A stretch of DNA of 64,000 bases, from positions 5,890,001 through 5,954,000 of the forward strand of contig NC_003076.8 in the NCBI RefSeq assembly GCF_000001735.4, written 5' to 3'. The DNA comes from Arabidopsis thaliana. Its lineage: Eukaryota > Streptophyta > Magnoliopsida > Brassicales > Brassicaceae. A program made the translations under genes and the position numbers. The first letter of the stretch is position 1, and each line of letters opens with the position of its first letter. Of this stretch, positions 1-64,000 are shown piece after piece. The notes below the pieces were generated by a model. That model did not search any database and was not told the DNA's origin. It saw nothing but the letters and a program-made list of their open reading frames with translations.

Positions 1-3000
1 GGGCATGATTGACTATAAAACCCGACTCTCAGTTGAGCAAATGCGATCGGAAAAATAAAGAAAAGCACAAGAAGAGATGAAAACTTGGCACCCTTCATCA
101 TTTTTTGGGGTTGGAAGTTTTCTTCTATGTATTGGTTTATAACTTCTTGTGGAAAGGGTTGTGAGTCATTTAAGATCAACCATAAGGTATATATATATAT
201 ATAAAGCCAACCTTCGAAATATAATTTAGAGCCTAAAAGATTAATACACCTCATATACATGCCGAATACATGCGAAAGTCAAAGGTTATATTATTTGTTT
301 AGATAATTAAGCTTAGAAACGTTTGCAAAGGCGTGCGAGCGACTTTGTAACATTCCTTGCCATGTTGTAAATTTAATAATTTATATTACAATGTATATGA
401 TATGCTGAAAATTTGATCCAGCTAAGTCGATAATAGTAGAATTGTAATTAATGTTCATCGTAATCTATTTCGATTTCATATTCTTGGCAACTTCGATTCT
501 GAAAGAAATGTAAAAGTAAATTTAATGAAATAGTAATGATTTAAAACGGGGTTTCTCTAAAACCACTTGGGTCTAAAATATATATTTTGGACTTTTATTG
601 ATTGACAAGACTTTCATATGATTGAGAATGTTTTGAAGGACTTAAGAAAAAAAAAAGGATTTAAATTTTAGGCGTTATCTTTAAATGTATATGTTTCACT
701 TAATATTAGTTAAGGTCACATGTACAACAACCACATATAATTGCACATAACAACTTATTAGTTGAGGCAATATTTTAATTTTACTAGTATAAACTATTAT
801 TCTGAATTTGTTTTTCATTAAGACAAATAACCAATTAAGTATACCTCAATATGTGGACATTGCAACAATTGCTCCATTACTCCTTATGTAGTCATCTATC
901 CAGACTCCAGAGGTTCGATAACTGATTACTTTAGTCGTCAAATTATCTATCCATGAATAGTGAAGACTTAAAACTACTGATTTAATTTGTTAATCCGTCA
1001 TGCCTAATGATGATCGACAAAAAATAAAAGAAGTTGGTACATATATACTATAGTCTTGACTCTAGCTAGGGTCCTGATTTCTTAATCGTAAATTTTAAGA
1101 CACAATTTAGTTACGATTTTTATTTTGGATGAATTGAAAGTAGTGCTAAAATTATTGTGTGATGACTAGTCGCCGTAACTACATTTTTATTATCGAAGTT
1201 TTGTAAGATCAGTTAATAAAATTTAGTGTTGTTCATCGTAAAAGTAAAGCGAAAACATTTGAACAAGATATGTGTAGCGATAATTTTCAGTTAATTAAAA
1301 AAGTAAGCATGCATGAACAGTAGACAGATTTTGCAATCCTCATATTTACAAGTACAGTTATTTTTCCAAATATAAACTTGAAATTTATCTACACTTAGAT
1401 TCCAAATTTCTTAACACTTTTTTTTTTATGTTACATATCTTTATCATCTTTATCATTTTTCAAAATTTCGACAAAATTTACGTAGAGATATAAATAGGAG
1501 AAAAAGACTAAAAATAACAAGAAAATCAACTTATAACCTAACACAAACAGTAAAAAATACAAGCGGGAACCCAAACGAACTTTGAAGTTTCGAAATTTAC
1601 GTGATTTCCTCACCTTCAAATTTGTTTGAACCATCATTATTACGGAAGTTCAAAAATTCTTAACATTAAAAAAAAAAAAAAAAATCGTAATTGAACTCCA
1701 AAAGAATATGTAACACTAATACCCGAAAAATGATTTGATATATTATTATGAGTACTCTACAATTAATAAATCATTTTCAATTTTTTTGGAACGTTCACAA
1801 GAGATGTTTGAAAAACATTTGGGAATGATATCCAAAAAGTCAAAAGTTCAAAAAATCAAAAGCGGACGAAGGAAAGTTTGTTACTTGAGGAAAGCGAGGA
1901 TGAGGTTTGGGAATATTATTTTGACGCTTTCATTATATCATTTTAAAAATTACGTCTAAGTCGGTTTCGTGGCGAGTTGTGTAAAGAAGCTGGCACAACA
2001 CTAATGATTTGGTTGATTTGCTTGTAAGTTGTAATAATGTGACATTTTCTTCCCTTACATTATACTTGCATTGATTATATTAGAATATCACGTACCGTTT
2101 ATGCATATTATTTTAGAAAATTAAGACATATATAACACAATAGTTTTTGTTATAGTATCCTCGTCGTACCACAATCTATATTTAAACACGCATAAAACGA
2201 ATTTTTAACATTTTTTTTCTAGTCGAATTTAAGTCTTACATTTTAATTTCTTAACATTTTGAAGCAATTTCAAACATTTAAATTGGTCTTTACCATGCTA
2301 CAGAAAAAGTTTCACAACTCCTTCCTCTCAATCAAGATCCTCACAAAATGATGTGGCTTATAGTGTCCTTAACAATAATCCATTTGCTGCCTTCAAATCT
2401 AGAATTAATTCAGGTCTAGAATCTGTTTGTGATGTAGCTTAGAGAGTTAGAGATCTTGAGAAGGATGACCAATAAAGGCAGCTCAAAAGGTTCAAGAGAT
2501 GTAATATACTCATGTCGGTGGACGCAGAAACCATGGTCGTGGAGGGCCTGGAGGCTGAGGCAATCGTGGACCATTCAATTAAGGATCTCTAGTGAGTATA
2601 TATGGAGGCTATTTCTTCTTTAGCTCCTCCCTAGTTTCTTGAGCTTTTGATGTTTTTAAAAGCTAGCAACTTGTATGCTTATGCTTATCTCTCAAATTTA
2701 TTTTGCATTTTCTGTGACCTTTCATGTAATCTCTTTGCATTAAAAAAACAAAAAAGATTTTATCTATCAAAAAGAAGAGGGGTTAGTTTTATTAGGAAAG
2801 AAGAGGAACTCATGTGGACAATATCTCCTAATGAAATACTGAGATAAAAGATTAAAGATAATTATTTAATCTAACTACGAAACTAAACACCTCCTAAAGT
2901 GAGAAAACTTGAATAACGTTCACACATGTATAATGAAGACAATTAACCCTTGTTAAAATTTTATATTTACTATAGTGCCATTTTCATCTAAATTTAGCAA

Positions 3001-3570
3001 TGGAAAAACTTAAATAATACAGAAATAAAACTTGACTGTTTATTGTAATGCCATTCTCTCTTTCACTGCAGAGAAAACCAATCGTGAATGTTGCATCACT
3101 TGCATTTAGAGCCTGACCTTGAGCATTAATTTGAAAGCTATATCCATTTAGAGCCTTAATTATCTTCGTCTACATATGTACAACACTAATTACATGCATA
3201 CATGAACTTGGACAAAAAATTAATAACATACATGCACACATGACTACAAATTGTTATGTTAATGTAGTAACGAGTCAAAAAAAAAAAAATACATTAATGG
3301 AACGAAGTTACACAGATTAATCAATTTCAGATTAATACATGATTTTGATTTGGAAAGTTGTATATAATATAATAATAATACATGACGCCAAAAATACAAA
3401 TATCACAACGAAATGATGTAGGATGTGAAACTTGTGTACCAAGAAACGTAATACGAGGAAACACTGGGGAAAGAGAGAGAGCGATAGAGACTTAAATCAA
3501 TTTCAAATCGAAATTATAGAGACTTTTAAGAACTACCCATAACAACAAACAACGGCCTTTTGCTTATCAC
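1..3570. other. Gene-poor AT-rich intergenic region
   Basis: No convincing gene is visible. The longest open frames are about 60-75 codons, use non-ATG starts or AT-rich codons, and show no domain. A short (AT)n run lies near 187-204 and an A-run near 1668-1684. A degenerate gene-like stretch near 2290-2760 is listed separately. The right edge is the upstream region of the choline-transporter-like gene. Confidence 0.6.
2290..2760 (+). pseudogene. Degenerate gene-like stretch with an RGG-like segment, possible retrocopy
   Basis: Conceptual translation of about 2400-2585 gives broken pieces in more than one frame. One is an acidic/basic stretch around residues LEKDDQ. Another is a glycine/arginine-rich run near 2517-2580 (GGRRNHGRGGPGG, then a stop, then GNRGPFN). 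The DNA after it reads like a plant 3' UTR and ends in an A-rich tract near 2741-2755. Several stops and frame changes make it non-coding today. I do not recognise the parent gene. A decayed processed copy is an inference; chance GC-richer DNA in an AT-rich region is the alternative. Confidence 0.25.
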
Positions 3571-3628
3571 GTGAAGATTTCAAGAACCAAGACCAAAAAG
3601 ATCTCTCTCCTTTTCCCTTGCCTCTGTC

Positions 3629-3637
3629 TATATAAAT
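3629..3637 (+). promoter_or_regulatory. TATA box of the choline-transporter-like gene
   Basis: TATATAAAT lies in a CT-rich promoter. It would place transcription start near 3660-3670, about 155 bases before the only ATG (3821) in the leader. The position fits the gene downstream, but no transcript data were used. Confidence 0.5.
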
Positions 3638-3820
3638 TCATTCTCTCTTTCTTCGTCTCTTTCTTTCTCTGTCTTCACTTTAACTCTCTCGGTTCTTCTC
3701 CTTCATCTCTCGCTCTCTTCGACTCTTTGACTTTTCGTCACCGTTTCCGCCGCAAGAAAACCGTGACTCACCTTCGTCTTCCTCAACCGTGACGTGCGTG
3801 ACCCACCTTCGTCTTTCTCA

Positions 3821-5367
3821 ATGGTTCTTACTCTACTTCTTCTTCTTCTTCTTCTTCCCCGATCGGCATTAGCGTCGTGTCTCCACATTCTTCATCTTAT
3901 CTTTTTGCTTTTTTGCAGGAAATCGAACAACAACCAGTAACTCCTCCCGCCGCACAGCAACAGCAACAGCAACCGCAACAGCAAACACTATCCGGAAGAT
4001 TCTTCAGATGCCTCTTCACTTGTATCTTCTACACGCAACTAACCCTAATCTCGATCTTTGTGATCCTTCTCACGCTACGAGGTCTCGTCTGCACCAAATC
4101 ACCAAACTTCCATCCCAAGAAATGGTACACTCCTCTGTTATCCTCTGTTGCTGTCTCCGGAGTCCTCTCTATAGCCTGGAACTGCTTCTTCGTCTGCAAC
4201 ATACGAGCCACAGTCAAAGCAACGTTCTGGTTCACACCGTTATTCACAATCTCCGTGGGGCTCTTCCTAATTCTCCTCGACAAATCCAATCCCGTCGTTC
4301 TATGGATAGGTGCACTTCTTGTCTTCTATAGCATCGTCACCGCAGTGTATGGTTCGCTTCACGTCACGAACAGGCATGAATTCACCTTCCAGACGATGTC
4401 AACCGCCACAGGGATATTACCCGCAAGAACCAGAGCAATAGCAGTTGTATCAGTGATCATAAGCGTCTTTTACTCTGATTTCTTGGTTGCTGGAATCGGT
4501 GGAGCTACTGCTACAGGAACACGTCTTGATATTCTTTTCATCTCCATCATCGTGATAAACCTTGCCTGGACAATGCAGGTTATCAAAAACGTACAAGAAG
4601 TCGCGATTTCGAAAGCCATATATGTATACTTTAGCCGTGATGATCTCATGAATGCATGTGATGCTCTTGGCGTCACTCTGAAAAAGCAGCTCGGGAGTGT
4701 TTGTATTGGTTCAACACTTGTTCCACTTATTGTACTCTTTAGGGGAACGATTCGGTGTTGTAATCGGGACATTTATGCAAGTACCCCAGGCTGCAACTGG
4801 ATTGCCAATCATATCATTTTGGGTGGAAATAGATATGGATTTGTTCACGTGGGAGCTCACAACAAAGGGTTAAGGCAAGCGTCTAGTGATACCTGGAGGA
4901 GGTTTAGAACAATCCCTGAATTTGAGCAGTTGATTGATTTTGACATCACCAGCTCCATCTGTTTCTTTAGCGCCATGGGAATTGGTGCAATCGCTGCATT
5001 AACTGCAGGAGTATGGGAGCTTCTGATCGATAAGGATCACTACTTTGAGCTGACTATCTATGCTTTCATCATCGGATACTTTGTGGTAAGATCTTCTTAT
5101 CAAAATGCAGGAAGAGAATCAAAAATGGTTGTACTGTGTAACCTTATGTACCTGTTTTTGTTGGTATGTTTTCAGGGGAGAGTTTCTTCTGCGTGGCTAC
5201 AAGCTTGTGTGATGGGTTACTATGTAGCTTATTCTGAAGATCCACAGAACGATAGGTTTGATGACACGATTCCACAACGTATCGAGCGACAAAAAATCGA
5301 AAAGGCAAAAAGAGAAGTCGAGGATAATAGAGTGCAGGAAGATGATGACGTTCCAACACACGTGTAG
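3821..5367 (+). CDS. Choline transporter-like (CTL/PNS1 family) membrane protein, start uncertain
   Basis: This is a multi-pass plasma-membrane protein of the CTL/SLC44-PNS1 family (probably AT5G17830). A glutamine-rich N-terminus is followed by about ten hydrophobic segments and a charged C-terminal tail rich in Glu/Lys/Asp. Family members are proposed to move choline or related solutes; function in plants is mostly inferred. The frame is open from 3802 but has no ATG until about codon 170, inside the membrane core. A strong acceptor (TTTTTTGCAG) ends at 3918, and the family-like protein begins GAA ATC GAA at 3919. The only leader ATG is at 3821. Joining that single codon to 3919 would give M-E-I-E-Q-Q, but the donor (ATG|GTTCTT) is weak. 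A second intron, 5086-5175 (90 nt, GTAAG...TTTTCAG), is likely, since splicing gives the smooth join GYFV-GRVSSAW. Likely exons are 3821-3823 or another leader exon, 3919-5085 and 5176-5367, for about 453 aa. Confidence 0.75.
3836..3856 (+). repeat. (CTT)n microsatellite in the leader
   Basis: About seven copies of CTT follow directly after the only leader ATG and form part of the pyrimidine-rich tract before the acceptor at 3918. Length variation here could affect splicing of the leader. Confidence 0.6.
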
Positions 5368-5878
5368 AGAGCTCACATACGGATGGTATCCACTTAGTTG
5401 AGAAAAATACTTTCGTTTCTTTTCGTTTTTTCACAACACTGAGGCTTTTTCAAGCTTATAGACTCTATAGATTGTAGATCATTTAGCTTTATATGCAAAA
5501 AATGCAGCTAGAGAAGAAAATGTACATACAAAGTGAGATGAGAATGATTCAGTTCTGATTCCTTTCCCTGCTTTATTTTCTTGCTCTTTGATCCGTTTTA
5601 TGTATCTGATTGCATAAAATAGTTAAAAGAGAGCAGTAAAAGAGATAGAGAATCATGGTTTAGTCACAGCCACTTAGGAAACCATTTTATATAACAACAG
5701 AAAATGAATAGTCTGGGACAAGATTGTGCATAGTTTAGCTAGAGATTACATCAGTACAAGAACACAAATCTATGTATGGAACTCAAAAAAGTAGGCTTTT
5801 ACAATAAGATCAGAGCTAGAAAAAGTGGCGAATAGGTAAAACAGAACCATGAGTGCAAACAAGTGAAACACGGAGTCA
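5368..5878. other. Intergenic region between convergent genes
   Basis: About 510 bases separate the stop of the choline-transporter-like gene and the stop of the DnaJ-type zinc-finger gene on the other strand. It should hold both 3' UTRs and polyadenylation signals. No other coding signal is seen. Confidence 0.6.
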
Positions 5879-7055
5879 TCAGTGTCCTACGTGACCACGC
5901 CCACCACAAAGTTTGCACATAATATTACCACTTCCACCACAACCTAAAACAGTAGCAACAAATGGTTAAGATGAAGGTAATTTGCATAGAACAAGTAGAG
6001 CATGTAGGATAAGAGAGGCTTACCTAAGCAACGGACTTTAACAATGATGCCTTGACTCTCCATAATGGAATCTACATATAGACCAGTTCCAGAACAAGTG
6101 GAACAAAGCAATGCACCTTTAGCTTCACAACAAGTGCAACGCTGATTATCACCAATCTCTCTCTCTGACATGGATAATCCAACTGGCTCCTCGATTATTT
6201 CCTCTGGTATTGGTTTATCATAACAGAACATTGACTCAAGACTGCTTCTTTGCCTGTGCACGTCTCTTTTTAAACATGACTCAGCCTAAGAATCCAAAGA
6301 TTATTCTCAACTTAGCAAATAATGTTTCATCCAAACCAGGAGAAATAAGCTTCACTTTTTTTTTTTTTCACTTTCTCAGTCACCCTAATGTATAGATGTT
6401 TCCCGGAAAATCCAAACATGGAAAACAAGTTCTGAGTTGTGCAATCATACTCAACATTTGAAGTCATAGCATAAACATATATCTGTCACTAATTATAGTT
6501 ACTAACGCTAACAGATCATAATCATCATCATCATCATGAGACAAGTCTATGAAAGTACACTGGAATGGGGAAAATAACTCAACTTTTGCAGAAAAGTTTC
6601 TATTTTGCCACAACTTAAGCAACAATACAACTTCACAGGATTCGGAGTTTTGGAAGCAACATATAAATGTTGTATACTGATACTCACTATTGCTAGTACT
6701 CACAAGTCACAATCATCATCAACATTAAACAAGTCAGGACAAGTGGATTTGTATGATTCAGATTTCCATTGGAAAACTAGCTTTAAAATTCCAACAAGTG
6801 ACTTAATTTCAGATGCAGAAATTTGAATAACAAGACACTGATACGATTCTAAACAAAAATCCAGCTGAAAATGATATAAATCGAAGCAGAGGGAGAAAGT
6901 GGAAAAAGAGATTTAACCTTGATAGATGAAGAAGGAGGAAGAGAGCACAATCTTAAGCGGGAACTGAATCCAGGGGAAGCAATCCGATGTCCGCCAACAG
7001 AACTCGATTTAACCGGAAATGTAGCCGGAAAAGCAAAATCTAAAGCGGAATTCAT
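5879..7055 (-). CDS. Small DnaJ-type cysteine-rich zinc-finger protein, probably plastid
   Basis: Probably AT5G17840. Exon 1 (6918-7055) encodes 46 residues rich in Ser/Pro/Arg with few acids, like a chloroplast transit peptide. Exon 2 (6024 to about 6251) and exon 3 (5879-5943) carry four CxxCxGxG-type units: CTCCEAKG, CSTCSGTG, CLGCGGSG and CKLCGGRG. This is the DnaJ zinc-binding fold without a J domain, as in BSD2-like plastid chaperones. The exon 2/3 join is clear: TTAG|GTAAGC to TTTTAG|GTTGTGG rebuilds CLGCGGSG, and the protein ends GHVGH-stop. The exon 1/2 join is unresolved. The obvious donor (codon AAG|GTTAAA) is phase 0, while the obvious acceptor (CACAG|GCAAAG) needs phase 2, so a small middle exon or another site is probable. 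The role as a thiol/chaperone factor in the plastid is inferred from the fold. Confidence 0.75.
6524..6538. repeat. (ATC)n microsatellite
   Basis: Five consecutive ATC units lie in the large intron region of the DnaJ-type zinc-finger gene. Nothing further can be said. Confidence 0.5.
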
Positions 7056-8830
7056 TATCGGCTACAATGGAATTATGAAATTGAGACGAAACTACTGAGA
7101 ATCGAAAGATGGAAAATTCGAAATCGAAAAGAGATTGGAGAAGGTAGGTGATAACTTTGGAGGGATCGCCGTTCATATGTCTCAGTTTTCGTTGAGGTCC
7201 CATAACCGGACTATACCGGTAAGATATCCGGGTATCTAAACCGAGCCCATAAACATCAAAAAGGATGGGACGTGACAGTAATCAATAAATTTGAATTGGA
7301 CAAATGGATCCATAAAAAAGATTATGGGCCAACTTTATCATAATGAATGCCCATCATCAATTATTTTTGGGACATCTTTTTGGAGTCAGCCTCTTGTCTA
7401 AAGGTGGACGTCGGCTAAAAGTGTTCACTTTTAAGATATTTCAGCTCCAATTAAAAAGAGTGTTTTTAAAAAAACAATCAGACACTAGTCTACAACTTTA
7501 TATGTTAAGGCATAAGTTTAAATGATAGCTAACAATATATAGATTAAAGGATTTGTTGGTTTGATGTTAGATAGTATCTGATCTCCATGAGTAAACGAAG
7601 ATTTTTATATCAACTAGAAAAGGTAAAAACAAATATCACCGTCGAAGGGGACGTACACGTACGTGCTGATTCTTGTGTTAATGGATCGCTTCTACTCACT
7701 TAGCTCTCAAGCAATGAATAACATCACAAAATAAATGCAAAGATGTAAACAAAAGTAAAGAAAAACAAAACGCGTTTGAAGACCGCGTTGCTCTAAATGA
7801 CTCGGTACTTTTTTAATATTTGCAATTCACACTCGTAATAAGTCCTCTTATCTTTATATTTTGTTCGATTTTATTTGAAAAATTCCCTAAATATTTTTAC
7901 AAAAATCGTGTCCTAAATCCTAATCCTTCGACCGACTTTCTCGTTTTAGTAGTAAAAGTCGACCACACTTTTTTTTCTTTTCTTTATTCAGTCGACCTCA
8001 TTATACAATTATCTTTGTGTGACTGTGTGGAGTATACTATTAGTTTCCTCATTATTAACTTTATCTTGTCACACTATACTTTCCTTTTATATTAGCTTCT
8101 TCTACTTGTTTCTTTCTGTCTTTTCTTTTTGGGAACTTTCTCTTTATGATCGTGGCTGTCTCAATCTATTTGGAAATTCAATATCCATGTATACTTATTT
8201 CTTAAAATACGTTCGAATTAAGATGTTTCAGCTTATATAAAGGAAGTAATTTTGAGCTAATAGAAAGCCAAATTATTGAATTAATTTTCTCTTAATTACA
8301 TTTCAAGTTATTCTGCCTTGTGTAAACTGGAAGTAACAGAATAAAGGCGGTGGTTGTGGTTTATACTCAATTACCAATAACTATTTCACAACTAATAAAA
8401 TTAGATTAAAATGACTGTTATAGATTAGAGTTTTACTTGTTGGAATAAACAAACATCAATTCAGTACTGACCACATCCTTTAAATTAGTTTCTTATATGT
8501 AAGTTAACCTTAAACCGGTAACTGATTACGAACCAAACCGGAATATTTATATTATTTTTTCCATAGTTAGTGGCTTAAGGAATCAGCACTAAATACTAAA
8601 TATTGCTGGGTCAGCTCCTTATAGTAATATTTAATTTGTGGAAAAAGCTTCTAAATTTATGTATCCTTTCGCTAACCCTCCCTCCTTCGTCTTCCTATTC
8701 TTCGCATACGTAATGGAAAGAGAAAATGACGCACAGTTCATCGTGAAGCCGACACATAAGCCATTTCCAAAACCCAAATCACCCTAACCCCAAAACGGCA
8801 ATGACAAAGTGACAAACTTTTTTCAGATTC
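7056..8830. other. Intergenic region and promoters
   Basis: This holds the upstream region of the DnaJ-type gene (probable start of transcription near 7200) and the distal promoter of CCX2. Open frames here are short, AT-rich and without domains. No mobile element was recognised. Confidence 0.6.
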
Positions 8831-8832
8831 TT

Positions 8833-8839
8833 TATATAA
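8833..8839 (+). promoter_or_regulatory. TATA box of CCX2
   Basis: TATATAA precedes a T/C-rich initiator region by about 30 bases and lies about 410 bases before the CCX2 ATG. The leader after it contains an intron, so the distance is reasonable. Confidence 0.5.
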
Positions 8840-9018
8840 AAAAATAGTATTCCTCAATCCTCTGTTTTTTTTTGTCTCTGACGTTTGTCTTCGTCAGGTC
8901 TTGTTAAAGTGTTTGTTTTGTGTGTTTGTGGGTGTTTTCTTCGCTTCGTCTCCTTTAAAAGCTTCGTTTCGAAATTCGATCCCTTTTTTGCTTTTTCATC
9001 TTCCAGATATTAAAAAAG

Positions 9019-9238
9019 GTCAGTGCTTTATCTTTCTCTTTCCGCGTATAGTTCGTGTTTATCTAATCTGTTTTCTTCATGATCTGTTCTTATGGAGTAA
9101 ACCCATTTATAGATTCTCAACAATAAACCCAAATATCTTCTTTTTCAATTTGACTCTCTGATAAAAAACCAAACTTTATCTGTTTCTTCGTTTGCTCTGT
9201 TCTGATTTGTTTCTTTTCGTTTTTTGTTGAGTTTCCAG
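9019..9238 (+). other. 5'-UTR intron of CCX2
   Basis: The donor AAAAAAG|GTCAGT and the acceptor GTTTCCAG at 9238 enclose a T-rich 220-base intron ending 14 bases before the ATG at 9253. Such leader introns are common in Arabidopsis genes. The call rests on splice-site quality only. Confidence 0.6.
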
Positions 9239-9252
9239 GTCTTAGCTGATTG

Positions 9253-10932
9253 ATGGGATTTTCATTTTCTTCAAACCGTTTTGGTTACTTGACAGTCACA
9301 TTCCTTCTCGTTATCTCTTGTCTTCTGTTGGGTTTCTTCACGAATCCTGTTGATTCAAGTGCTCTAAGACCTAAATCAGAGCATGATTGTAGTGCCCTGA
9401 AGCACTTTCATGACTACAAATCAAAGTGTGCTTACCTGAAATCGATTGATCCATGTGCTAGTCAAGGTTTCTTCGATTACCTCTCTTTTCTCTACTGTAA
9501 TTTCGAAGGTTTCCCAATTTTGGGTCAGTTTCTTCTCTTCCTCTGGTTGCTTCTCTTGTTCTATCTATTGGGTCATACGGCCTCTGAGTACTTTTGTTCA
9601 TCTCTTGAAAGTCTCTCAAAGCTGCTTAATTTGTCACCAACTGTTGCTGGTGTTACTCTTTTGTCGCTTGGTAATGGTGCTCCTGATTTGTTTGCAAGTT
9701 TGGTCTCTTTCATGGGAGAATCTAAAGGTACTTATGATGTTGGTCTCAACACTGTTGTGGGAGGTTCTGGTTTTGTTACCTGTGTTGTTGTTGGGATCAT
9801 TAGCATTTCGTTGCATAAGAGACGTGTGAGGATTGAGAGAGCTGCGTTTATAAGAGACATTTGCTTCTTCTGTGCTGCTATTGGTTCTTTGGCTTTGATT
9901 TTGGTCTATGGAAAGATCAATTTCTGGGGTGCTCTTGGGTTTTGTTCATTGTATGCTGTTTATGTTGCCTTTGTGGTTCTCTCTTGGAGATTTGGTGGAG
10001 ATCAAGGTGCTGAATCTGATCTTGAGTCAATCCATAAGCGTGGTAGTCTTAGTGAACCAATCTTGCAGAGAGACGGTCTTGAGGAAATTGAAGATGGTGT
10101 TGTTAATGGAGAGCATCAGATTGTTGATGATGATGATGATCACCAGAGATATTATTACTGGAAAAGATTGGTCATTTGGGCTATCACTCTGCCTCTCAAC
10201 TTGCCAAGGATATTAACAATTCCTGTAGTGAGTGAAGACAAATGGTCTAAACCATTAGCTGTTGCCTCGGTCACATTTGCCCCGGTTCTGTTGTCGTTTT
10301 TATGGAACTGGAAGCGGAAACCGACGAGTTTTGAGGCGGGGGTTGTTTATCTCATCGGGTGTTTGATCGGTATAGCTCTTGGTTTCATTGCAGGAGCCAC
10401 GACGAAGAAATTAACCCCACCAAAGAAATGGTTGTTGCCTTGGTTAGCAGGAGGGTTTGTAATGAGCATGACATGGAGTTACATATCAGCACAAGAGCTA
10501 GTTGCGCTTTTGACCTCACTAGGATACATTTTCGGTGTAAGCCCTTCGATCTTAGGCTTAACGGTCCTCGCTTGGGGTAATTCAATTGGAGATCTAATAA
10601 CCAACTTGACAATGGCGCTACACGATGGGAACGAAGGAGCTCAAGTGGCTGTATCGGGATGTTACGCCGGTCCGATCTTCAATACATTGTTTGCTCTCGG
10701 GATATCGCTTGTGGGATGTGCATGGGAGGCTTATCCGTTGAGCATTGTGATTAAGACAGATCCTCGTTTGTTGGAGAGTCTTGGATTTCTGGTCGCAGGA
10801 CTGGTATGGTCGTTCTTGGTTCTGTTTAGTAACCGTATGAGGCTTGGTGGTGTGATGGGCATAGGGCTTTTGGTTATTTACTTGGCTTCATTGTCTCTAA
10901 GAATTATGCAAACCGTTGGAGATGCTCACTAA
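9253..10932 (+). CDS. CCX2: Cation/calcium exchanger CCX2 (CAX8)
   Basis: A single-exon CDS gives 559 aa; the ATG at 9253 is preceded by an in-frame TTG that is not the start. This is a Na+/Ca2+ exchanger-superfamily protein of the CCX branch. It has an N-terminal signal/TM segment, a Cys-containing lumenal loop (DCSALKHFHDYKSKC), an alpha-1 repeat with GNGAPD (residues 140-145), an acidic cytosolic loop containing a DDDDD run, and an alpha-2 repeat with GNSIGD (442-447), with about a dozen hydrophobic segments. The two acidic repeat motifs are the ion-coordinating core of the family. CCX2 is reported as an endomembrane (ER) exchanger affecting Ca2+ and salt tolerance. It lies tail to tail with its paralogue CCX1, 1.7 kb away, which suggests an old inverted duplication. 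There is no sign of damage. Confidence 0.93.
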   Translation: MGFSFSSNRFGYLTVTFLLVISCLLLGFFTNPVDSSALRPKSEHDCSALKHFHDYKSKCAYLKSIDPCASQGFFDYLSFLYCNFEGFPILGQFLLFLWLLLLFYLLGHTASEYFCSSLESLSKLLNLSPTVAGVTLLSLGNGAPDLFASLVSFMGESKGTYDVGLNTVVGGSGFVTCVVVGIISISLHKRRVRIERAAFIRDICFFCAAIGSLALILVYGKINFWGALGFCSLYAVYVAFVVLSWRFGGDQGAESDLESIHKRGSLSEPILQRDGLEEIEDGVVNGEHQIVDDDDDHQRYYYWKRLVIWAITLPLNLPRILTIPVVSEDKWSKPLAVASVTFAPVLLSFLWNWKRKPTSFEAGVVYLIGCLIGIALGFIAGATTKKLTPPKKWLLPWLAGGFVMSMTWSYISAQELVALLTSLGYIFGVSPSILGLTVLAWGNSIGDLITNLTMALHDGNEGAQVAVSGCYAGPIFNTLFALGISLVGCAWEAYPLSIVIKTDPRLLESLGFLVAGLVWSFLVLFSNRMRLGGVMGIGLLVIYLASLSLRIMQTVGDAH

Positions 10933-12637
10933 CTTTGATTTCAACTCATAGTCGTTTTACATAACATGGGTTTGTATAATCTTCTTCAAGTAAAAGGAAT
11001 CGATTTTGTAATGTATAGATATATATATATGTATAACTTTATGTAGATTGTAACGTAGATTTTTCATAATATGATACAATTTCGGTTTCGTGGAGGAAAT
11101 ATACAAATCTATTGTAAATGTATGATTTGAAATCATTCTAATTCAAGTTGAAACAAGAAAAATCAAAAAGTCGTTTAAAATAAGGTTCGAAACCACCAAT
11201 ATTGATCTGAAGATTACTAGTTTCAATGATATCGCACAACATGCATAGCTTAGAATAATTTTTAGAGTAATGGAGTTCAAATTGAGTAGCTGGTTTTTTG
11301 ATAGGTGTCAGATTCTCGACTAGTCAACAATCTCTGCTCATACATTCAAGTAAACACATACATATTATACTCCATGCAGTATAAGGATAATGTAAAAAAA
11401 AACCATCTCATATTAGATAAATTATCTAAGATAATATTTTTTTTGTTTTCAAAAATCTCTACGTTAATTGTATTTTCTTCTGCCAATATATTTGTTTATT
11501 TTCAATTGTGTATTTAGTTCCCAGTGTTGTGGGAGTTGTTTGAAGCGACAACGCTTGTCTCTTTTTGCCAATTTGCAATGAACTCAAGATAAGATGTGTT
11601 TTTTATTCCTAATCTCATCATGACTCGTGTGCATAATAATTTGGCACATTTTTCTTGTCTGCAAATTGTTTCCTTGGAAATAGGATAACTCCAATTTTTG
11701 GCCATTTTCTAATAATTCAAAATGCAATGGGACACTTTGCATCCGTTACCACAATTGTTTAGGGATTTAAACATATATGATAAATTTGGCCGTAGTTGAT
11801 ACATTCCGGTTAATTTCACCTAATTGAAACCTTTTTTAAAAAAATTAATCAGATTTTTTTTTCTTCCAAATTTGGAATATTAAGGTTGAGCACTTGAGCT
11901 AAGCTAAACCAAAAAACAACCAAACATCAAAATCAATGATATCATACGTTATTTATTATTCAAAACATCAAAATCTAATTAACTAGAAGATCATAAAGCG
12001 TCTCATTCGACCAAATAATCAAATGAACAATTAGATCAGATCATAAAGCGTAATCTCTTTATTATTTATAAATAATCAAATTTATTATTTTATTTGATTA
12101 TAGTCATAAATTAACTAGAAGATCATAAAGCGTAATTGATCATATTTATTATTTTACCTATCAGATCAGACTATACATGAAATTTAGTAGCTAATATTCA
12201 GGACTAGAAAATCTTCAGATGTTTAAGAATCTTGATCGGTAAGTTTATAAGTTCAAGAAAATGACATCCTTATATCATAACGAAGATAAGATTCATTTAA
12301 ATAATCAAATGAACAATTACTGTGAATTCCAATTAGACCGCATATTAGTATTAATGATGTCGTATCTATTTACAATCCATGAACAATGAACCTAGAACAA
12401 CAATCCAAAGCTTTTTTAATTTTAGTGAGGTACTAAGTGAGTTTGACAGAAAATGAGTGTTCAGCAACAAAACAAATTTAGCCATCCCTCTCGATAGTAA
12501 TTCAACTATGCACAAAGTATCTTTTCATTTAAGGAATAAATTAAGACCCACAAATTTGACCTATTTGCAATTTTTTTCTTTAAGAATTAACTACTATTAC
12601 AAAAACAAATAAAACAAAATTTACATTACTATAAAAT
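10933..12637. other. Intergenic region between convergent CCX genes
   Basis: This holds the 3' ends of CCX2 and CCX1 and about 1.5 kb of AT-rich DNA. The only structure noted is a set of short interspersed direct repeats at 11980-12330, listed separately. No coding signal is seen. Confidence 0.6.
11980..12330. repeat. Cluster of short direct repeats
   Basis: The word GATCATAAAGCG occurs three times (near 11989, 12039 and 12120), twice preceded by AACTAGAA. The word AATAATCAAATGAACAATTA occurs near 12014 and again near 12301. These look like remnants of local duplication or a decayed element. Confidence 0.55.
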
Positions 12638-14350
12638 TCACCGGTCGGTATCAAGGACTCCGAAAACTCTAGCCAACCTCAAGGACAAGAAACAGAGGTA
12701 AATAGCGAGTAAGCCCCCACCGACAAGCTTATCAAGTCTCATCTTCTTCTTTGGCATTATCACAAGTGCCCAAAGCAAGCCTACCATTAAGAACCCTAGT
12801 GTCTCAAGCAACGAATTGTCACTAGGAATGATGTAGACCCCGGGGTATTCGGCCAACGAGGAGATGACAAGTGGCACACCTAGTCCAATTACCGTGTTGA
12901 ATAGCGGGCCTGCGTAGCATCCGGAAAGTGCTATCTGAGCACCATCGTTGCCTCCGTGAAACGCCACGGTCACATTCGCGATAAGATCGCCTAGAGAATT
13001 TCCCCAAGCTAGGACGGTTAGTCCTAGCACGGATGGGCTTATACCAAAGATATTACCTAAGGATATTAACAATGAGACTAGCTCTTGTGCTATCATGTAT
13101 GTCCATGTCACACTCATCGTGAAGCCTCCTAGAAGCCAAACTAATGAGAATTTCTTCGGCGGATGTGATTTTTCTGTCGTCAAGTAAGCTAAGATACCGA
13201 CGATTAGCCCGATAGATCCGGATATTATGTACAAGATTAGGTTTCTTTGTGACCCGCTGTAATGAGAACAGTAAAGTTCGGTTAGTAGAACAGGAGCGAT
13301 GGCCGTGGAAACCACAGCGCAAGGCTTTGACCATTTTTCTTCGCAAACGACGGGAATTGTGAGCCGCCTGGGGAGATATAGAGGTAGTCCAATTATGCTC
13401 ACTAGCACCGAGAAGCAAGATCGGTGCCTTTTTGGAGAATCTTCAAACACAATCTTGAATTCTTGAGTTGTTTTCTCTGGCAAAGCCAGCTTCTCCTCTG
13501 CTATATAGCCTAGCAACGAAACACCCATCTCGGCCAAATCTTCTCTGCTACGAAGAATCTGATCGGACATACGTTTCTTGCGGTCAAAGAAATGTGAAAC
13601 CGATAAAAACCCTACATAGAGGAGATAAATGGAGAGATAACAGAGAGCGACCCAAATGGTTACTTTGCCTATGAAGATGATCAAACCGAGACAGCAAAGA
13701 GCGACAAGAAGAAAAACCACGTCGCGGATAAAGCTATTTCTGTCGATAGCGACATCTCTAGATCCAATCAACACACAAATCGTCCCAACAACGAAGCTAG
13801 AGACGAAGAACGCACCGCCTAAAATAGAGTTGAGCCCAAAATCGCCATTATTCGATCTTGTGAAGGAGACAACACTTGAGAACAAATCAGGCGCACCGTT
13901 GCCAAGAGAGAGAAGCGTGACTCCAGCCATTGTAGGAGACAGCTTCAAAACCTTAGATAAGCTGTCTAAAGAAGGACAGAAGTAACTCGCGGCCGTGTCT
14001 CCGAGCAAGTAGAACAGAACAAACAACCAGGCGGATAAAACTAGATGGCCCAAAACAGGGGATTGTCCGAAGATGCAGAAGAAAATCTTGAGATAGTCTA
14101 TGTAACCTTGTGGGCCACATTTTGATTGAGATCTTATGTAAGAACACTTGGAACGGTGGTCGTCAAGGCTGGCGAGTCCTCCGCTGCAGCTGTCACTGTC
14201 ACCGCCGGCAAAGGAATTTAAGGTTTGGATGGATCCGGAGGGAGGAGGAGTTTGTGAAGCGAAATGGAGAAAGATGAGAAAGATGAAGAAGATGTTGATG
14301 AGGAGAGAAAGAGATTGAGAGCCGAGACGTGAGGAGAAGAGACTTGCCAT
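12638..14350 (-). CDS. CCX1: Cation/calcium exchanger CCX1 (CAX7)
   Basis: A single-exon CDS of 570 aa runs from an ATG at 14350 to TGA at 12638. The architecture is the same as CCX2: hydrophobic N-terminus, lumenal Cys loop (CSGGLASLDDHRSKC), alpha-1 repeat with GNGAPD (150-155), a cytosolic loop of about 100 residues, and alpha-2 repeat with GNSLGD (451-456). Long stretches align with CCX2, for example LTIPVV(C/S)E(E/D)KWSKP. It exchanges cations across a membrane; family members move Ca2+, Na+ or K+ against a counter-ion. CCX1 has been linked to Ca2+ and ROS homeostasis in leaf senescence. The central loop differs most from CCX2 and lacks the poly-Asp run. The ATG is preceded by an AT-rich leader with no clear intron. 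Confidence 0.93.
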   Translation of the reverse strand: MASLFSSRLGSQSLSLLINIFFIFLIFLHFASQTPPPSGSIQTLNSFAGGDSDSCSGGLASLDDHRSKCSYIRSQSKCGPQGYIDYLKIFFCIFGQSPVLGHLVLSAWLFVLFYLLGDTAASYFCPSLDSLSKVLKLSPTMAGVTLLSLGNGAPDLFSSVVSFTRSNNGDFGLNSILGGAFFVSSFVVGTICVLIGSRDVAIDRNSFIRDVVFLLVALCCLGLIIFIGKVTIWVALCYLSIYLLYVGFLSVSHFFDRKKRMSDQILRSREDLAEMGVSLLGYIAEEKLALPEKTTQEFKIVFEDSPKRHRSCFSVLVSIIGLPLYLPRRLTIPVVCEEKWSKPCAVVSTAIAPVLLTELYCSHYSGSQRNLILYIISGSIGLIVGILAYLTTEKSHPPKKFSLVWLLGGFTMSVTWTYMIAQELVSLLISLGNIFGISPSVLGLTVLAWGNSLGDLIANVTVAFHGGNDGAQIALSGCYAGPLFNTVIGLGVPLVISSLAEYPGVYIIPSDNSLLETLGFLMVGLLWALVIMPKKKMRLDKLVGGGLLAIYLCFLSLRLARVFGVLDTDR

Positions 14351-17300
14351 TCAAGGAAGCAAATGGGTATGAAGTGGAACAATAATGAGGTGTGTTAGGT
14401 TTTCTGATATAATAATGAGAAAATTGTAGTTTTTTTTTTTTTGTGTGGAAGTTTTGAATTGTTAATATTTCGGAAAATAAAAGATTCCTTTTTATTTCAT
14501 GCGGATGTGGGTAGGGGAAAGTATTGTCTTTTTATGCGAAATATATTAAGTGGGGGAGGTTATATTCAATTATTCACACAAGGAGGAAAAATCGAAGTTG
14601 ATAAAGTGTTTTTAAAGAACTCTATATCTACTATTATTGGTTTTACGAGATATTCATGTTACTACAATTTGTATGTAGTGTTTTTATTTTTCTATGGTCC
14701 AACTTGGAGTCCAATTTTCTAGTGTAATCGTCGCGAGGCATGCAAATCACACGTGTCATGATATTTGTGACAATAACAAGGAGTTGAGGATTAATGTAGT
14801 TCATAATGTTGCTATTATAGTTAATATTCGATGAAAAGTAGTCAGCATAAAGTATTAATAGAAAAAAACCATAACTATCAAAGTGAGTGAGATTGTGTTG
14901 CAATGGTGTTCGTATAATGGTTGAATTAATCACCAACTTAGGTCATTCATTGCTTTCCCGAAAAAACAATACTACTTAATAATTTTTTACGGCCATCAAA
15001 ATCTGGACATTGCCTAATGTTTTAGGCCTAAAAAGAAATTGATTATTTATATATTATGTATGGTTATATATCAGTTATCAAATATGGACATGTGATTGAT
15101 AAAATTAATAAAACTAGGATTCGAAAAAATTGAAAATGGAGAAAACTCCAAACCTGAAGGTCGATTGATGTGATTAAGAAGTATTTTGGCTGAGTAGACC
15201 ACTTTGCAACGCAATCTCAACCGATCACGACTTTTCAAACATAGTCGTCATATCCACATTCTTATGATTTGCTTGTAATTTTTATATTGCATCGTTAAAG
15301 AATACACATGAGAATTTAATAAATGATGCAAACAAAAATTAAAGATCATTAATTTGATAAAATTTTGGACCGCCATCTTTTATTTTTTAGTGAAAAAACC
15401 GCCGGCTACTTTGTATTCATCATGATTTGAGATAGTTGAAAATACGTTATAAGTCTTTATTCCAATATTCATGACAAGTAGTTATTCCTTTTGTATTCTT
15501 AGGAGTTATGTCATTTACTCTATATTGACACAACGTTACTTTGTAGTCAGATAAATATTTATGCAACGTAACCGATATTTCTATTGAAAACTGTTAACAT
15601 TTTTTAACATGAAATTATTATACATTTCTATTAAATAATAATCGATCGTTTTTCATAAAGGAAAAGCTTGTTTTACGTATCTTTTAAAATTTTCTAGATA
15701 ATATATAAATATTTCCGACCAAGATCAATTTCCTTTAATTAAGGTCCGAAATAAAAATATTGATAAACAAAAAAAGTATCCAAAAGATTCCTGGTATATT
15801 CATTTAGCTGGCATGGCTAGTGCAGTACAAAATACAAACTCTAATTCCAAGAAAACAAAATAACGCAATAATGCAAAGTGCAAACGGACGAGAGCAATCG
15901 ATTCATATATGGTTCTCTTCTCGATGTAATGCAATCACATGACTAAAACTGGCTCAAATTAGGCCTTTATACAAGACACTTACCTGTAAATAGACTAATA
16001 TTTGTTTATATAAAACCATCAAATAATATTGTAAACAAATATATATATATATATGTATGTATGTGTTATATATATGTATGTATGTGTTATATCGTGTATA
16101 ACTATTTAATTTGTTTAATTCACTTGTTCGATTGTATCTTCTTCTTAAACTTAAATCATCTTTTGGTTATATGTGTGTGTCTAATAACTATGTAATCTTT
16201 CTTTCAATTCTAATAAAATAAAACAAGATGTTAAAAAAAAAAAAACTATTTAACTATCCATGGTTGATGACTCGTACTTAAGACAAATAATCAAATTTCG
16301 TGATTCTAAAAATGAATGAAATTGATTGATATATAAGTGGGATTAGAAAAAAAAGAGTCAGATAAGTGTTATCTCGCGGTTATAATTTCAACGGTGCTAA
16401 GATAAGGATAAGGTTTGCGAAACTATATACTAATGCAACAATGGGTACCGTAGGTTTGTGATACCTAATTTGATCTAACCAACAGAATCTCTTCGTACTA
16501 GTGTAATCGAGTGGCTGAGCTGTTGATATAGAGATACGTAGTACTATTATTGTAAATAAAGAACCCAAAGAATCAAATTTGTCGACAACAAAATAAGGGG
16601 TGATAATCCGATGCACGTGGATTTGGTGAATGTATTGGATAATGCTAGTCACGTAGAAGAAAGTAATCTTATTTTGGGCCATAATTTTAGTAAATGTTTT
16701 TGAGTCTACGTAAAGAAGAGTAATTTTCATGGCAATCGCAATTTTCGCTGACAATTGATTATTTTGATATAATGTGAAATTGGTTAGGTTGGTGATAGTA
16801 GCTAGTTTGAAGCCTAACTTAGGCTTGTTATTGAGGTATAATACATTATTAACCATAAGTATTAGACAGGTTTTGGACAAATATATTTATTGGTCGCTTT
16901 GGCAGCATTGAAAAACCCTAAAAGCCACTAGAATGGATGTCTTCGAATGTCAGTTCACATAAATGTTCGCTAGCTTAATTTTATTTTCTTTTTTAAAAGA
17001 GAGGAAGCAATGATAACATAAACATTTTTATAGTGTTTTTTTTGAAACAAAAAGTTAGTTTTCTTCCTCAAATTCGATAACTAAATTACACCATAAATGA
17101 GAATATGTTTTTAGTTAAGTAGTTAAATCCATTTGATTCTACCTTTTTTACCAGAGTTTGACTCTACTAAGTCGTGTTACTTCGCATAATAAGGATTGAC
17201 TATGAATCGTGTCTTGTTTATAAAAAAAAGAAAAAAAAAATTACACAACAAAGTTAAGAAAATTCAAATTTATTAATTTAATAAGCATACTTTGAATATA

Positions 17301-17816
17301 AATAAATCCTAAAACTCAAACTAATAAAAAAAGTATTTTTTTGTGTAGTATTAAAAGATGCAGAATCCGAAATAATGTATTTTATTGTAGAAGTGATTCA
17401 AAAGACCTTATCTCGTAGTCACTTGTAGCATTATTGGTTTAAGGTTAAAGAAAACATTTAAAACTCTGTATACATCATACATGACATCTTTACAAATTGC
17501 AAAATATACATTTTTAATCAGCTACTCTATTCTTAAATTCCTTTAATTAACGAGGTTATACAGTTCGATACGTTTAAGCAACAAAAAGTTCGATGCCACT
17601 AATAATTTAATTTTTGTTCTCTTCTTATCTTATAGATTGTTGCAGCCTGCAGGCTTGCAGCATAACGAGTTACATAACTATATACAAAGGCCCAATAGAC
17701 ACCTCAAAGGCCCAATAAAAAAGCCCAGGAAAAACGAAAACGAAGATATGAAGTTCTTCTCTAATCCGAAGCAAGAGGCTCAAACTCACTTTCACTTGCA
17801 CAAAGATAAGGAAACC
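14351..17816. other. Long AT-rich intergenic region upstream of CCX1 and PSRP6
   Basis: About 3.4 kb contains no gene that I can support. It includes a (TA)n/(TATG)n microsatellite near 16035-16095 and an open frame of 158 codons from an ATG on the minus strand (16380-16856), discussed in findings. The last few hundred bases are the PSRP6 promoter. Confidence 0.55.
16035..16095. repeat. (TA)n and TGTATGTATG microsatellite
   Basis: A (TA)n tract is followed by two nearly identical copies of a TATATATATGTATGTATGTG unit. This is simple-sequence DNA. Confidence 0.7.
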
Positions 17817-18137
17817 ATGTCTGTGTCAGCGATCTTTGGTACCGGAATCGTCACCGTTGCTGCTTCTCCGGTTCTCCGCCAATTTCAAGTTCCAAAATTG
17901 GGTAATGGAGGAGGATTAGGGATGGTGATAGAGTGTTCGTCGAGGCCACAGAAGAAATCGACGGCTCATCACAGGAAGACGAGGCCGAAGAAGACTCAGC
18001 CTTGGGACATTAAGAGAAAGCCTACTGTTTACGCTCCTCTTCCTCCTCTTCCGGCGGAATGGAGTCCGTTCACTCTCGCTTCTGACGACGGTGGTGCTGC
18101 CACTGCTGCGGGAGATTTGGTTTCAGGCGCTGCCTAG
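17817..18137 (+). CDS. PSRP6: Plastid-specific 50S ribosomal protein 6 (PSRP6, cL38)
   Basis: A single exon gives 106 aa. The frame is open for 60 codons further upstream, but the ATG at 17817 starts the recognised protein ([10 protein letters not shown]...). The N-terminal third looks like a plastid transit peptide, with hydroxylated residues and few acids. The middle is strongly basic ([18 protein letters not shown]) and is followed by a proline-rich [12 protein letters not shown] segment and an Ala/Gly-rich acidic tail. The mature protein is a plant-specific component of the chloroplast large ribosomal subunit with no bacterial counterpart. The nuclear-encoded product must be imported. Confidence 0.9.
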
Positions 18138-18873
18138 TTGGTATGAGTTATCTGCTGATTTGGTTGTAATCTAGTTTGAGAACTTTTGTTGTTGTTTACT
18201 GTGTTTTCAGTTTTCTGATGTTTGTTGTTGGGTTTGTTTGTGTTTGATTGGTGAATGAATGGACCAAATTTGCGATTTATAAAGCTTCAACCTTTCTCCT
18301 CTGTTTTTGAGTTTAAAGGTCTCAACTTTATAGTTTATAGCTCTCGTCATTGTCATCTATGTTGCTTCTCTATAATTGCTTTTTTCCTTTTGGGTCTCAT
18401 TAATTTCTGCAAGTAGTAATTGAATTGGGATGACAAGAGTTTAAGTTTGATATGTGAAAATGAAAGCACAATGGTATCTGTTTTGTGGCGGTTGATGCTG
18501 GAGTTGTTGTCAAATGCTCTGTTTGCTGCCATAGCAATGGGAATGTAGCTTCTAAAGAGTACGGTATAGTATACCGCATTATTGGAATTTTAAAATTTCC
18601 CTTTAGATTGGATTCAGGTGAAACGGCAATGTGCTCTGCTCACCATAGTGCAACACTTGGTCTAAACACTCTATTGTAGATTTTTAAGCCAAGTGATCTA
18701 AAGTGTGTTTGATGAAGAGTTTCAGCAAAAACATTTTTAGAAATGTTTATATCAGTTATGGGTTGATCACTCTGATTCTTGAATCTATCTTGTATCGGTC
18801 TAGTCCCAGGAGAAATTTAGAAGATCGATTTATCTTGCATTGCATGTTTATGGAGTCAATTCCAAGATCAACA
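18138..18873. other. Intergenic region between PSRP6 and CSA1 3' ends
   Basis: The genes converge here. The stretch should contain both 3' UTRs. No other coding or repeat signal was found. Confidence 0.6.
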
Positions 18874-21800
18874 TCAATGGCTATACATTTCATAAAGCAC
18901 GCATACAGAGTACATCCCGTTGAACCCATTAAACCCTGACACCTTAAAAGCTTAAGTCAAATCATCTGGAGAAATACACAATGAAGATACAAATACAGAG
19001 AGTTCGAAAGAATAAATAGTGTGAAAACAGAGGCAATCTATGAGTTTAACACAAAAGAGTGGAACCAAAACCAGTTTTTTGGGAAGAATGAGCTTCACTT
19101 GGGATGTTAGTGCTAGAGTTTTCAATGTAAGTCTGCCACTGGCCCTTTGGAGATTCATTACCTTTTGCTTGATCCTTGAAACAACCATTAGCACTTGGAG
19201 TTTTGTTGATTTTTACTTTACCTTTTACATCATCATTCCTTGGGGATGGAACTCTGTTCTCTTCAGGTTCAAACACAAAACTGAAACCGGATTTCAAAAC
19301 TTCAAGCGTAGCTTCCCCACCAGTACCAGTTCTCACACTAAACTCAAGGGATGCTTTGGTCGGAGCACATTTAGGACCACCTTGGCCTTTAACAAGTTTT
19401 ATGAAGTCTAAGCAGTTGGTGTAGCCAATAAAGACATGATCTGATTCAACTGTTTCTTCTTGGTTGTCTTGTTCAATCAAACTTCCAACCTTCCAAGTAA
19501 TGCTGCTGGAAGAGCCCTCTCCGTTATTTTGCTCACAAGAGAACTTGACTATCAAGTTGGCATGACTTTTACAGTTCTTGAATGAGACAACAACACATAG
19601 GGCTATCCCAGAAAGCCTATTGTGATTCCAGTGAGGAGGTAATTCAAACTCCACCATAGATCCAATTGCATCGTGACTAAACCATGAAGGCATTTCACAT
19701 CCAGGAAAGCTAGTGCAGAACAAAATCTCAGGAACACAACTCTGCAAAGTTATACAAAGGGGATATACCATTAACCTCAATTCCACTACGCAAAAGAAAA
19801 CTCTCAAGGGAGAGGAATAGAGATACCTCATCGCATCGTTTAAGCGCACTAGCAAGCAAATGACACTTCCTTTCAGCATATACTACAATTTCCTCCTTTG
19901 CAGCTTGTTCCAATTCATTGCAGTTAGTGAAAATGAACGAGGAATTGACATGCTTCATCGGTATAGAACATACCAGCGGTTTTGCAACTGTCTTCAGTGA
20001 GCTACAACCATGAACGTTTAAATACTGAAGATTTGGTGGAAGCTGTGGAACATGTGTAAGATTCTTACAATACTTCAAATGAAGCCATTGAAGTTGAGAA
20101 AATTTATTGAGGAGATCTGGAAGGCGGCTGATCTTTTCATTCTTGTTTAAGCATAAACGACGCACGGAGAGTATCTTCGGCATATCTTTTATAGCTGTCT
20201 CATCCAGAAGCAAGATCTCTAAGCGGCTCATGTTTCCCCAAGTTTCTGGAAACTCATTGAGCTTTGAACAACCAGAGAGGATAAGTTCTTCAAGAGCTTT
20301 CAGCTGACCAAGACTGTCAGGGAGCCTTTTCAGCTTCTTGCAGCCTTTCATGTTCAACATAACAAGTCTTTGGAGTCTCCCAATGTCACAAGGAAGTTCC
20401 TTTATTGCAGTTCCATCCAAGTATAGTGCTTCCAGCTTATCTGAAATAACCTGAAAGGTTTTAAATTTTGAGCAGCCACTGAGGATGAGAGTTTTCAAAG
20501 AGATCAACTGAATCTCTGGAAGAGACTTGAGACTTGTGCATCCTCTCAGGTTCAAGAAAACAAGAAACTTCATATTTTCCATATCCACATGCATCTCTTT
20601 CAATGCCGTGCAACCTTCAAGATTTAGCTCTTGAAGATTTTGAGCTTTTCCTAACCCTGCCAAAGTGTTCAACTTCTTTGAGTGATTTAAGTTTACCCAT
20701 TTTAATTTTGGTGCATCCTGGGGCAATGAACAACAATCATTACAAAGAGTCAGACAACACCCTAAGTTGGACCAATAAAAGAGAAAGCAACTAGTGTATT
20801 GTTACAAACCTTGTTATCTTCCCAAACTCGTTCAATCTCGCTATAAGGAAGCTTAAGGTCAACCAAATTACCCGGGTTGAAATCTTGTGGAACTTCTTTT
20901 AACGGGAATTTCAGCCAGTGGAGATATCGCACCTCATTCAACGGTAGCAGGAGTCCTTCGGGGAAGTTTAATTTAATGTCACTTTCACATTCTTGAGGAC
21001 AATGAGTGCTGTAGATTTTGAGATATCTTAGATCCCTCATCATGGCAAAAGCATGGCGATAGAAGCACCATTTTCTTGTAATATCAGACAAGTCAAGGAA
21101 AATAGACCTGATATTAGAACCTCCCTGTTGACCAATGGCAAATAACAATACAAATTACAAATGAATCTAGACAACCTTGAAAGTATCATGCATATCATCT
21201 ATGCAAGAAGGTAAGTCAATGTAAGCTGATAAAATCACATTTTCAAAACGTGAATAACTGGTGTGATCATTCATTGTATTGGATCCTATAGGTCATGGTT
21301 TCACTAAAGAAACTGTAAATATAAAAGCAAACATATGTTAAAAAACAAACAGTTTTAGTGTTACCTTGTTTTTGTCCAGCACAGCAATTATGGTGTGATG
21401 GTGCCACAACCTATGCCGCCCCTTTCTATCTGTAGCAGTAGCTTCTCGACCAAGTTCCTTGGAGAGCATATACAATGTATCATGCATATCTACTTTGCCA
21501 GCATAAATATTAATCATGAACTTGTTCACGAGATCTTCCAATATATTACTAGGGCCATCTGAATCCAATAAACTCGCTACGTAATTCTCATCTTGCGACC
21601 TGAAGCAAGCTATGTCAAGAAGTGCATCTTTTTCTTTTTGACTCAGTGCTTTATAACTCCCTTCCCAGACCCTTTGAAGCATCTTGCAAATGCTTTGTCC
21701 AGGTGGACTGTTATGGTGTTGATCCAATGCATTTAGTTTTAAGCCCCAGTGACTCTCATCTTTCCCCAAAAGCTCCTTACCCAACATCTGGAGAGCTAGT

Positions 21801-23096
21801 GGATTTCCTTTAGTATAATGCACGAAATCTTTCGACAACTTGGGGAAATTTCCTTGCCCGGGGCCGGGAGCAGCTCCTTCGTTACCATCAAATGCGTAAC
21901 GTATAAAATGTTTTATGGCATCTTTGTCGCTTAATGGAGGGACTTCGTAAGTATCATTGACCAAACTTTGTATCATCAATGACTTGTCGCTTGTAGTAAT
22001 GAGAATCTTGCTTCCTTTCTTAATCCAGTTGCGTTCGCCAAGAAGAGCATCAACTTGGTCCTTGTTACTGACATTGTCAAGAATAACAAGGACTTTGGTC
22101 TCGAGTAACTGATCTTTGTAAGCTTCATGAGCAGCTTGTACGGACTCGATGTTGGCATTCTCAACTTTCAATAAACCTTGCAAGAATTTCGTGGCCAAGT
22201 AATTTAACCCGTCTTCCTCTGAAGCTTCATGGATATCACGGATTAACACGTGTCTCAGGAATCTATCATTCCACTTCTCATATAGCATCGTAGCGAGAGT
22301 GGTTTTACCTATACCGGGCATCCCAACAACACCGATGGTACGAGTTGTTTCGTCCGACCCAAAACGTAACTTTTCTTCTAGTTGCTTAATTCGGAGCTCG
22401 ATTCCCCAAAAGGTTTCATGACGTTTCTGGTGTCTTTGGGGCGGTAGTGCAGAACATTTAGAAGGAGGACCCTCTGAACGTCTATTTAGTATTTCTTTAA
22501 CCTTTCGGATAATTATATTGATGACTTCGTCCTCATCGCTGCTAACACTAATTGAGTGAGATGACATAATCATAGCTTTTTATAGATCAATAAGTAATAG
22601 AAGGAGTTGTTTACCTTTTCTCATCCAACACGATGCCGGTTAAAAATGGAACATATTGTAAAGCTTCCTTCCATTCTTTCTTCGTCTTCTTGTCAGTAGA
22701 CTTCACCAGCTCCCTGAACTTATCCCCGAAGTCTCCCTTCAATTCTTTAACAGTGACGGGCTGTACCTTGTAGAAGATTGGAATCACCACGAGCTCCTTT
22801 TGTTCCGTTCTTTCTTTCATCTTCGCAAGCTCCTTCAAACACCATTTTGACTCCGTGTACCTTGGAGAGAAAATGGCTAGCGCGATCCTCGAACCTTCTA
22901 TTCTTTCGAGCAGAACACTCAACTCTTGGCCCATCTCTTCATCTGTGTCTATGAAGGCATTGATCCCTTTCCTTTTTAAGCCCTTCTCCAGATGACTGAC
23001 GAAGTTCTTGCGCAGTTCGACTCCACGGAAATTAATGAACACTTGATCTTGGGGTGTCTCACCGTCCGTTTTCACCCAGGAGGAGGAGCTTGTCAT
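18874..23096 (-). CDS. CSA1: TIR-NB-LRR immune receptor CSA1, executor partner of CHS3
   Basis: Six exons: 22615-23096, 21365-22538 (an alternative acceptor gives 22547), 20810-21124, 19827-20717, 19072-19741 and 18874-18935. They total 1197 aa and all phases agree. The TIR domain (about 15-160) has the motif [11 protein letters not shown] with the presumed NADase Glu at residue 89. NB-ARC has the P-loop GMPGIGKTT (233-241), the Walker B-like LVILDN and an intact MHD in VDMHDTLY. LRRs with the plant TNL spacing (LEGC, LRGC, LSGC, MKGC units) follow. The C-terminal region [18 protein letters not shown] is a C-JID-like domain. CSA1 is a nucleotide-switch immune receptor. It works with CHS3, and it is reported to guard BIR3/BAK1 status and to be needed for CHS3-driven autoimmunity. 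The gene is divergent from CHS3. The last exon encodes only about 20 residues across a 136-base intron. Confidence 0.95.
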
Positions 23097-26000
23097 TTCT
23101 ATCTGGCTTTAGTGCTCTCAAAACTGAAAGACTCGAAATTAGCCTCTGTTCTGCCATCGACTTTAGGACTATCTCAAAGGATAAGTCAATGGAACTTTCA
23201 AATTCAATAACTAATTTTTTCTGTATCAAAAGAACAAAAAAGATTTTAAATGAAATATTGATAACAAAGTAATAGTTCATGGTATTACAAGTAACTATTA
23301 TGGATGGTAGTATGCTAATTACAAATCTTTTAACACTCAAGTTTTTAGTAAACAATACAGTATTATTATAGTTCTAATCTTTTAGTGGCTATTTTTTTTT
23401 TTCTTTTCCGAAAACGGATGAATAGTGAGACAGAAGACAATTTCATTACTCATAATAGAAAACAACTCGGGATAGGATAAATAATTCTCAAATTTTTGTT
23501 AATCTCCTTCTACGATCCGAGAGACCGAGACCAATCTTTGTTAATACTTTATGACATGGCGTAAAACATTGTTTTTACCGAAAAATTAAACTAGAGAACA
23601 CATGGATGCAACCTACTTAAACCATTAACCAAATACGTGGTTAAAAATTCTTAAACTTTCTTTATAAATTCAGTCTAAGTAAAATAACATATTTAATTTT
23701 GAATAAAATAATTGGTTCACTCGGGTATACAGAATAGTACACAAAAACTGTAAGAAAAGTTAAGAATAACGTTTTAAATATTACATTTGTGATTAGTAAT
23801 TGTTAAAGCATTACCTCATATAGCAGCACAACGATACATAATTATCATTTTTGACCAGCATTAACTATGCAAATACGACCGCACATCTATAAAGAAAAAA
23901 AGTATATACGACAACGCTCTATCGAATATAGTGTACAAATTAAACTGGGTGGTTCACCTAACCTAGCTAGTTGAATATATTTTAAATTGTGTGTAATGGT
24001 TGTGTTCACCTAACCAAACTATGAACAATTCGATGGTTATATATTTTATTCATACACATAGATTTTAGTCTATAGATGCTGTATTTTTTTTATTTTTATT
24101 TTTTTCCATTCATATTATGATCACTAAATGACACTATTTCTCTCTTCTTTGTATATACTAGATATGGTTTTAACTTTTTGATTAAGATATTAACAAATTT
24201 GGATTTCTTCAATATAATTAGTAATTATATTATATATAATATTAAAATCATCTAATAGTATGATATACTAATTTGGTTTCACAATATTTGATGTTGTAGG
24301 TTTTTCATACAAATTAAAAAAAGGAGAAATTTTACATTTTTTAATTAATATTTTGTTTGTTTAATAATATCAATTCTACTTCTTTCTTCTCTATTAGTCA
24401 TGAATAAAAATAATAATAATATTGATTCAAAAAATCAATCTCTGTGGAATAAGAAAAAAACCCACATCATTAATCTTTGTAGAAGAGAAAAAGTATTTCA
24501 TTATTATATTCATAAATATACATGATATATTATTGAAAATTGTACTACATTTCTCTTCTTTAGGTTTTGTGAAAAACCCTCAAAATAGCCAATATATATA
24601 AAAGCATCTCCAATGCATACTTTTCTTTTTTCTATATTTTAGAAACAACTCTATTTTAGAAGAAATATAATTAATGTTGCTGCAATGTATTTTTTAAAAA
24701 TAGAGTTTCCTCTAAAATAAAAAAAATGGAAATTACTTTATATATAAAGTAAAAAGTAAAAACTAAGAGTTATTTATTTTAAAGAAAATTCTATTTTACA
24801 GTTATACATTAAAAAAAATATCTTTAAAATAGAAAAAAATAAAAGTGCACATTAGAGATGCTATTAAAATAGACGTATGTAAATCTCGTGGACGATTCCG
24901 TGCATCATTGACTTTACCAACCCATTTGTGCTCTACCTAGGGAAGAAATCTATTTAACGATTGGTAATTTGGTATCACTACCATTTATTATTAGGTCCAC
25001 CCGTTACTATTTCTACAATTTGGTCCCCTCGTCTCATCTTTATAGGCCCTCCACCAATTAATGCCCTCGGACGTTTCTTTGATTCTTAATGACTATAAAC
25101 TCGCCTTTGGAATTTTCAAAATCTTTAAGTGAACAAAACATCTGTCATACGCAAGTGGATGCTGGAATTGTGATAAAGTATGGTTTAGTCAGAAATCAAA
25201 ATTAATACACAACAACTGTAGATGCTACCACGGGCCACGGCTAATCCTACAACTCCAAAATCCAATATAAGTCGTCGAACTTTAATAGCAAATTTTTATG
25301 TCATCGAACCAATAACGAGATTAGCTACAAGATTATACAACGTCAAAATACTTCAATCCCTTTAATTTTTGAGGTGAATCTTGCTATTTTTGTTTGTAAA
25401 ATTTTGTTATATATGTAACTGATGCCATACATGCATTGACTAGTTTTAAGGGATGCAAAATTCTATAGAAATGGTTGCGGTTTGTCACGACCCTTTTGTT
25501 GGGATGTATCATGACAGTTGCGTGGCTTCCGCTGGGCCATTTCACTGGAGCAGGTGAATGTGCTTTAGTGAAGGGCATGGATGACTCAGGTTGGAGGAAT
25601 TATTTTGGAGTTAGACAGAACAATTTGGGTAGAGTTTGAGTCTTTATTACTAATTGAGGATCAAACACAGATGAGGAGATTAGGCCATTCCTGCACAAAC
25701 TGGTCGTGATTTAAAGTCAATCACCTAATAAGCTCAAAGCAGGACAAAACTAGTTGGAGATGGTCGATGGTAGAAAAGTTGGTCGGATAATATTGAGATT
25801 GTCGACCGATGCACGATCTTTTGAAAACAAGCCCATGACAGATTGCTGTAAAAAAATGATGGTTGAATAGGAAGATGTAAAATTACTAAAATAGAGACAA
25901 TACAAATGATTTACAAAAAAACATCAAAACTAATCTGTAAAGAAAAAAACACACACACCAAAATTATATTTTTCTTTTAAGCACCAAGAATCCGACATAA

Positions 26001-27014
26001 GTTTTTGTTTGTCTATTAGTTTATTATATGTAGTTTATTAGTTTATTATTTAGATAAAAAATTATTCCTTAAAAAAAAAACCATAAAAACGGGATTGTTA
26101 CCGTATAACGAAATTACAAAATCTAGATGTGGTTCCAAGTTCTAACCATTAGGTTCAACATCCCAAAGATCAGTTGATAGACTGGTGATTCCACTAGAAA
26201 AGTTGACAAAAGGGGCAATTGGTAGAAACAATAGAGACTTTAACTCGGTTTTTTTCAAATGTTCAAAGTTTGATTTAATTATTCAACCACTTTTTTTTAA
26301 AAAAAAATCTAATAATGAAAACCTTCTGTTTTTTTTTTTAAAGTCAATCCCCAATATTATCTATGTTAATATTTTTGAAATACATATTTGTTGTTTTAAT
26401 TGAGTCGTTTTCTAATTTTTGCACCTAAACATTCAATCGAATCTTTTCTTAAAGTTCGATAATATATGAAAACAAATTAAACTTCAATATTAATATATAA
26501 GACGATATACCGCAGAAAAAATATTAAAACTAACAATCAAAAAATTATATAATTTAAACACAAAATAAAACAATACAACGTAAAATTTAAAAAATTTAGT
26601 AACCCAAACTCGAATCTTTTAGTAGTATTAAAAGAATTACACATATTTTTCTCACCAAAATTATCTTTTAATTTTTTAATTATATTCTACTTATTACCAA
26701 CTATAATTATTTCCAAGTAGTCGTTAGTAAGTTACTTACTTATTAGTTATTACATGTTTTGATTATTCTAATTTTAATTGTCAAACACATTAGAATATTT
26801 TTAAACTCTAGAAATATTATTTTAAACACTTTAGTTTTGAATTTTACCATTGCATTTGAACAACTTGTTTCAATATTATTAAATAAGAAATCTCAAATAT
26901 TAATATACGAAAAGGAGAGAAAATAAAATAGTATTGGCATATTCTGGGAAACCTTCAATTTCTTTTTGTGTGTTAAGAATAGATAGATGAGAGTGATGAT
27001 TTGGAGAAAGAGAG
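23097..27014. promoter_or_regulatory. Shared 3.9 kb region between divergent CSA1 and CHS3
   Basis: The two ATGs point away from each other (23096 minus, 27015 plus). The interval is AT-rich. It carries several TTGAC W-box cores (for example near 23851, 24908 and 26201) and a MITE-like element at 24603-24862. No intervening gene was found; short frames at 25384-25578 and 26185-26403 have no domain. Such divergent arrangements are typical of paired NLRs and would allow joint expression, though 3.9 kb is long for one shared promoter. Confidence 0.6.
24603..24862. mobile_element. MITE-like inverted-repeat element in the CSA1-CHS3 interval
   Basis: The left end AGCATCTCCAATGCATACTT and the inverted right end AGCATCTCTAATGTGCACTT match at 16 of 20 positions, and the match extends into T-rich DNA. 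The 260-base interior is AT-rich, has no coding capacity, and contains further self-complementary TCTATTTTAGA-type words, so it can fold back. Target-site duplications are not clear, so the superfamily is unassigned. GCATCTCCAATG ends are common on short non-autonomous DNA elements in Brassicaceae. Confidence 0.65.
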
Positions 27015-30000
27015 ATGGAACCACCAGCTGCTCGTGTAACGCCGTCGATTAAGGCCGACTGTAGTCACAGCGTCAACATCATCTGCGAGGAAACAGTACT
27101 GCACTCCCTTGTCAGCCACCTCTCGGCCGCTTTACGCCGGGAAGGCATATCTGTGTTTGTGGATGCGTGCGGATTGCAGGAAACCAAGTTCTTCTCCATT
27201 AAACAGAATCAGCCGTTGACAGATGGGGCTAGGGTTTTGGTGGTGGTTATTTCCGACGAGGTGGAGTTCTACGATCCTTGGTTTCCTAAGTTCTTAAAGG
27301 TTATCCAGGGTTGGCAAAACAACGGCCACGTGGTGGTTCCAGTCTTCTACGGCGTCGATTCGTTGACCCGAGTTTACGGGTGGGCCAATAGTTGGCTGGA
27401 GGCCGAAAAATTAACCAGCCACCAATCAAAGTTCGTATACATTATACTTTTTTCTTTTGTCAAAAACAAGTAAATGTACTAATCATATAAACCGCTAGAC
27501 TTATATCATATGTGTATATATAATTAGGCAATCAAATTTTGAATAATCCAAGTGAAACTCAGATAATTTTGGAGTTATGTGATGAACTAAAGACACCTTT
27601 ACATTTTCATTGCTGGAATTGTTGTTAAGAGATTACTTTGTGTATATGCATTGATTTGAAATTTTTTTGGTTAAATTTTTAGTTTGTTGTTCAATTAAAA
27701 GACTTTAGTTGAAATAAAACATATTTGAAGTGATTGTTGAATAATAGAGGGTAGTTGTTTTTCCTTTCTTGGGCAGGATCTTAAGCAATAATGTACTCAC
27801 GGACTCCGAACTAGTGGAAGAGATCGTCAGAGATGTTTATGGGAAGCTTTATCCTGCAGAACGAGTTGGAATTTACGCGAGGCTACTAGAGATAGAAAAG
27901 TTGCTTTACAAGCAACATAGGGACATCCGAAGCATAGGAATTTGGGGTATGCCTGGCATAGGCAAGACGACGCTTGCTAAAGCAGTCTTTAATCACATGT
28001 CCACTGATTATGATGCTTCTTGCTTCATCGAGAACTTTGATGAAGCTTTTCATAAGGAGGGACTCCACCGTTTGCTCAAAGAAAGAATTGGTAAAATTCT
28101 AAAGGATGAGTTTGACATAGAAAGTTCGTATATTATGAGACCGACCCTCCATAGGGACAAATTATACGATAAAAGGATTCTTGTTGTTTTAGATGATGTG
28201 CGCGATTCCCTTGCTGCAGAGTCCTTCCTTAAAAGGCTTGATTGGTTTGGTTCCGGAAGCCTTATAATCATAACCTCCGTTGATAAACAAGTGTTTGCCT
28301 TTTGTCAGATCAATCAAATATACACGGTTCAAGGTTTAAATGTGCACGAGGCTCTGCAGCTTTTCTCCCAAAGCGTATTTGGAATAAACGAGCCAGAGCA
28401 GAATGACAGGAAACTGTCAATGAAGGTGATTGACTATGTTAATGGAAACCCGTTAGCTCTCAGCATTTACGGCCGAGAGCTAATGGGGAAGAAGTCAGAA
28501 ATGGAGACTGCATTCTTCGAGCTCAAGCATTGTCCTCCCTTAAAGATTCAGGATGTGCTAAAAAACGCTTATAGTGCACTTAGCGACAATGAGAAGAACA
28601 TTGTTTTGGACATTGCTTTTTTCTTCAAGGGAGAAACTGTCAATTATGTGATGCAGCTGCTTGAGGAATCTCATTACTTTCCACGTCTTGCAATAGATGT
28701 TCTTGTGGACAAGTGTGTGTTAACTATCTCAGAAAACACAGTGCAAATGAATAATTTGATCCAAGACACCTGCCAAGAAATCTTCAATGGAGAAATTGAG
28801 ACCTGCACCAGAATGTGGGAACCTTCCAGAATCAGATATCTGCTAGAATATGATGAACTTGAAGGAAGTGGAGAAACCAAAGCAATGCCTAAATCTGGTC
28901 TGGTCTGTCAAATTCTACTATATGCATTACCTGAGTTGTTCTATTAAGGCGAGCCTAACTTATTGATCTATCAATTTCTCTTGTTCTCTCAGGTCGCTGA
29001 ACACATCGAAAGCATATTCCTGGACACTTCAAACGTGAAATTTGATGTCAAACACGATGCATTCAAGAATATGTTTAATCTCAAATTCCTAAAGATATAC
29101 AATTCATGCTCTAAATATATTTCTGGACTCAATTTTCCAAAGGGCCTCGATTCTCTGCCTTATGAGCTAAGGCTCCTCCACTGGGAGAACTACCCTTTGC
29201 AATCCTTGCCTCAAGATTTTGACTTTGGACACCTTGTTAAGCTCAGTATGCCTTACAGCCAGCTTCATAAACTCGGGACAAGAGTCAAGGTAGGCTGACT
29301 AAGTCTGGGTATTTATCTGCAACTTCGCTTATAACATTACTGTTTCATTCATTTTCAATTTTTTATATTTTCAGGACCTTGTGATGTTAAAGAGGCTCAT
29401 TCTTTCTCATTCTTTACAGCTAGTTGAATGTGACATACTAATATATGCTCAAAATATCGAGCTAATTGATCTTCAAGGCTGTACAGGATTGCAAAGATTT
29501 CCAGACACGAGTCAATTACAGAATCTCCGGGTAGTAAATCTCTCAGGTTGCACAGAGATCAAATGTTTCTCAGGGGTTCCACCAAATATTGAGGAATTAC
29601 ATCTCCAAGGAACTCGTATAAGGGAAATACCAATATTCAATGCGACCCATCCCCCCAAGGTTAAGCTGGACCGGAAAAAGCTTTGGAATCTTCTAGAAAA
29701 CTTCTCGGATGTTGAGCATATCGATTTGGAGTGTGTAACAAATCTAGCTACAGTTACCTCAAATAATCATGTTATGGGCAAGCTTGTCTGCTTGAATATG
29801 AAATATTGTTCCAATTTGCGAGGCCTTCCTGACATGGTCAGTTTAGAATCTCTCAAAGTTCTTTATCTGTCGGGCTGTTCAGAGCTTGAGAAAATTATGG
29901 GTTTCCCGAGAAACTTGAAAAAACTATATGTTGGTGGAACCGCCATACGAGAATTGCCACAGCTTCCCAACAGTCTAGAATTCCTGAATGCTCATGGTTG

Positions 30001-33000
30001 TAAGCATCTGAAGTCAATTAATTTGGATTTTGAGCAGCTTCCTAGGCACTTCATCTTCAGTAATTGTTATAGATTTTCTTCACAAGTGATCGCTGAGTTC
30101 GTAGAGAAAGGTCTTGTAGCAAGTTTAGCAAGAGCAAAACAAGAGGTTTTTTACCTTTCTCTCGCTCTCTATCGCACGTTCATTTATTCTCATGCACACA
30201 GCACACAGGTTAACTAATTAATTTTGGCCTTTGCTTGAACAGGAACTCATCAAAGCACCTGAAGTCATCATCTGTATTCCTATGGACACACGGCAGAGAT
30301 CCTCCTTTCGCTTGCAAGCAGGTCGAAATGCAATGACAGACTTAGTTCCGTGGATGCAAAAACCTATCTCAGGCTTTTCTATGTCAGTTGTAGTATCATT
30401 TCAAGATGATTACCACAATGATGTAGGTCTTCGCATTAGGTGTGTAGGTACATGGAAGACCTGGAACAACCAGCCTGATAGAATAGTTGAGAGATTTTTT
30501 CAATGTTGGGCTCCTACCGAAGCTCCAAAAGTTGTAGCGGATCACATTTTTGTCTTGTATGATACCAAAATGCATCCTAGTGATAGTGAAGAAAACCACA
30601 TCAGTATGTGGGCTCATGAAGTCAAATTTGAATTCCACACAGTGAGTGGGGAAAACAATCCTCTAGGTGCTAGTTGCAAGGTGACTGAATGTGGTGTCGA
30701 GGTAATTACAGCTGCAACAGGTGATACTAGTGTTAGTGGAATTATAAGAGAAAGTGAAACTATAACTATTATCGAGAAGGAGGATACTATTATTGATGAG
30801 GAGGATACTCCTCTTTTGTCCAGAAAGCCAGAGGAAACGAATCGTTCTCGTTCATCTAGCGAATTACAGAAGCTTTCTAGTACGTCAAGTAAGGTAAGAT
30901 CTAAGGGAAATGTGTTTTGGAAGTGGTTAGGTTGTTTTCCCCTGCAGCCAAAAAACTTGAGATCTAGAAGTAGGCGCACAACAGCGTTAGAAGAAGCGTT
31001 AGAAGAAGCATTAAAAGAAAGAGAAAAATTAGAGGACACCAGAGAGTTACAAATAGCATTAATAGAGTCAAAGAAGATAAAAAAAATAAAGCAAGCAGAC
31101 GAAAGGGATCAAATAAAGCACGCAGACGAAAGGGAACAAAGAAAGCATTCCAAAGATCATGAGGAAGAAGAAATAGAGTCAAATGAGAAAGAAGAAAGAA
31201 GGCATTCCAAAGATTATGTGATAGAAGAATTAGTGTTAAAGGGGAAAGGTAAAAGAAAGCAACTGGATGATGATAAAGCCGACGAAAAGGAACAAATAAA
31301 GCATTCCAAAGATCATGTGGAAGAAGAAGTGAATCCTCCTCTTAGGTAACGCTTTTATGTGCTTCTGTAAGTGTGTATAAGGAATTCTTGGATTTTACGT
31401 TTACTTGCTCAGATCATATCTATTTTACTTGTAGCAAATGCAAGGATTGCAAATCTGCAATTGAAGATGGAATATCTATCAATGCCTACGGTTCTGTTTG
31501 GCATCCTCAATGTTTCTGTTGCCTTCGTTGTCGGGAGCCTATTGCTATGAACGAGGTTTTTAACCATATAAATACCAGCTTGAAATTGATTGCTACTTTA
31601 ATGTGATTACTGCTTGACTCTTGTACATTTTGTTTTCTGATGCAAAACATATATAACTCGTTAGATTTCAGACTTAAGAGGAATGTATCACAAACCTTGC
31701 TACAAGGAGCTCCGTCATCCGAATTGCTATGTCTGCGAAAAAAAGGTAAGTATATTCTCATGAGTTGGGTTTTGGACAATGAAACTACAAAAGAATTGGT
31801 CGTAGTGTATGTAAAATGTAATAGTATATTATTTCTTTCAGATTCCTCGTACTGCGGAAGGTTTAAAGTACCATGAGCATCCGTTCTGGATGGAAACATA
31901 CTGCCCTTCTCATGATGGTGATGGAACTCCCAAATGTTGTAGCTGTGAAAGATTAGAGGTCCTTAATTATAGTTCTTTGACTAGATTAGATGAATATTGA
32001 AACAGAGAAACCTTCTGGTTTGACTTGTTATAGTTCTGTGCAGCATTGCGGAACACAGTATGTAATGCTTGCAGATTTTCGATGGCTATGTCGAGAATGT
32101 ATGGACAGCGCGATTATGGATTCTGATGAATGCCAACCTTTGCACTTTGAAATCCGTGAATTCTTTGAGGGCTTACACATGAAGATTGAGGAAGAATTTC
32201 CTGTTTATTTGGTGGAGAAAAATGCTCTGAATAAAGCTGAGAAGGAAGAGAAGATTGTGAGTACATTTCCCAAACTAAAACTTCCTGATTTCTCTATCTC
32301 TCTCTCTCACTCTCTTCGTATGTCTCAGGACAAACAGGGGGATCAGTGTCTGATGGTAGTCAGAGGTATTTGCCTATCTGAAGAGCAGATTGTCACAAGT
32401 GTAAGACATTAACTAAGATCAAAATGATACTTAAAAAGATTGAAAATAGAATGGATTTTAACTCTATTCCACGTATACAGGTCTCACAAGGAGTAAGGAG
32501 GATGTTGAATAAGCAGATACTAGATACGGTTACAGAGTCTCAAAGGGTTGTTCGCAAGTGCGAGGTCACTGCAATTCTCATCTTATATGGGCTTCCTAGG
32601 TACTCTACCTCATCATCTTCTTTCTAAATACTCTCTTGCGCCAACTGGCTCAATCAAATCTATGTTCACACAGGTTACTCACAGGATATATCTTGGCCCA
32701 TGAGATGATGCATGCTTATCTTAGACTCAATGGTATGTAAGAGTCAAATATGTAATACTCCATTTGTACCCCCATTTGAGGAGAGTTCTCAAAGTCCTTT
32801 GGTTTGATCACAGGTTACAGGAATCTTAACATGGTTCTTGAAGAAGGATTATGCCAAGTGTTAGGCTACATGTGGTTGGAGTGTCAGACATACGTTTTTG
32901 ATACTGCCACAATAGCTTCTTCTTCTTCTTCTTCCCGCACTCCTCTATCTACAACCACATCAAAGAAAGTTGACCCATCTGATTTTGAGAAGAGGCTGGT

Positions 33001-33160
33001 AAATTTCTGCAAGCATCAGATAGAAACAGATGAGTCACCATTCTTCGGTGACGGGTTCAGGAAAGTTAACAAAATGATGGCCTCAAATAATCACAGCCTT
33101 AAGGATACCCTGAAAGAGATCATCAGCATTTCCAAGACTCCACAATATTCAAAGTTATGA
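27015..33160 (+). CDS. CHS3: TIR-NB-LRR-LIM-DA1 receptor CHS3 (DAR4), sensor with integrated domain
   Basis: Thirteen exons: 27015-27430, 27777-28902, 28993-29289, 29375-30145, 30243-31345, 31435-31555, 31665-31745, 31842-31958, 32044-32256, 32329-32400, 32481-32599, 32674-32732 and 32814-33160. All phases agree and give 1613 aa. Domains in order: a degenerate TIR (about 15-135); NB-ARC with P-loop GMPGIGKTT (196-204) and LVVLDD but MNN where MHD is expected; LRRs (LQGC, LSGC, YLSGC); a C-JID-like region; a charged repeat region with a UIM-like ELQIALIES; a LIM domain (CKDC...[10 protein letters not shown]) from about 1238; a second LIM-like zinc segment; and a DA1-type peptidase with HEMMH at 1488-1492 and downstream LEEGLCQ. 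The LIM-peptidase part is an integrated domain related to the DA1 growth regulators. Residue 1340 is Cys, the wild-type state at the site of the reported gain-of-function chs3-2D change. CHS3 needs CSA1 for signalling. Confidence 0.95.
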
Positions 33161-33655
33161 TAGCCAGCCATATGTTATACCAGTAATGCACGTTTTCATT
33201 CTTTGGTGTGAACACAGTTTCTTCTTGCTCTATTGCTCTTGTTCTCATGTTTTAAGAGTTTCTCCTTCGTTTTGCAGCCATAGAAACTTTAAACAATCTT
33301 GCCTGTTGTACAAATGTATTTTTCGCTGGAATGAATTCTTGCTGTGATAAAACTGAAGGATTCCTTAGCTCTTGATCCACTTCTAGCGTCGTATCACAAA
33401 AGCACATTAGGTATTATTGTTATTTGAATGTATCATTGTTGGAGGTATATAGAGTGGCTCAAGTCTCCCAAATATAACGAAGCTAAAATGTTTGTTATAG
33501 TGCTTTTAGTATTGGAATATCTTTATCTCTGTTCAACATTTACACTATACAGTTATCACCGATAATAATATTTGACTGTTTCAATCGCATTGATTCTACA
33601 CTTCAAATTCACTGTTTTTCATAGCTTCCACTTCCACCCTTCCACCATTTGTGCT
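33161..33655 (+). other. 3' flank of CHS3
   Basis: This probably contains the CHS3 3' UTR. No further coding exon is visible after the TGA at 33158. AT-rich DNA continues to the repeat element at about 33660. Confidence 0.5.
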
Positions 33656-33659
33656 ATAT

Positions 33660-34612
33660 AGAGGCCTGGGGGTTCGGTTATATCGGTTTAATCGGGTTTT
33701 CGGTTTTTTCGGATTTTTAAAATTTTGCCGAATTGGATCGAACAAAAATTATTCGGTTCGGTTCTCGGTTTTTTCGGTTCGGTTATGGACTAAAAATTGT
33801 GTTCCAAATTGAACTGAATAATTGTTATTTTTCGGTTTATTAGGTTAACCGAAAATAATTTTCATATTATAGCTATACATAACAAACAATCCAAGACAAT
33901 TTACAAGCCACCATCATTGTCGGAGCTCTACCATCATCGTCAACGCACAACCACCATCGCATAATCTTCTCGTCGAAAAAAATAAAATAAAAGAAATAAA
34001 TAAATCGCTGACATAAAAGAAAAATAATTCAAATGAGAAGATCAAGTGATCGAGGAAGAAGCATTCACCTAAGACCTGGAGTAAATAAATCAAGAGTGTA
34101 TACAATGATATAGAGAGAAGCCACTAGATCCAAAATTCTTAAGAAAAGAGGTGGAAGAAGAAGAAAAAACAAATGGGAACAGATTTAAATTTAGGGTTTT
34201 TCTTTTTATACTGTATAAAATAATTGTGGGCTGTAACATATATTGGGCCAAACGAAAATAATTAGTATTATGGGCCAACAAACAAAAGTTTAAATGAAAG
34301 CCCATATATAATAAAATCAATTAGGGTTTTTAATCTTAAACATGGCGGCCGACCTTCTTCTTCTTCCTTAAGACAATACATAATGACAGAAGCAAACTGG
34401 GGAAGATGAAGATGGAGTGGTGAAGAACAAAACCGAATAACCGTTCGGTTCAGAGGTGCCGAACCGAACCGACCCGTAAACCGAAATCTTCGAAAGAAAT
34501 TGCCGATCGGTTTGCTACTGTTCCAAACCTCGGTGCCGAAAACCGAAACAGTCGGTTTTTTCGGTTCGGTTTTCTCGGTTTATTCCGAATGATATACCAA
34601 TCCTGGTTTAAA
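33660..34612. mobile_element. Putative non-autonomous DNA element bounded by TTCGG-rich arrays
   Basis: A dense array of TCGGTT/TTCGGTTCGG words occupies 33668-33845. Similar arrays occur in both orientations at 34430-34590 (first AACCGAACCGA, then TCGGTTCGGTT). The ends are CCTGGGGGTTCGG on the left and, inverted, CCAGGATTGGTATATCATTCGG on the right, a weak terminal match. The interior has no protein domain. Arrays of TTCGG are typical of the subterminal regions of some plant hAT-like elements, where the transposase binds. Target duplications were not found, so the limits and class are uncertain. Confidence 0.4.
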
Positions 34613-34826
34613 TTGAAGGGCTGAATAAACCAAATATTTCATAGGCCCATGAAAGCCCAATAGAAATTACTGTGACATGTTTATGAGATTTTCGCGTGGC
34701 TTATTGTTGAGTTATAACGTTTCGGCTTCCCGACCTCAACCGTCTTCTGCTCCTCCGCCCCGCCACAGTTTCTTAGGGTTCTTCCGCATTGTTTCTCCGA
34801 ATTGCAATCCCCTCATTCTCCACAAT

Positions 34827-35096
34827 GTAAGTTTCGTTTATTTTGTCTTCAATTTCTTCTGGATTTTGTCAATTTATGTTTCCTTTGTTCTCTCTTTCAG
34901 AATCATCGAGTCTCTTGTTTTAGGTTTTATCCGATTCTGATTTGTATACCTGTCAACTTCATTTGTTAATCTGTGTGCTGATTTAGCTTCCTAACTCTGT
35001 TGATCGATTTGGGGAATTAGCTCTTTTTCTTTTCGTGGTGAATACTAATGATGCAAAGCTTTGAATCTGATCCATGTATTTTTTTATATGCTGCAG
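34827..35096 (+). other. 5'-UTR intron of the MFAP1 gene
   Basis: The donor CACAAT|GTAAGTTT and the acceptor TATGCTGCAG at 35096 enclose 270 T-rich bases upstream of the ATG at 35144. Splice-site quality is good at both ends. Confidence 0.7.
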
Positions 35097-35143
35097 AAAC
35101 AGATAGCTAATATAATTGAGTTTGGATACTCGCAAGTGAAAAT

Positions 35144-36690
35144 ATGTCGGTCACAGCGGGAGTGAGTGAATCTGCAATTGCTGTAAGGGAGAAACTAAAA
35201 GGTGGTATTGGACAGACTAAAGTGCGAAGGTATTGGCCAGGAAAAGCTCCGGAGTGGGCTGAGGAAGCTGAAGAAGATGATGATGTTAGGATGCAGAAGG
35301 TTTCTGTTTTGGATAGAGCTTTTCCAAAGAATGATGATTTGGGTGTTGCTAGGAAGGATGATCCAAGGCTGCGCCGTTTAGCTAAGACTAAAGTTGAAAA
35401 CCGTGACGAAGTTAGAGCTGATCATCGGCGGATAAGACAGGCTGAGATTATTTATACGGAAGAAGAAGAATCGAGGAATCAAGAGAATAGAGACGAGGAC
35501 GATGATGAAGATGCCTTGGAAGAGAGAAGAAGAAGAATTAGAGAGAAAAATCTTAGAAGAGCGCAAGAGGAGGCTGCTTTACTTCCTTTAGAAGAAGAAG
35601 ATGAGATACAAGAGGAAGAAGAGGAGGAGGAGGAGTCTGAGTACGAGACTGATTCGGAAGATGATATGCCTGGTATTGCCATGATTAAGCCTGTTTTTGT
35701 ACCGAAAGCTGAGAGAGATACAATTGCAGAGCGAGAGAGGCTTGAGGCTGAAGAAGAAGCTCTTGAAGAATTAGCAAAGAGAAAATTGGAGCAAAGAAAA
35801 TTAGAGACAAAGCAAATAGTGGTTGAGGAAGTTAGGAAAGATGAAGAGATACGGAAGAACATTCTATTGGAGGAAGCAAATATTGGAGATGTGGAAACTG
35901 ATGATGAACTCAATGAAGCTGAGGAGTATGAAGTTTGGAAGACAAGAGAGATTGGTAGGATCAAGAGAGAAAGAGATGCAAGGGAAGCTATGCTGAGAGA
36001 GAGGGAAGAAATAGAGAAGTTGAGGAATATGACAGAGCAGGAGAGGAGAGATTGGGAGAGGAAGAATCCGAAACCTTTGTCAGCTCAACCGAAAAAGAAA
36101 TGGAACTTTATGCAGAAATATTACCACAAGGGTGCCTTCTTCCAGGCAGATCCTGATGATGAGGCAGGTTCTGCTGGAACCGATGGTATATTTCAGCGCG
36201 ACTTCTCTGCTCCAACTGGAGAAGATAGGTTGGACAAATCGATTCTCCCCAAAGTTATGCAAGTCAAGCACTTTGGTCGTAGTGGAAGAACTAAATGGAC
36301 TCACCTTGTCAATGAGGACACAACAGATTGGAGTAACCCGTAAGTTTTCTGATTTCAGCGTTTCTTTTCTTGCGTTTTGTTAGGCACAGACTCGTTTAGG
36401 TCTCTGAAATATGATTAATAGCTTATGAGTAGAAACATTAAGATGAGAACTGAAATAAATCAGTGCATGCAAATGTGAACCCGGGTAGTGTTGGGAGATT
36501 CTTGCATCTGTTTTTCTCGTTTCATGAGAGCTGCAGATTTTGATATTTTTACTTAACATAAAATGAATGATTGTGCAGGTGGACTTCCAATGATCCTCTA
36601 CGTGAAAAATACAACAAGAAAATGGCAGGCATGGATGCTCCTATCGCAAAACCAAAAGGGAGCAAGAAGATGAAAGATTGGGAGTCTTAA
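35144..36690 (+). CDS. MFAP1: MFAP1-type spliceosome-associated protein
   Basis: Exons 35144-36339 and 36579-36690 give 435 aa (probably AT5G17900). The name comes from 'microfibrillar-associated protein 1', but the conserved protein is a nuclear pre-mRNA splicing factor found with the spliceosomal B complex/tri-snRNP. The N-terminus has the conserved KVRRYWPGKAPEW block. The middle is a long Glu/Arg-rich coiled coil (about 85-310) with a poly-Glu stretch. The C-terminus has the conserved KKKWNFMQKYYHKGAFFQ and GRSGRTKWTHLVNEDTT blocks, and exon 2 adds the WTSNDPLREKYNKKMAGMD tail. Family proteins are about 430-440 aa, so this is full length. Confidence 0.92.
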
Positions 36691-37340
36691 ACCGCACCAA
36701 CATTTAGTTTGCTTTTTAAAAAAAATCCAAAACGATACAGAAGTGTTATGTGGTAGTAAAAAACATCGTAACATCTTACTCAGTTATGTCTTGAGTCCTC
36801 TAAATCGTAGTAATTAAAAATATTGCTTTGTGGAAGACATCTAGTCTTTTGTATCGGGATCAATTATGCATCAATCAAAGCTGTCTGCTTGTATTACGAA
36901 AGCATAGTTAGTTACATATTTCCATGGCAGGAGGTGGTTGATGGGATTTTTTTTGGCAGAACTGATTTGAGTTTCAATAGACAATTCTATGGCTAGAATC
37001 GCTTATTATATAACATTCTGAATACAGTGATGCTTGCCAATCTAGATTAGTATTTGTAAGAATGGAATCTATATTTTATAAGACTGCAAAAGACTGTTAA
37101 ACTAACACTATCTTTTACACTTCGATATCATTATTAACTGGAATTTAAATTTAAATTCTGGAGAAGTTTGCACCAAAAAAAAAAAAAAAAATCTGGTGAA
37201 GCTAATTTGGTTAGATAACAAATTTCAGAAAATACAAACAAAAGTAAAAGTGGCAATAATATGCAAAATTAGAATGAATTTAAATAATTCTGCCGAAAGT
37301 AAAATGGTACAACAGATACGAAAGCTGTAAAGAAGCCGAC
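36691..37340. other. Intergenic region
   Basis: This contains the MFAP1 3' UTR and the promoter of the next gene. A run of A lies at 37173-37190. No coding signal is seen. Confidence 0.6.
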
Positions 37341-37447
37341 AACAACATACACATTAGCCCACTCTGCTTCTTCTTCTTCTTCGCTCGCCATCTTTTTTTT
37401 TGATTAGTCAACCATTTTCTTCTCTCTCCAATTTCAACCTCTGTAAG

Positions 37448-37878
37448 GTACGTCTCCGACTTTCCATGGCTTCCCCACGTCTCGTCGTCCCCTCTCTTAA
37501 TTTTGCGTTTCATTTCGTTTTGGTTGATCTTTTTTTTGAATTTGATTTTATATCTCCGTGATCTGATTGCTCCTACCTGGTTAGTGACTTCACAAAACAT
37601 AGATTTTTGTTTATTGTTTTGGTTTCATTCGATTTCTGGATTTGATCCTTGATCTGATTTCAAAATTATTCACTTTCTGGCCTCGTTGAGCCTTAGATCC
37701 AATTCTTTCTATTATATCGGAGACAACATTTAATCCTTGATATCTTAATATTGTGTTGCGATCTTAAGTTTTTGATTTTGAATTGAATTAGACTCATCTT
37801 GTTGTTTTTCTCAAATCTTAAATACGATAAAAACTAACTTCATCATTTGATTCTGATTTTTCGTAATTCTTAATACAG
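37448..37878 (+). other. 5'-UTR intron of the acidic membrane protein gene
   Basis: The donor CTGTAAG|GTACGTCTCC and the acceptor CTTAATACAG at 37878 enclose a 431-base T-rich intron ending 27 bases before the ATG. Its first 40 bases resemble the start of the ATMS1 leader intron (see findings). Confidence 0.7.
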
Positions 37879-37905
37879 AGACGACCTGGAAAAATATAAA
37901 AAGAG

Positions 37906-40900
37906 ATGATTAGTGATCGGTCGGAGTTCAGAGTTCAGATTCGGAGATTATTCATGATTATGATCAGAACGTCGTACAAATGGATTTGCAATCATCCCTT
38001 TCTTCTCGGCTTCGTTGCGTTTTTGTATTATCTGCATAGATATTGTCCTCTTTTGTTTGCTCCCTTAGTGACTGCGTCTCCTGTTTTGGTGTGTACTTTC
38101 GTCTTGCTTGGTACCATTTTGAGTTTTGGAGAGCCAAACATTCCTGAAATCGAAAAGGATCCAGAGATTTTCCACGAGGCTGCACCTCTTAGAACTGAGG
38201 TTTCGAGGGATGCTAATGTTACTGTTGTTGATAGAGGAGGAGATGAGAGTTTTACCGTAGAGAGTTTCGTCGGGGCGGAGAAAGTTGTGCTTGAGGATGG
38301 AAATGATGATGCTGAAAGATTAGTGGATAGCCAATTCAGTGAGGTTGAGGACGATGGCCGGCCATTTGATTATAGGCCTTTAGTTGATGAGACTCTTGAT
38401 GAGATTAAACGGGATACTCATGTAAGATTTGAGGAGAAAGCATTTATTTTGGATGTGGAAAAGAAGGGAGACAGAGAAGATGAGAAACTGATTGAAAATG
38501 ACGGGACGGGTGCAGAGCAGTCGAGGACAAATGGATCTTTATATGAAAGGATGGATGATCAGATGGATGTTTCTCCAGTTTCACCTTGGAGACCAATGAG
38601 GCATGAAGAGGATGAGGATGATGATGCGGACCGTGATGACTCCTTAGATTCTGGGTCTGATGGTGCAGAAAGTTCTTCACCTGATGCTTCTATGACAGAC
38701 ATCATTCCCATGCTTGACGAGCTTCACCCGCTTTTACTCTCAGAAGCTCCTACTCGTGGTATTGTAGATGGTGAAGGATCTGATGCAGCTTCAGAGGGGC
38801 CACATAGGAGTAGTAGTGATGAAGGAATGGAGTCTGATGGTGACAGTGAAAGTCATGGAGAAGAAGGCGATAACGAGAATGAAGATGAGGAAGAGGATGA
38901 AGAAGAAGAAGATGAGGAAGAGAAACAGGAAAAGAAGGAAGATAAGGACGACGAAAGTAAATCTGCAATCAAATGGACAGAGGCTGACCAAAGAAATGTT
39001 ATGGATCTAGGAAGTCTTGAACTTGAAAGAAACCAGCGGTTGGAGAATCTTATTGCCAGGAGAAGGGCTCGTCACAATATGAGACTAATGGCAGAAAGAA
39101 ATCTTATTGATTTTGATAGTGCTGATATTCCCTTTAATATGCCGCCAATCTCAACTGCAAGGCATAATCCATTTGATGTTTCATATGATTCGTATGATGA
39201 TATGCCTATCCCTGGTTCTGCCCCGTCCATTATGTTTGCGAGGAGAAATCCATTTGACCTTCCATATGAGCCAAATGAAGAAAAGCCAGACCTCAAAGGT
39301 GACGGTTTTCAGGAAGAGTTCTCTTCTCAACAACCAAAGGATCCAATGTTCAGAAGACATGAAAGTTTCAGTGTAGGCCCATCAATGCTTGGAGGTCCTA
39401 GACATGATAGGCTACGACCTTTCTTTGTGTTAGAAAGATTAGCCAATGAGGGAACGAGCTATTATCCATTTGAAAGGCAGCTCAGTGAAGTTAGTGAATC
39501 AAAAGTTAGTTCTATTCCTGATACTGAATCTGTGTGCACAGTCCTGGAGGATGACGAAAAGAAGGTGGATGAAAATAATGCTGACCGAGAAACCAAAATT
39601 GCTAAAGTTGATATGGTTTCTGACAATGATGAAGAAAATAACCATTCGGCTTCTGACCACGATGAAGAAAATAGTCATTCAGCTTCTGACCATGATGAAG
39701 AAAAAAGCCATTCGTCCGAGGATTCCGATTTCGATGAACAAGCTGATAGCAAAAAACTTCACCATGATGTGGCTGAGATAGTACTAGGAAGTGGTGAAAC
39801 ACACCATGAGCAATCGGACATGATGGAAGGAGAAACTTCTGATAAGGGAAAACTTGATGAAGTCAGTGATAGTGATTCATCTTTATCAGAGAAAGAAGAA
39901 AAGATACGTGATATCAGTGAAGATGAAGCAATGTTAATTTCAGAACAAGTAGTTGATCTTCATGAAGAATTAGGGGCGTCTTCACTGCCTTCTTTTGGAG
40001 AATTAGAAATCAATATGGCTAGAGGGGTGGAGGATGATTATCACCATGATGAAGCTCGTGCTGAAGAATCTTTCATTACTGCGCATCCGTCACTTGACGA
40101 GTCAGCCATACATGTTCTTTGTGGTTTGGGGGACGGTGATCACGAGGAACCTGTTTACGATTCGAGTCCTCCCTCAGGCAGTAGATTCCCATCATTTTCT
40201 TCCGTATCGTCTGATTACAAACCAGATCTACCTGAAAAGAATGGGGAAGAAATAGAAGAAAATGAAGAGAAAGAACGTGAAGTTTATTCTGAAAGTATAG
40301 GTCCTGAGGAAATTCATTCTACTTCTAATGAGACTGAAACAAGGACAAGCGAAGTAGGAGAGAATAGCATGCATGTTACAGGAGAGGCAAGCCTTGTCAT
40401 GAGGGAGCATTCGACACCACTGGAAGAATCACCTGATGTGGTGCATGACATAGCTGAAACTTCAGTAAACAAGTCAGTAGTTGAAGAGATAATGTACGAG
40501 GAAGAGGAAGCTCAAAAACAAAAAGATGAAGTCAGTCCTCAAACATTCAATGCTGACATCCCAATAGATAGTTATGCCAGTTTGTCTTCTGGAGCAGTTG
40601 AGTATGTTGAGACGCATTCATTTAATGACGAAGATGTTGCACAGTTGGAACAAGAACCAGTTCACTCATTAGTTCATGATGCTGAGGAAGAAACTCACAA
40701 CGACCAAACAATGGATATTGAAGTAGACTCTGTAAATGCTAGTGCCCAAAATGTGGGATCTGAAGAAACAAGTCCATCTGAATCAGATAGAGAACTGACA
40801 TGGTCAGATAAATCTGTGGTAGAACAATCATCTCTTGAACCTGGTGACGATCAAGTAAGTCATGAAACTTATCTTCTCTAATAGATGCACAATATCACAG

Positions 40901-42292
40901 TTACTTTAACATACTATCTTATGCTGCTCTCATCTACGTTTGAGATAGTCTATGTGATATACTCAACATCACAATCTACAAACTATTGGAAGGAATATAC
41001 GGAATCAATTTCTTTATTGATACATGTGCTACAACATATCTTCTATATATGTCACGTTTCTAATCTGATAATGGTACATCATCTAAATTTGTGGTTTCTT
41101 AAATAGAACTGGAAATAGTAACAGGTCGATACCTATGTTTGGACTTCTTTATTCTTTATACAATTTGTTAAGCGGGAGATCTGTTTCTTATCGCTATGTT
41201 GCGTTATTGCAGGTACCAACTCGTGCAGGTCCTGTGAGTGTCGTCTTTTCCCGCAACATCACTTTTCACGAGTATCACGATGCTCCTGAAGATACAACCG
41301 AGTTATCTTGTTTGACGTCTGATACATCCTCTTCTCCAACAGAATCTCCCGAGTACACGACACCTATGGTTGGTGAAGGCTCAAGGGCAGAGTTTTTCCA
41401 AGAGGATATTTATGAGGAGCTAGACCATGTGGTGGAGCGATTAGAGCAGCTTACAGACTTGCATGCAATATCTCAAAGTCCTCCTGAAATTATCACCGAA
41501 GAGGCAGACGAGATAAAAGAGATTGATGAAGGATTGTTGTCTGAACTTGACTCGATTGGAGACTTCAATGTTAAGGAAGTTGTGACAGATACTGAACCTG
41601 GGCCATCTTCGATAGAAAATGCTATGAACCAGGCTGTTGTAGAGAGCATGGAAAAGCAACCAAAGTCACCACAATCAGATAGTAGGTCTGGAGAAATCAT
41701 GTGTGCAGTTGAAACCAAACCATCGGAGTCTTCAGTTGACGAAAGTTCTATTGATGAAACAAACGTTATAACAACATCCGATGTTTTACCTGTCGTAGCT
41801 CGATCACTGGAAGAATTTCCGCAACCTTCTGAACCAAAAGAGGGGATTTCAATGGAGATAATCTCTGAAAGCGTGATGATTCCCACAGAAGCTACTGGTC
41901 CTGGTAATGTAACAGTAATTGATGAAGTTGTGACCGAGGAAACGAAAGCTGAGACCACCGAGAAAGAAGAAGAAGGAGAAGAAGAGGAGGAAAGTAAACC
42001 AAAAGAGATAACAAAATCTGATGTTTTACTTGTCGAAACTCGAGCACTGGAAGAATTTCCCAAACCTTCTGAACTAAAAAAAGGGATGGCAATGGAAGTA
42101 ATCTCTGAAGGAGTGGTAATCCCCACAAAAGCTGCTGGTCCTAGTAATGTAACACTAAGTGATGAGGTTGTGACTGAGAAAGCAAAAGCTGAGACCACTG
42201 CAAGCAACACTGATGCAAATGTCCAGAGTCCTGAGTCCAAAGAAACTCCAGAGAATTCGGTGGAAACTATTGCAGAGCAAAAAGGAAAGTAG
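37906..42292 (+). CDS. Large acidic membrane-anchored protein of unknown function
   Basis: Exons 37906-40854 and 41213-42292 (phase 0 join CAA|GTAAGT to GCAG|GTACCA) give 1342 aa, probably AT5G17910. The N-terminus (about 25-75) has two adjacent hydrophobic segments, HPFLLGFVAFLYYL and LLFAPLVTASPVLVCTFVLL, likely a hairpin membrane anchor. Almost all the rest is highly acidic, low-complexity Glu/Asp/Ser-rich sequence, probably disordered and cytosolic, with a basic patch near 370-395 (RRRARHNMR). Internal repeats are a triple 11-residue SDHDEENSHSA unit and a C-terminal duplication of about 65 residues. Arabidopsis has related proteins, but none with a known activity that I recall. The stop TAG at 42290 is followed in frame by 23 sense codons, mostly serine, ending in SDSD-TGA. 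Confidence 0.88.
39619..39717 (+). repeat. Triple 33-bp tandem repeat within the acidic protein gene
   Basis: Three consecutive 33-base units start at 39619, 39652 and 39685. Each encodes S-D-(N/H)-D-E-E-(N/K)-(N/S)-H-S-(A/S). The units keep frame, so the repeat changes only protein length. Confidence 0.85.
41771..42200 (+). repeat. Internal duplication with 240-bp spacing in the acidic protein gene
   Basis: Two copies of about 190 bases begin near 41771 and 42011. They encode SDVLPVVARSLEEFPQPSE... and SDVLLVETRALEEFPKPSE... and continue to VTEETKAETT and VTEKAKAETT. They are separated by a Glu/Lys-rich linker. The copies are diverged but aligned without frame change. Confidence 0.85.
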
Positions 42293-45101
42293 GAGAAGAA
42301 GACGAAGTCCAACCCTTCAAGCTCGAGTTCAAGCTCAAGCTCTAGTTCGAGTGACTCAGATTGAAAATTAAAGGGTAATACATCATCTCAAACTCAAGTA
42401 AATATATCTTTGTTAAAGGGTAATGATAGGCACTTCTGGGTTTTGTTTTTTTTCATCTGTGTCCTCTGTTTTAAAAGGGGCAAGAAGTAGCCGCTAATCA
42501 TATTTTTATACCAAGTTTTCTCCTTCCTTTGTATTGGTTTTCTTGTGTGTTTGTGTTTCCTTTTCTCTTCTTTCTTCAGCTTTCATATTTATCGATTTGA
42601 TTGATTTGTATCTCTTGAAACCAGAGAGGTTTTCTCAGGGTTTTGGATTGTGTCTTTAAATACTTTTCTCGCATCTTTTTTGGGGGGTTTGTTATTTGTA
42701 TTGGACCTGAGAAATGGGAAAGGTACTGCCGTTTGGATTTTTCTATGAACATTGTAATATAATGGACTCGATCGAAGATGGTAACACCGTTCAGATTACA
42801 AATAGTTTTTGGTGGTTCATATTTAGTTGTAAATCTCTTATTAACATGAAGCATTGCCTCTCTTTTTTTTTTTGGTAAAAGATGAACTTGTGTTTGAGAT
42901 TTTATGTAAATAAAGTATCCAAGTATATTCATATAAATCACCAACTTTTGATTCAAAGCATAATGTGTGTGTATACAGTTTTTATTGTTTCACATGTCTA
43001 AAAGCATGCCTTTCCATAGTTTAATCATAAAGTTTTATAAGCCAGCAATAAGAATACTTTTGGATCTTGTGATTCGTGTATCATATGATTACCAAACTCA
43101 AGATGCCAAAAAAGGTTGGTAAACAAGTATTTTATTGATCCAATAATTTGTTATACTAATACACATACGATTTAGTTCAATAATTCCTAAAGAAAAGTTT
43201 TTTTGTTTGTTTTTCATTTGGATTGTTAAAGTATTCAATTCTTTATGTCGTACAACAAGTAAATAGAAAGAAAAAAATAGAGTGCGAGTTTCACTTTCAA
43301 TAAATGCTTGTGTGATTATCTTTATTTGTGTACATACTAGATCTACATCCACCGACAAACCAGTGTCGAGGAAGCATATGCAACTGTCCTGCAGATTTAA
43401 AGTCTCATGTAATTAAATGTTGTTCAATTTGTTTGTTGTGTGATTACCAGTTTGATGTATAGTTAAAGTTACCAAGTAATAAAATCATCAAACATACATA
43501 TAGTACTAATTTTTTGTTTATCACATAAACATTTTGTTGACTTTTTGGTGTTGTTTGCAATAGCATCTTCTTGATAAATTCCTAGTGAACTCAAAATTGA
43601 CCTACACCAGTTCCATACAAATAGAAAGATACTCCAAAACTAGTTGTGGAAGTGGTTGAATATAATTTTATATTCCAAACTTAGAAAATTCATGTTAAAT
43701 TCCGCAAAAGAGCTTATAACGTAGTTTATGCACGATATGGTTAAACTTCCTCAGTTGCTATAGAGTTAAAAAAAAACAAATATTTTGAAATTGGTAACTA
43801 GTACGTGAAATTTTTTAATGCAGACTGAAAGAACAAAATAAAACTTAAAATATGTTTACAAAAAAATATTCTTTCATGATTTACGCAAACCAAAAGTTAC
43901 ATTTAAGGTTAGGAAAGAAAAAATGACCTAGGAAATTAAAACAATGAGGTTCGTTGATAAAGGTCAAGAATCAAAGTTTGGTAGCCAAATTACCAGCAAA
44001 CAAAAAAAGATTAAGACCATTAATCCATCGCGTATACTCATTGTCTTATGAATCTTAAACAATAATATTATATTATATACAGTAGGTCCATAATTTATGT
44101 TTCTTTACCTACTCTATTTACCAAAAACATACATAGTTTTTATCTGACTTACACAAGTGTACTAATGGCCAGACAAGATTGTTACTTGTTCAAGTAAAAT
44201 TGTGTTACCAGATATTCAACTTTCTATATATACATATAGATTTGACAACTATTCGACTTTCTATATTTAACTGAAAGAGTTGTATCACTGAAATTTGGAG
44301 TATTGTTCCCTGTAAATAATTCGATTTGTTTCCAAAACGCTATGGAACAGGCCTTGATTTTGATACTCTTTCGTGCTGACACTTGAAACGGCGTCGTATC
44401 AATAATAGAAGAAAACCTTACTGTGGAAATAATCAAATTGTGAATCTCCACCAACCTCAATGGGTCCCATTGCCACCCACTAATCTCCCCACGTACACCA
44501 ACTCCCCTTCACGTTTTAATCTCTTAATATACTTTTATTATAAGTTAATTAAATGATTTCAACCTTAGTAATACTAACCATTAATTATTCATTTCTAATC
44601 TCCAATATTTTTTTTGAAAAACCTTTCTGTTCAGATATTTTCGTCAATTAATCAAGATCTCATTCATAAATTAAAAAAAAAAACAAAATTCAAGCTAAAA
44701 ATACATACCCAACAAAAATTCCTTAAAAAAATTACTTATGGGGCATCTGGTAATTTAATTTTCCTATAAAAGATGGCAATATTAATTCAGTTTTTTTTTT
44801 TAATTTACCAATATGATACTTTAATTATATTTCTTACTTGTTAGCTCTACTAATGCACACATACTTATTTCTACGAATATAAGAAAAAAATACTGAACTC
44901 AAACAATAGACAAAAAAGAAATAATCCTACACTCAAGTGTGTTGAAAAATAACATCAAATTCAGAGAAAATGCACATACACCAATAATATAAATAAATAG
45001 GGATATTTAAAATAATAAATAAAATTGCGAAAATATCGAGCACCACCAGATCTACAGAAATGACACAGAGCCCAACGATGATGTATCTCGTTTATTTTCG
45101 C
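42293..45101. other. Intergenic region upstream of ATMS1
   Basis: Apart from the in-frame serine-rich extension at 42293-42364, this holds the 3' UTR of the acidic protein gene and about 2.5 kb of AT-rich DNA with short domain-free frames. The last few hundred bases are the ATMS1 promoter. Confidence 0.55.
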
Positions 45102-45109
45102 TATAAATA
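45102..45109 (+). promoter_or_regulatory. TATA box of ATMS1
   Basis: TATAAATA is followed by a CT-rich leader, which suits a highly expressed gene. Transcription start is expected near 45130-45140, before the leader intron. Confidence 0.65.
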
Positions 45110-45203
45110 AACTCACACAGCCCACTCTTCTTCCTCGCTCTCTCTTTCGCCTTCTCTTAGCCTACCCTTTTTCCTTCCTCCTCTCCGATTCTTCCTCCGT
45201 CAG

Positions 45204-45755
45204 GTTCGTCTCCGACTTTCTATGTCTTCCTTACGTCTCTCTTATTTAGCTCCCTTTCCTTCCTTCTCCACGTTATTATTACTACTTCGCTTTTAGTGTG
45301 ATTCGTTTCATTCTCGTTTTTTTATATTCCTCGATCTGTTTGCTCATTTGTTGAGATCTATTCGCTATGTGAGTTCATTTGACTCAGATCTGGATATTTC
45401 GTGTTGTTCGATTTATAGATCTGGTTTCTGGATCTGTTTACGATCTATCGTCATCTTTCCTTTGAAAATGATTGGTGTTTCTGTGTTCGTATTCGTTTAG
45501 ATCTAAAGTTTTTGATCGATGAATGTCGCATGTGTTTTTATCTGAAAGTTTTCGATTACAGTATCAAGTGGTGGTAGTAGTAGTAGTAGACTCAAAAAGC
45601 TGCACAAACTTTTTATACACGTGAATTGTGATTGCTTTACGGTTTTCTTGGAGTTTGTTAATTAAATCATTTAATATTAAGAAGTTTATGAATTAAGAGA
45701 ACGTTATTTTATACTATGATTTTGATTTTGATTTGGTTTGTGTGTTTTAATGCAG
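45204..45755 (+). other. 5'-UTR intron of ATMS1, rich in GATCTG
   Basis: The donor TCCGTCAG|GTTCGTCT and the acceptor TTTTAATGCAG at 45755 enclose a 552-base intron ending 15 bases before the ATG. GATCTG occurs four times in its first half (45333, 45387, 45418 and 45431). GATCTG-type words are part of the motif linked to intron-mediated enhancement in Arabidopsis, which would fit strong constitutive expression. Confidence 0.75.
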
Positions 45756-45770
45756 TAAAAGAAAATCAAA

Positions 45771-48700
45771 ATGGCTTCACACATTGTTGGATACCCACGT
45801 ATGGGCCCTAAGAGAGAGCTCAAGTTTGCATTGGAATCTTTCTGGGATGGTAAGAGCACTGCTGAGGATCTTCAGAAGGTGTCTGCTGATCTCAGGTCAT
45901 CCATCTGGAAACAGATGTCTGCCGCTGGGACTAAGTTCATCCCTAGCAACACCTTTGCTCACTACGACCAGGTTCTTGACACCACCGCCATGCTCGGTGC
46001 TGTTCCACCTAGGTATGGATACACTGGTGGTGAGATCGGCCTTGATGTTTACTTCTCCATGGCTAGAGGAAATGCCTCTGTGCCTGCCATGGAAATGACC
46101 AAGTGGTTCGACACCAACTAGTGAGTCTTCATTGATCTCTTGTGTTCTTTTTGTTGACATTGGTCTTTTTGAGTTGTGGACTAATTTGATTATGCTTTTG
46201 TTGATGCAGCCATTACATCGTCCCTGAGTTGGGCCCTGAGGTTAACTTCTCTTACGCATCCCACAAGGCGGTGAATGAGTACAAGGAGGCCAAGGCTGTA
46301 CGTATCATTCTTTACTAATATCCGTTTCTTAGGAAATTACTGTTTGCTCGTCTAATTAACTATTAGAGATCATAGGCTTTAGTTTGAGGATATAGTGTTT
46401 AAGCTTAGATTCATTGAGTGGTGTTTCACTGAGGATGCTAATATGCTAGGAAGGTCTCGGATGCATTGAATATAAAAACCGTTAGAAAAGTCATCTGGCA
46501 CTGGTTGTCTAAAGTAGTTTTTTTTTCTACGAAGTTCTGATCTGGTTTACTTGATGTTTATGCAGCTTGGTGTTGACACCGTCCCTGTACTTGTTGGCCC
46601 AGTCTCTTACTTGCTGCTTTCCAAGGCTGCCAAGGGTGTTGACAAGTCATTCGAACTTCTTTCTCTTCTCCCTAAGATTCTCCCGATCTACAAGTAAGAA
46701 ATCACTTTATTGTTTTTCTTTATTATGCCATCCGTATCCTTGATGTTATCAATGATCCTCTGACATACCACTGATATAATGACTTTGATTTGTGTACAGG
46801 GAAGTGATTACCGAGCTTAAGGCTGCTGGTGCCACCTGGATTCAGCTTGACGAGCCTGTCCTTGTTATGGATCTTGAGGGTCAGAAACTCCAGGCCTTTA
46901 CTGGTGCCTATGCTGAACTTGAATCAACTCTTTCTGGTTTGAATGTTCTTGTCGAGACCTACTTCGCTGATATCCCTGCTGAGGCATACAAGACCCTAAC
47001 CTCATTGAAGGGTGTGACTGCCTTTGGATTTGATTTGGTTCGTGGCACCAAGACCCTTGATTTGGTCAAGGCAGGTTTCCCTGAGGGAAAGTACCTCTTT
47101 GCTGGTGTTGTTGATGGAAGGAACATCTGGGCCAACGACTTTGCTGCGTCCCTAAGCACCTTGCAGGCACTTGAAGGCATTGTTGGTAAAGGTAATTGTT
47201 CTTCCAAAATCATCTGCCTTTTACCTGACATTACTAGGGAATTATTGAAAAACAACTGTATGAAATGTTGATCTGTTGTCTTTTTGATGCAGACAAGCTT
47301 GTGGTCTCAACCTCCTGCTCTCTTCTCCACACCGCTGTTGATCTTATCAATGAGACTAAGCTTGATGATGAAATCAAGTCATGGTTGGCGTTTGCTGCCC
47401 AGAAGGTCGTTGAAGTGAACGCTTTGGCCAAGGCTTTGGCTGGTCAGAAGGACGAGGTATTTTACCCACATGCTCCCCTAGTAGTGGACCCTTGAATTAT
47501 CTGTAGTGTAATTGATCCAGAAAAATCTAGAACTCAATATTTTTTTTCTTTCAGGCTCTTTTCTCTGCCAATGCTGCGGCTTTGGCTTCAAGGAGATCTT
47601 CCCCAAGAGTCACCAACGAGGGTGTCCAGAAGGCTGTAAGTTTGATTTCAAACTGATGCACTGTGCTCACCCAATGGTTTATTTTCCTAATCTTGTATTG
47701 ATTGAGATAGTTTCTCATTCTTGTTATCTCAGGCTGCTGCTTTGAAGGGATCTGACCACCGTCGTGCAACCAATGTTAGTGCTAGGCTAGATGCTCAGCA
47801 GAAGAAGCTCAATCTCCCAATCCTACCAACCACAACCATTGGATCCTTCCCACAGACTGTAGAGCTCAGGAGAGTTCGTCGTGAGTACAAGGCCAAAAAG
47901 TTAGTCTCCTAAATTTAATCCTTGGGCTTATGCGTCACACATTTTCTTAAATTGTTGTGATGCTAATGGTTTCTTTAATCTCTCTTTTACTAGGGTCTCA
48001 GAGGAGGACTACGTTAAAGCCATCAAGGAAGAGATCAAGAAAGTTGTTGACCTCCAAGAGGAACTTGACATCGATGTTCTTGTCCACGGAGAGCCAGAGG
48101 TGAATTTTTTTTATTATTCTATGTTTTTGCCTGATATTTCTAGTAATCCTTGGTACTGTTTCTGATGAGACATGTTTTCACAATTTTGTAGAGAAACGAC
48201 ATGGTTGAGTACTTTGGTGAGCAGTTGTCTGGTTTTGCCTTCACTGCAAACGGATGGGTCCAATCTTATGGATCTCGCTGTGTGAAGCCACCAGTTATCT
48301 ATGGTGATGTGAGCCGTCCCAAGGCAATGACCGTCTTCTGGTCCGCAATGGCTCAGAGCATGACCTCTCGCCCAATGAAGGGTATGCTTACTGGTCCCGT
48401 CACCATTCTCAACTGGTCCTTTGTCAGGAACGACCAGCCCAGGTACATAATGTTACTATAATCTAAAAACAAACATAAACACCAAATAAAGAACAAAACA
48501 CTAAGACAATCTTGGAATCATTGTAGGCACGAAACCTGTTACCAGATCGCTTTGGCCATCAAGGACGAAGTCGAGGATCTTGAGAAAGGTGGAATCGGTG
48601 TCATTCAGATTGATGAGGCTGCACTTAGAGAAGGACTACCACTCAGGAAATCCGAGCATGCTTTCTACTTGGACTGGGCCGTCCACTCCTTCAGAATCAC

Positions 48701-49195
48701 CAACTGTGGAGTCCAAGACAGCACCCAGGTTTGCTTAAATAAAAACTACACATAACGAGTCTCATGTAGTGTAATGCTTTCTCAGTTGCTCATAACTTAT
48801 GTGTTTCTGGTGTTTTTTTTTTGCAGATCCACACTCACATGTGCTACTCCCACTTCAATGACATCATACACTCCATCATCGACATGGATGCTGATGTCAT
48901 CACCATTGAGAACTCCAGGTCTGATGAGAAGCTTCTTTCCGTGTTCCGTGAAGGAGTGAAGTACGGTGCTGGAATCGGTCCAGGAGTCTACGACATCCAC
49001 TCTCCAAGAATACCATCTTCTGAGGAAATCGCAGACAGGGTCAACAAGATGCTTGCTGTCCTAGAGCAGAACATCCTTTGGGTTAACCCTGACTGTGGTC
49101 TCAAGACCCGTAAGTACACCGAGGTCAAGCCTGCACTCAAGAACATGGTTGATGCGGCTAAGCTCATCCGCTCCCAGCTCGCCAGTGCCAAGTGA
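45771..49195 (+). CDS. ATMS1: Cobalamin-independent methionine synthase (MetE), cytosolic
   Basis: Eleven exons: 45771-46120, 46210-46297, 46566-46693, 46800-47191, 47293-47456, 47555-47635, 47733-47899, 47994-48099, 48192-48442, 48527-48728 and 48827-49195. They give 765 aa, the usual plant length. The enzyme transfers a methyl group from 5-methyl-tetrahydrofolate (polyglutamate) to homocysteine to make methionine, the last step of the pathway and the source of AdoMet turnover. The fold is two (beta/alpha)8 barrels. The C-terminal one carries the zinc ligands His647, Cys649 (HTHMCYSHF), Glu671 (TIENSRS) and Cys733 (NPDCGLK), all present. There is no transit peptide ([18 protein letters not shown]), so this is the cytosolic form. 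Codon use is G/C-ending, unlike the neighbours, as expected for an abundant protein. Confidence 0.97.
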
Positions 49196-50130
49196 AGAAA
49201 AGCTTGATTTGAACAAGGAAACGTTTTTTTTTCTCTAAAATGGTTGTGTTTTATTTGGTTTAATAACTTTCTTAAAAATATTTTTAGTCGAAGGTAGATT
49301 TGATGCATATGGTTTCTTTCTTGTTGAGAGAGAGAAAGGCTATAGCATCCTTTGGATTTGATGCAATGTTTGTGATTTTCTTTTTGTCTCCAATATATTT
49401 CTCTGATGGAATGTCTTTTTTCTAAAGTATCTTGAAAAGGAATAAGAGGATTGATTCTTATACAAATACTTTTGTTTGCGTTGTCCTAAACTCACTACTT
49501 TTTTTTATCCGACGCAATCAGTGCTTTGTAGCCTGTTCTTGAAGTAGGCCCCTTTGTATGTCTCTATCTGGCTCCTGTATCAGATTGTTGTTTCCCTTAG
49601 ATTTCTTTATTTCGTTGGCAAAAAGAAAATCTGAATTGCCCCACAAAGAGCGTGGTGGCTGATGTTAGGTTGCAGTCTCATGGTCCACCACTTTAGACTC
49701 GAAGATTTATTTCGCTTGGAGAACATCTTCGTTGATGTTTATGTATCATTTGAACTGTAGACTGTAGCCAAGTAGAAGGTTTTAACTCTGTAAAATCTGA
49801 GATGTTGTATGTTCTCAAGTTTTATCTCAGTAATTCAAGTCTCTTTGAGTTCAAATAAGAAAAAGATTGTAGCTCGGTCTCGAAGAAAAGTTCTTGCTCA
49901 TTTGCAGTTTTTAATATTATTTTTCTCTCTAAGATTGTGTGAAAATAACCTAGTTAGTAAACCAAATTCAATTAGTGTAAAAGAACCTCAACCTTTTAAG
50001 ATCGTTTTCAGTAAATTTTTATTGAAGATGGTGAATGATAAAAATCTTACAAAGTAGAAACTTTAATTAAATTAGAAGATAGTGTGTACAACAAAAAGAG
50101 ACTTCAAAATTGTTGGTGGCAACAACAGGA
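49196..50130. other. Intergenic region between ATMS1 and the NOM1-like gene
   Basis: The two genes converge here, so the stretch carries both 3' UTRs. Small frames near 49809-50057 have no recognisable domain. Nothing else is seen. Confidence 0.6.
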
Positions 50131-53100
50131 TCACATGAGTAATCCTTCTGCATTGTTAAGTGCTTCTTTAGCTTTCCTGAATTTCCCATAGATTGCCTTG
50201 TTATTTTTCACAACATATTCCTTCACAAAGAACTTGATGCCATCTCGTAGAGCTTCATATTCCGGATTCAAGGCTATGCGTGTGAACAAGTTCCACACAA
50301 GATTCTCAGGGTGCTCAAAGATGGCCTCGAACAGCATTCGAAAGTGCATGATTCGTTTTGGAGTTAACTCCACTGGATTTGCTAAGTCAACGGATTTGAG
50401 AACAGCAAGAGAAAGATTGAAGGTTACAATAATCTCTGCCACGAATTTCGCCAGATGCATCGATCTCTGAAGTGACATCGACTCTAGTTCTTTAAAATGG
50501 TCCCAAATGCAATACTGCAGGAAAAAAAACACAAGAGATGATAAGAGAAAAAAGAATGGTTACATAACCATGGCTTCGGTTCTATTAGATAGTAAAAACG
50601 TACCTGCAGTGTAAACTTATGATTTTTGTCGTGCTCGCACAACTTTGAAGCAAGGACTGTGTAGAACTTGTTGAATGCTTTCTCCTGTAAACAGCATTCA
50701 ACTAGAACCCTCATGATCTCTCTGTCCTGTTTTCCTGGCAAATCCAATCTAAGAAGTTTCTCGAATGCATCGATGTAGTCCTCACTACTCATGATCACAC
50801 AAAATATTGCTTTTCTGGAATCTGTATTCATCCTCTGTGCCTCAGCTAGCTTTAACATTTTTTGGGCCTCAACAACCTCTGCATCCATTGTTTCTGCTAT
50901 ATCTTCAGCGGTGTTTGAGTCAACCACCAAATCGCCAGAAAGCCACCACTGACCCTTCTTCTCGGGGTCAAGCAGCTTGCTCCATGTAAGCCCTCTTAAT
51001 AACACTTCTTCTACTCTCAACTGGGTAAATTATAAAAAAAACGGACAAAAACAAATGCATTTTAGTCAAAACTTACTAATCCAAAAGCCACCTAATAAGC
51101 AGAAGCATACATGTTTATAATTGTCATGATGGAATCCATTTTATAACATTTCGAGGAATAGAGCGCTAAAATATTACCTTTTGAAGCCACTTCTTTACCC
51201 TTGTGTTCTGGACGGAATCCTCTTTGGCTCTCAACTTGTTGTTCTTTATTGCGGAAATGGTTTCAAGCATCTTTTCCATCTGCAAATTCATTGAACAAAC
51301 AACTTTAAAAAAATCATAGTATAACATTTTCTTCCCGAAGACAATTTTTCATAGAATTCATACCATCATGTTATTCATTTGTGTCTGGCCATCGGAGGAG
51401 GTTTTCAATTCATTTGCCTTGTTCTGGATGCTGATGATGAATGTTTTCATAGCCAGAGGATCATCACTTCTTATTTTCATTCCACAGCCTATTCAGAGCA
51501 TTATCAAGAACTGAGAGACGGAACATAAACATCTCAAAACACCTAAAGCAGCTATCGAAAGATAATAATGATAATAATAAAACTTACAATCTAAAACAGT
51601 GGTGATAGTGAAAGCATCAACTTTAGTCAGCCGTTTCCCCAATGTCATTAAGAAATCATATATAAGATCACTGCAAAACAAATATAGAGAGATTCATATT
51701 TCATCCAAAGAAAATAACAGAAAAATATCATTTTTGTTTCTGTTACGTGAGCGGACTAGTGATTGGGTTGGGTGATGAGTAAAAACATATTAAACATATC
51801 GCTGTAGGAAAAACTAAAATCCATAATACATGACAATCACTCAATATCTGTAAAAGGTCAAGAGAATCCATTTCCACAAGATTCTGATTAAAATGTGTGT
51901 TGGGATTATCGGTCTAACAACCTGATAATTAAACAGCGTTCTTGGTTCAGTTCTAGAAATTTCAAGACAGTGAGGAATAACTAAACTTGCTCTAGACCAA
52001 AATGAACAAATATGTAGCTGCAGATTATCTTACCTGGAGCAAACTCCCAATATGCAAAGATAAGAAAGCAAAAGAGAAATCCCATTTAAAGAGAGACTGT
52101 CTTCCTTCTGATATTCATCCTGAAAATAAATTAAGGACTTGTTAGTAGTGCACTATTTCAAGCAAGGTGGTGAAAAGATACTATAGACAACAAAATCTTA
52201 AGGACATAACTGGATCTTCTCGAGAATTTAGCTTACAATTCATGTAGGAAAAACTCAGGGACATACCTCGAAAGATTTAGCAAGTGATGCAATTAGCTTT
52301 GCACTAAAATCCATTCCAACTAGACACGCCATGCCGGCTATGAAAGAAGCAAATACAGCGTACCTTTACAAGGAAAAAATAATGTTCAGCAATATATTGA
52401 CTAATAAGGGCGTCAATGTAGTCATGTAGTTCCACACATGACTATAGGGCTAGCATTAACATGAGCGGACAATCAGAAAGTTGTACAGATCTTAACTGTT
52501 CATTGCCTCTCGCATAAGTTGTCAAAACCTCTTCACAGAAAATCTGAGAGGACACACTTCTCGCAACAGACTGCATTAACAAATGTTACAGGGTTACAAG
52601 ATGTAAAAGTAACATGTAAACAATAACAAAATGGAGTTGAAGCAACTTTAAGAATGAAATCTAGGATGATTATAATAATCTCAAGATATTTGAGCTTACA
52701 CGATAGATTGTGGCAAGTTCTGCAGTTATTGTTTCTACATTGGATTCTGCCATCTTATTGAGAAGACCTGTAACACAAACCAAGCATACCAAAATAAGCC
52801 TACAGAATTAGAAATACACAGAGGATAAATAACTTTTGTTAGCTATACCTTTTATCCGTGTACGCATTTTAGTGAGTTCTTCAGATTCACTTTTGGCCTG
52901 AGATCTCAAATGAGGAGCAACATACTTGCTGCTGCTCTCTGGCTTACGCTCATGCAAAGGAGTATCTACTTTCTCCAAGCTTGACGGTGAATCGTGATAA
53001 TTAACAGTCTCTGACTCACCATCATCTGTGATATTCATCAGATCACTTTCTAGTTCTTCATCTACAGACTTCTTCTTCTTCTTATGCCTTTTACGGTCTC

Positions 53101-53952
53101 TTTTTCCTACAGGCTCTTCTTCGCTTTCCTCGTCAGAAAATTCAGATTCTTCATGCTCCAAATCTTCATTTGCTAGCTCATCGACATCCTCATGGTCCTG
53201 TTTTTCTTCTGATCTCTTTTTCTTACGTTTCTTTCGGGAATCACCGAGTTCAGATCCCATCGAATCAAGTACAGATGGAAGTCCTTCGAACAAATCATTC
53301 AATCCATCATCCATGCCCCTTAGTTTTCCTTTCTTTATCTTGAGCTTCTTTGCGAGCCTCCTCTCAAGTTCAGCATCCTGGTCTCCAGATATTACAGTTG
53401 GTGTATCCATTTCAAGAAACTCTTCAAAATTCGTCTTCTTCCTTGGTCTATTCAGATCCTTTATTCTCTCTACTTTTTGCATCTTCTTCTCCTTTGATTT
53501 GACTCTAACCTCTTCTTTCTTAGGTATAAAAGACTTTCCATGGTCTTTGTTTCCACTAGGACTACTTGATTCCATATGTTCAGTTACACTATCACTTATC
53601 TGGCGAAAATCTTCAGACTTGATCACATCACCAGACTTCTGAGCTGAAGCAGATGATGATACTCGTTTCTCCTTTTCCGACTTCTGAGATCCAGCAAAAA
53701 CCAACATTACCCATCAACAAACAATTCAACAAGAAAACTAAACCTTATTAATAAAACAAAGATTGCCTCCTACATGACGCTGAAGCCAAGATTCATGTTT
53801 TTTCTGGTTCTTCTGCAAGCGAGCCTCTTTTCGCTTTTCATGACGAGAGCTCCCTGGCGATCATCAAAAACAAATAAAAGGAGACTCTTTAAAATCCTAG
53901 CTCCAACATACATAGAGCTAAGCACTACTAAGACAAAAATCAGCTTACCCAT
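50131..53952 (-). CDS. NOM1/Sgd1-like MIF4G and MA3 domain protein
   Basis: Twelve coding exons: 53949-53952, 53774-53853, 52849-53683, 52700-52767, 52497-52570, 52267-52363, 52034-52119, 51588-51670, 51364-51488, 51178-51279, 50604-51020 and 50131-50514. All phases agree and give 784 aa, probably AT5G17930. The first coding exon is only ATGG. The N-terminus is basic (HEKRKEARLQKNQKKHESW). A disordered acidic/Lys-rich region (about 30-290) contains likely nuclear signals. A MIF4G domain (about 300-500, starting GLLNKMAESNVETI) follows, then an MA3 domain (about 585-690, SRKAIFCVIMSSEDYIDAFEKLL). Relatives, yeast Sgd1 and human NOM1, act in the nucleolus in 18S rRNA processing and recruit an RNA helicase of the eIF4A-III type. 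The same role here is inferred. Confidence 0.9.
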
Positions 53953-53984
53953 GTTATCTGACCCAATAGATTCTCTGCCAACAC

Positions 53985-54316
53985 CTAAAGAAGGATAAAA
54001 ATTAGAACTTTAGCTTTCAGCTTAATAAGTTACAGGTCTCTATAACAATGACCACGAATTCAACAGAAAATAATTGAAGTTGTATAGCTAAACCCTAGTT
54101 TTATTAAAACTGAAAAACTTAAGCATTCACCGTAATTCAACCAAACAATGAAACTACGCCGACAATGTAAGTTTCAGAATCTATAATTGCACAAAAATAA
54201 AGACGTGATTAAATTGAAAACGCCACTTAGAAATCGAAATAATCATCAGCAGACCCAATGTAGAATGAAGCAAAGCAAAAAATCGACAGAATCCAAATAG
54301 AAAGATGGAGCAATAC
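53985..54316 (-). other. 5'-UTR intron of the NOM1-like gene
   Basis: On the minus strand the donor TTTCAA|GTATTG and the acceptor CTTTAG at 53985 enclose about 330 bases. The leader exon upstream (to about 54410) has no ATG. The coding start ATGG lies 32 bases after the acceptor. Confidence 0.55.
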
Positions 54317-54689
54317 TTGAAAGACGAGAATTGATTCGAAATCTTGTTCTTGTTTGCTCTCGCTCGATGTGATTAGAGGAAGTAGGAAACGAAACCGGAA
54401 AGGAGTGTTTTTTTTTTAGGTTCGACGAAAAGAATTTGCAGAAAAATTAGGGTTTTTCTTTTGTTGAATTTTCAAAAAATTATAACGAAGATGGAGAAGC
54501 AAAGCCCGCCAAGTTATTGGGCCTAAAATCCAAGATGCCAAAATTTTGGCCATTACGTTTTCTTTTTTTTCCTTATGGTGAGAAATGTTTGGTTGGGCAA
54601 ATTCTCTAAATACAAATGTAGGAACCAAACACAACATATGTTTGTGTCCACAAGATAGAAAATAGAACAGCTAGGGTTTGTAGACATTA

Positions 54690-55172
54690 AGCGTACCAAA
54701 CAATGCATGATGATTCCTCTTTCCCTAGATATAGAGATGAGACCCATATCAGCTAGGGTTTGTATCCCTTTCTCCACGTCCCAGCCCTTCTCCGAAAGCG
54801 AGAATATTGTGTCTTTCACGTTCACACCAAAGCTTATATTTTCTGTTAACAGAGATTAAATGAAGTTTTGTGTTTCTCAGATAAACCATCATATGCAAAT
54901 CTAATTGCTTTATAAATTTCTTTGTAGTCAATATAGGTTTCGAGTTTAGCTGGTGTCATTAACCACTCCTCTTTGCTCTTCCCACGTAAAGCCGAACCTA
55001 AAACCTTGAGACCAAGTGGAAAAGGAGCAACAAGCTTAGCTACTTCAGTGGCATGCTTCACGTAACCTCTTGGTGGAGAGCTTTTCCCAAACGCAGAGTA
55101 TGAGAAGATTTGTTGAGCCTCTTCGCTTGATGGGTAAGCCACTTTGTATATCTTGTCGATCCTGTTACTCCT
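54690..55172 (-). pseudogene. Relic of a TIR-NB-LRR gene (NB-ARC ARC region only)
   Basis: The minus-strand translation aligns with the ARC part of the TNL gene at 59.0-61.6 kb. The relic has AYPSSEEAQQIF, AFGKSSPPRGYVKHATEVAKL and PLGLKVLGSALRGKSKEEW. The TNL has DYPSRDEALKIL, AFGKNSAPEGYNDLAVEVVEL and PLGLSVLGASLRGMSKKEW. The frame breaks after GLSEKHKTSF at about 54846, losing the usual HIACLF segment. Homology resumes in another frame with VEKGIQTLADMGLISIS and IIMHCLVRLM, then ends. There is no P-loop, TIR or LRR. It lies between the NOM1-like gene promoter and the C1 gene and cannot make a receptor. Confidence 0.8.
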
Positions 55173-55664
55173 GTAATTAGATTTTCATTAGTGACAAGGT
55201 TTAATCTTGTAATCTAATTTAACATTATTTTCAAAAAAAAAAAAAGAAGAAGATATAATCTTGTAAGAAGAGAGTTTTAATTAATAAAAAAAAAAATCTA
55301 AAACAACCAGTTTTACGTGGCTGGTTAAATAATGGACTATAGAGTATTCCAGTCGGAACAATCGAAATGTAAGCTTACACATAAATATACTTATTTTTGT
55401 CGTTTTGGTTTCTAATGTTTTTATGTTTCATTTATTCGACCAAACATATAATTTAAGCTGATTAGATTATTCCGGATCTTTTATTAATCATAATCTAAAG
55501 AACTTCTACAAAGCTAAACAAACATTTATGCTCACAATGAGAATCGCCAATACAGAGGGAATTAAACAAACACATAAGCAAATGCGGGAATTGAAGAAAA
55601 CTCAAGAACAACTTGGTCGAATTCACTGGTAAACGAGCTCAACAAAAAAAAGGAAACTAATTTT
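55173..55664. other. Intergenic region
   Basis: AT-rich DNA lies between the NLR relic and the C1 gene 3' end. No further NLR homology was detected by eye. Confidence 0.5.
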
Positions 55665-57464
55665 CTATAAACATTTTAAAAGACACGAAGCACAAACATT
55701 CCTCACATCGACTTTGAAGTAAATGGAACCCTGACAGCGATCCTCACAACGGCTGCAAACCGGTCGGGTGCTGCTCTTGTTGTCAAGAACTTCCACCATT
55801 CTTCGATTATGATATTTGAAAGTGTTACCAGGCTTCAGATAAACGTGGAATCCGAATAAGCAATTCCGATGAATAGTGGTGCAACATTCGTTGCACGTGT
55901 AGAACCATTCTGACGTATTCACTTCCTTTTCGCATTCTTCACACCAATACTTGTCGTCCGTGTCTTCTCCATAGCAAAGAGTGAGAGGATGTTTATCGTA
56001 TTTATAGTGTAACTCACTTGGAATCGTAGCGCATTCATAACAAATAGAGTACTCGCAAAGAGTACTACATTGTAGACGATTCTTGGTAAGACCTCTCTTA
56101 CAACCATTGCAGCGAAAAGGTTCATAGTCGTAATTGAATGGAGCGATGAATAGAGGATGTTCATGGACTTTGTCAATGCTATACTCAGGAACTAAAAAGC
56201 AAGGGACATCTATCTTAAACCAATGAATCTTGCAGTTCTTTTCAGCGCACTTATACTTGAAACCAGTGGACGTTCGAGAACAAGCTGAACATTGCAGATT
56301 ACCATCAGTGGGTAGAGGAGATGGGTCGAGGATGATAGAATGATTATGCAATGCATGATCCACTTTCTTAGGTAGACAAGCACACACTACGTGGAGAAAA
56401 AAGTCACATTGCATACATTTGTAGAAATCATGCAAGTGGATAGGAAGGACACACGCCTCGCACTGCTTCCTTGCGTCTCGTACACTATCATACTTCTCCA
56501 GCTTTAGATGATGTTCATGACTAAAATGTTCTATCAAACCATCACCTACATTCTTGAATGGTGCAATATCTTCAATTACACCAGGTTCTTCGGGTTCCCA
56601 TTCGAGTTCTTTTCCATCCCATACCATTACATGTGTTGCACATTTGGTATGAAGTACGTAAGAGCAATCCTCGTCTTTACAAGAATATTGACCATATTTA
56701 ATGTCAACTGTCTTGTAGCAGACCCGGCATAACGAATTTGGGGGTGGAAGGTAAGGAGAAAAAGAGAGACGATGAGGATGACGTGTGATCTTTATGACGC
56801 GTGGTAAATCAACACAATATTGATGTACCACATAATTACATTGGAAACAAGCATAACTTGCTTCCGACGCATTGACCAAACCACAAGCATCACAAGGAAC
56901 TAAGAGTGGACGAGGGAAAAGGACGAGTGAATGGTGATGGCCTTTTGGGTTTTCAATAGTAAGAGGGGGTTTGGTTTGTGTGCACATAGTATCCAAACAA
57001 AAGTTACAAATAGAACACCGATAGAAAACTGTCATTCTTGGATGTGAACTTGGTGTTGGTATGTATTTCCCACACCAAGTGCAGTTATCAAATATGTTAC
57101 CCCATCCAGACTTACCAGGATCCGATGTGCCTTGGTCTTCATAAGGGCCTTGTTCGCTCATATTGCTGCCGTCGATGATATTGTCATGCTTTCCATAGGT
57201 TAAAAAGAGAGGATGTTGGAGGTGAAAAGGATGTAATATTTTTCTAGGAATATTAACACATTCTTCGTGGAAATCCACATCGCAGATGGTGCAGTGGTAA
57301 TGGAAACCCCGAGAAGAAGTGGATACTTGCTTCCCGCATGTAAAGCAATTGGACTTAGTGTTTTTGCTGAGTTTAGGGGAAAGGGTGTGAGGATGAGTCG
57401 GATGAGCCAAACGACATCCTTTTGTATATAAAGCAGCAGGATGTATATTCTTAGGCTCTTCCAT
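55665..57464 (-). CDS. Cysteine/histidine-rich C1 (DC1) domain protein
   Basis: A single exon from the ATG at 57464 gives 599 aa (probably AT5G17960). The protein is a string of plant DC1 zinc-binding modules with the pattern H-x-H-x-L ... C-x2-C ... H-x-x-C-x2-C. Examples are HPHTLSPKL with CFTCGKQV and CTICDVDFHEEC; HHSLVLFPRPL with CDACGLVNASEASYAC; HPHRLSFSP with CRVCYKTV; HNHSIILDPSPL with CSACSRTS; and HPLFIAPFNYD with CNGCKRGL. Modules cover nearly the whole length. Such proteins form a large plant family of mostly unknown function; C1 modules in other proteins bind lipids such as diacylglycerol, but plant DC1 binding is not established. No transmembrane or catalytic region is seen. 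Confidence 0.9.
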   Translation of the reverse strand: MEEPKNIHPAALYTKGCRLAHPTHPHTLSPKLSKNTKSNCFTCGKQVSTSSRGFHYHCTICDVDFHEECVNIPRKILHPFHLQHPLFLTYGKHDNIIDGSNMSEQGPYEDQGTSDPGKSGWGNIFDNCTWCGKYIPTPSSHPRMTVFYRCSICNFCLDTMCTQTKPPLTIENPKGHHHSLVLFPRPLLVPCDACGLVNASEASYACFQCNYVVHQYCVDLPRVIKITRHPHRLSFSPYLPPPNSLCRVCYKTVDIKYGQYSCKDEDCSYVLHTKCATHVMVWDGKELEWEPEEPGVIEDIAPFKNVGDGLIEHFSHEHHLKLEKYDSVRDARKQCEACVLPIHLHDFYKCMQCDFFLHVVCACLPKKVDHALHNHSIILDPSPLPTDGNLQCSACSRTSTGFKYKCAEKNCKIHWFKIDVPCFLVPEYSIDKVHEHPLFIAPFNYDYEPFRCNGCKRGLTKNRLQCSTLCEYSICYECATIPSELHYKYDKHPLTLCYGEDTDDKYWCEECEKEVNTSEWFYTCNECCTTIHRNCLFGFHVYLKPGNTFKYHNRRMVEVLDNKSSTRPVCSRCEDRCQGSIYFKVDVRNVCASCLLKCL

Positions 57465-58998
57465 TTCTTTTCTGCTTTAGGTTTGATGTATGTTTCTACA
57501 AATTGAAGACCACCCAATATATATACACTTTAAGAATTACTCAAGATATACAATTTCATACATTGCAATATTGCATCTCCGTTGGTATTATCACTATTTT
57601 GTTTTTTTACATATCAGATCTAGATCCACATCATACTTAATAATTTAAAATGTCAAATTGTGAAAGTCTGTTGAATGAAAGAATATCTCTAATTACTATT
57701 AGAAAATGCATTCAGCATATCATCAACCTACATAATATGGCAGAAGACAAAAAGAAAACTTTGTTGATGTGTCGTCAATAAAAGATGATTTAGTGCAACT
57801 AGATATAGCAACCAATGGATAAAATTTGATTAAAAGTATCTGTTAATTAGCCATAGATCCAAATACATAATCTTATTACTTTATCAAGATCTCCGTTCGC
57901 AAAGGGAGGGCACATGTTCACTTTGACTAGTCAGAGACTTGACACGATAATTCAGATAAGATCTTCATTTCATTTTGTAAGTGAAGTTGGCTCCAATAAG
58001 TGACAGTAAATGCAATGAGTCAAGCAAGCTTGCTTCGCTAGGCCATTTGCTTCTCAAGACTTGTCTTGAAAAGACAAAATGTGCATCCAATAAGTGAACA
58101 TGCATTTGCTTAGAAGACCACGTCAGTTAAATTAATTGTGAGATTCAATGCTAACAAACAAAGCAGGACTATTTCTCCTAAGTTCACATCCAACATTTGA
58201 TATGGGTTTAATATTCTTTAAAACAATTGCTTAAGTCTTACAAGTGGTGTTTTGTTTTCAGGTTCATTGCAAAGTTCCTATTTAACAAATTGAATGTTTT
58301 TTCTTCAATGTTGTTCATGTTCTTCTGAAATAAAGGTCTAACGTTCTAACTTATAGGTGGACTACAAGGGTATATATATCCCATGGTTGAAGTTTACTTT
58401 CAACTTTTTAACTTTATATTGTAAGAAAGAAAGTAAAAATTCATGAATATAGACCTTGAGTTTAGAAAAATCTTTAAATATATTAGTAAAACCCTTACAA
58501 AAAGGGGAAAAAAACAATGGCTTGAAAACAGGAGCTTAATTATTAGCACCTCCGGCGGTGTTTGCTGTTACTGTATTATGTTTGCTGGTACCTAAACATA
58601 AATCAACGGAACCTAAATCGTTGAAGAAGCCAAAACCAATAAAGAAAATCGAGAAAATAATTAGAAACCCTAAATAGAACTCGAAGAATATGGCCAATAA
58701 TGTTTCTAGCCACCTTCCAACTTCTCCAAAAGAGTCAAACTAGTGAGTAGTGAATTATGTGCTGCCATGTGTCAGTCTACGTGGAGGAGATCATTTGCTT
58801 CGATTTCTCTCTTCTTCTCTGTCTCTATCGGTTGCTTAAAAAAAAAAAAAAAGATTTCCTTCGTAAAACCTCTGCTTCTGGTCAATCTATTGACTGAAAA
58901 TATGACTTTTTCAATTACACAAACGTACGGTATGATACATATGTTCAGTAATGTATGGTATATGAAGATGCTCGATGTATAGTAGTTCCACTCCTGTC
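57465..58998. other. Intergenic region between the C1 and TNL genes
   Basis: This contains the C1 promoter and the TNL 3' region. Short frames near 58743-59149 on the plus strand lack domains and partly overlap the TNL last exon. A telomere-box-like AAACCCTAA occurs near 58666. No gene is called. Confidence 0.55.
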
Positions 58999-61619
58999 TT
59001 ATATGTCCACGATCTCTATACTTGCAGGCAAATATGGTAATGTTTTAAGGTTCTTACATCCCGCCATCTCCAATGAGACAAGCCGAGAACATAACTTGAT
59101 TACTGAAGGCACTTTCTCTATCGCAGTTTCGCCTAGAGACATGAACTGAATCTGCGTTGAAATCAAAGGAAAGTTATTCAGCTTCGAGCATCCTCTCATA
59201 TTAAGGACACTGAGGGATTTCAAGTTGATGTTGTCTGGCAGACTCTTCAGTTTTATGCAACAAGACATGTCCAAGACTTTGAGCTTATGAAGATTCTGTA
59301 GACAAGACGAAGGAACTATGACCAAATTTTTGCAGAACCTAAGATACAACTTCTCCAGATTTGTTGCTCTTGATAGGTTTGGAATATCTTTAATCTTTGT
59401 GGATGCACTCAGATCCATACGCTTGAGGCTTTTCAGTGGCTGAGAACATAGATAGCAAAACAATATGTATAAATAGAAAGGCATTTTATAAGAGGAGACC
59501 AAGAATTAAGATATATAATAAGAAGCTACCTGAATACCTTCCCAGAGCTTCTCCAGCTTGCTATCTCTCATAGTAAGTTCCACAAGAAATTCGGGTCGAA
59601 ACTTAGAAGGCAAACATTTTTTCGGATACGAATCCCAATGTAGTAATCTAAGTTTACGTGGTAGATAATCCAAACCGTGAGGTAAGTACAACTTGACTGC
59701 TTCATCTGGGAAATTCTTGTATAGCCACAAGAATTGGAGATTAGGCATTTTCTCAAAGGCTTTTTCACTTACATACACTTGATCTTCAATTTCAGACATA
59801 TCTAATGATATTCCTAAAACAGTTTCTGTACCCTGCAAATGTACCACAATTAAGAAAGAAGGCAATTAGTTAGCTAAAAGTGGATTTTGTGATGAGTAGG
59901 ACTTGGATGGAAAGCATGTCTCAAAAAGCTTACGGTTTCATCTGCAAGAACATCTGAAATCTCCAAAGAATCAACTAGAAACTTACGTTTCCCGGGCTCG
60001 TCGAGACACTGTCCCCGAGTGATTTCTTTACCCAATTGTTGTAGCAAACAATGCATGACTATATATCCATCAGCATCTATGTGTATAAGAGATCTGTCAA
60101 CAAGAACTTTAAGTCCAAATTCTACATCCAATGCACTCTTAGCAAGCAACAGCTTCACACGATCAACATTCTTGCCATTGAATAAGCACGCGATATGAAG
60201 AAAGATAGCCTTATCTTTCTCATCTAACCCTTCATAACATACTCTTAGTAGTTTCTCTATTTTCCCATTCAAACTAGTTCTAAGTCGCGGTAGAGCGTTT
60301 ATCCACTCTTTCTTACTCATCCCTCGCAAAGATGCACCTAAAACGCTGAGACCTAAAGGAAGATATCCTGCAAGTTCCACAACTTCAACAGCTAGATCAT
60401 TGTATCCTTCTGGTGCCGAGTTTTTTCCGAAAGCACATTGACACAAGATCTTTAAGGCTTCATCTCTAGATGGATAATCCACTTCATATACATGAGTAAT
60501 CCCATGAGCCTTCAAAAGCTGTCTATCTTCTGTAGTAACTAAAATTCTGGTTCCATTACCAACCCATTGAGTTTGATCTGCCAAGGCACGTAGTTGTTCC
60601 AGTTCATCAACATCATCAAGAACAATAAGAGCTTTCTGATTCTTTAGCCTTTCTTGTGCTACACCTAAATGGCTTACCTTTATCTTTCTTTGGGTGGTAA
60701 TTTCAGAGAGAAACCTTTCTCGTAAATGCAACTTCATGCTATAACCATCGATTTCCTTTCTCCTATAGCTTCCCTTAACATTCTCCATGAAAATGAACAA
60801 TTGAAAGTCGTCATCATTAGATGAAGAAAGTTGATTGTATAAAATCCTCGTGATAGTGGTCTTCCCTATTCCAGCAGGACCCCAAACACCTATCATCTTC
60901 ACTTCATTAGACTCTAGACCTAACATTGATTTCAAATTTGCAACATGAGCTTCCAATCCAAGTAAATCTTCGAAATCCGTCGAAGAAGTGAAGCAAAATA
61001 GCTCTTCAGAAACATAAGCAACGATCTTTTCAATCATTTTGGCGTCATTGTCCCTGCAACAATTGAAACAAACGAACGAATACACATGATTCAATTTAAA
61101 ACCTTCATAAAAACGTTTGAATATTAGTGAAACTACTAACCATTTCGAAGAGCACTCGCCGGCAATATTACCAACATTCGTCAAAGCTTGCCTCCATCTC
61201 TGCCTCTCTTCCTCTGTTCTCACATCACAAATCTTGTCAAAAGCCTTTCCAAAATCTCCAGTCTGTTTTCTTACACTAGATGGATCCACATCATAGAAAA
61301 TCGGCACCAATGTCTTCCCAACAACTTCCCTGCACTCCATGATCTCGACCAATTCGTCTAAGCACCAGCACGAACCAGCGTAGTTCTTGGAAAGAACAAC
61401 AATGAAAATCTTTGATTCCCATATAGCTTGTTTAAGCTCAGGCCATATGGAACGACTTCTCTTGATTCCACCATCTTTAAATGCATCAATTCCATTATGT
61501 TGCAGCTCCTTGTGTAAATGACTTAGAAAGTTTCTACGTACATCTTCCCCGCAGAAGCTAGGGAACACATGATAACTATGGCGATCAGAAAAAGAAGACG
61601 AGGACGAAACAGAAGCCAT
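58999..61619 (-). CDS. TIR-NB-LRR disease resistance protein with short LRR
   Basis: Exons 61141-61619, 59934-61053, 59530-59832 and 58999-59439 give 780 aa (probably AT5G17970). The TIR (about 15-150) has SKNYAGSCWCLDEL with the catalytic Glu at 89, so NADase activity is possible. NB-ARC has the P-loop GPAGIGKTT (218-226), LIVLDDVDEL, the RNBS-type GNGTRILVTTEDRQLL and IVMHCLLQQLG at the MHD position. The LRR region has one entry module (LRLLHWDSYPKKCLPSKF) and about five to six repeats (MDLSAST, LYLRFC, LDMSCC, LNMRGC, LEMAGC) before TAA. Typical TNLs are 1000-1200 aa, so the LRR is short and the C-JID is missing. The target is unknown. Intron 1 (87 nt) is open and frame-preserving. The gene lies near an NLR relic with the same ARC sequence type. 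Confidence 0.88.
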
Positions 61620-63595
61620 TAAAGAGTTATCCTTTTAGTTATTTTTTTCTTTCTCTGCGGCATGTTTACACTATAGAGTTACTTATCAAATTTATACATT
61701 CCTTATTCTTCCTATTGGTCAAGTTTGGGCGTGTGCGGTCGATTCAGCTAAAGAATCTGATGTTGATCAGTAGACGTCGATCGATAATAAAGTCAACAAT
61801 AAATATGGCAATGAATAAACCAGTTACCCAAACAAAACAAAACAAATCACCAAAAGAAAAACAAAACAAAACAAAAATATGATGAATGATCAACACGCTT
61901 TAATTAGATAGGATATAAATCAAACGCTTTCTTACTTCAGCTGATGTTTATAGAATGGTATATAATATTGTACGTTTCAAAATCTTGCAAGAGAAGATTT
62001 TGATTTTCTTGTTCGTCAAGGATCTCGCGACATAATTAAGAAGCGTTTTTTGGAGGAAAAAGAACAAAGAGTTCAATAGGGCTGAGTCAAGCTTTTACTT
62101 CTTTACATTCTTGCCTAGGCTCGCAGCTTAGGACTGAGTCAATAGTCCTACACTGCATTGGCAGACCGATTCCAATATTAGTTTTGTTGAACTTGTTGAT
62201 CTTATATTAACCTGTTAACCAATCAGTGAACTCGAGAATGATCTCAGGGTAACTAAAATATAGTGAGATATTACCAAAACTTTTTTAAAATTATATAACT
62301 TAGAAATTACCAAAACTTTTTAAATACTAAATTATATAACTTAGTCTTACTTAGTATATCTGCTTGTTTGTCAGATAACAATACTTCAAATCGTATTCCT
62401 ATTGGTTTTGTGGTGTAAAGACCCTAACGTGAAGGGTTACTTAAGGGAAAACAAAAAATTGAACCGAAACAGAAAACATAGCATTTTATGAACAAAAGAC
62501 AGAGCAAGTATACGTTGAATGCGAAGGTTGTTTAAGCTTCCTAATTTCCGCTATTTCCTTCCTGTTGGAGAATTAAGAAGAGATTAAACAAATCCTAATT
62601 TCCGCTATTTCCTTCCTGTGATCATATTAATATATTGTATATATATATAGTACTAATCAGACAATTGAACCAAACTTAATATATCTTGTCTTACATTGGA
62701 ATTTGGGTAAGGTTGATTGAGAGGAGCTATTTAAGCTAAAGGTCGGTGAGATTCGAGAAAAAGGAGAGACAAAGAGACCAATCACTTTTTGAAGAAGAAC
62801 AAAAGCAATTTGCTTAAAATCTGACATGTCCTTACTGGCATTTGAGTGTCATCCACCACCTTCAATCTCCTTGTGTGTATACTAAAGTCTAAAGCTATTA
62901 AAGAACCAAAAGAGAGAATCTTCATTTAGTCAAAAGCACTTCGAAAAACAAAAGCCGAAAGTAAGCGAATTACGTAATCTATGACCTGAAAGAGAAACAT
63001 ATGAATGTATTTCGATTAACAAACCCAAAAAGGGAAAGCAAAATGGGAAAACTACAAAAGAAATAGAAAACAAAGTGTGAATTGACAGGAGTTGCTTCTA
63101 AATCAAGTTAAGTATCCAAAAAAGAAACGAAAAAAAGAAAAAGAAATTATGGCTTTAACTCGAAATATGTTCAAAAACTGAAATCTTTACACTCAATACA
63201 AAAATTAAAATGCACAAAATTCTTTAACATTGATTCGATAGCACAGTTTTGAATGTGCATGCAACAACTTAGGCATCTATCATATTTTTCTCTCATTCTT
63301 AAAGTATCTTCAGTGAATATACAGTTCATATTTACTATTTTTACATGTATAAACATAAAACACAGGCTCTTTCCTATCAGATACACCTAAAATAATTTAC
63401 CTCCTACTTTTTGATTCTTTCACACTTTTTTTCTTAACATATAATAAGCCACTAATCCTGCAAATCAAACCTCTTCTTTCTTTATACACTCTCTCTCTCT
63501 TTCTCTCTTTTCACAAAGCCATCTTGAGGCAAACTCATCACCTCAGTTAAATCCTATGCATGCATTGAAACAACAGTTTTAATAAGAAAAACAAA
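61620..63595. other. Promoter region between divergent TNL and MCTP16
   Basis: About 2 kb lies between two ATGs that point away from each other. The TNL promoter includes a TTGAC-type word near 61793 and an A/C-rich AAACAAAACAAAA tract at 61835-61880. Two sets of short direct repeats lie at 62270-62345 and 62540-62619. No gene is called; the frame at 63171-63386 has no domain. Confidence 0.55.
62540..62619. repeat. 26-bp direct repeat, two copies 54 bp apart
   Basis: The identical word CCTAATTTCCGCTATTTCCT, continuing TCCTGT, occurs at 62540-62565 and 62594-62619. A separate pair containing TTACCAAAACTTTTT and AATTATATAACTTAG occurs just upstream at 62270-62345. Confidence 0.85.
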
Positions 63596-64000
63596 ATGGC
63601 AACAACCCGGAAACTGGTAGTAGAAGTAGTAGACGCAAAGGATCTTACACCAAAAGACGGTCATGGAACGTCAAGTCCGTACGTTGTCCTCGACTATTAC
63701 GGCCAAAGAAGACGGACACGAACCATAGTACGTGACTTAAACCCTGTTTGGAACGAGACACTCGAGTTCAGTCTCGCAAAGCGACCATCTCATCAGCTCT
63801 TTACCGATGTTCTTGAGCTCGACATGTACCATGACAAGAACTTTGGACAAACCCGGAGGAACAATTTTCTTGGTAGGATCCGACTTGGGTCCGATCAGTT
63901 TGTTGGTCAAGGAGAAGAGGCTTTGATATATTATCCTTTGGAGAAGAAGAGTTTGTTTAATCTTGTACAAGGTGAGATTGGGCTTAGGGTTTACTACGCC
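63596..64000 (+). CDS. MCTP16: MCTP-family multiple C2 domain protein, 5' part only
   Basis: The ATG at 63596 opens a frame that runs off the window after 135 codons (probably AT5G17980; the full protein is about 1050 aa). The visible part is one C2 domain: KLVVEVVDAKDLTPKDGHGTSSPYVVLDYYGQ, TRTIVRDLNPVWNETLEF, LELDMYHDKNFG, NNFLGRIRLG. Two of the usual Ca2+-binding aspartates are recognisable (D in VDAKDL..KDG, and the D-x-D-type LELDMYHDK). MCTPs have three or four C2 domains and a C-terminal membrane region; several tether ER to plasma membrane at plasmodesmata. The rest lies outside the window. Confidence 0.88.
   Translation, partial: MATTRKLVVEVVDAKDLTPKDGHGTSSPYVVLDYYGQRRRTRTIVRDLNPVWNETLEFSLAKRPSHQLFTDVLELDMYHDKNFGQTRRNNFLGRIRLGSDQFVGQGEEALIYYPLEKKSLFNLVQGEIGLRVYYA

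Follow-up and report, generated by a model that had tools for sequence, protein, structure and literature searches.

The CSA1/CHS3 locus of Arabidopsis thaliana: a divergent pair of TIR-NLR genes with a LIM-DA1 segment captured by the sensor

Two full-length TIR-NLR genes lie side by side, divergent and unbroken, in the 64,000 nucleotides of Arabidopsis thaliana chromosome 5 (5890001-5954000) that we analysed and that we call the window. They are CSA1 (At5g17880), on the minus strand, and CHS3, also named DAR4 (At5g17890), on the plus strand, in the clade 1 (integrated-domain) form. We would put the probability at nearly nine in ten that the locus is a clade-1 TIR-NLR pair, with CHS3 as a sensor that carries a LIM-DA1 bait and CSA1 as the executor. 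An earlier note on this DNA had proposed just such a pair: divergent, with extra C-terminal LIM and DA1 peptidase domains on CHS3 only, with a sensor/executor layout, and already described as the integrated-domain clade of a wider family. The gene models, the split of domains, and the states of the catalytic glutamate and the MHD motif support that description, and passages of PMC6709784, PMC11298796 and PMC4350097 describe the same pair (here and below, we cite papers for particular passages). The identification is correct and not new: the pair, its LIM-DA1 tail, the allele clades and the signalling were all published earlier, and the locus is a model system for integrated-domain receptor pairs in plant immunity.

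In the proposed mechanism, CHS3 would be the sensor because its TIR catalytic glutamate is lost, it has a degenerate MHD motif, and the LIM-DA1 peptidase segment that it captured may serve as bait. CSA1, with both the glutamate and the MHD motif intact, would be the executor. At rest, the two proteins would form an inactive heterodimer, kept in check both by the receptor kinases BAK1/BIR and by the integrated domain. Disturbing either would let heterodimers pair and open the NADase sites of CSA1, and these sites would then trigger EDS1/SAG101-dependent immunity and cell death. In print, chs3-2D is dependent on CSA1, EDS1-90 and SAG101 (PMC4350097), and hetero-oligomers and BAK1/BIR restraint are described for clades 2 and 3 (PMC11298796). 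For oligomerization of the clade-1 pair, a passage of the latter paper gives a negative result, as "not shown". We infer that this clade-1 allele would form the same oligomer, and our view of what exactly the tail may sense is of the same kind.

The coding region of CSA1 (19046..23096, minus strand; TIR-NB-ARC-LRR-C-JID) consists of five exons, 23096-22615, 22538-21365, 21124-20810, 20717-19827 and 19741-19046 (stop codon included), which encode 1185 amino acids; all 4 introns are GT-AG. The interval given in the earlier note began at 18874, which falls past this stop codon, presumably in the UTR. Scanned by exon frames with Pfam, CSA1 has TIR (1.8e-40), NB-ARC (2.4e-19), LRR and C-JID (6.8e-11) domains, and no LIM or DA1-like domain was found in these frames with E up to 1. 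By residue reading, the catalytic glutamate of the TIR is E89 (in WCLKEL; 22830..22832, minus strand), the P-loop is GMPGIGKTT (residues 233-241; 22298..22324, minus strand), and the MHD motif is intact. The nearest solved structure to the TIR is RPS4 (4c6t_B, 7.7e-51). That the TIR of CSA1 has a conserved catalytic residue is also stated in PMC11298796. The P-loop contains G233, and G233E is a suppressor allele (PMC4350097).

We set the exon edges of both genes by hand, guided by the expected reference proteins. For intron 1 of CSA1, we enumerated 18 in-frame combinations, which include the one we chose. The published positions G233 and K862 have the expected letters in our model. K862 excludes the alternative models close to ours in length, with 1186 and 1188 amino acids, while G233 alone is compatible with 1188 as well. 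K862 is in the fourth exon of our model versus the third in PMC9204091.

The coding region of CHS3 (27015..33160, plus strand) has 13 exons: 27015-27430, 27777-28902, 28993-29289, 29375-30145, 30243-31345, 31435-31555, 31665-31745, 31842-31958, 32044-32256, 32329-32400, 32481-32599, 32674-32732 and 32814-33160. These encode 1613 amino acids without an internal stop, and 12 of 12 introns are GT-AG. We looked for a frame break, and neither NLR is broken in the exon models, so both genes are intact, as had been claimed. The claim that exon phases give the known lengths is supported only in part. CHS3 has the 1613 amino acids that we take to be its reference length, which is no independent check because the exon edges were chosen by hand with the reference proteins as a guide. 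CSA1, at 1185, is 12 amino acids shorter than the 1197 that we take to be its reference length. The published CHS3 position C1340, the site of chs3-2D, does have the expected letter.

In CHS3, Pfam identifies NB-ARC (7.8e-21), WHD (6.5e-15), LRR, LIM (1.6e-8) and DA1-like (1.2e-88) domains; the last two, which CSA1 lacks, are in frame with the NLR. The TIR is weak: it scores 0.001 in the whole protein, under the Pfam cut-off, and 1.8e-4 in its exon alone, slightly over it. In this degenerate exon (27015..27430, plus strand), the position of the catalytic glutamate is taken by F93 in one alignment or by K in another, and is not E under either. The nearest solved structure is 4c6t_A (7.7e-11), deposited as WRKY52, which we take to be the TIR of RRS1. 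The P-loop reads GMPGIGKTT (residues 196-204; 27946..27972, plus strand), and the MHD position is degenerate, with MNN (QMNN from residue 462).

We then compared the two sides of the pair across one genome (119.66 Mb). By search rank, the nearest relatives of CSA1 and of CHS3 are members of other divergent pairs. All 7 of the nearest relatives of the CHS3 NB-ARC have a divergent CSA1-type NB-ARC inside about 10 kb, with the partner 7.7-9.1 kb away, possibly with genes between, in 3 of the 7. If relatives are assigned to sides by search rank, which is the only basis for these counts, then all 9 readable TIRs from the 12 CSA1-side loci examined have the catalytic glutamate, as do 2 of the 7 readable TIRs from the 8 CHS3-side loci examined; CHS3 is among the 5 without it. 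Because two readable sensor-side TIRs retain the glutamate, its loss does not define sensors. On the same assignment, the MHD motif is intact at 11 of 12 CSA1-side loci versus 0 of 8 CHS3-side loci. This tabulation of glutamate and MHD states, which sets sensor-type against executor-type genes within one genome, is a small addition of this study.

The start codons of CSA1 and CHS3 are 3918 bp apart, and the published gap is 3.9 kb (PMC4350097). The region between them (23097..27014) is AT-rich and contains dispersed repeats around 24287-24540, 24590-24866 and 26477-26600. At three other pairs, the start-to-start gaps are just 254, 296 and 357 bp (the sensor start is uncertain in the 296-bp case), so a shared promoter should not be assumed for CSA1 and CHS3.

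The boundary between the NLR and its tail lies within exon 5 of CHS3. The first part of this exon (30243..30741, plus strand), which follows the LRR, is common to other paired sensors: the exon's protein matches 6 sensor loci, stopping at residue 163-167 of 367, and its DNA matches 4 of those 6, reaching 30741 at most. At 31239, DNA resembling the DAR genes starts abruptly and matches a cluster of them at 26.6 Mb, introns included. From the alignments, the join is placed in the repeat-rich zone of about 0.5 kb in between (30742..31238, plus strand), where we found no DNA match to a sensor or DAR parent at E 1e-4.

This abrupt start could suggest that the LIM-DA1 exons form a gene of their own immediately downstream of a plain sensor NLR, and A. 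thaliana does have both CHS3 allele clades that carry the tail and clades that lack it (PMC6709784). But the junction is within one open exon, in which the post-LRR part and the DAR-type linker share a single frame so that NLR-type and DAR-type sequence are continuous, and intron 5 has GT-AG borders and keeps the phase. Also, chs3-2D is numbered 1340 from the start of CHS3, which fits our model, and it needs CSA1 (PMC4350097). As far as sequence can tell, a separate gene is ruled out by the single open exon, and we consider this reading extremely improbable. Instead, CHS3 is a fused sensor whose tail was captured as genomic DNA, because the DNA matches run through introns and the intron positions are shared with DAR genes. 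These shared introns also rule out retro-insertion of a spliced copy. The map of the NLR-to-DAR boundary and the evidence for intron-containing genomic capture are a small addition to what was known, and the map could help to place the boundaries of domain swaps.

For the donor of the tail, the counts of shared columns, the tree, the DNA matches and the introns do not point to a single gene. Over the DA1-like part, the columns shared with CHS3 number 152/239, 174/254, 153/255 and 152/256 for the first to fourth cluster genes and 137/225, 112/207 and 116/217 for the genes on chromosomes 4, 1 and 2, so the chromosome 4 gene is about as close as two of the cluster genes. FastTree, run on rows that were pieced together from ungapped segments and are in some cases visibly misjoined, places CHS3 between the cluster and the chromosome 1/2/4 group rather than inside the cluster (support 0.46). 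The cluster is favored by long matches at the DNA level that extend through introns and linker. For the linker, the longest of these is with the fourth cluster gene, which lacks the intron after exon 11 and therefore is not the donor in its present form. The E-values of one set of linker alignments are inflated, as these were made on low-complexity sequence with no composition correction.

The captured segment (31239..33160, plus strand), as delimited by Pfam, DNA alignment and intron positions, comprises a charged linker, a LIM domain (residues 1240-1292), a LIM-like part and a DA1-like peptidase (residues 1387-1602). Perhaps the tail is an active peptidase rather than mere bait, so that the sensor would cleave its partners or itself upon engagement of ubiquitin or an effector. 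Its zinc-peptidase motif is complete: HEMMH (residues 1488-1492; 32699..32713, plus strand) is followed by 15 residues and then EE (32840-32845), the HEMMHX15EE motif defined in PMC5322733 for the active peptidase DA1. A loose pattern, [CHD]xx[CHD], matches the LIM and LIM-like stretch 7 times. In the junction zone, a loose hand-written pattern picks out a UIM-like stretch, LQIALIES (31047-31070; residues 1139-1146), and also matches residue 1364 inside the tail; Pfam finds no UIM in the linker. However, motifs in a bait copy may persist through descent alone. Moreover, a chs3-2D-type change in DA1 (C274Y) abolished activity toward BB (PMC5322733), and yet chs3-2D activates immunity (PMC4350097), so a loss of restraint fits better than a gain of catalysis. 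We think that an active peptidase is unlikely. A more elaborate proposal, that genomic capture with a UIM-remnant linker left CHS3 with a working ubiquitin-responsive LIM-peptidase whose catalysis helps to determine the pair's resting state, seems to us quite unlikely.

A different view is that the pair chiefly guards BAK1/BIR and that the tail is incidental, given that the BAK1/BIR mode is described for all clades, tail or no tail (PMC11298796). Against this, a point mutation beside the LIM domain is autoactive (PMC4350097), PMC11298796 names a separate tail-mediated mode, and DA1-like integrated domains have positively selected sites (PMC6709784, which does not single out CHS3 in this regard). 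An incidental tail strikes us as very unlikely, and we prefer the reading in which the tail is the bait of the sensor.

How does the locus compare with known systems? Relative to CSA1/CHS3 as described in print, gene order, orientation, domains and the gap of 3.9 kb all agree, as do residues C1340, G233 and K862. Nothing firm differs: our CSA1 model is shorter than the presumed reference length and the exon count for K862 is different. The DA1/DAR family shares its LIM, LIM-like and DA1-like parts and introns with the CHS3 tail. Besides CHS3, the genome has DA1-like domains at 7 loci or more, with HEMMH in 6 of these 7 and HELMH in the chromosome 2 gene; unlike other members, CHS3 has its DAR segment fused behind a TIR-NLR. 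We take DAR5 to be a member of the 26.6-Mb cluster, and if so, then it is a different fusion from CHS3. Like CHS3, DAR5 combines an NLR with LIM and DA1-like parts, but it is RPW8-type, and the table of PMC9528084 that includes it lists no executor. DA1 and four other family members have N-terminal ubiquitin-interacting motifs (PMC5322733), whereas CHS3 has at most a remnant. Finally, RPS4/RRS1 is, like CSA1/CHS3, a divergent TIR-NLR pair with a C-terminal integrated domain on the sensor, and among solved structures its two TIR domains come closest to those of CSA1 and CHS3. RRS1 also lacks the catalytic glutamate, both by our residue reading and according to PMC11298796. The two pairs differ in the integrated domain, which is WRKY in RRS1 versus LIM-DA1 in CHS3 (PMC4350097), and in the gap between the genes, which is 254 bp by our count and 264 bp in print (PMC4350097) for RPS4/RRS1, versus 3918 bp for CSA1/CHS3.

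The CSA1/CHS3 locus is real, intact and already known, and the earlier note read it correctly. As it had said, the genes are divergent: GT-AG models place the executor TIR-NLR, CSA1, at 19046-23096 on the minus strand (5 exons, 1185 amino acids) and the sensor, CHS3/DAR4, at 27015-33160 on the plus strand (13 exons, 1613 amino acids). We looked for a frame break and found no internal stop in either model. The gene names at the locus follow the literature, and those of its relatives are presumed from their coordinates. Because we set the exon edges of both models by hand, guided by the reference proteins, their agreement in length is weak evidence. Better evidence is that three published residues (CHS3 C1340, CSA1 G233 and CSA1 K862) have the correct letters in the models. 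K862 also rules out the near alternatives for CSA1 intron 1, of 1186 and 1188 amino acids; G233 alone is also compatible with 1188. One mismatch remains: K862 is in the third exon according to PMC9204091 but in the fourth in our model.

The start codons are 3918 bp apart, and the excerpt of PMC4350097 that we use gives 3.9 kb, so that residues and gap alike agree with print for what the earlier note had called a described pair. In three other pairs, the gap is just 254-357 bp. Dispersed repeats at 24287-24540, 24590-24866 and 26477-26600, which match other parts of the genome at 64-85%, may partly explain the difference. The middle repeat, which contains inverted repeats and is matched on either strand, resembles an old MITE. 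At the other end of CSA1, a small DUF5323 protein (17814-18134, plus strand; 2.5e-36) converges on its 3' end, with about 0.9 kb between the coding regions. The window, C5:5890001-5954000, also contains two sodium/calcium exchanger family genes that lie face to face, at 9250-10932 (plus) and 12638-14350 (minus), with Pfam E-values of 6.3e-51 and 1.7e-55.

According to Pfam, the CSA1 exon frames encode TIR (1.8e-40), NB-ARC (2.4e-19), LRR and C-JID (6.8e-11) domains, with no LIM or DA1-like match at E up to 1. CHS3 has NB-ARC (7.8e-21), WHD_ROQ1 (6.5e-15) and LRR domains, and it alone carries the LIM (residues 1240-1292, 1.6e-8) and DA1-like peptidase (residues 1387-1602, 1.2e-88) domains, as had been claimed. 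Its TIR is strongly diverged: it scores 0.001 in the whole protein, which misses the Pfam cut-off, and 1.8e-4 when only the exon is scanned, which narrowly passes. The closest solved structure to the CSA1 TIR is RPS4 (7.7e-51), and the closest to the CHS3 TIR is 4c6t_A (7.7e-11), whose entry reads "probable WRKY transcription factor 52" and which we take to be RRS1. At E up to 0.01, 19 PDB sequences match the CHS3 tail, all within the LIM part, so this sequence search revealed no DA1 relative of solved structure.

Where does the tail begin? The protein match of CHS3 exon 5 to six other sensor loci stops at residue 163-167 of 367, and the sensor-type DNA match, found for 4 of the 6, ends at 30741 at the furthest. 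From 31239 to 33182, introns included, the DNA matches the DAR cluster of LIM/DA1-like genes at C5:26.586-26.602 Mb; stretches longer than 300 bp are 67-73% identical. The junction zone between them (30742-31238, 497 bp) has four tandem-repeat arrays inside or overlapping it. Across the seven tail introns and seven relatives, a gap of 47-283 nt lies at the same place in 47 of 49 cases; because the relatives' exon ends were extrapolated, splice dinucleotides were not found near some edges. The exceptions are the chr1 gene after exon 10 and the fourth cluster gene after exon 11. The latter (C5 26.601 Mb; L055 5169-5738) is without the YGLPR/LLTG intron of CHS3 and the other 6 relatives. By eye, CHS3 and the fourth gene also have in common an intron directly before LIM. 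Since the DNA match runs through introns and the intron positions are shared, the tail was captured as genomic DNA; the introns common to the relatives rule out a retrocopy. No single donor is singled out: protein identity over the DA1-like part favors the second cluster gene (174/254 columns), but the tree places CHS3 outside the cluster, between it and the chr1/chr2/chr4 group (support 0.46). This fusion map would be a minor addition to a known locus.

The tail has a complete HEMMH, fifteen residues, then EE. The part of PMC5322733 that we cite describes HEMMH-X15-EE as the zinc peptidase site of DA1, and reports that a change like that in chs3-2D (the autoactive allele at C1340), placed in DA1, abolishes activity toward BB. 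The immunity triggered by chs3-2D would fit a tail that, as long as it is intact, keeps the receptor in check. A 2023 study by Gu, concerned with the LIM-peptidase tail and with inhibitors of DA1 peptidases, reportedly proposed that the tail acts as a decoy for DAR3, one such inhibitor. We believe that the fourth cluster gene is DAR3; if so, the linker match to it would agree with that proposal.

We searched the genome (119.66 Mb, 7 contigs) and compared the best 12 of 101 matches for the CSA1 NB-ARC exon with the best 8 of 109 for the CHS3 exon (L017-L036, queries included), labeling loci as executor-side or sensor-side by these search ranks. The P-loop GxxGIGK is present in 20/20. Eleven of 12 executor-side loci have an intact MHD, the remaining one reading MND, versus 0 of 8 sensor-side loci; CHS3 has MNN. 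The Asp itself is kept in 12/12 executor-side NB-ARCs and absent in 8/8 sensor-side ones. The reading of the TIR catalytic Glu moves by one column with the query, so we took the CSA1-based alignment, or the CHS3-based one where that fell short. The Glu is present in 9 of 9 readable executor-side loci (of 12), but in only 2 of 7 readable sensor-side loci (of 8): the chr3 sensor and the sensor at C4:10.64 Mb. CHS3 is among the five without it and has F or K, depending on the alignment. In this small set, then, loss of the MHD Asp (8/8) marks sensors more cleanly than loss of the Glu (5/7 readable). Both searches also matched a third TIR-NLR in the window, outside the pair (59874-61619, minus strand), where one open frame of 581 aa contains TIR (2.7e-52), NB-ARC (7.7e-23) and WHD_ROQ1.

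Near each of the seven CHS3 relatives among the best 8 of 109, at most about 10 kb away, lies an NB-ARC exon of CSA1 type in divergent orientation, which bears out membership in a wider pair family; in three, the distance by coordinates is 7.7-9.1 kb, so that other genes may lie between. These neighbors fit the TNL pair family of PMC4350097 and PMC6709784, as far as our extracts of those papers go.

Allele variation was reportedly the subject of Yang 2022. The extract of PMC6709784 describes CHS3 alleles with and without the LIM and DA1-like domains, mirrored by CSA1, and in that of PMC11298796, oligomerization results for clade 1 (the allele form with the integrated tail, as here) are negative, with data "not shown". 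According to the PMC4350097 excerpt, chs3-2D autoimmunity requires CSA1, SAG101 and EDS1-90, SGT1b partly and PAD4 marginally. The same excerpt gives RPS4 and RRS1 as the closest homologs of CSA1 and CHS3. Among the matches listed, however, the chr3 executor (50% identity, 333 bits) outranks RPS4 (45%, 248 bits) for the CSA1 NB-ARC exon, and the CHS3 exon is about as close to the C4:17.10-Mb sensor (60%, 435.5 bits) as to RRS1 (61%, 426.7 bits). For the CSA1 TIR exon, RPS4 ranks first among the loci compared. Our disagreement with the excerpted statement depends on which domain is compared.
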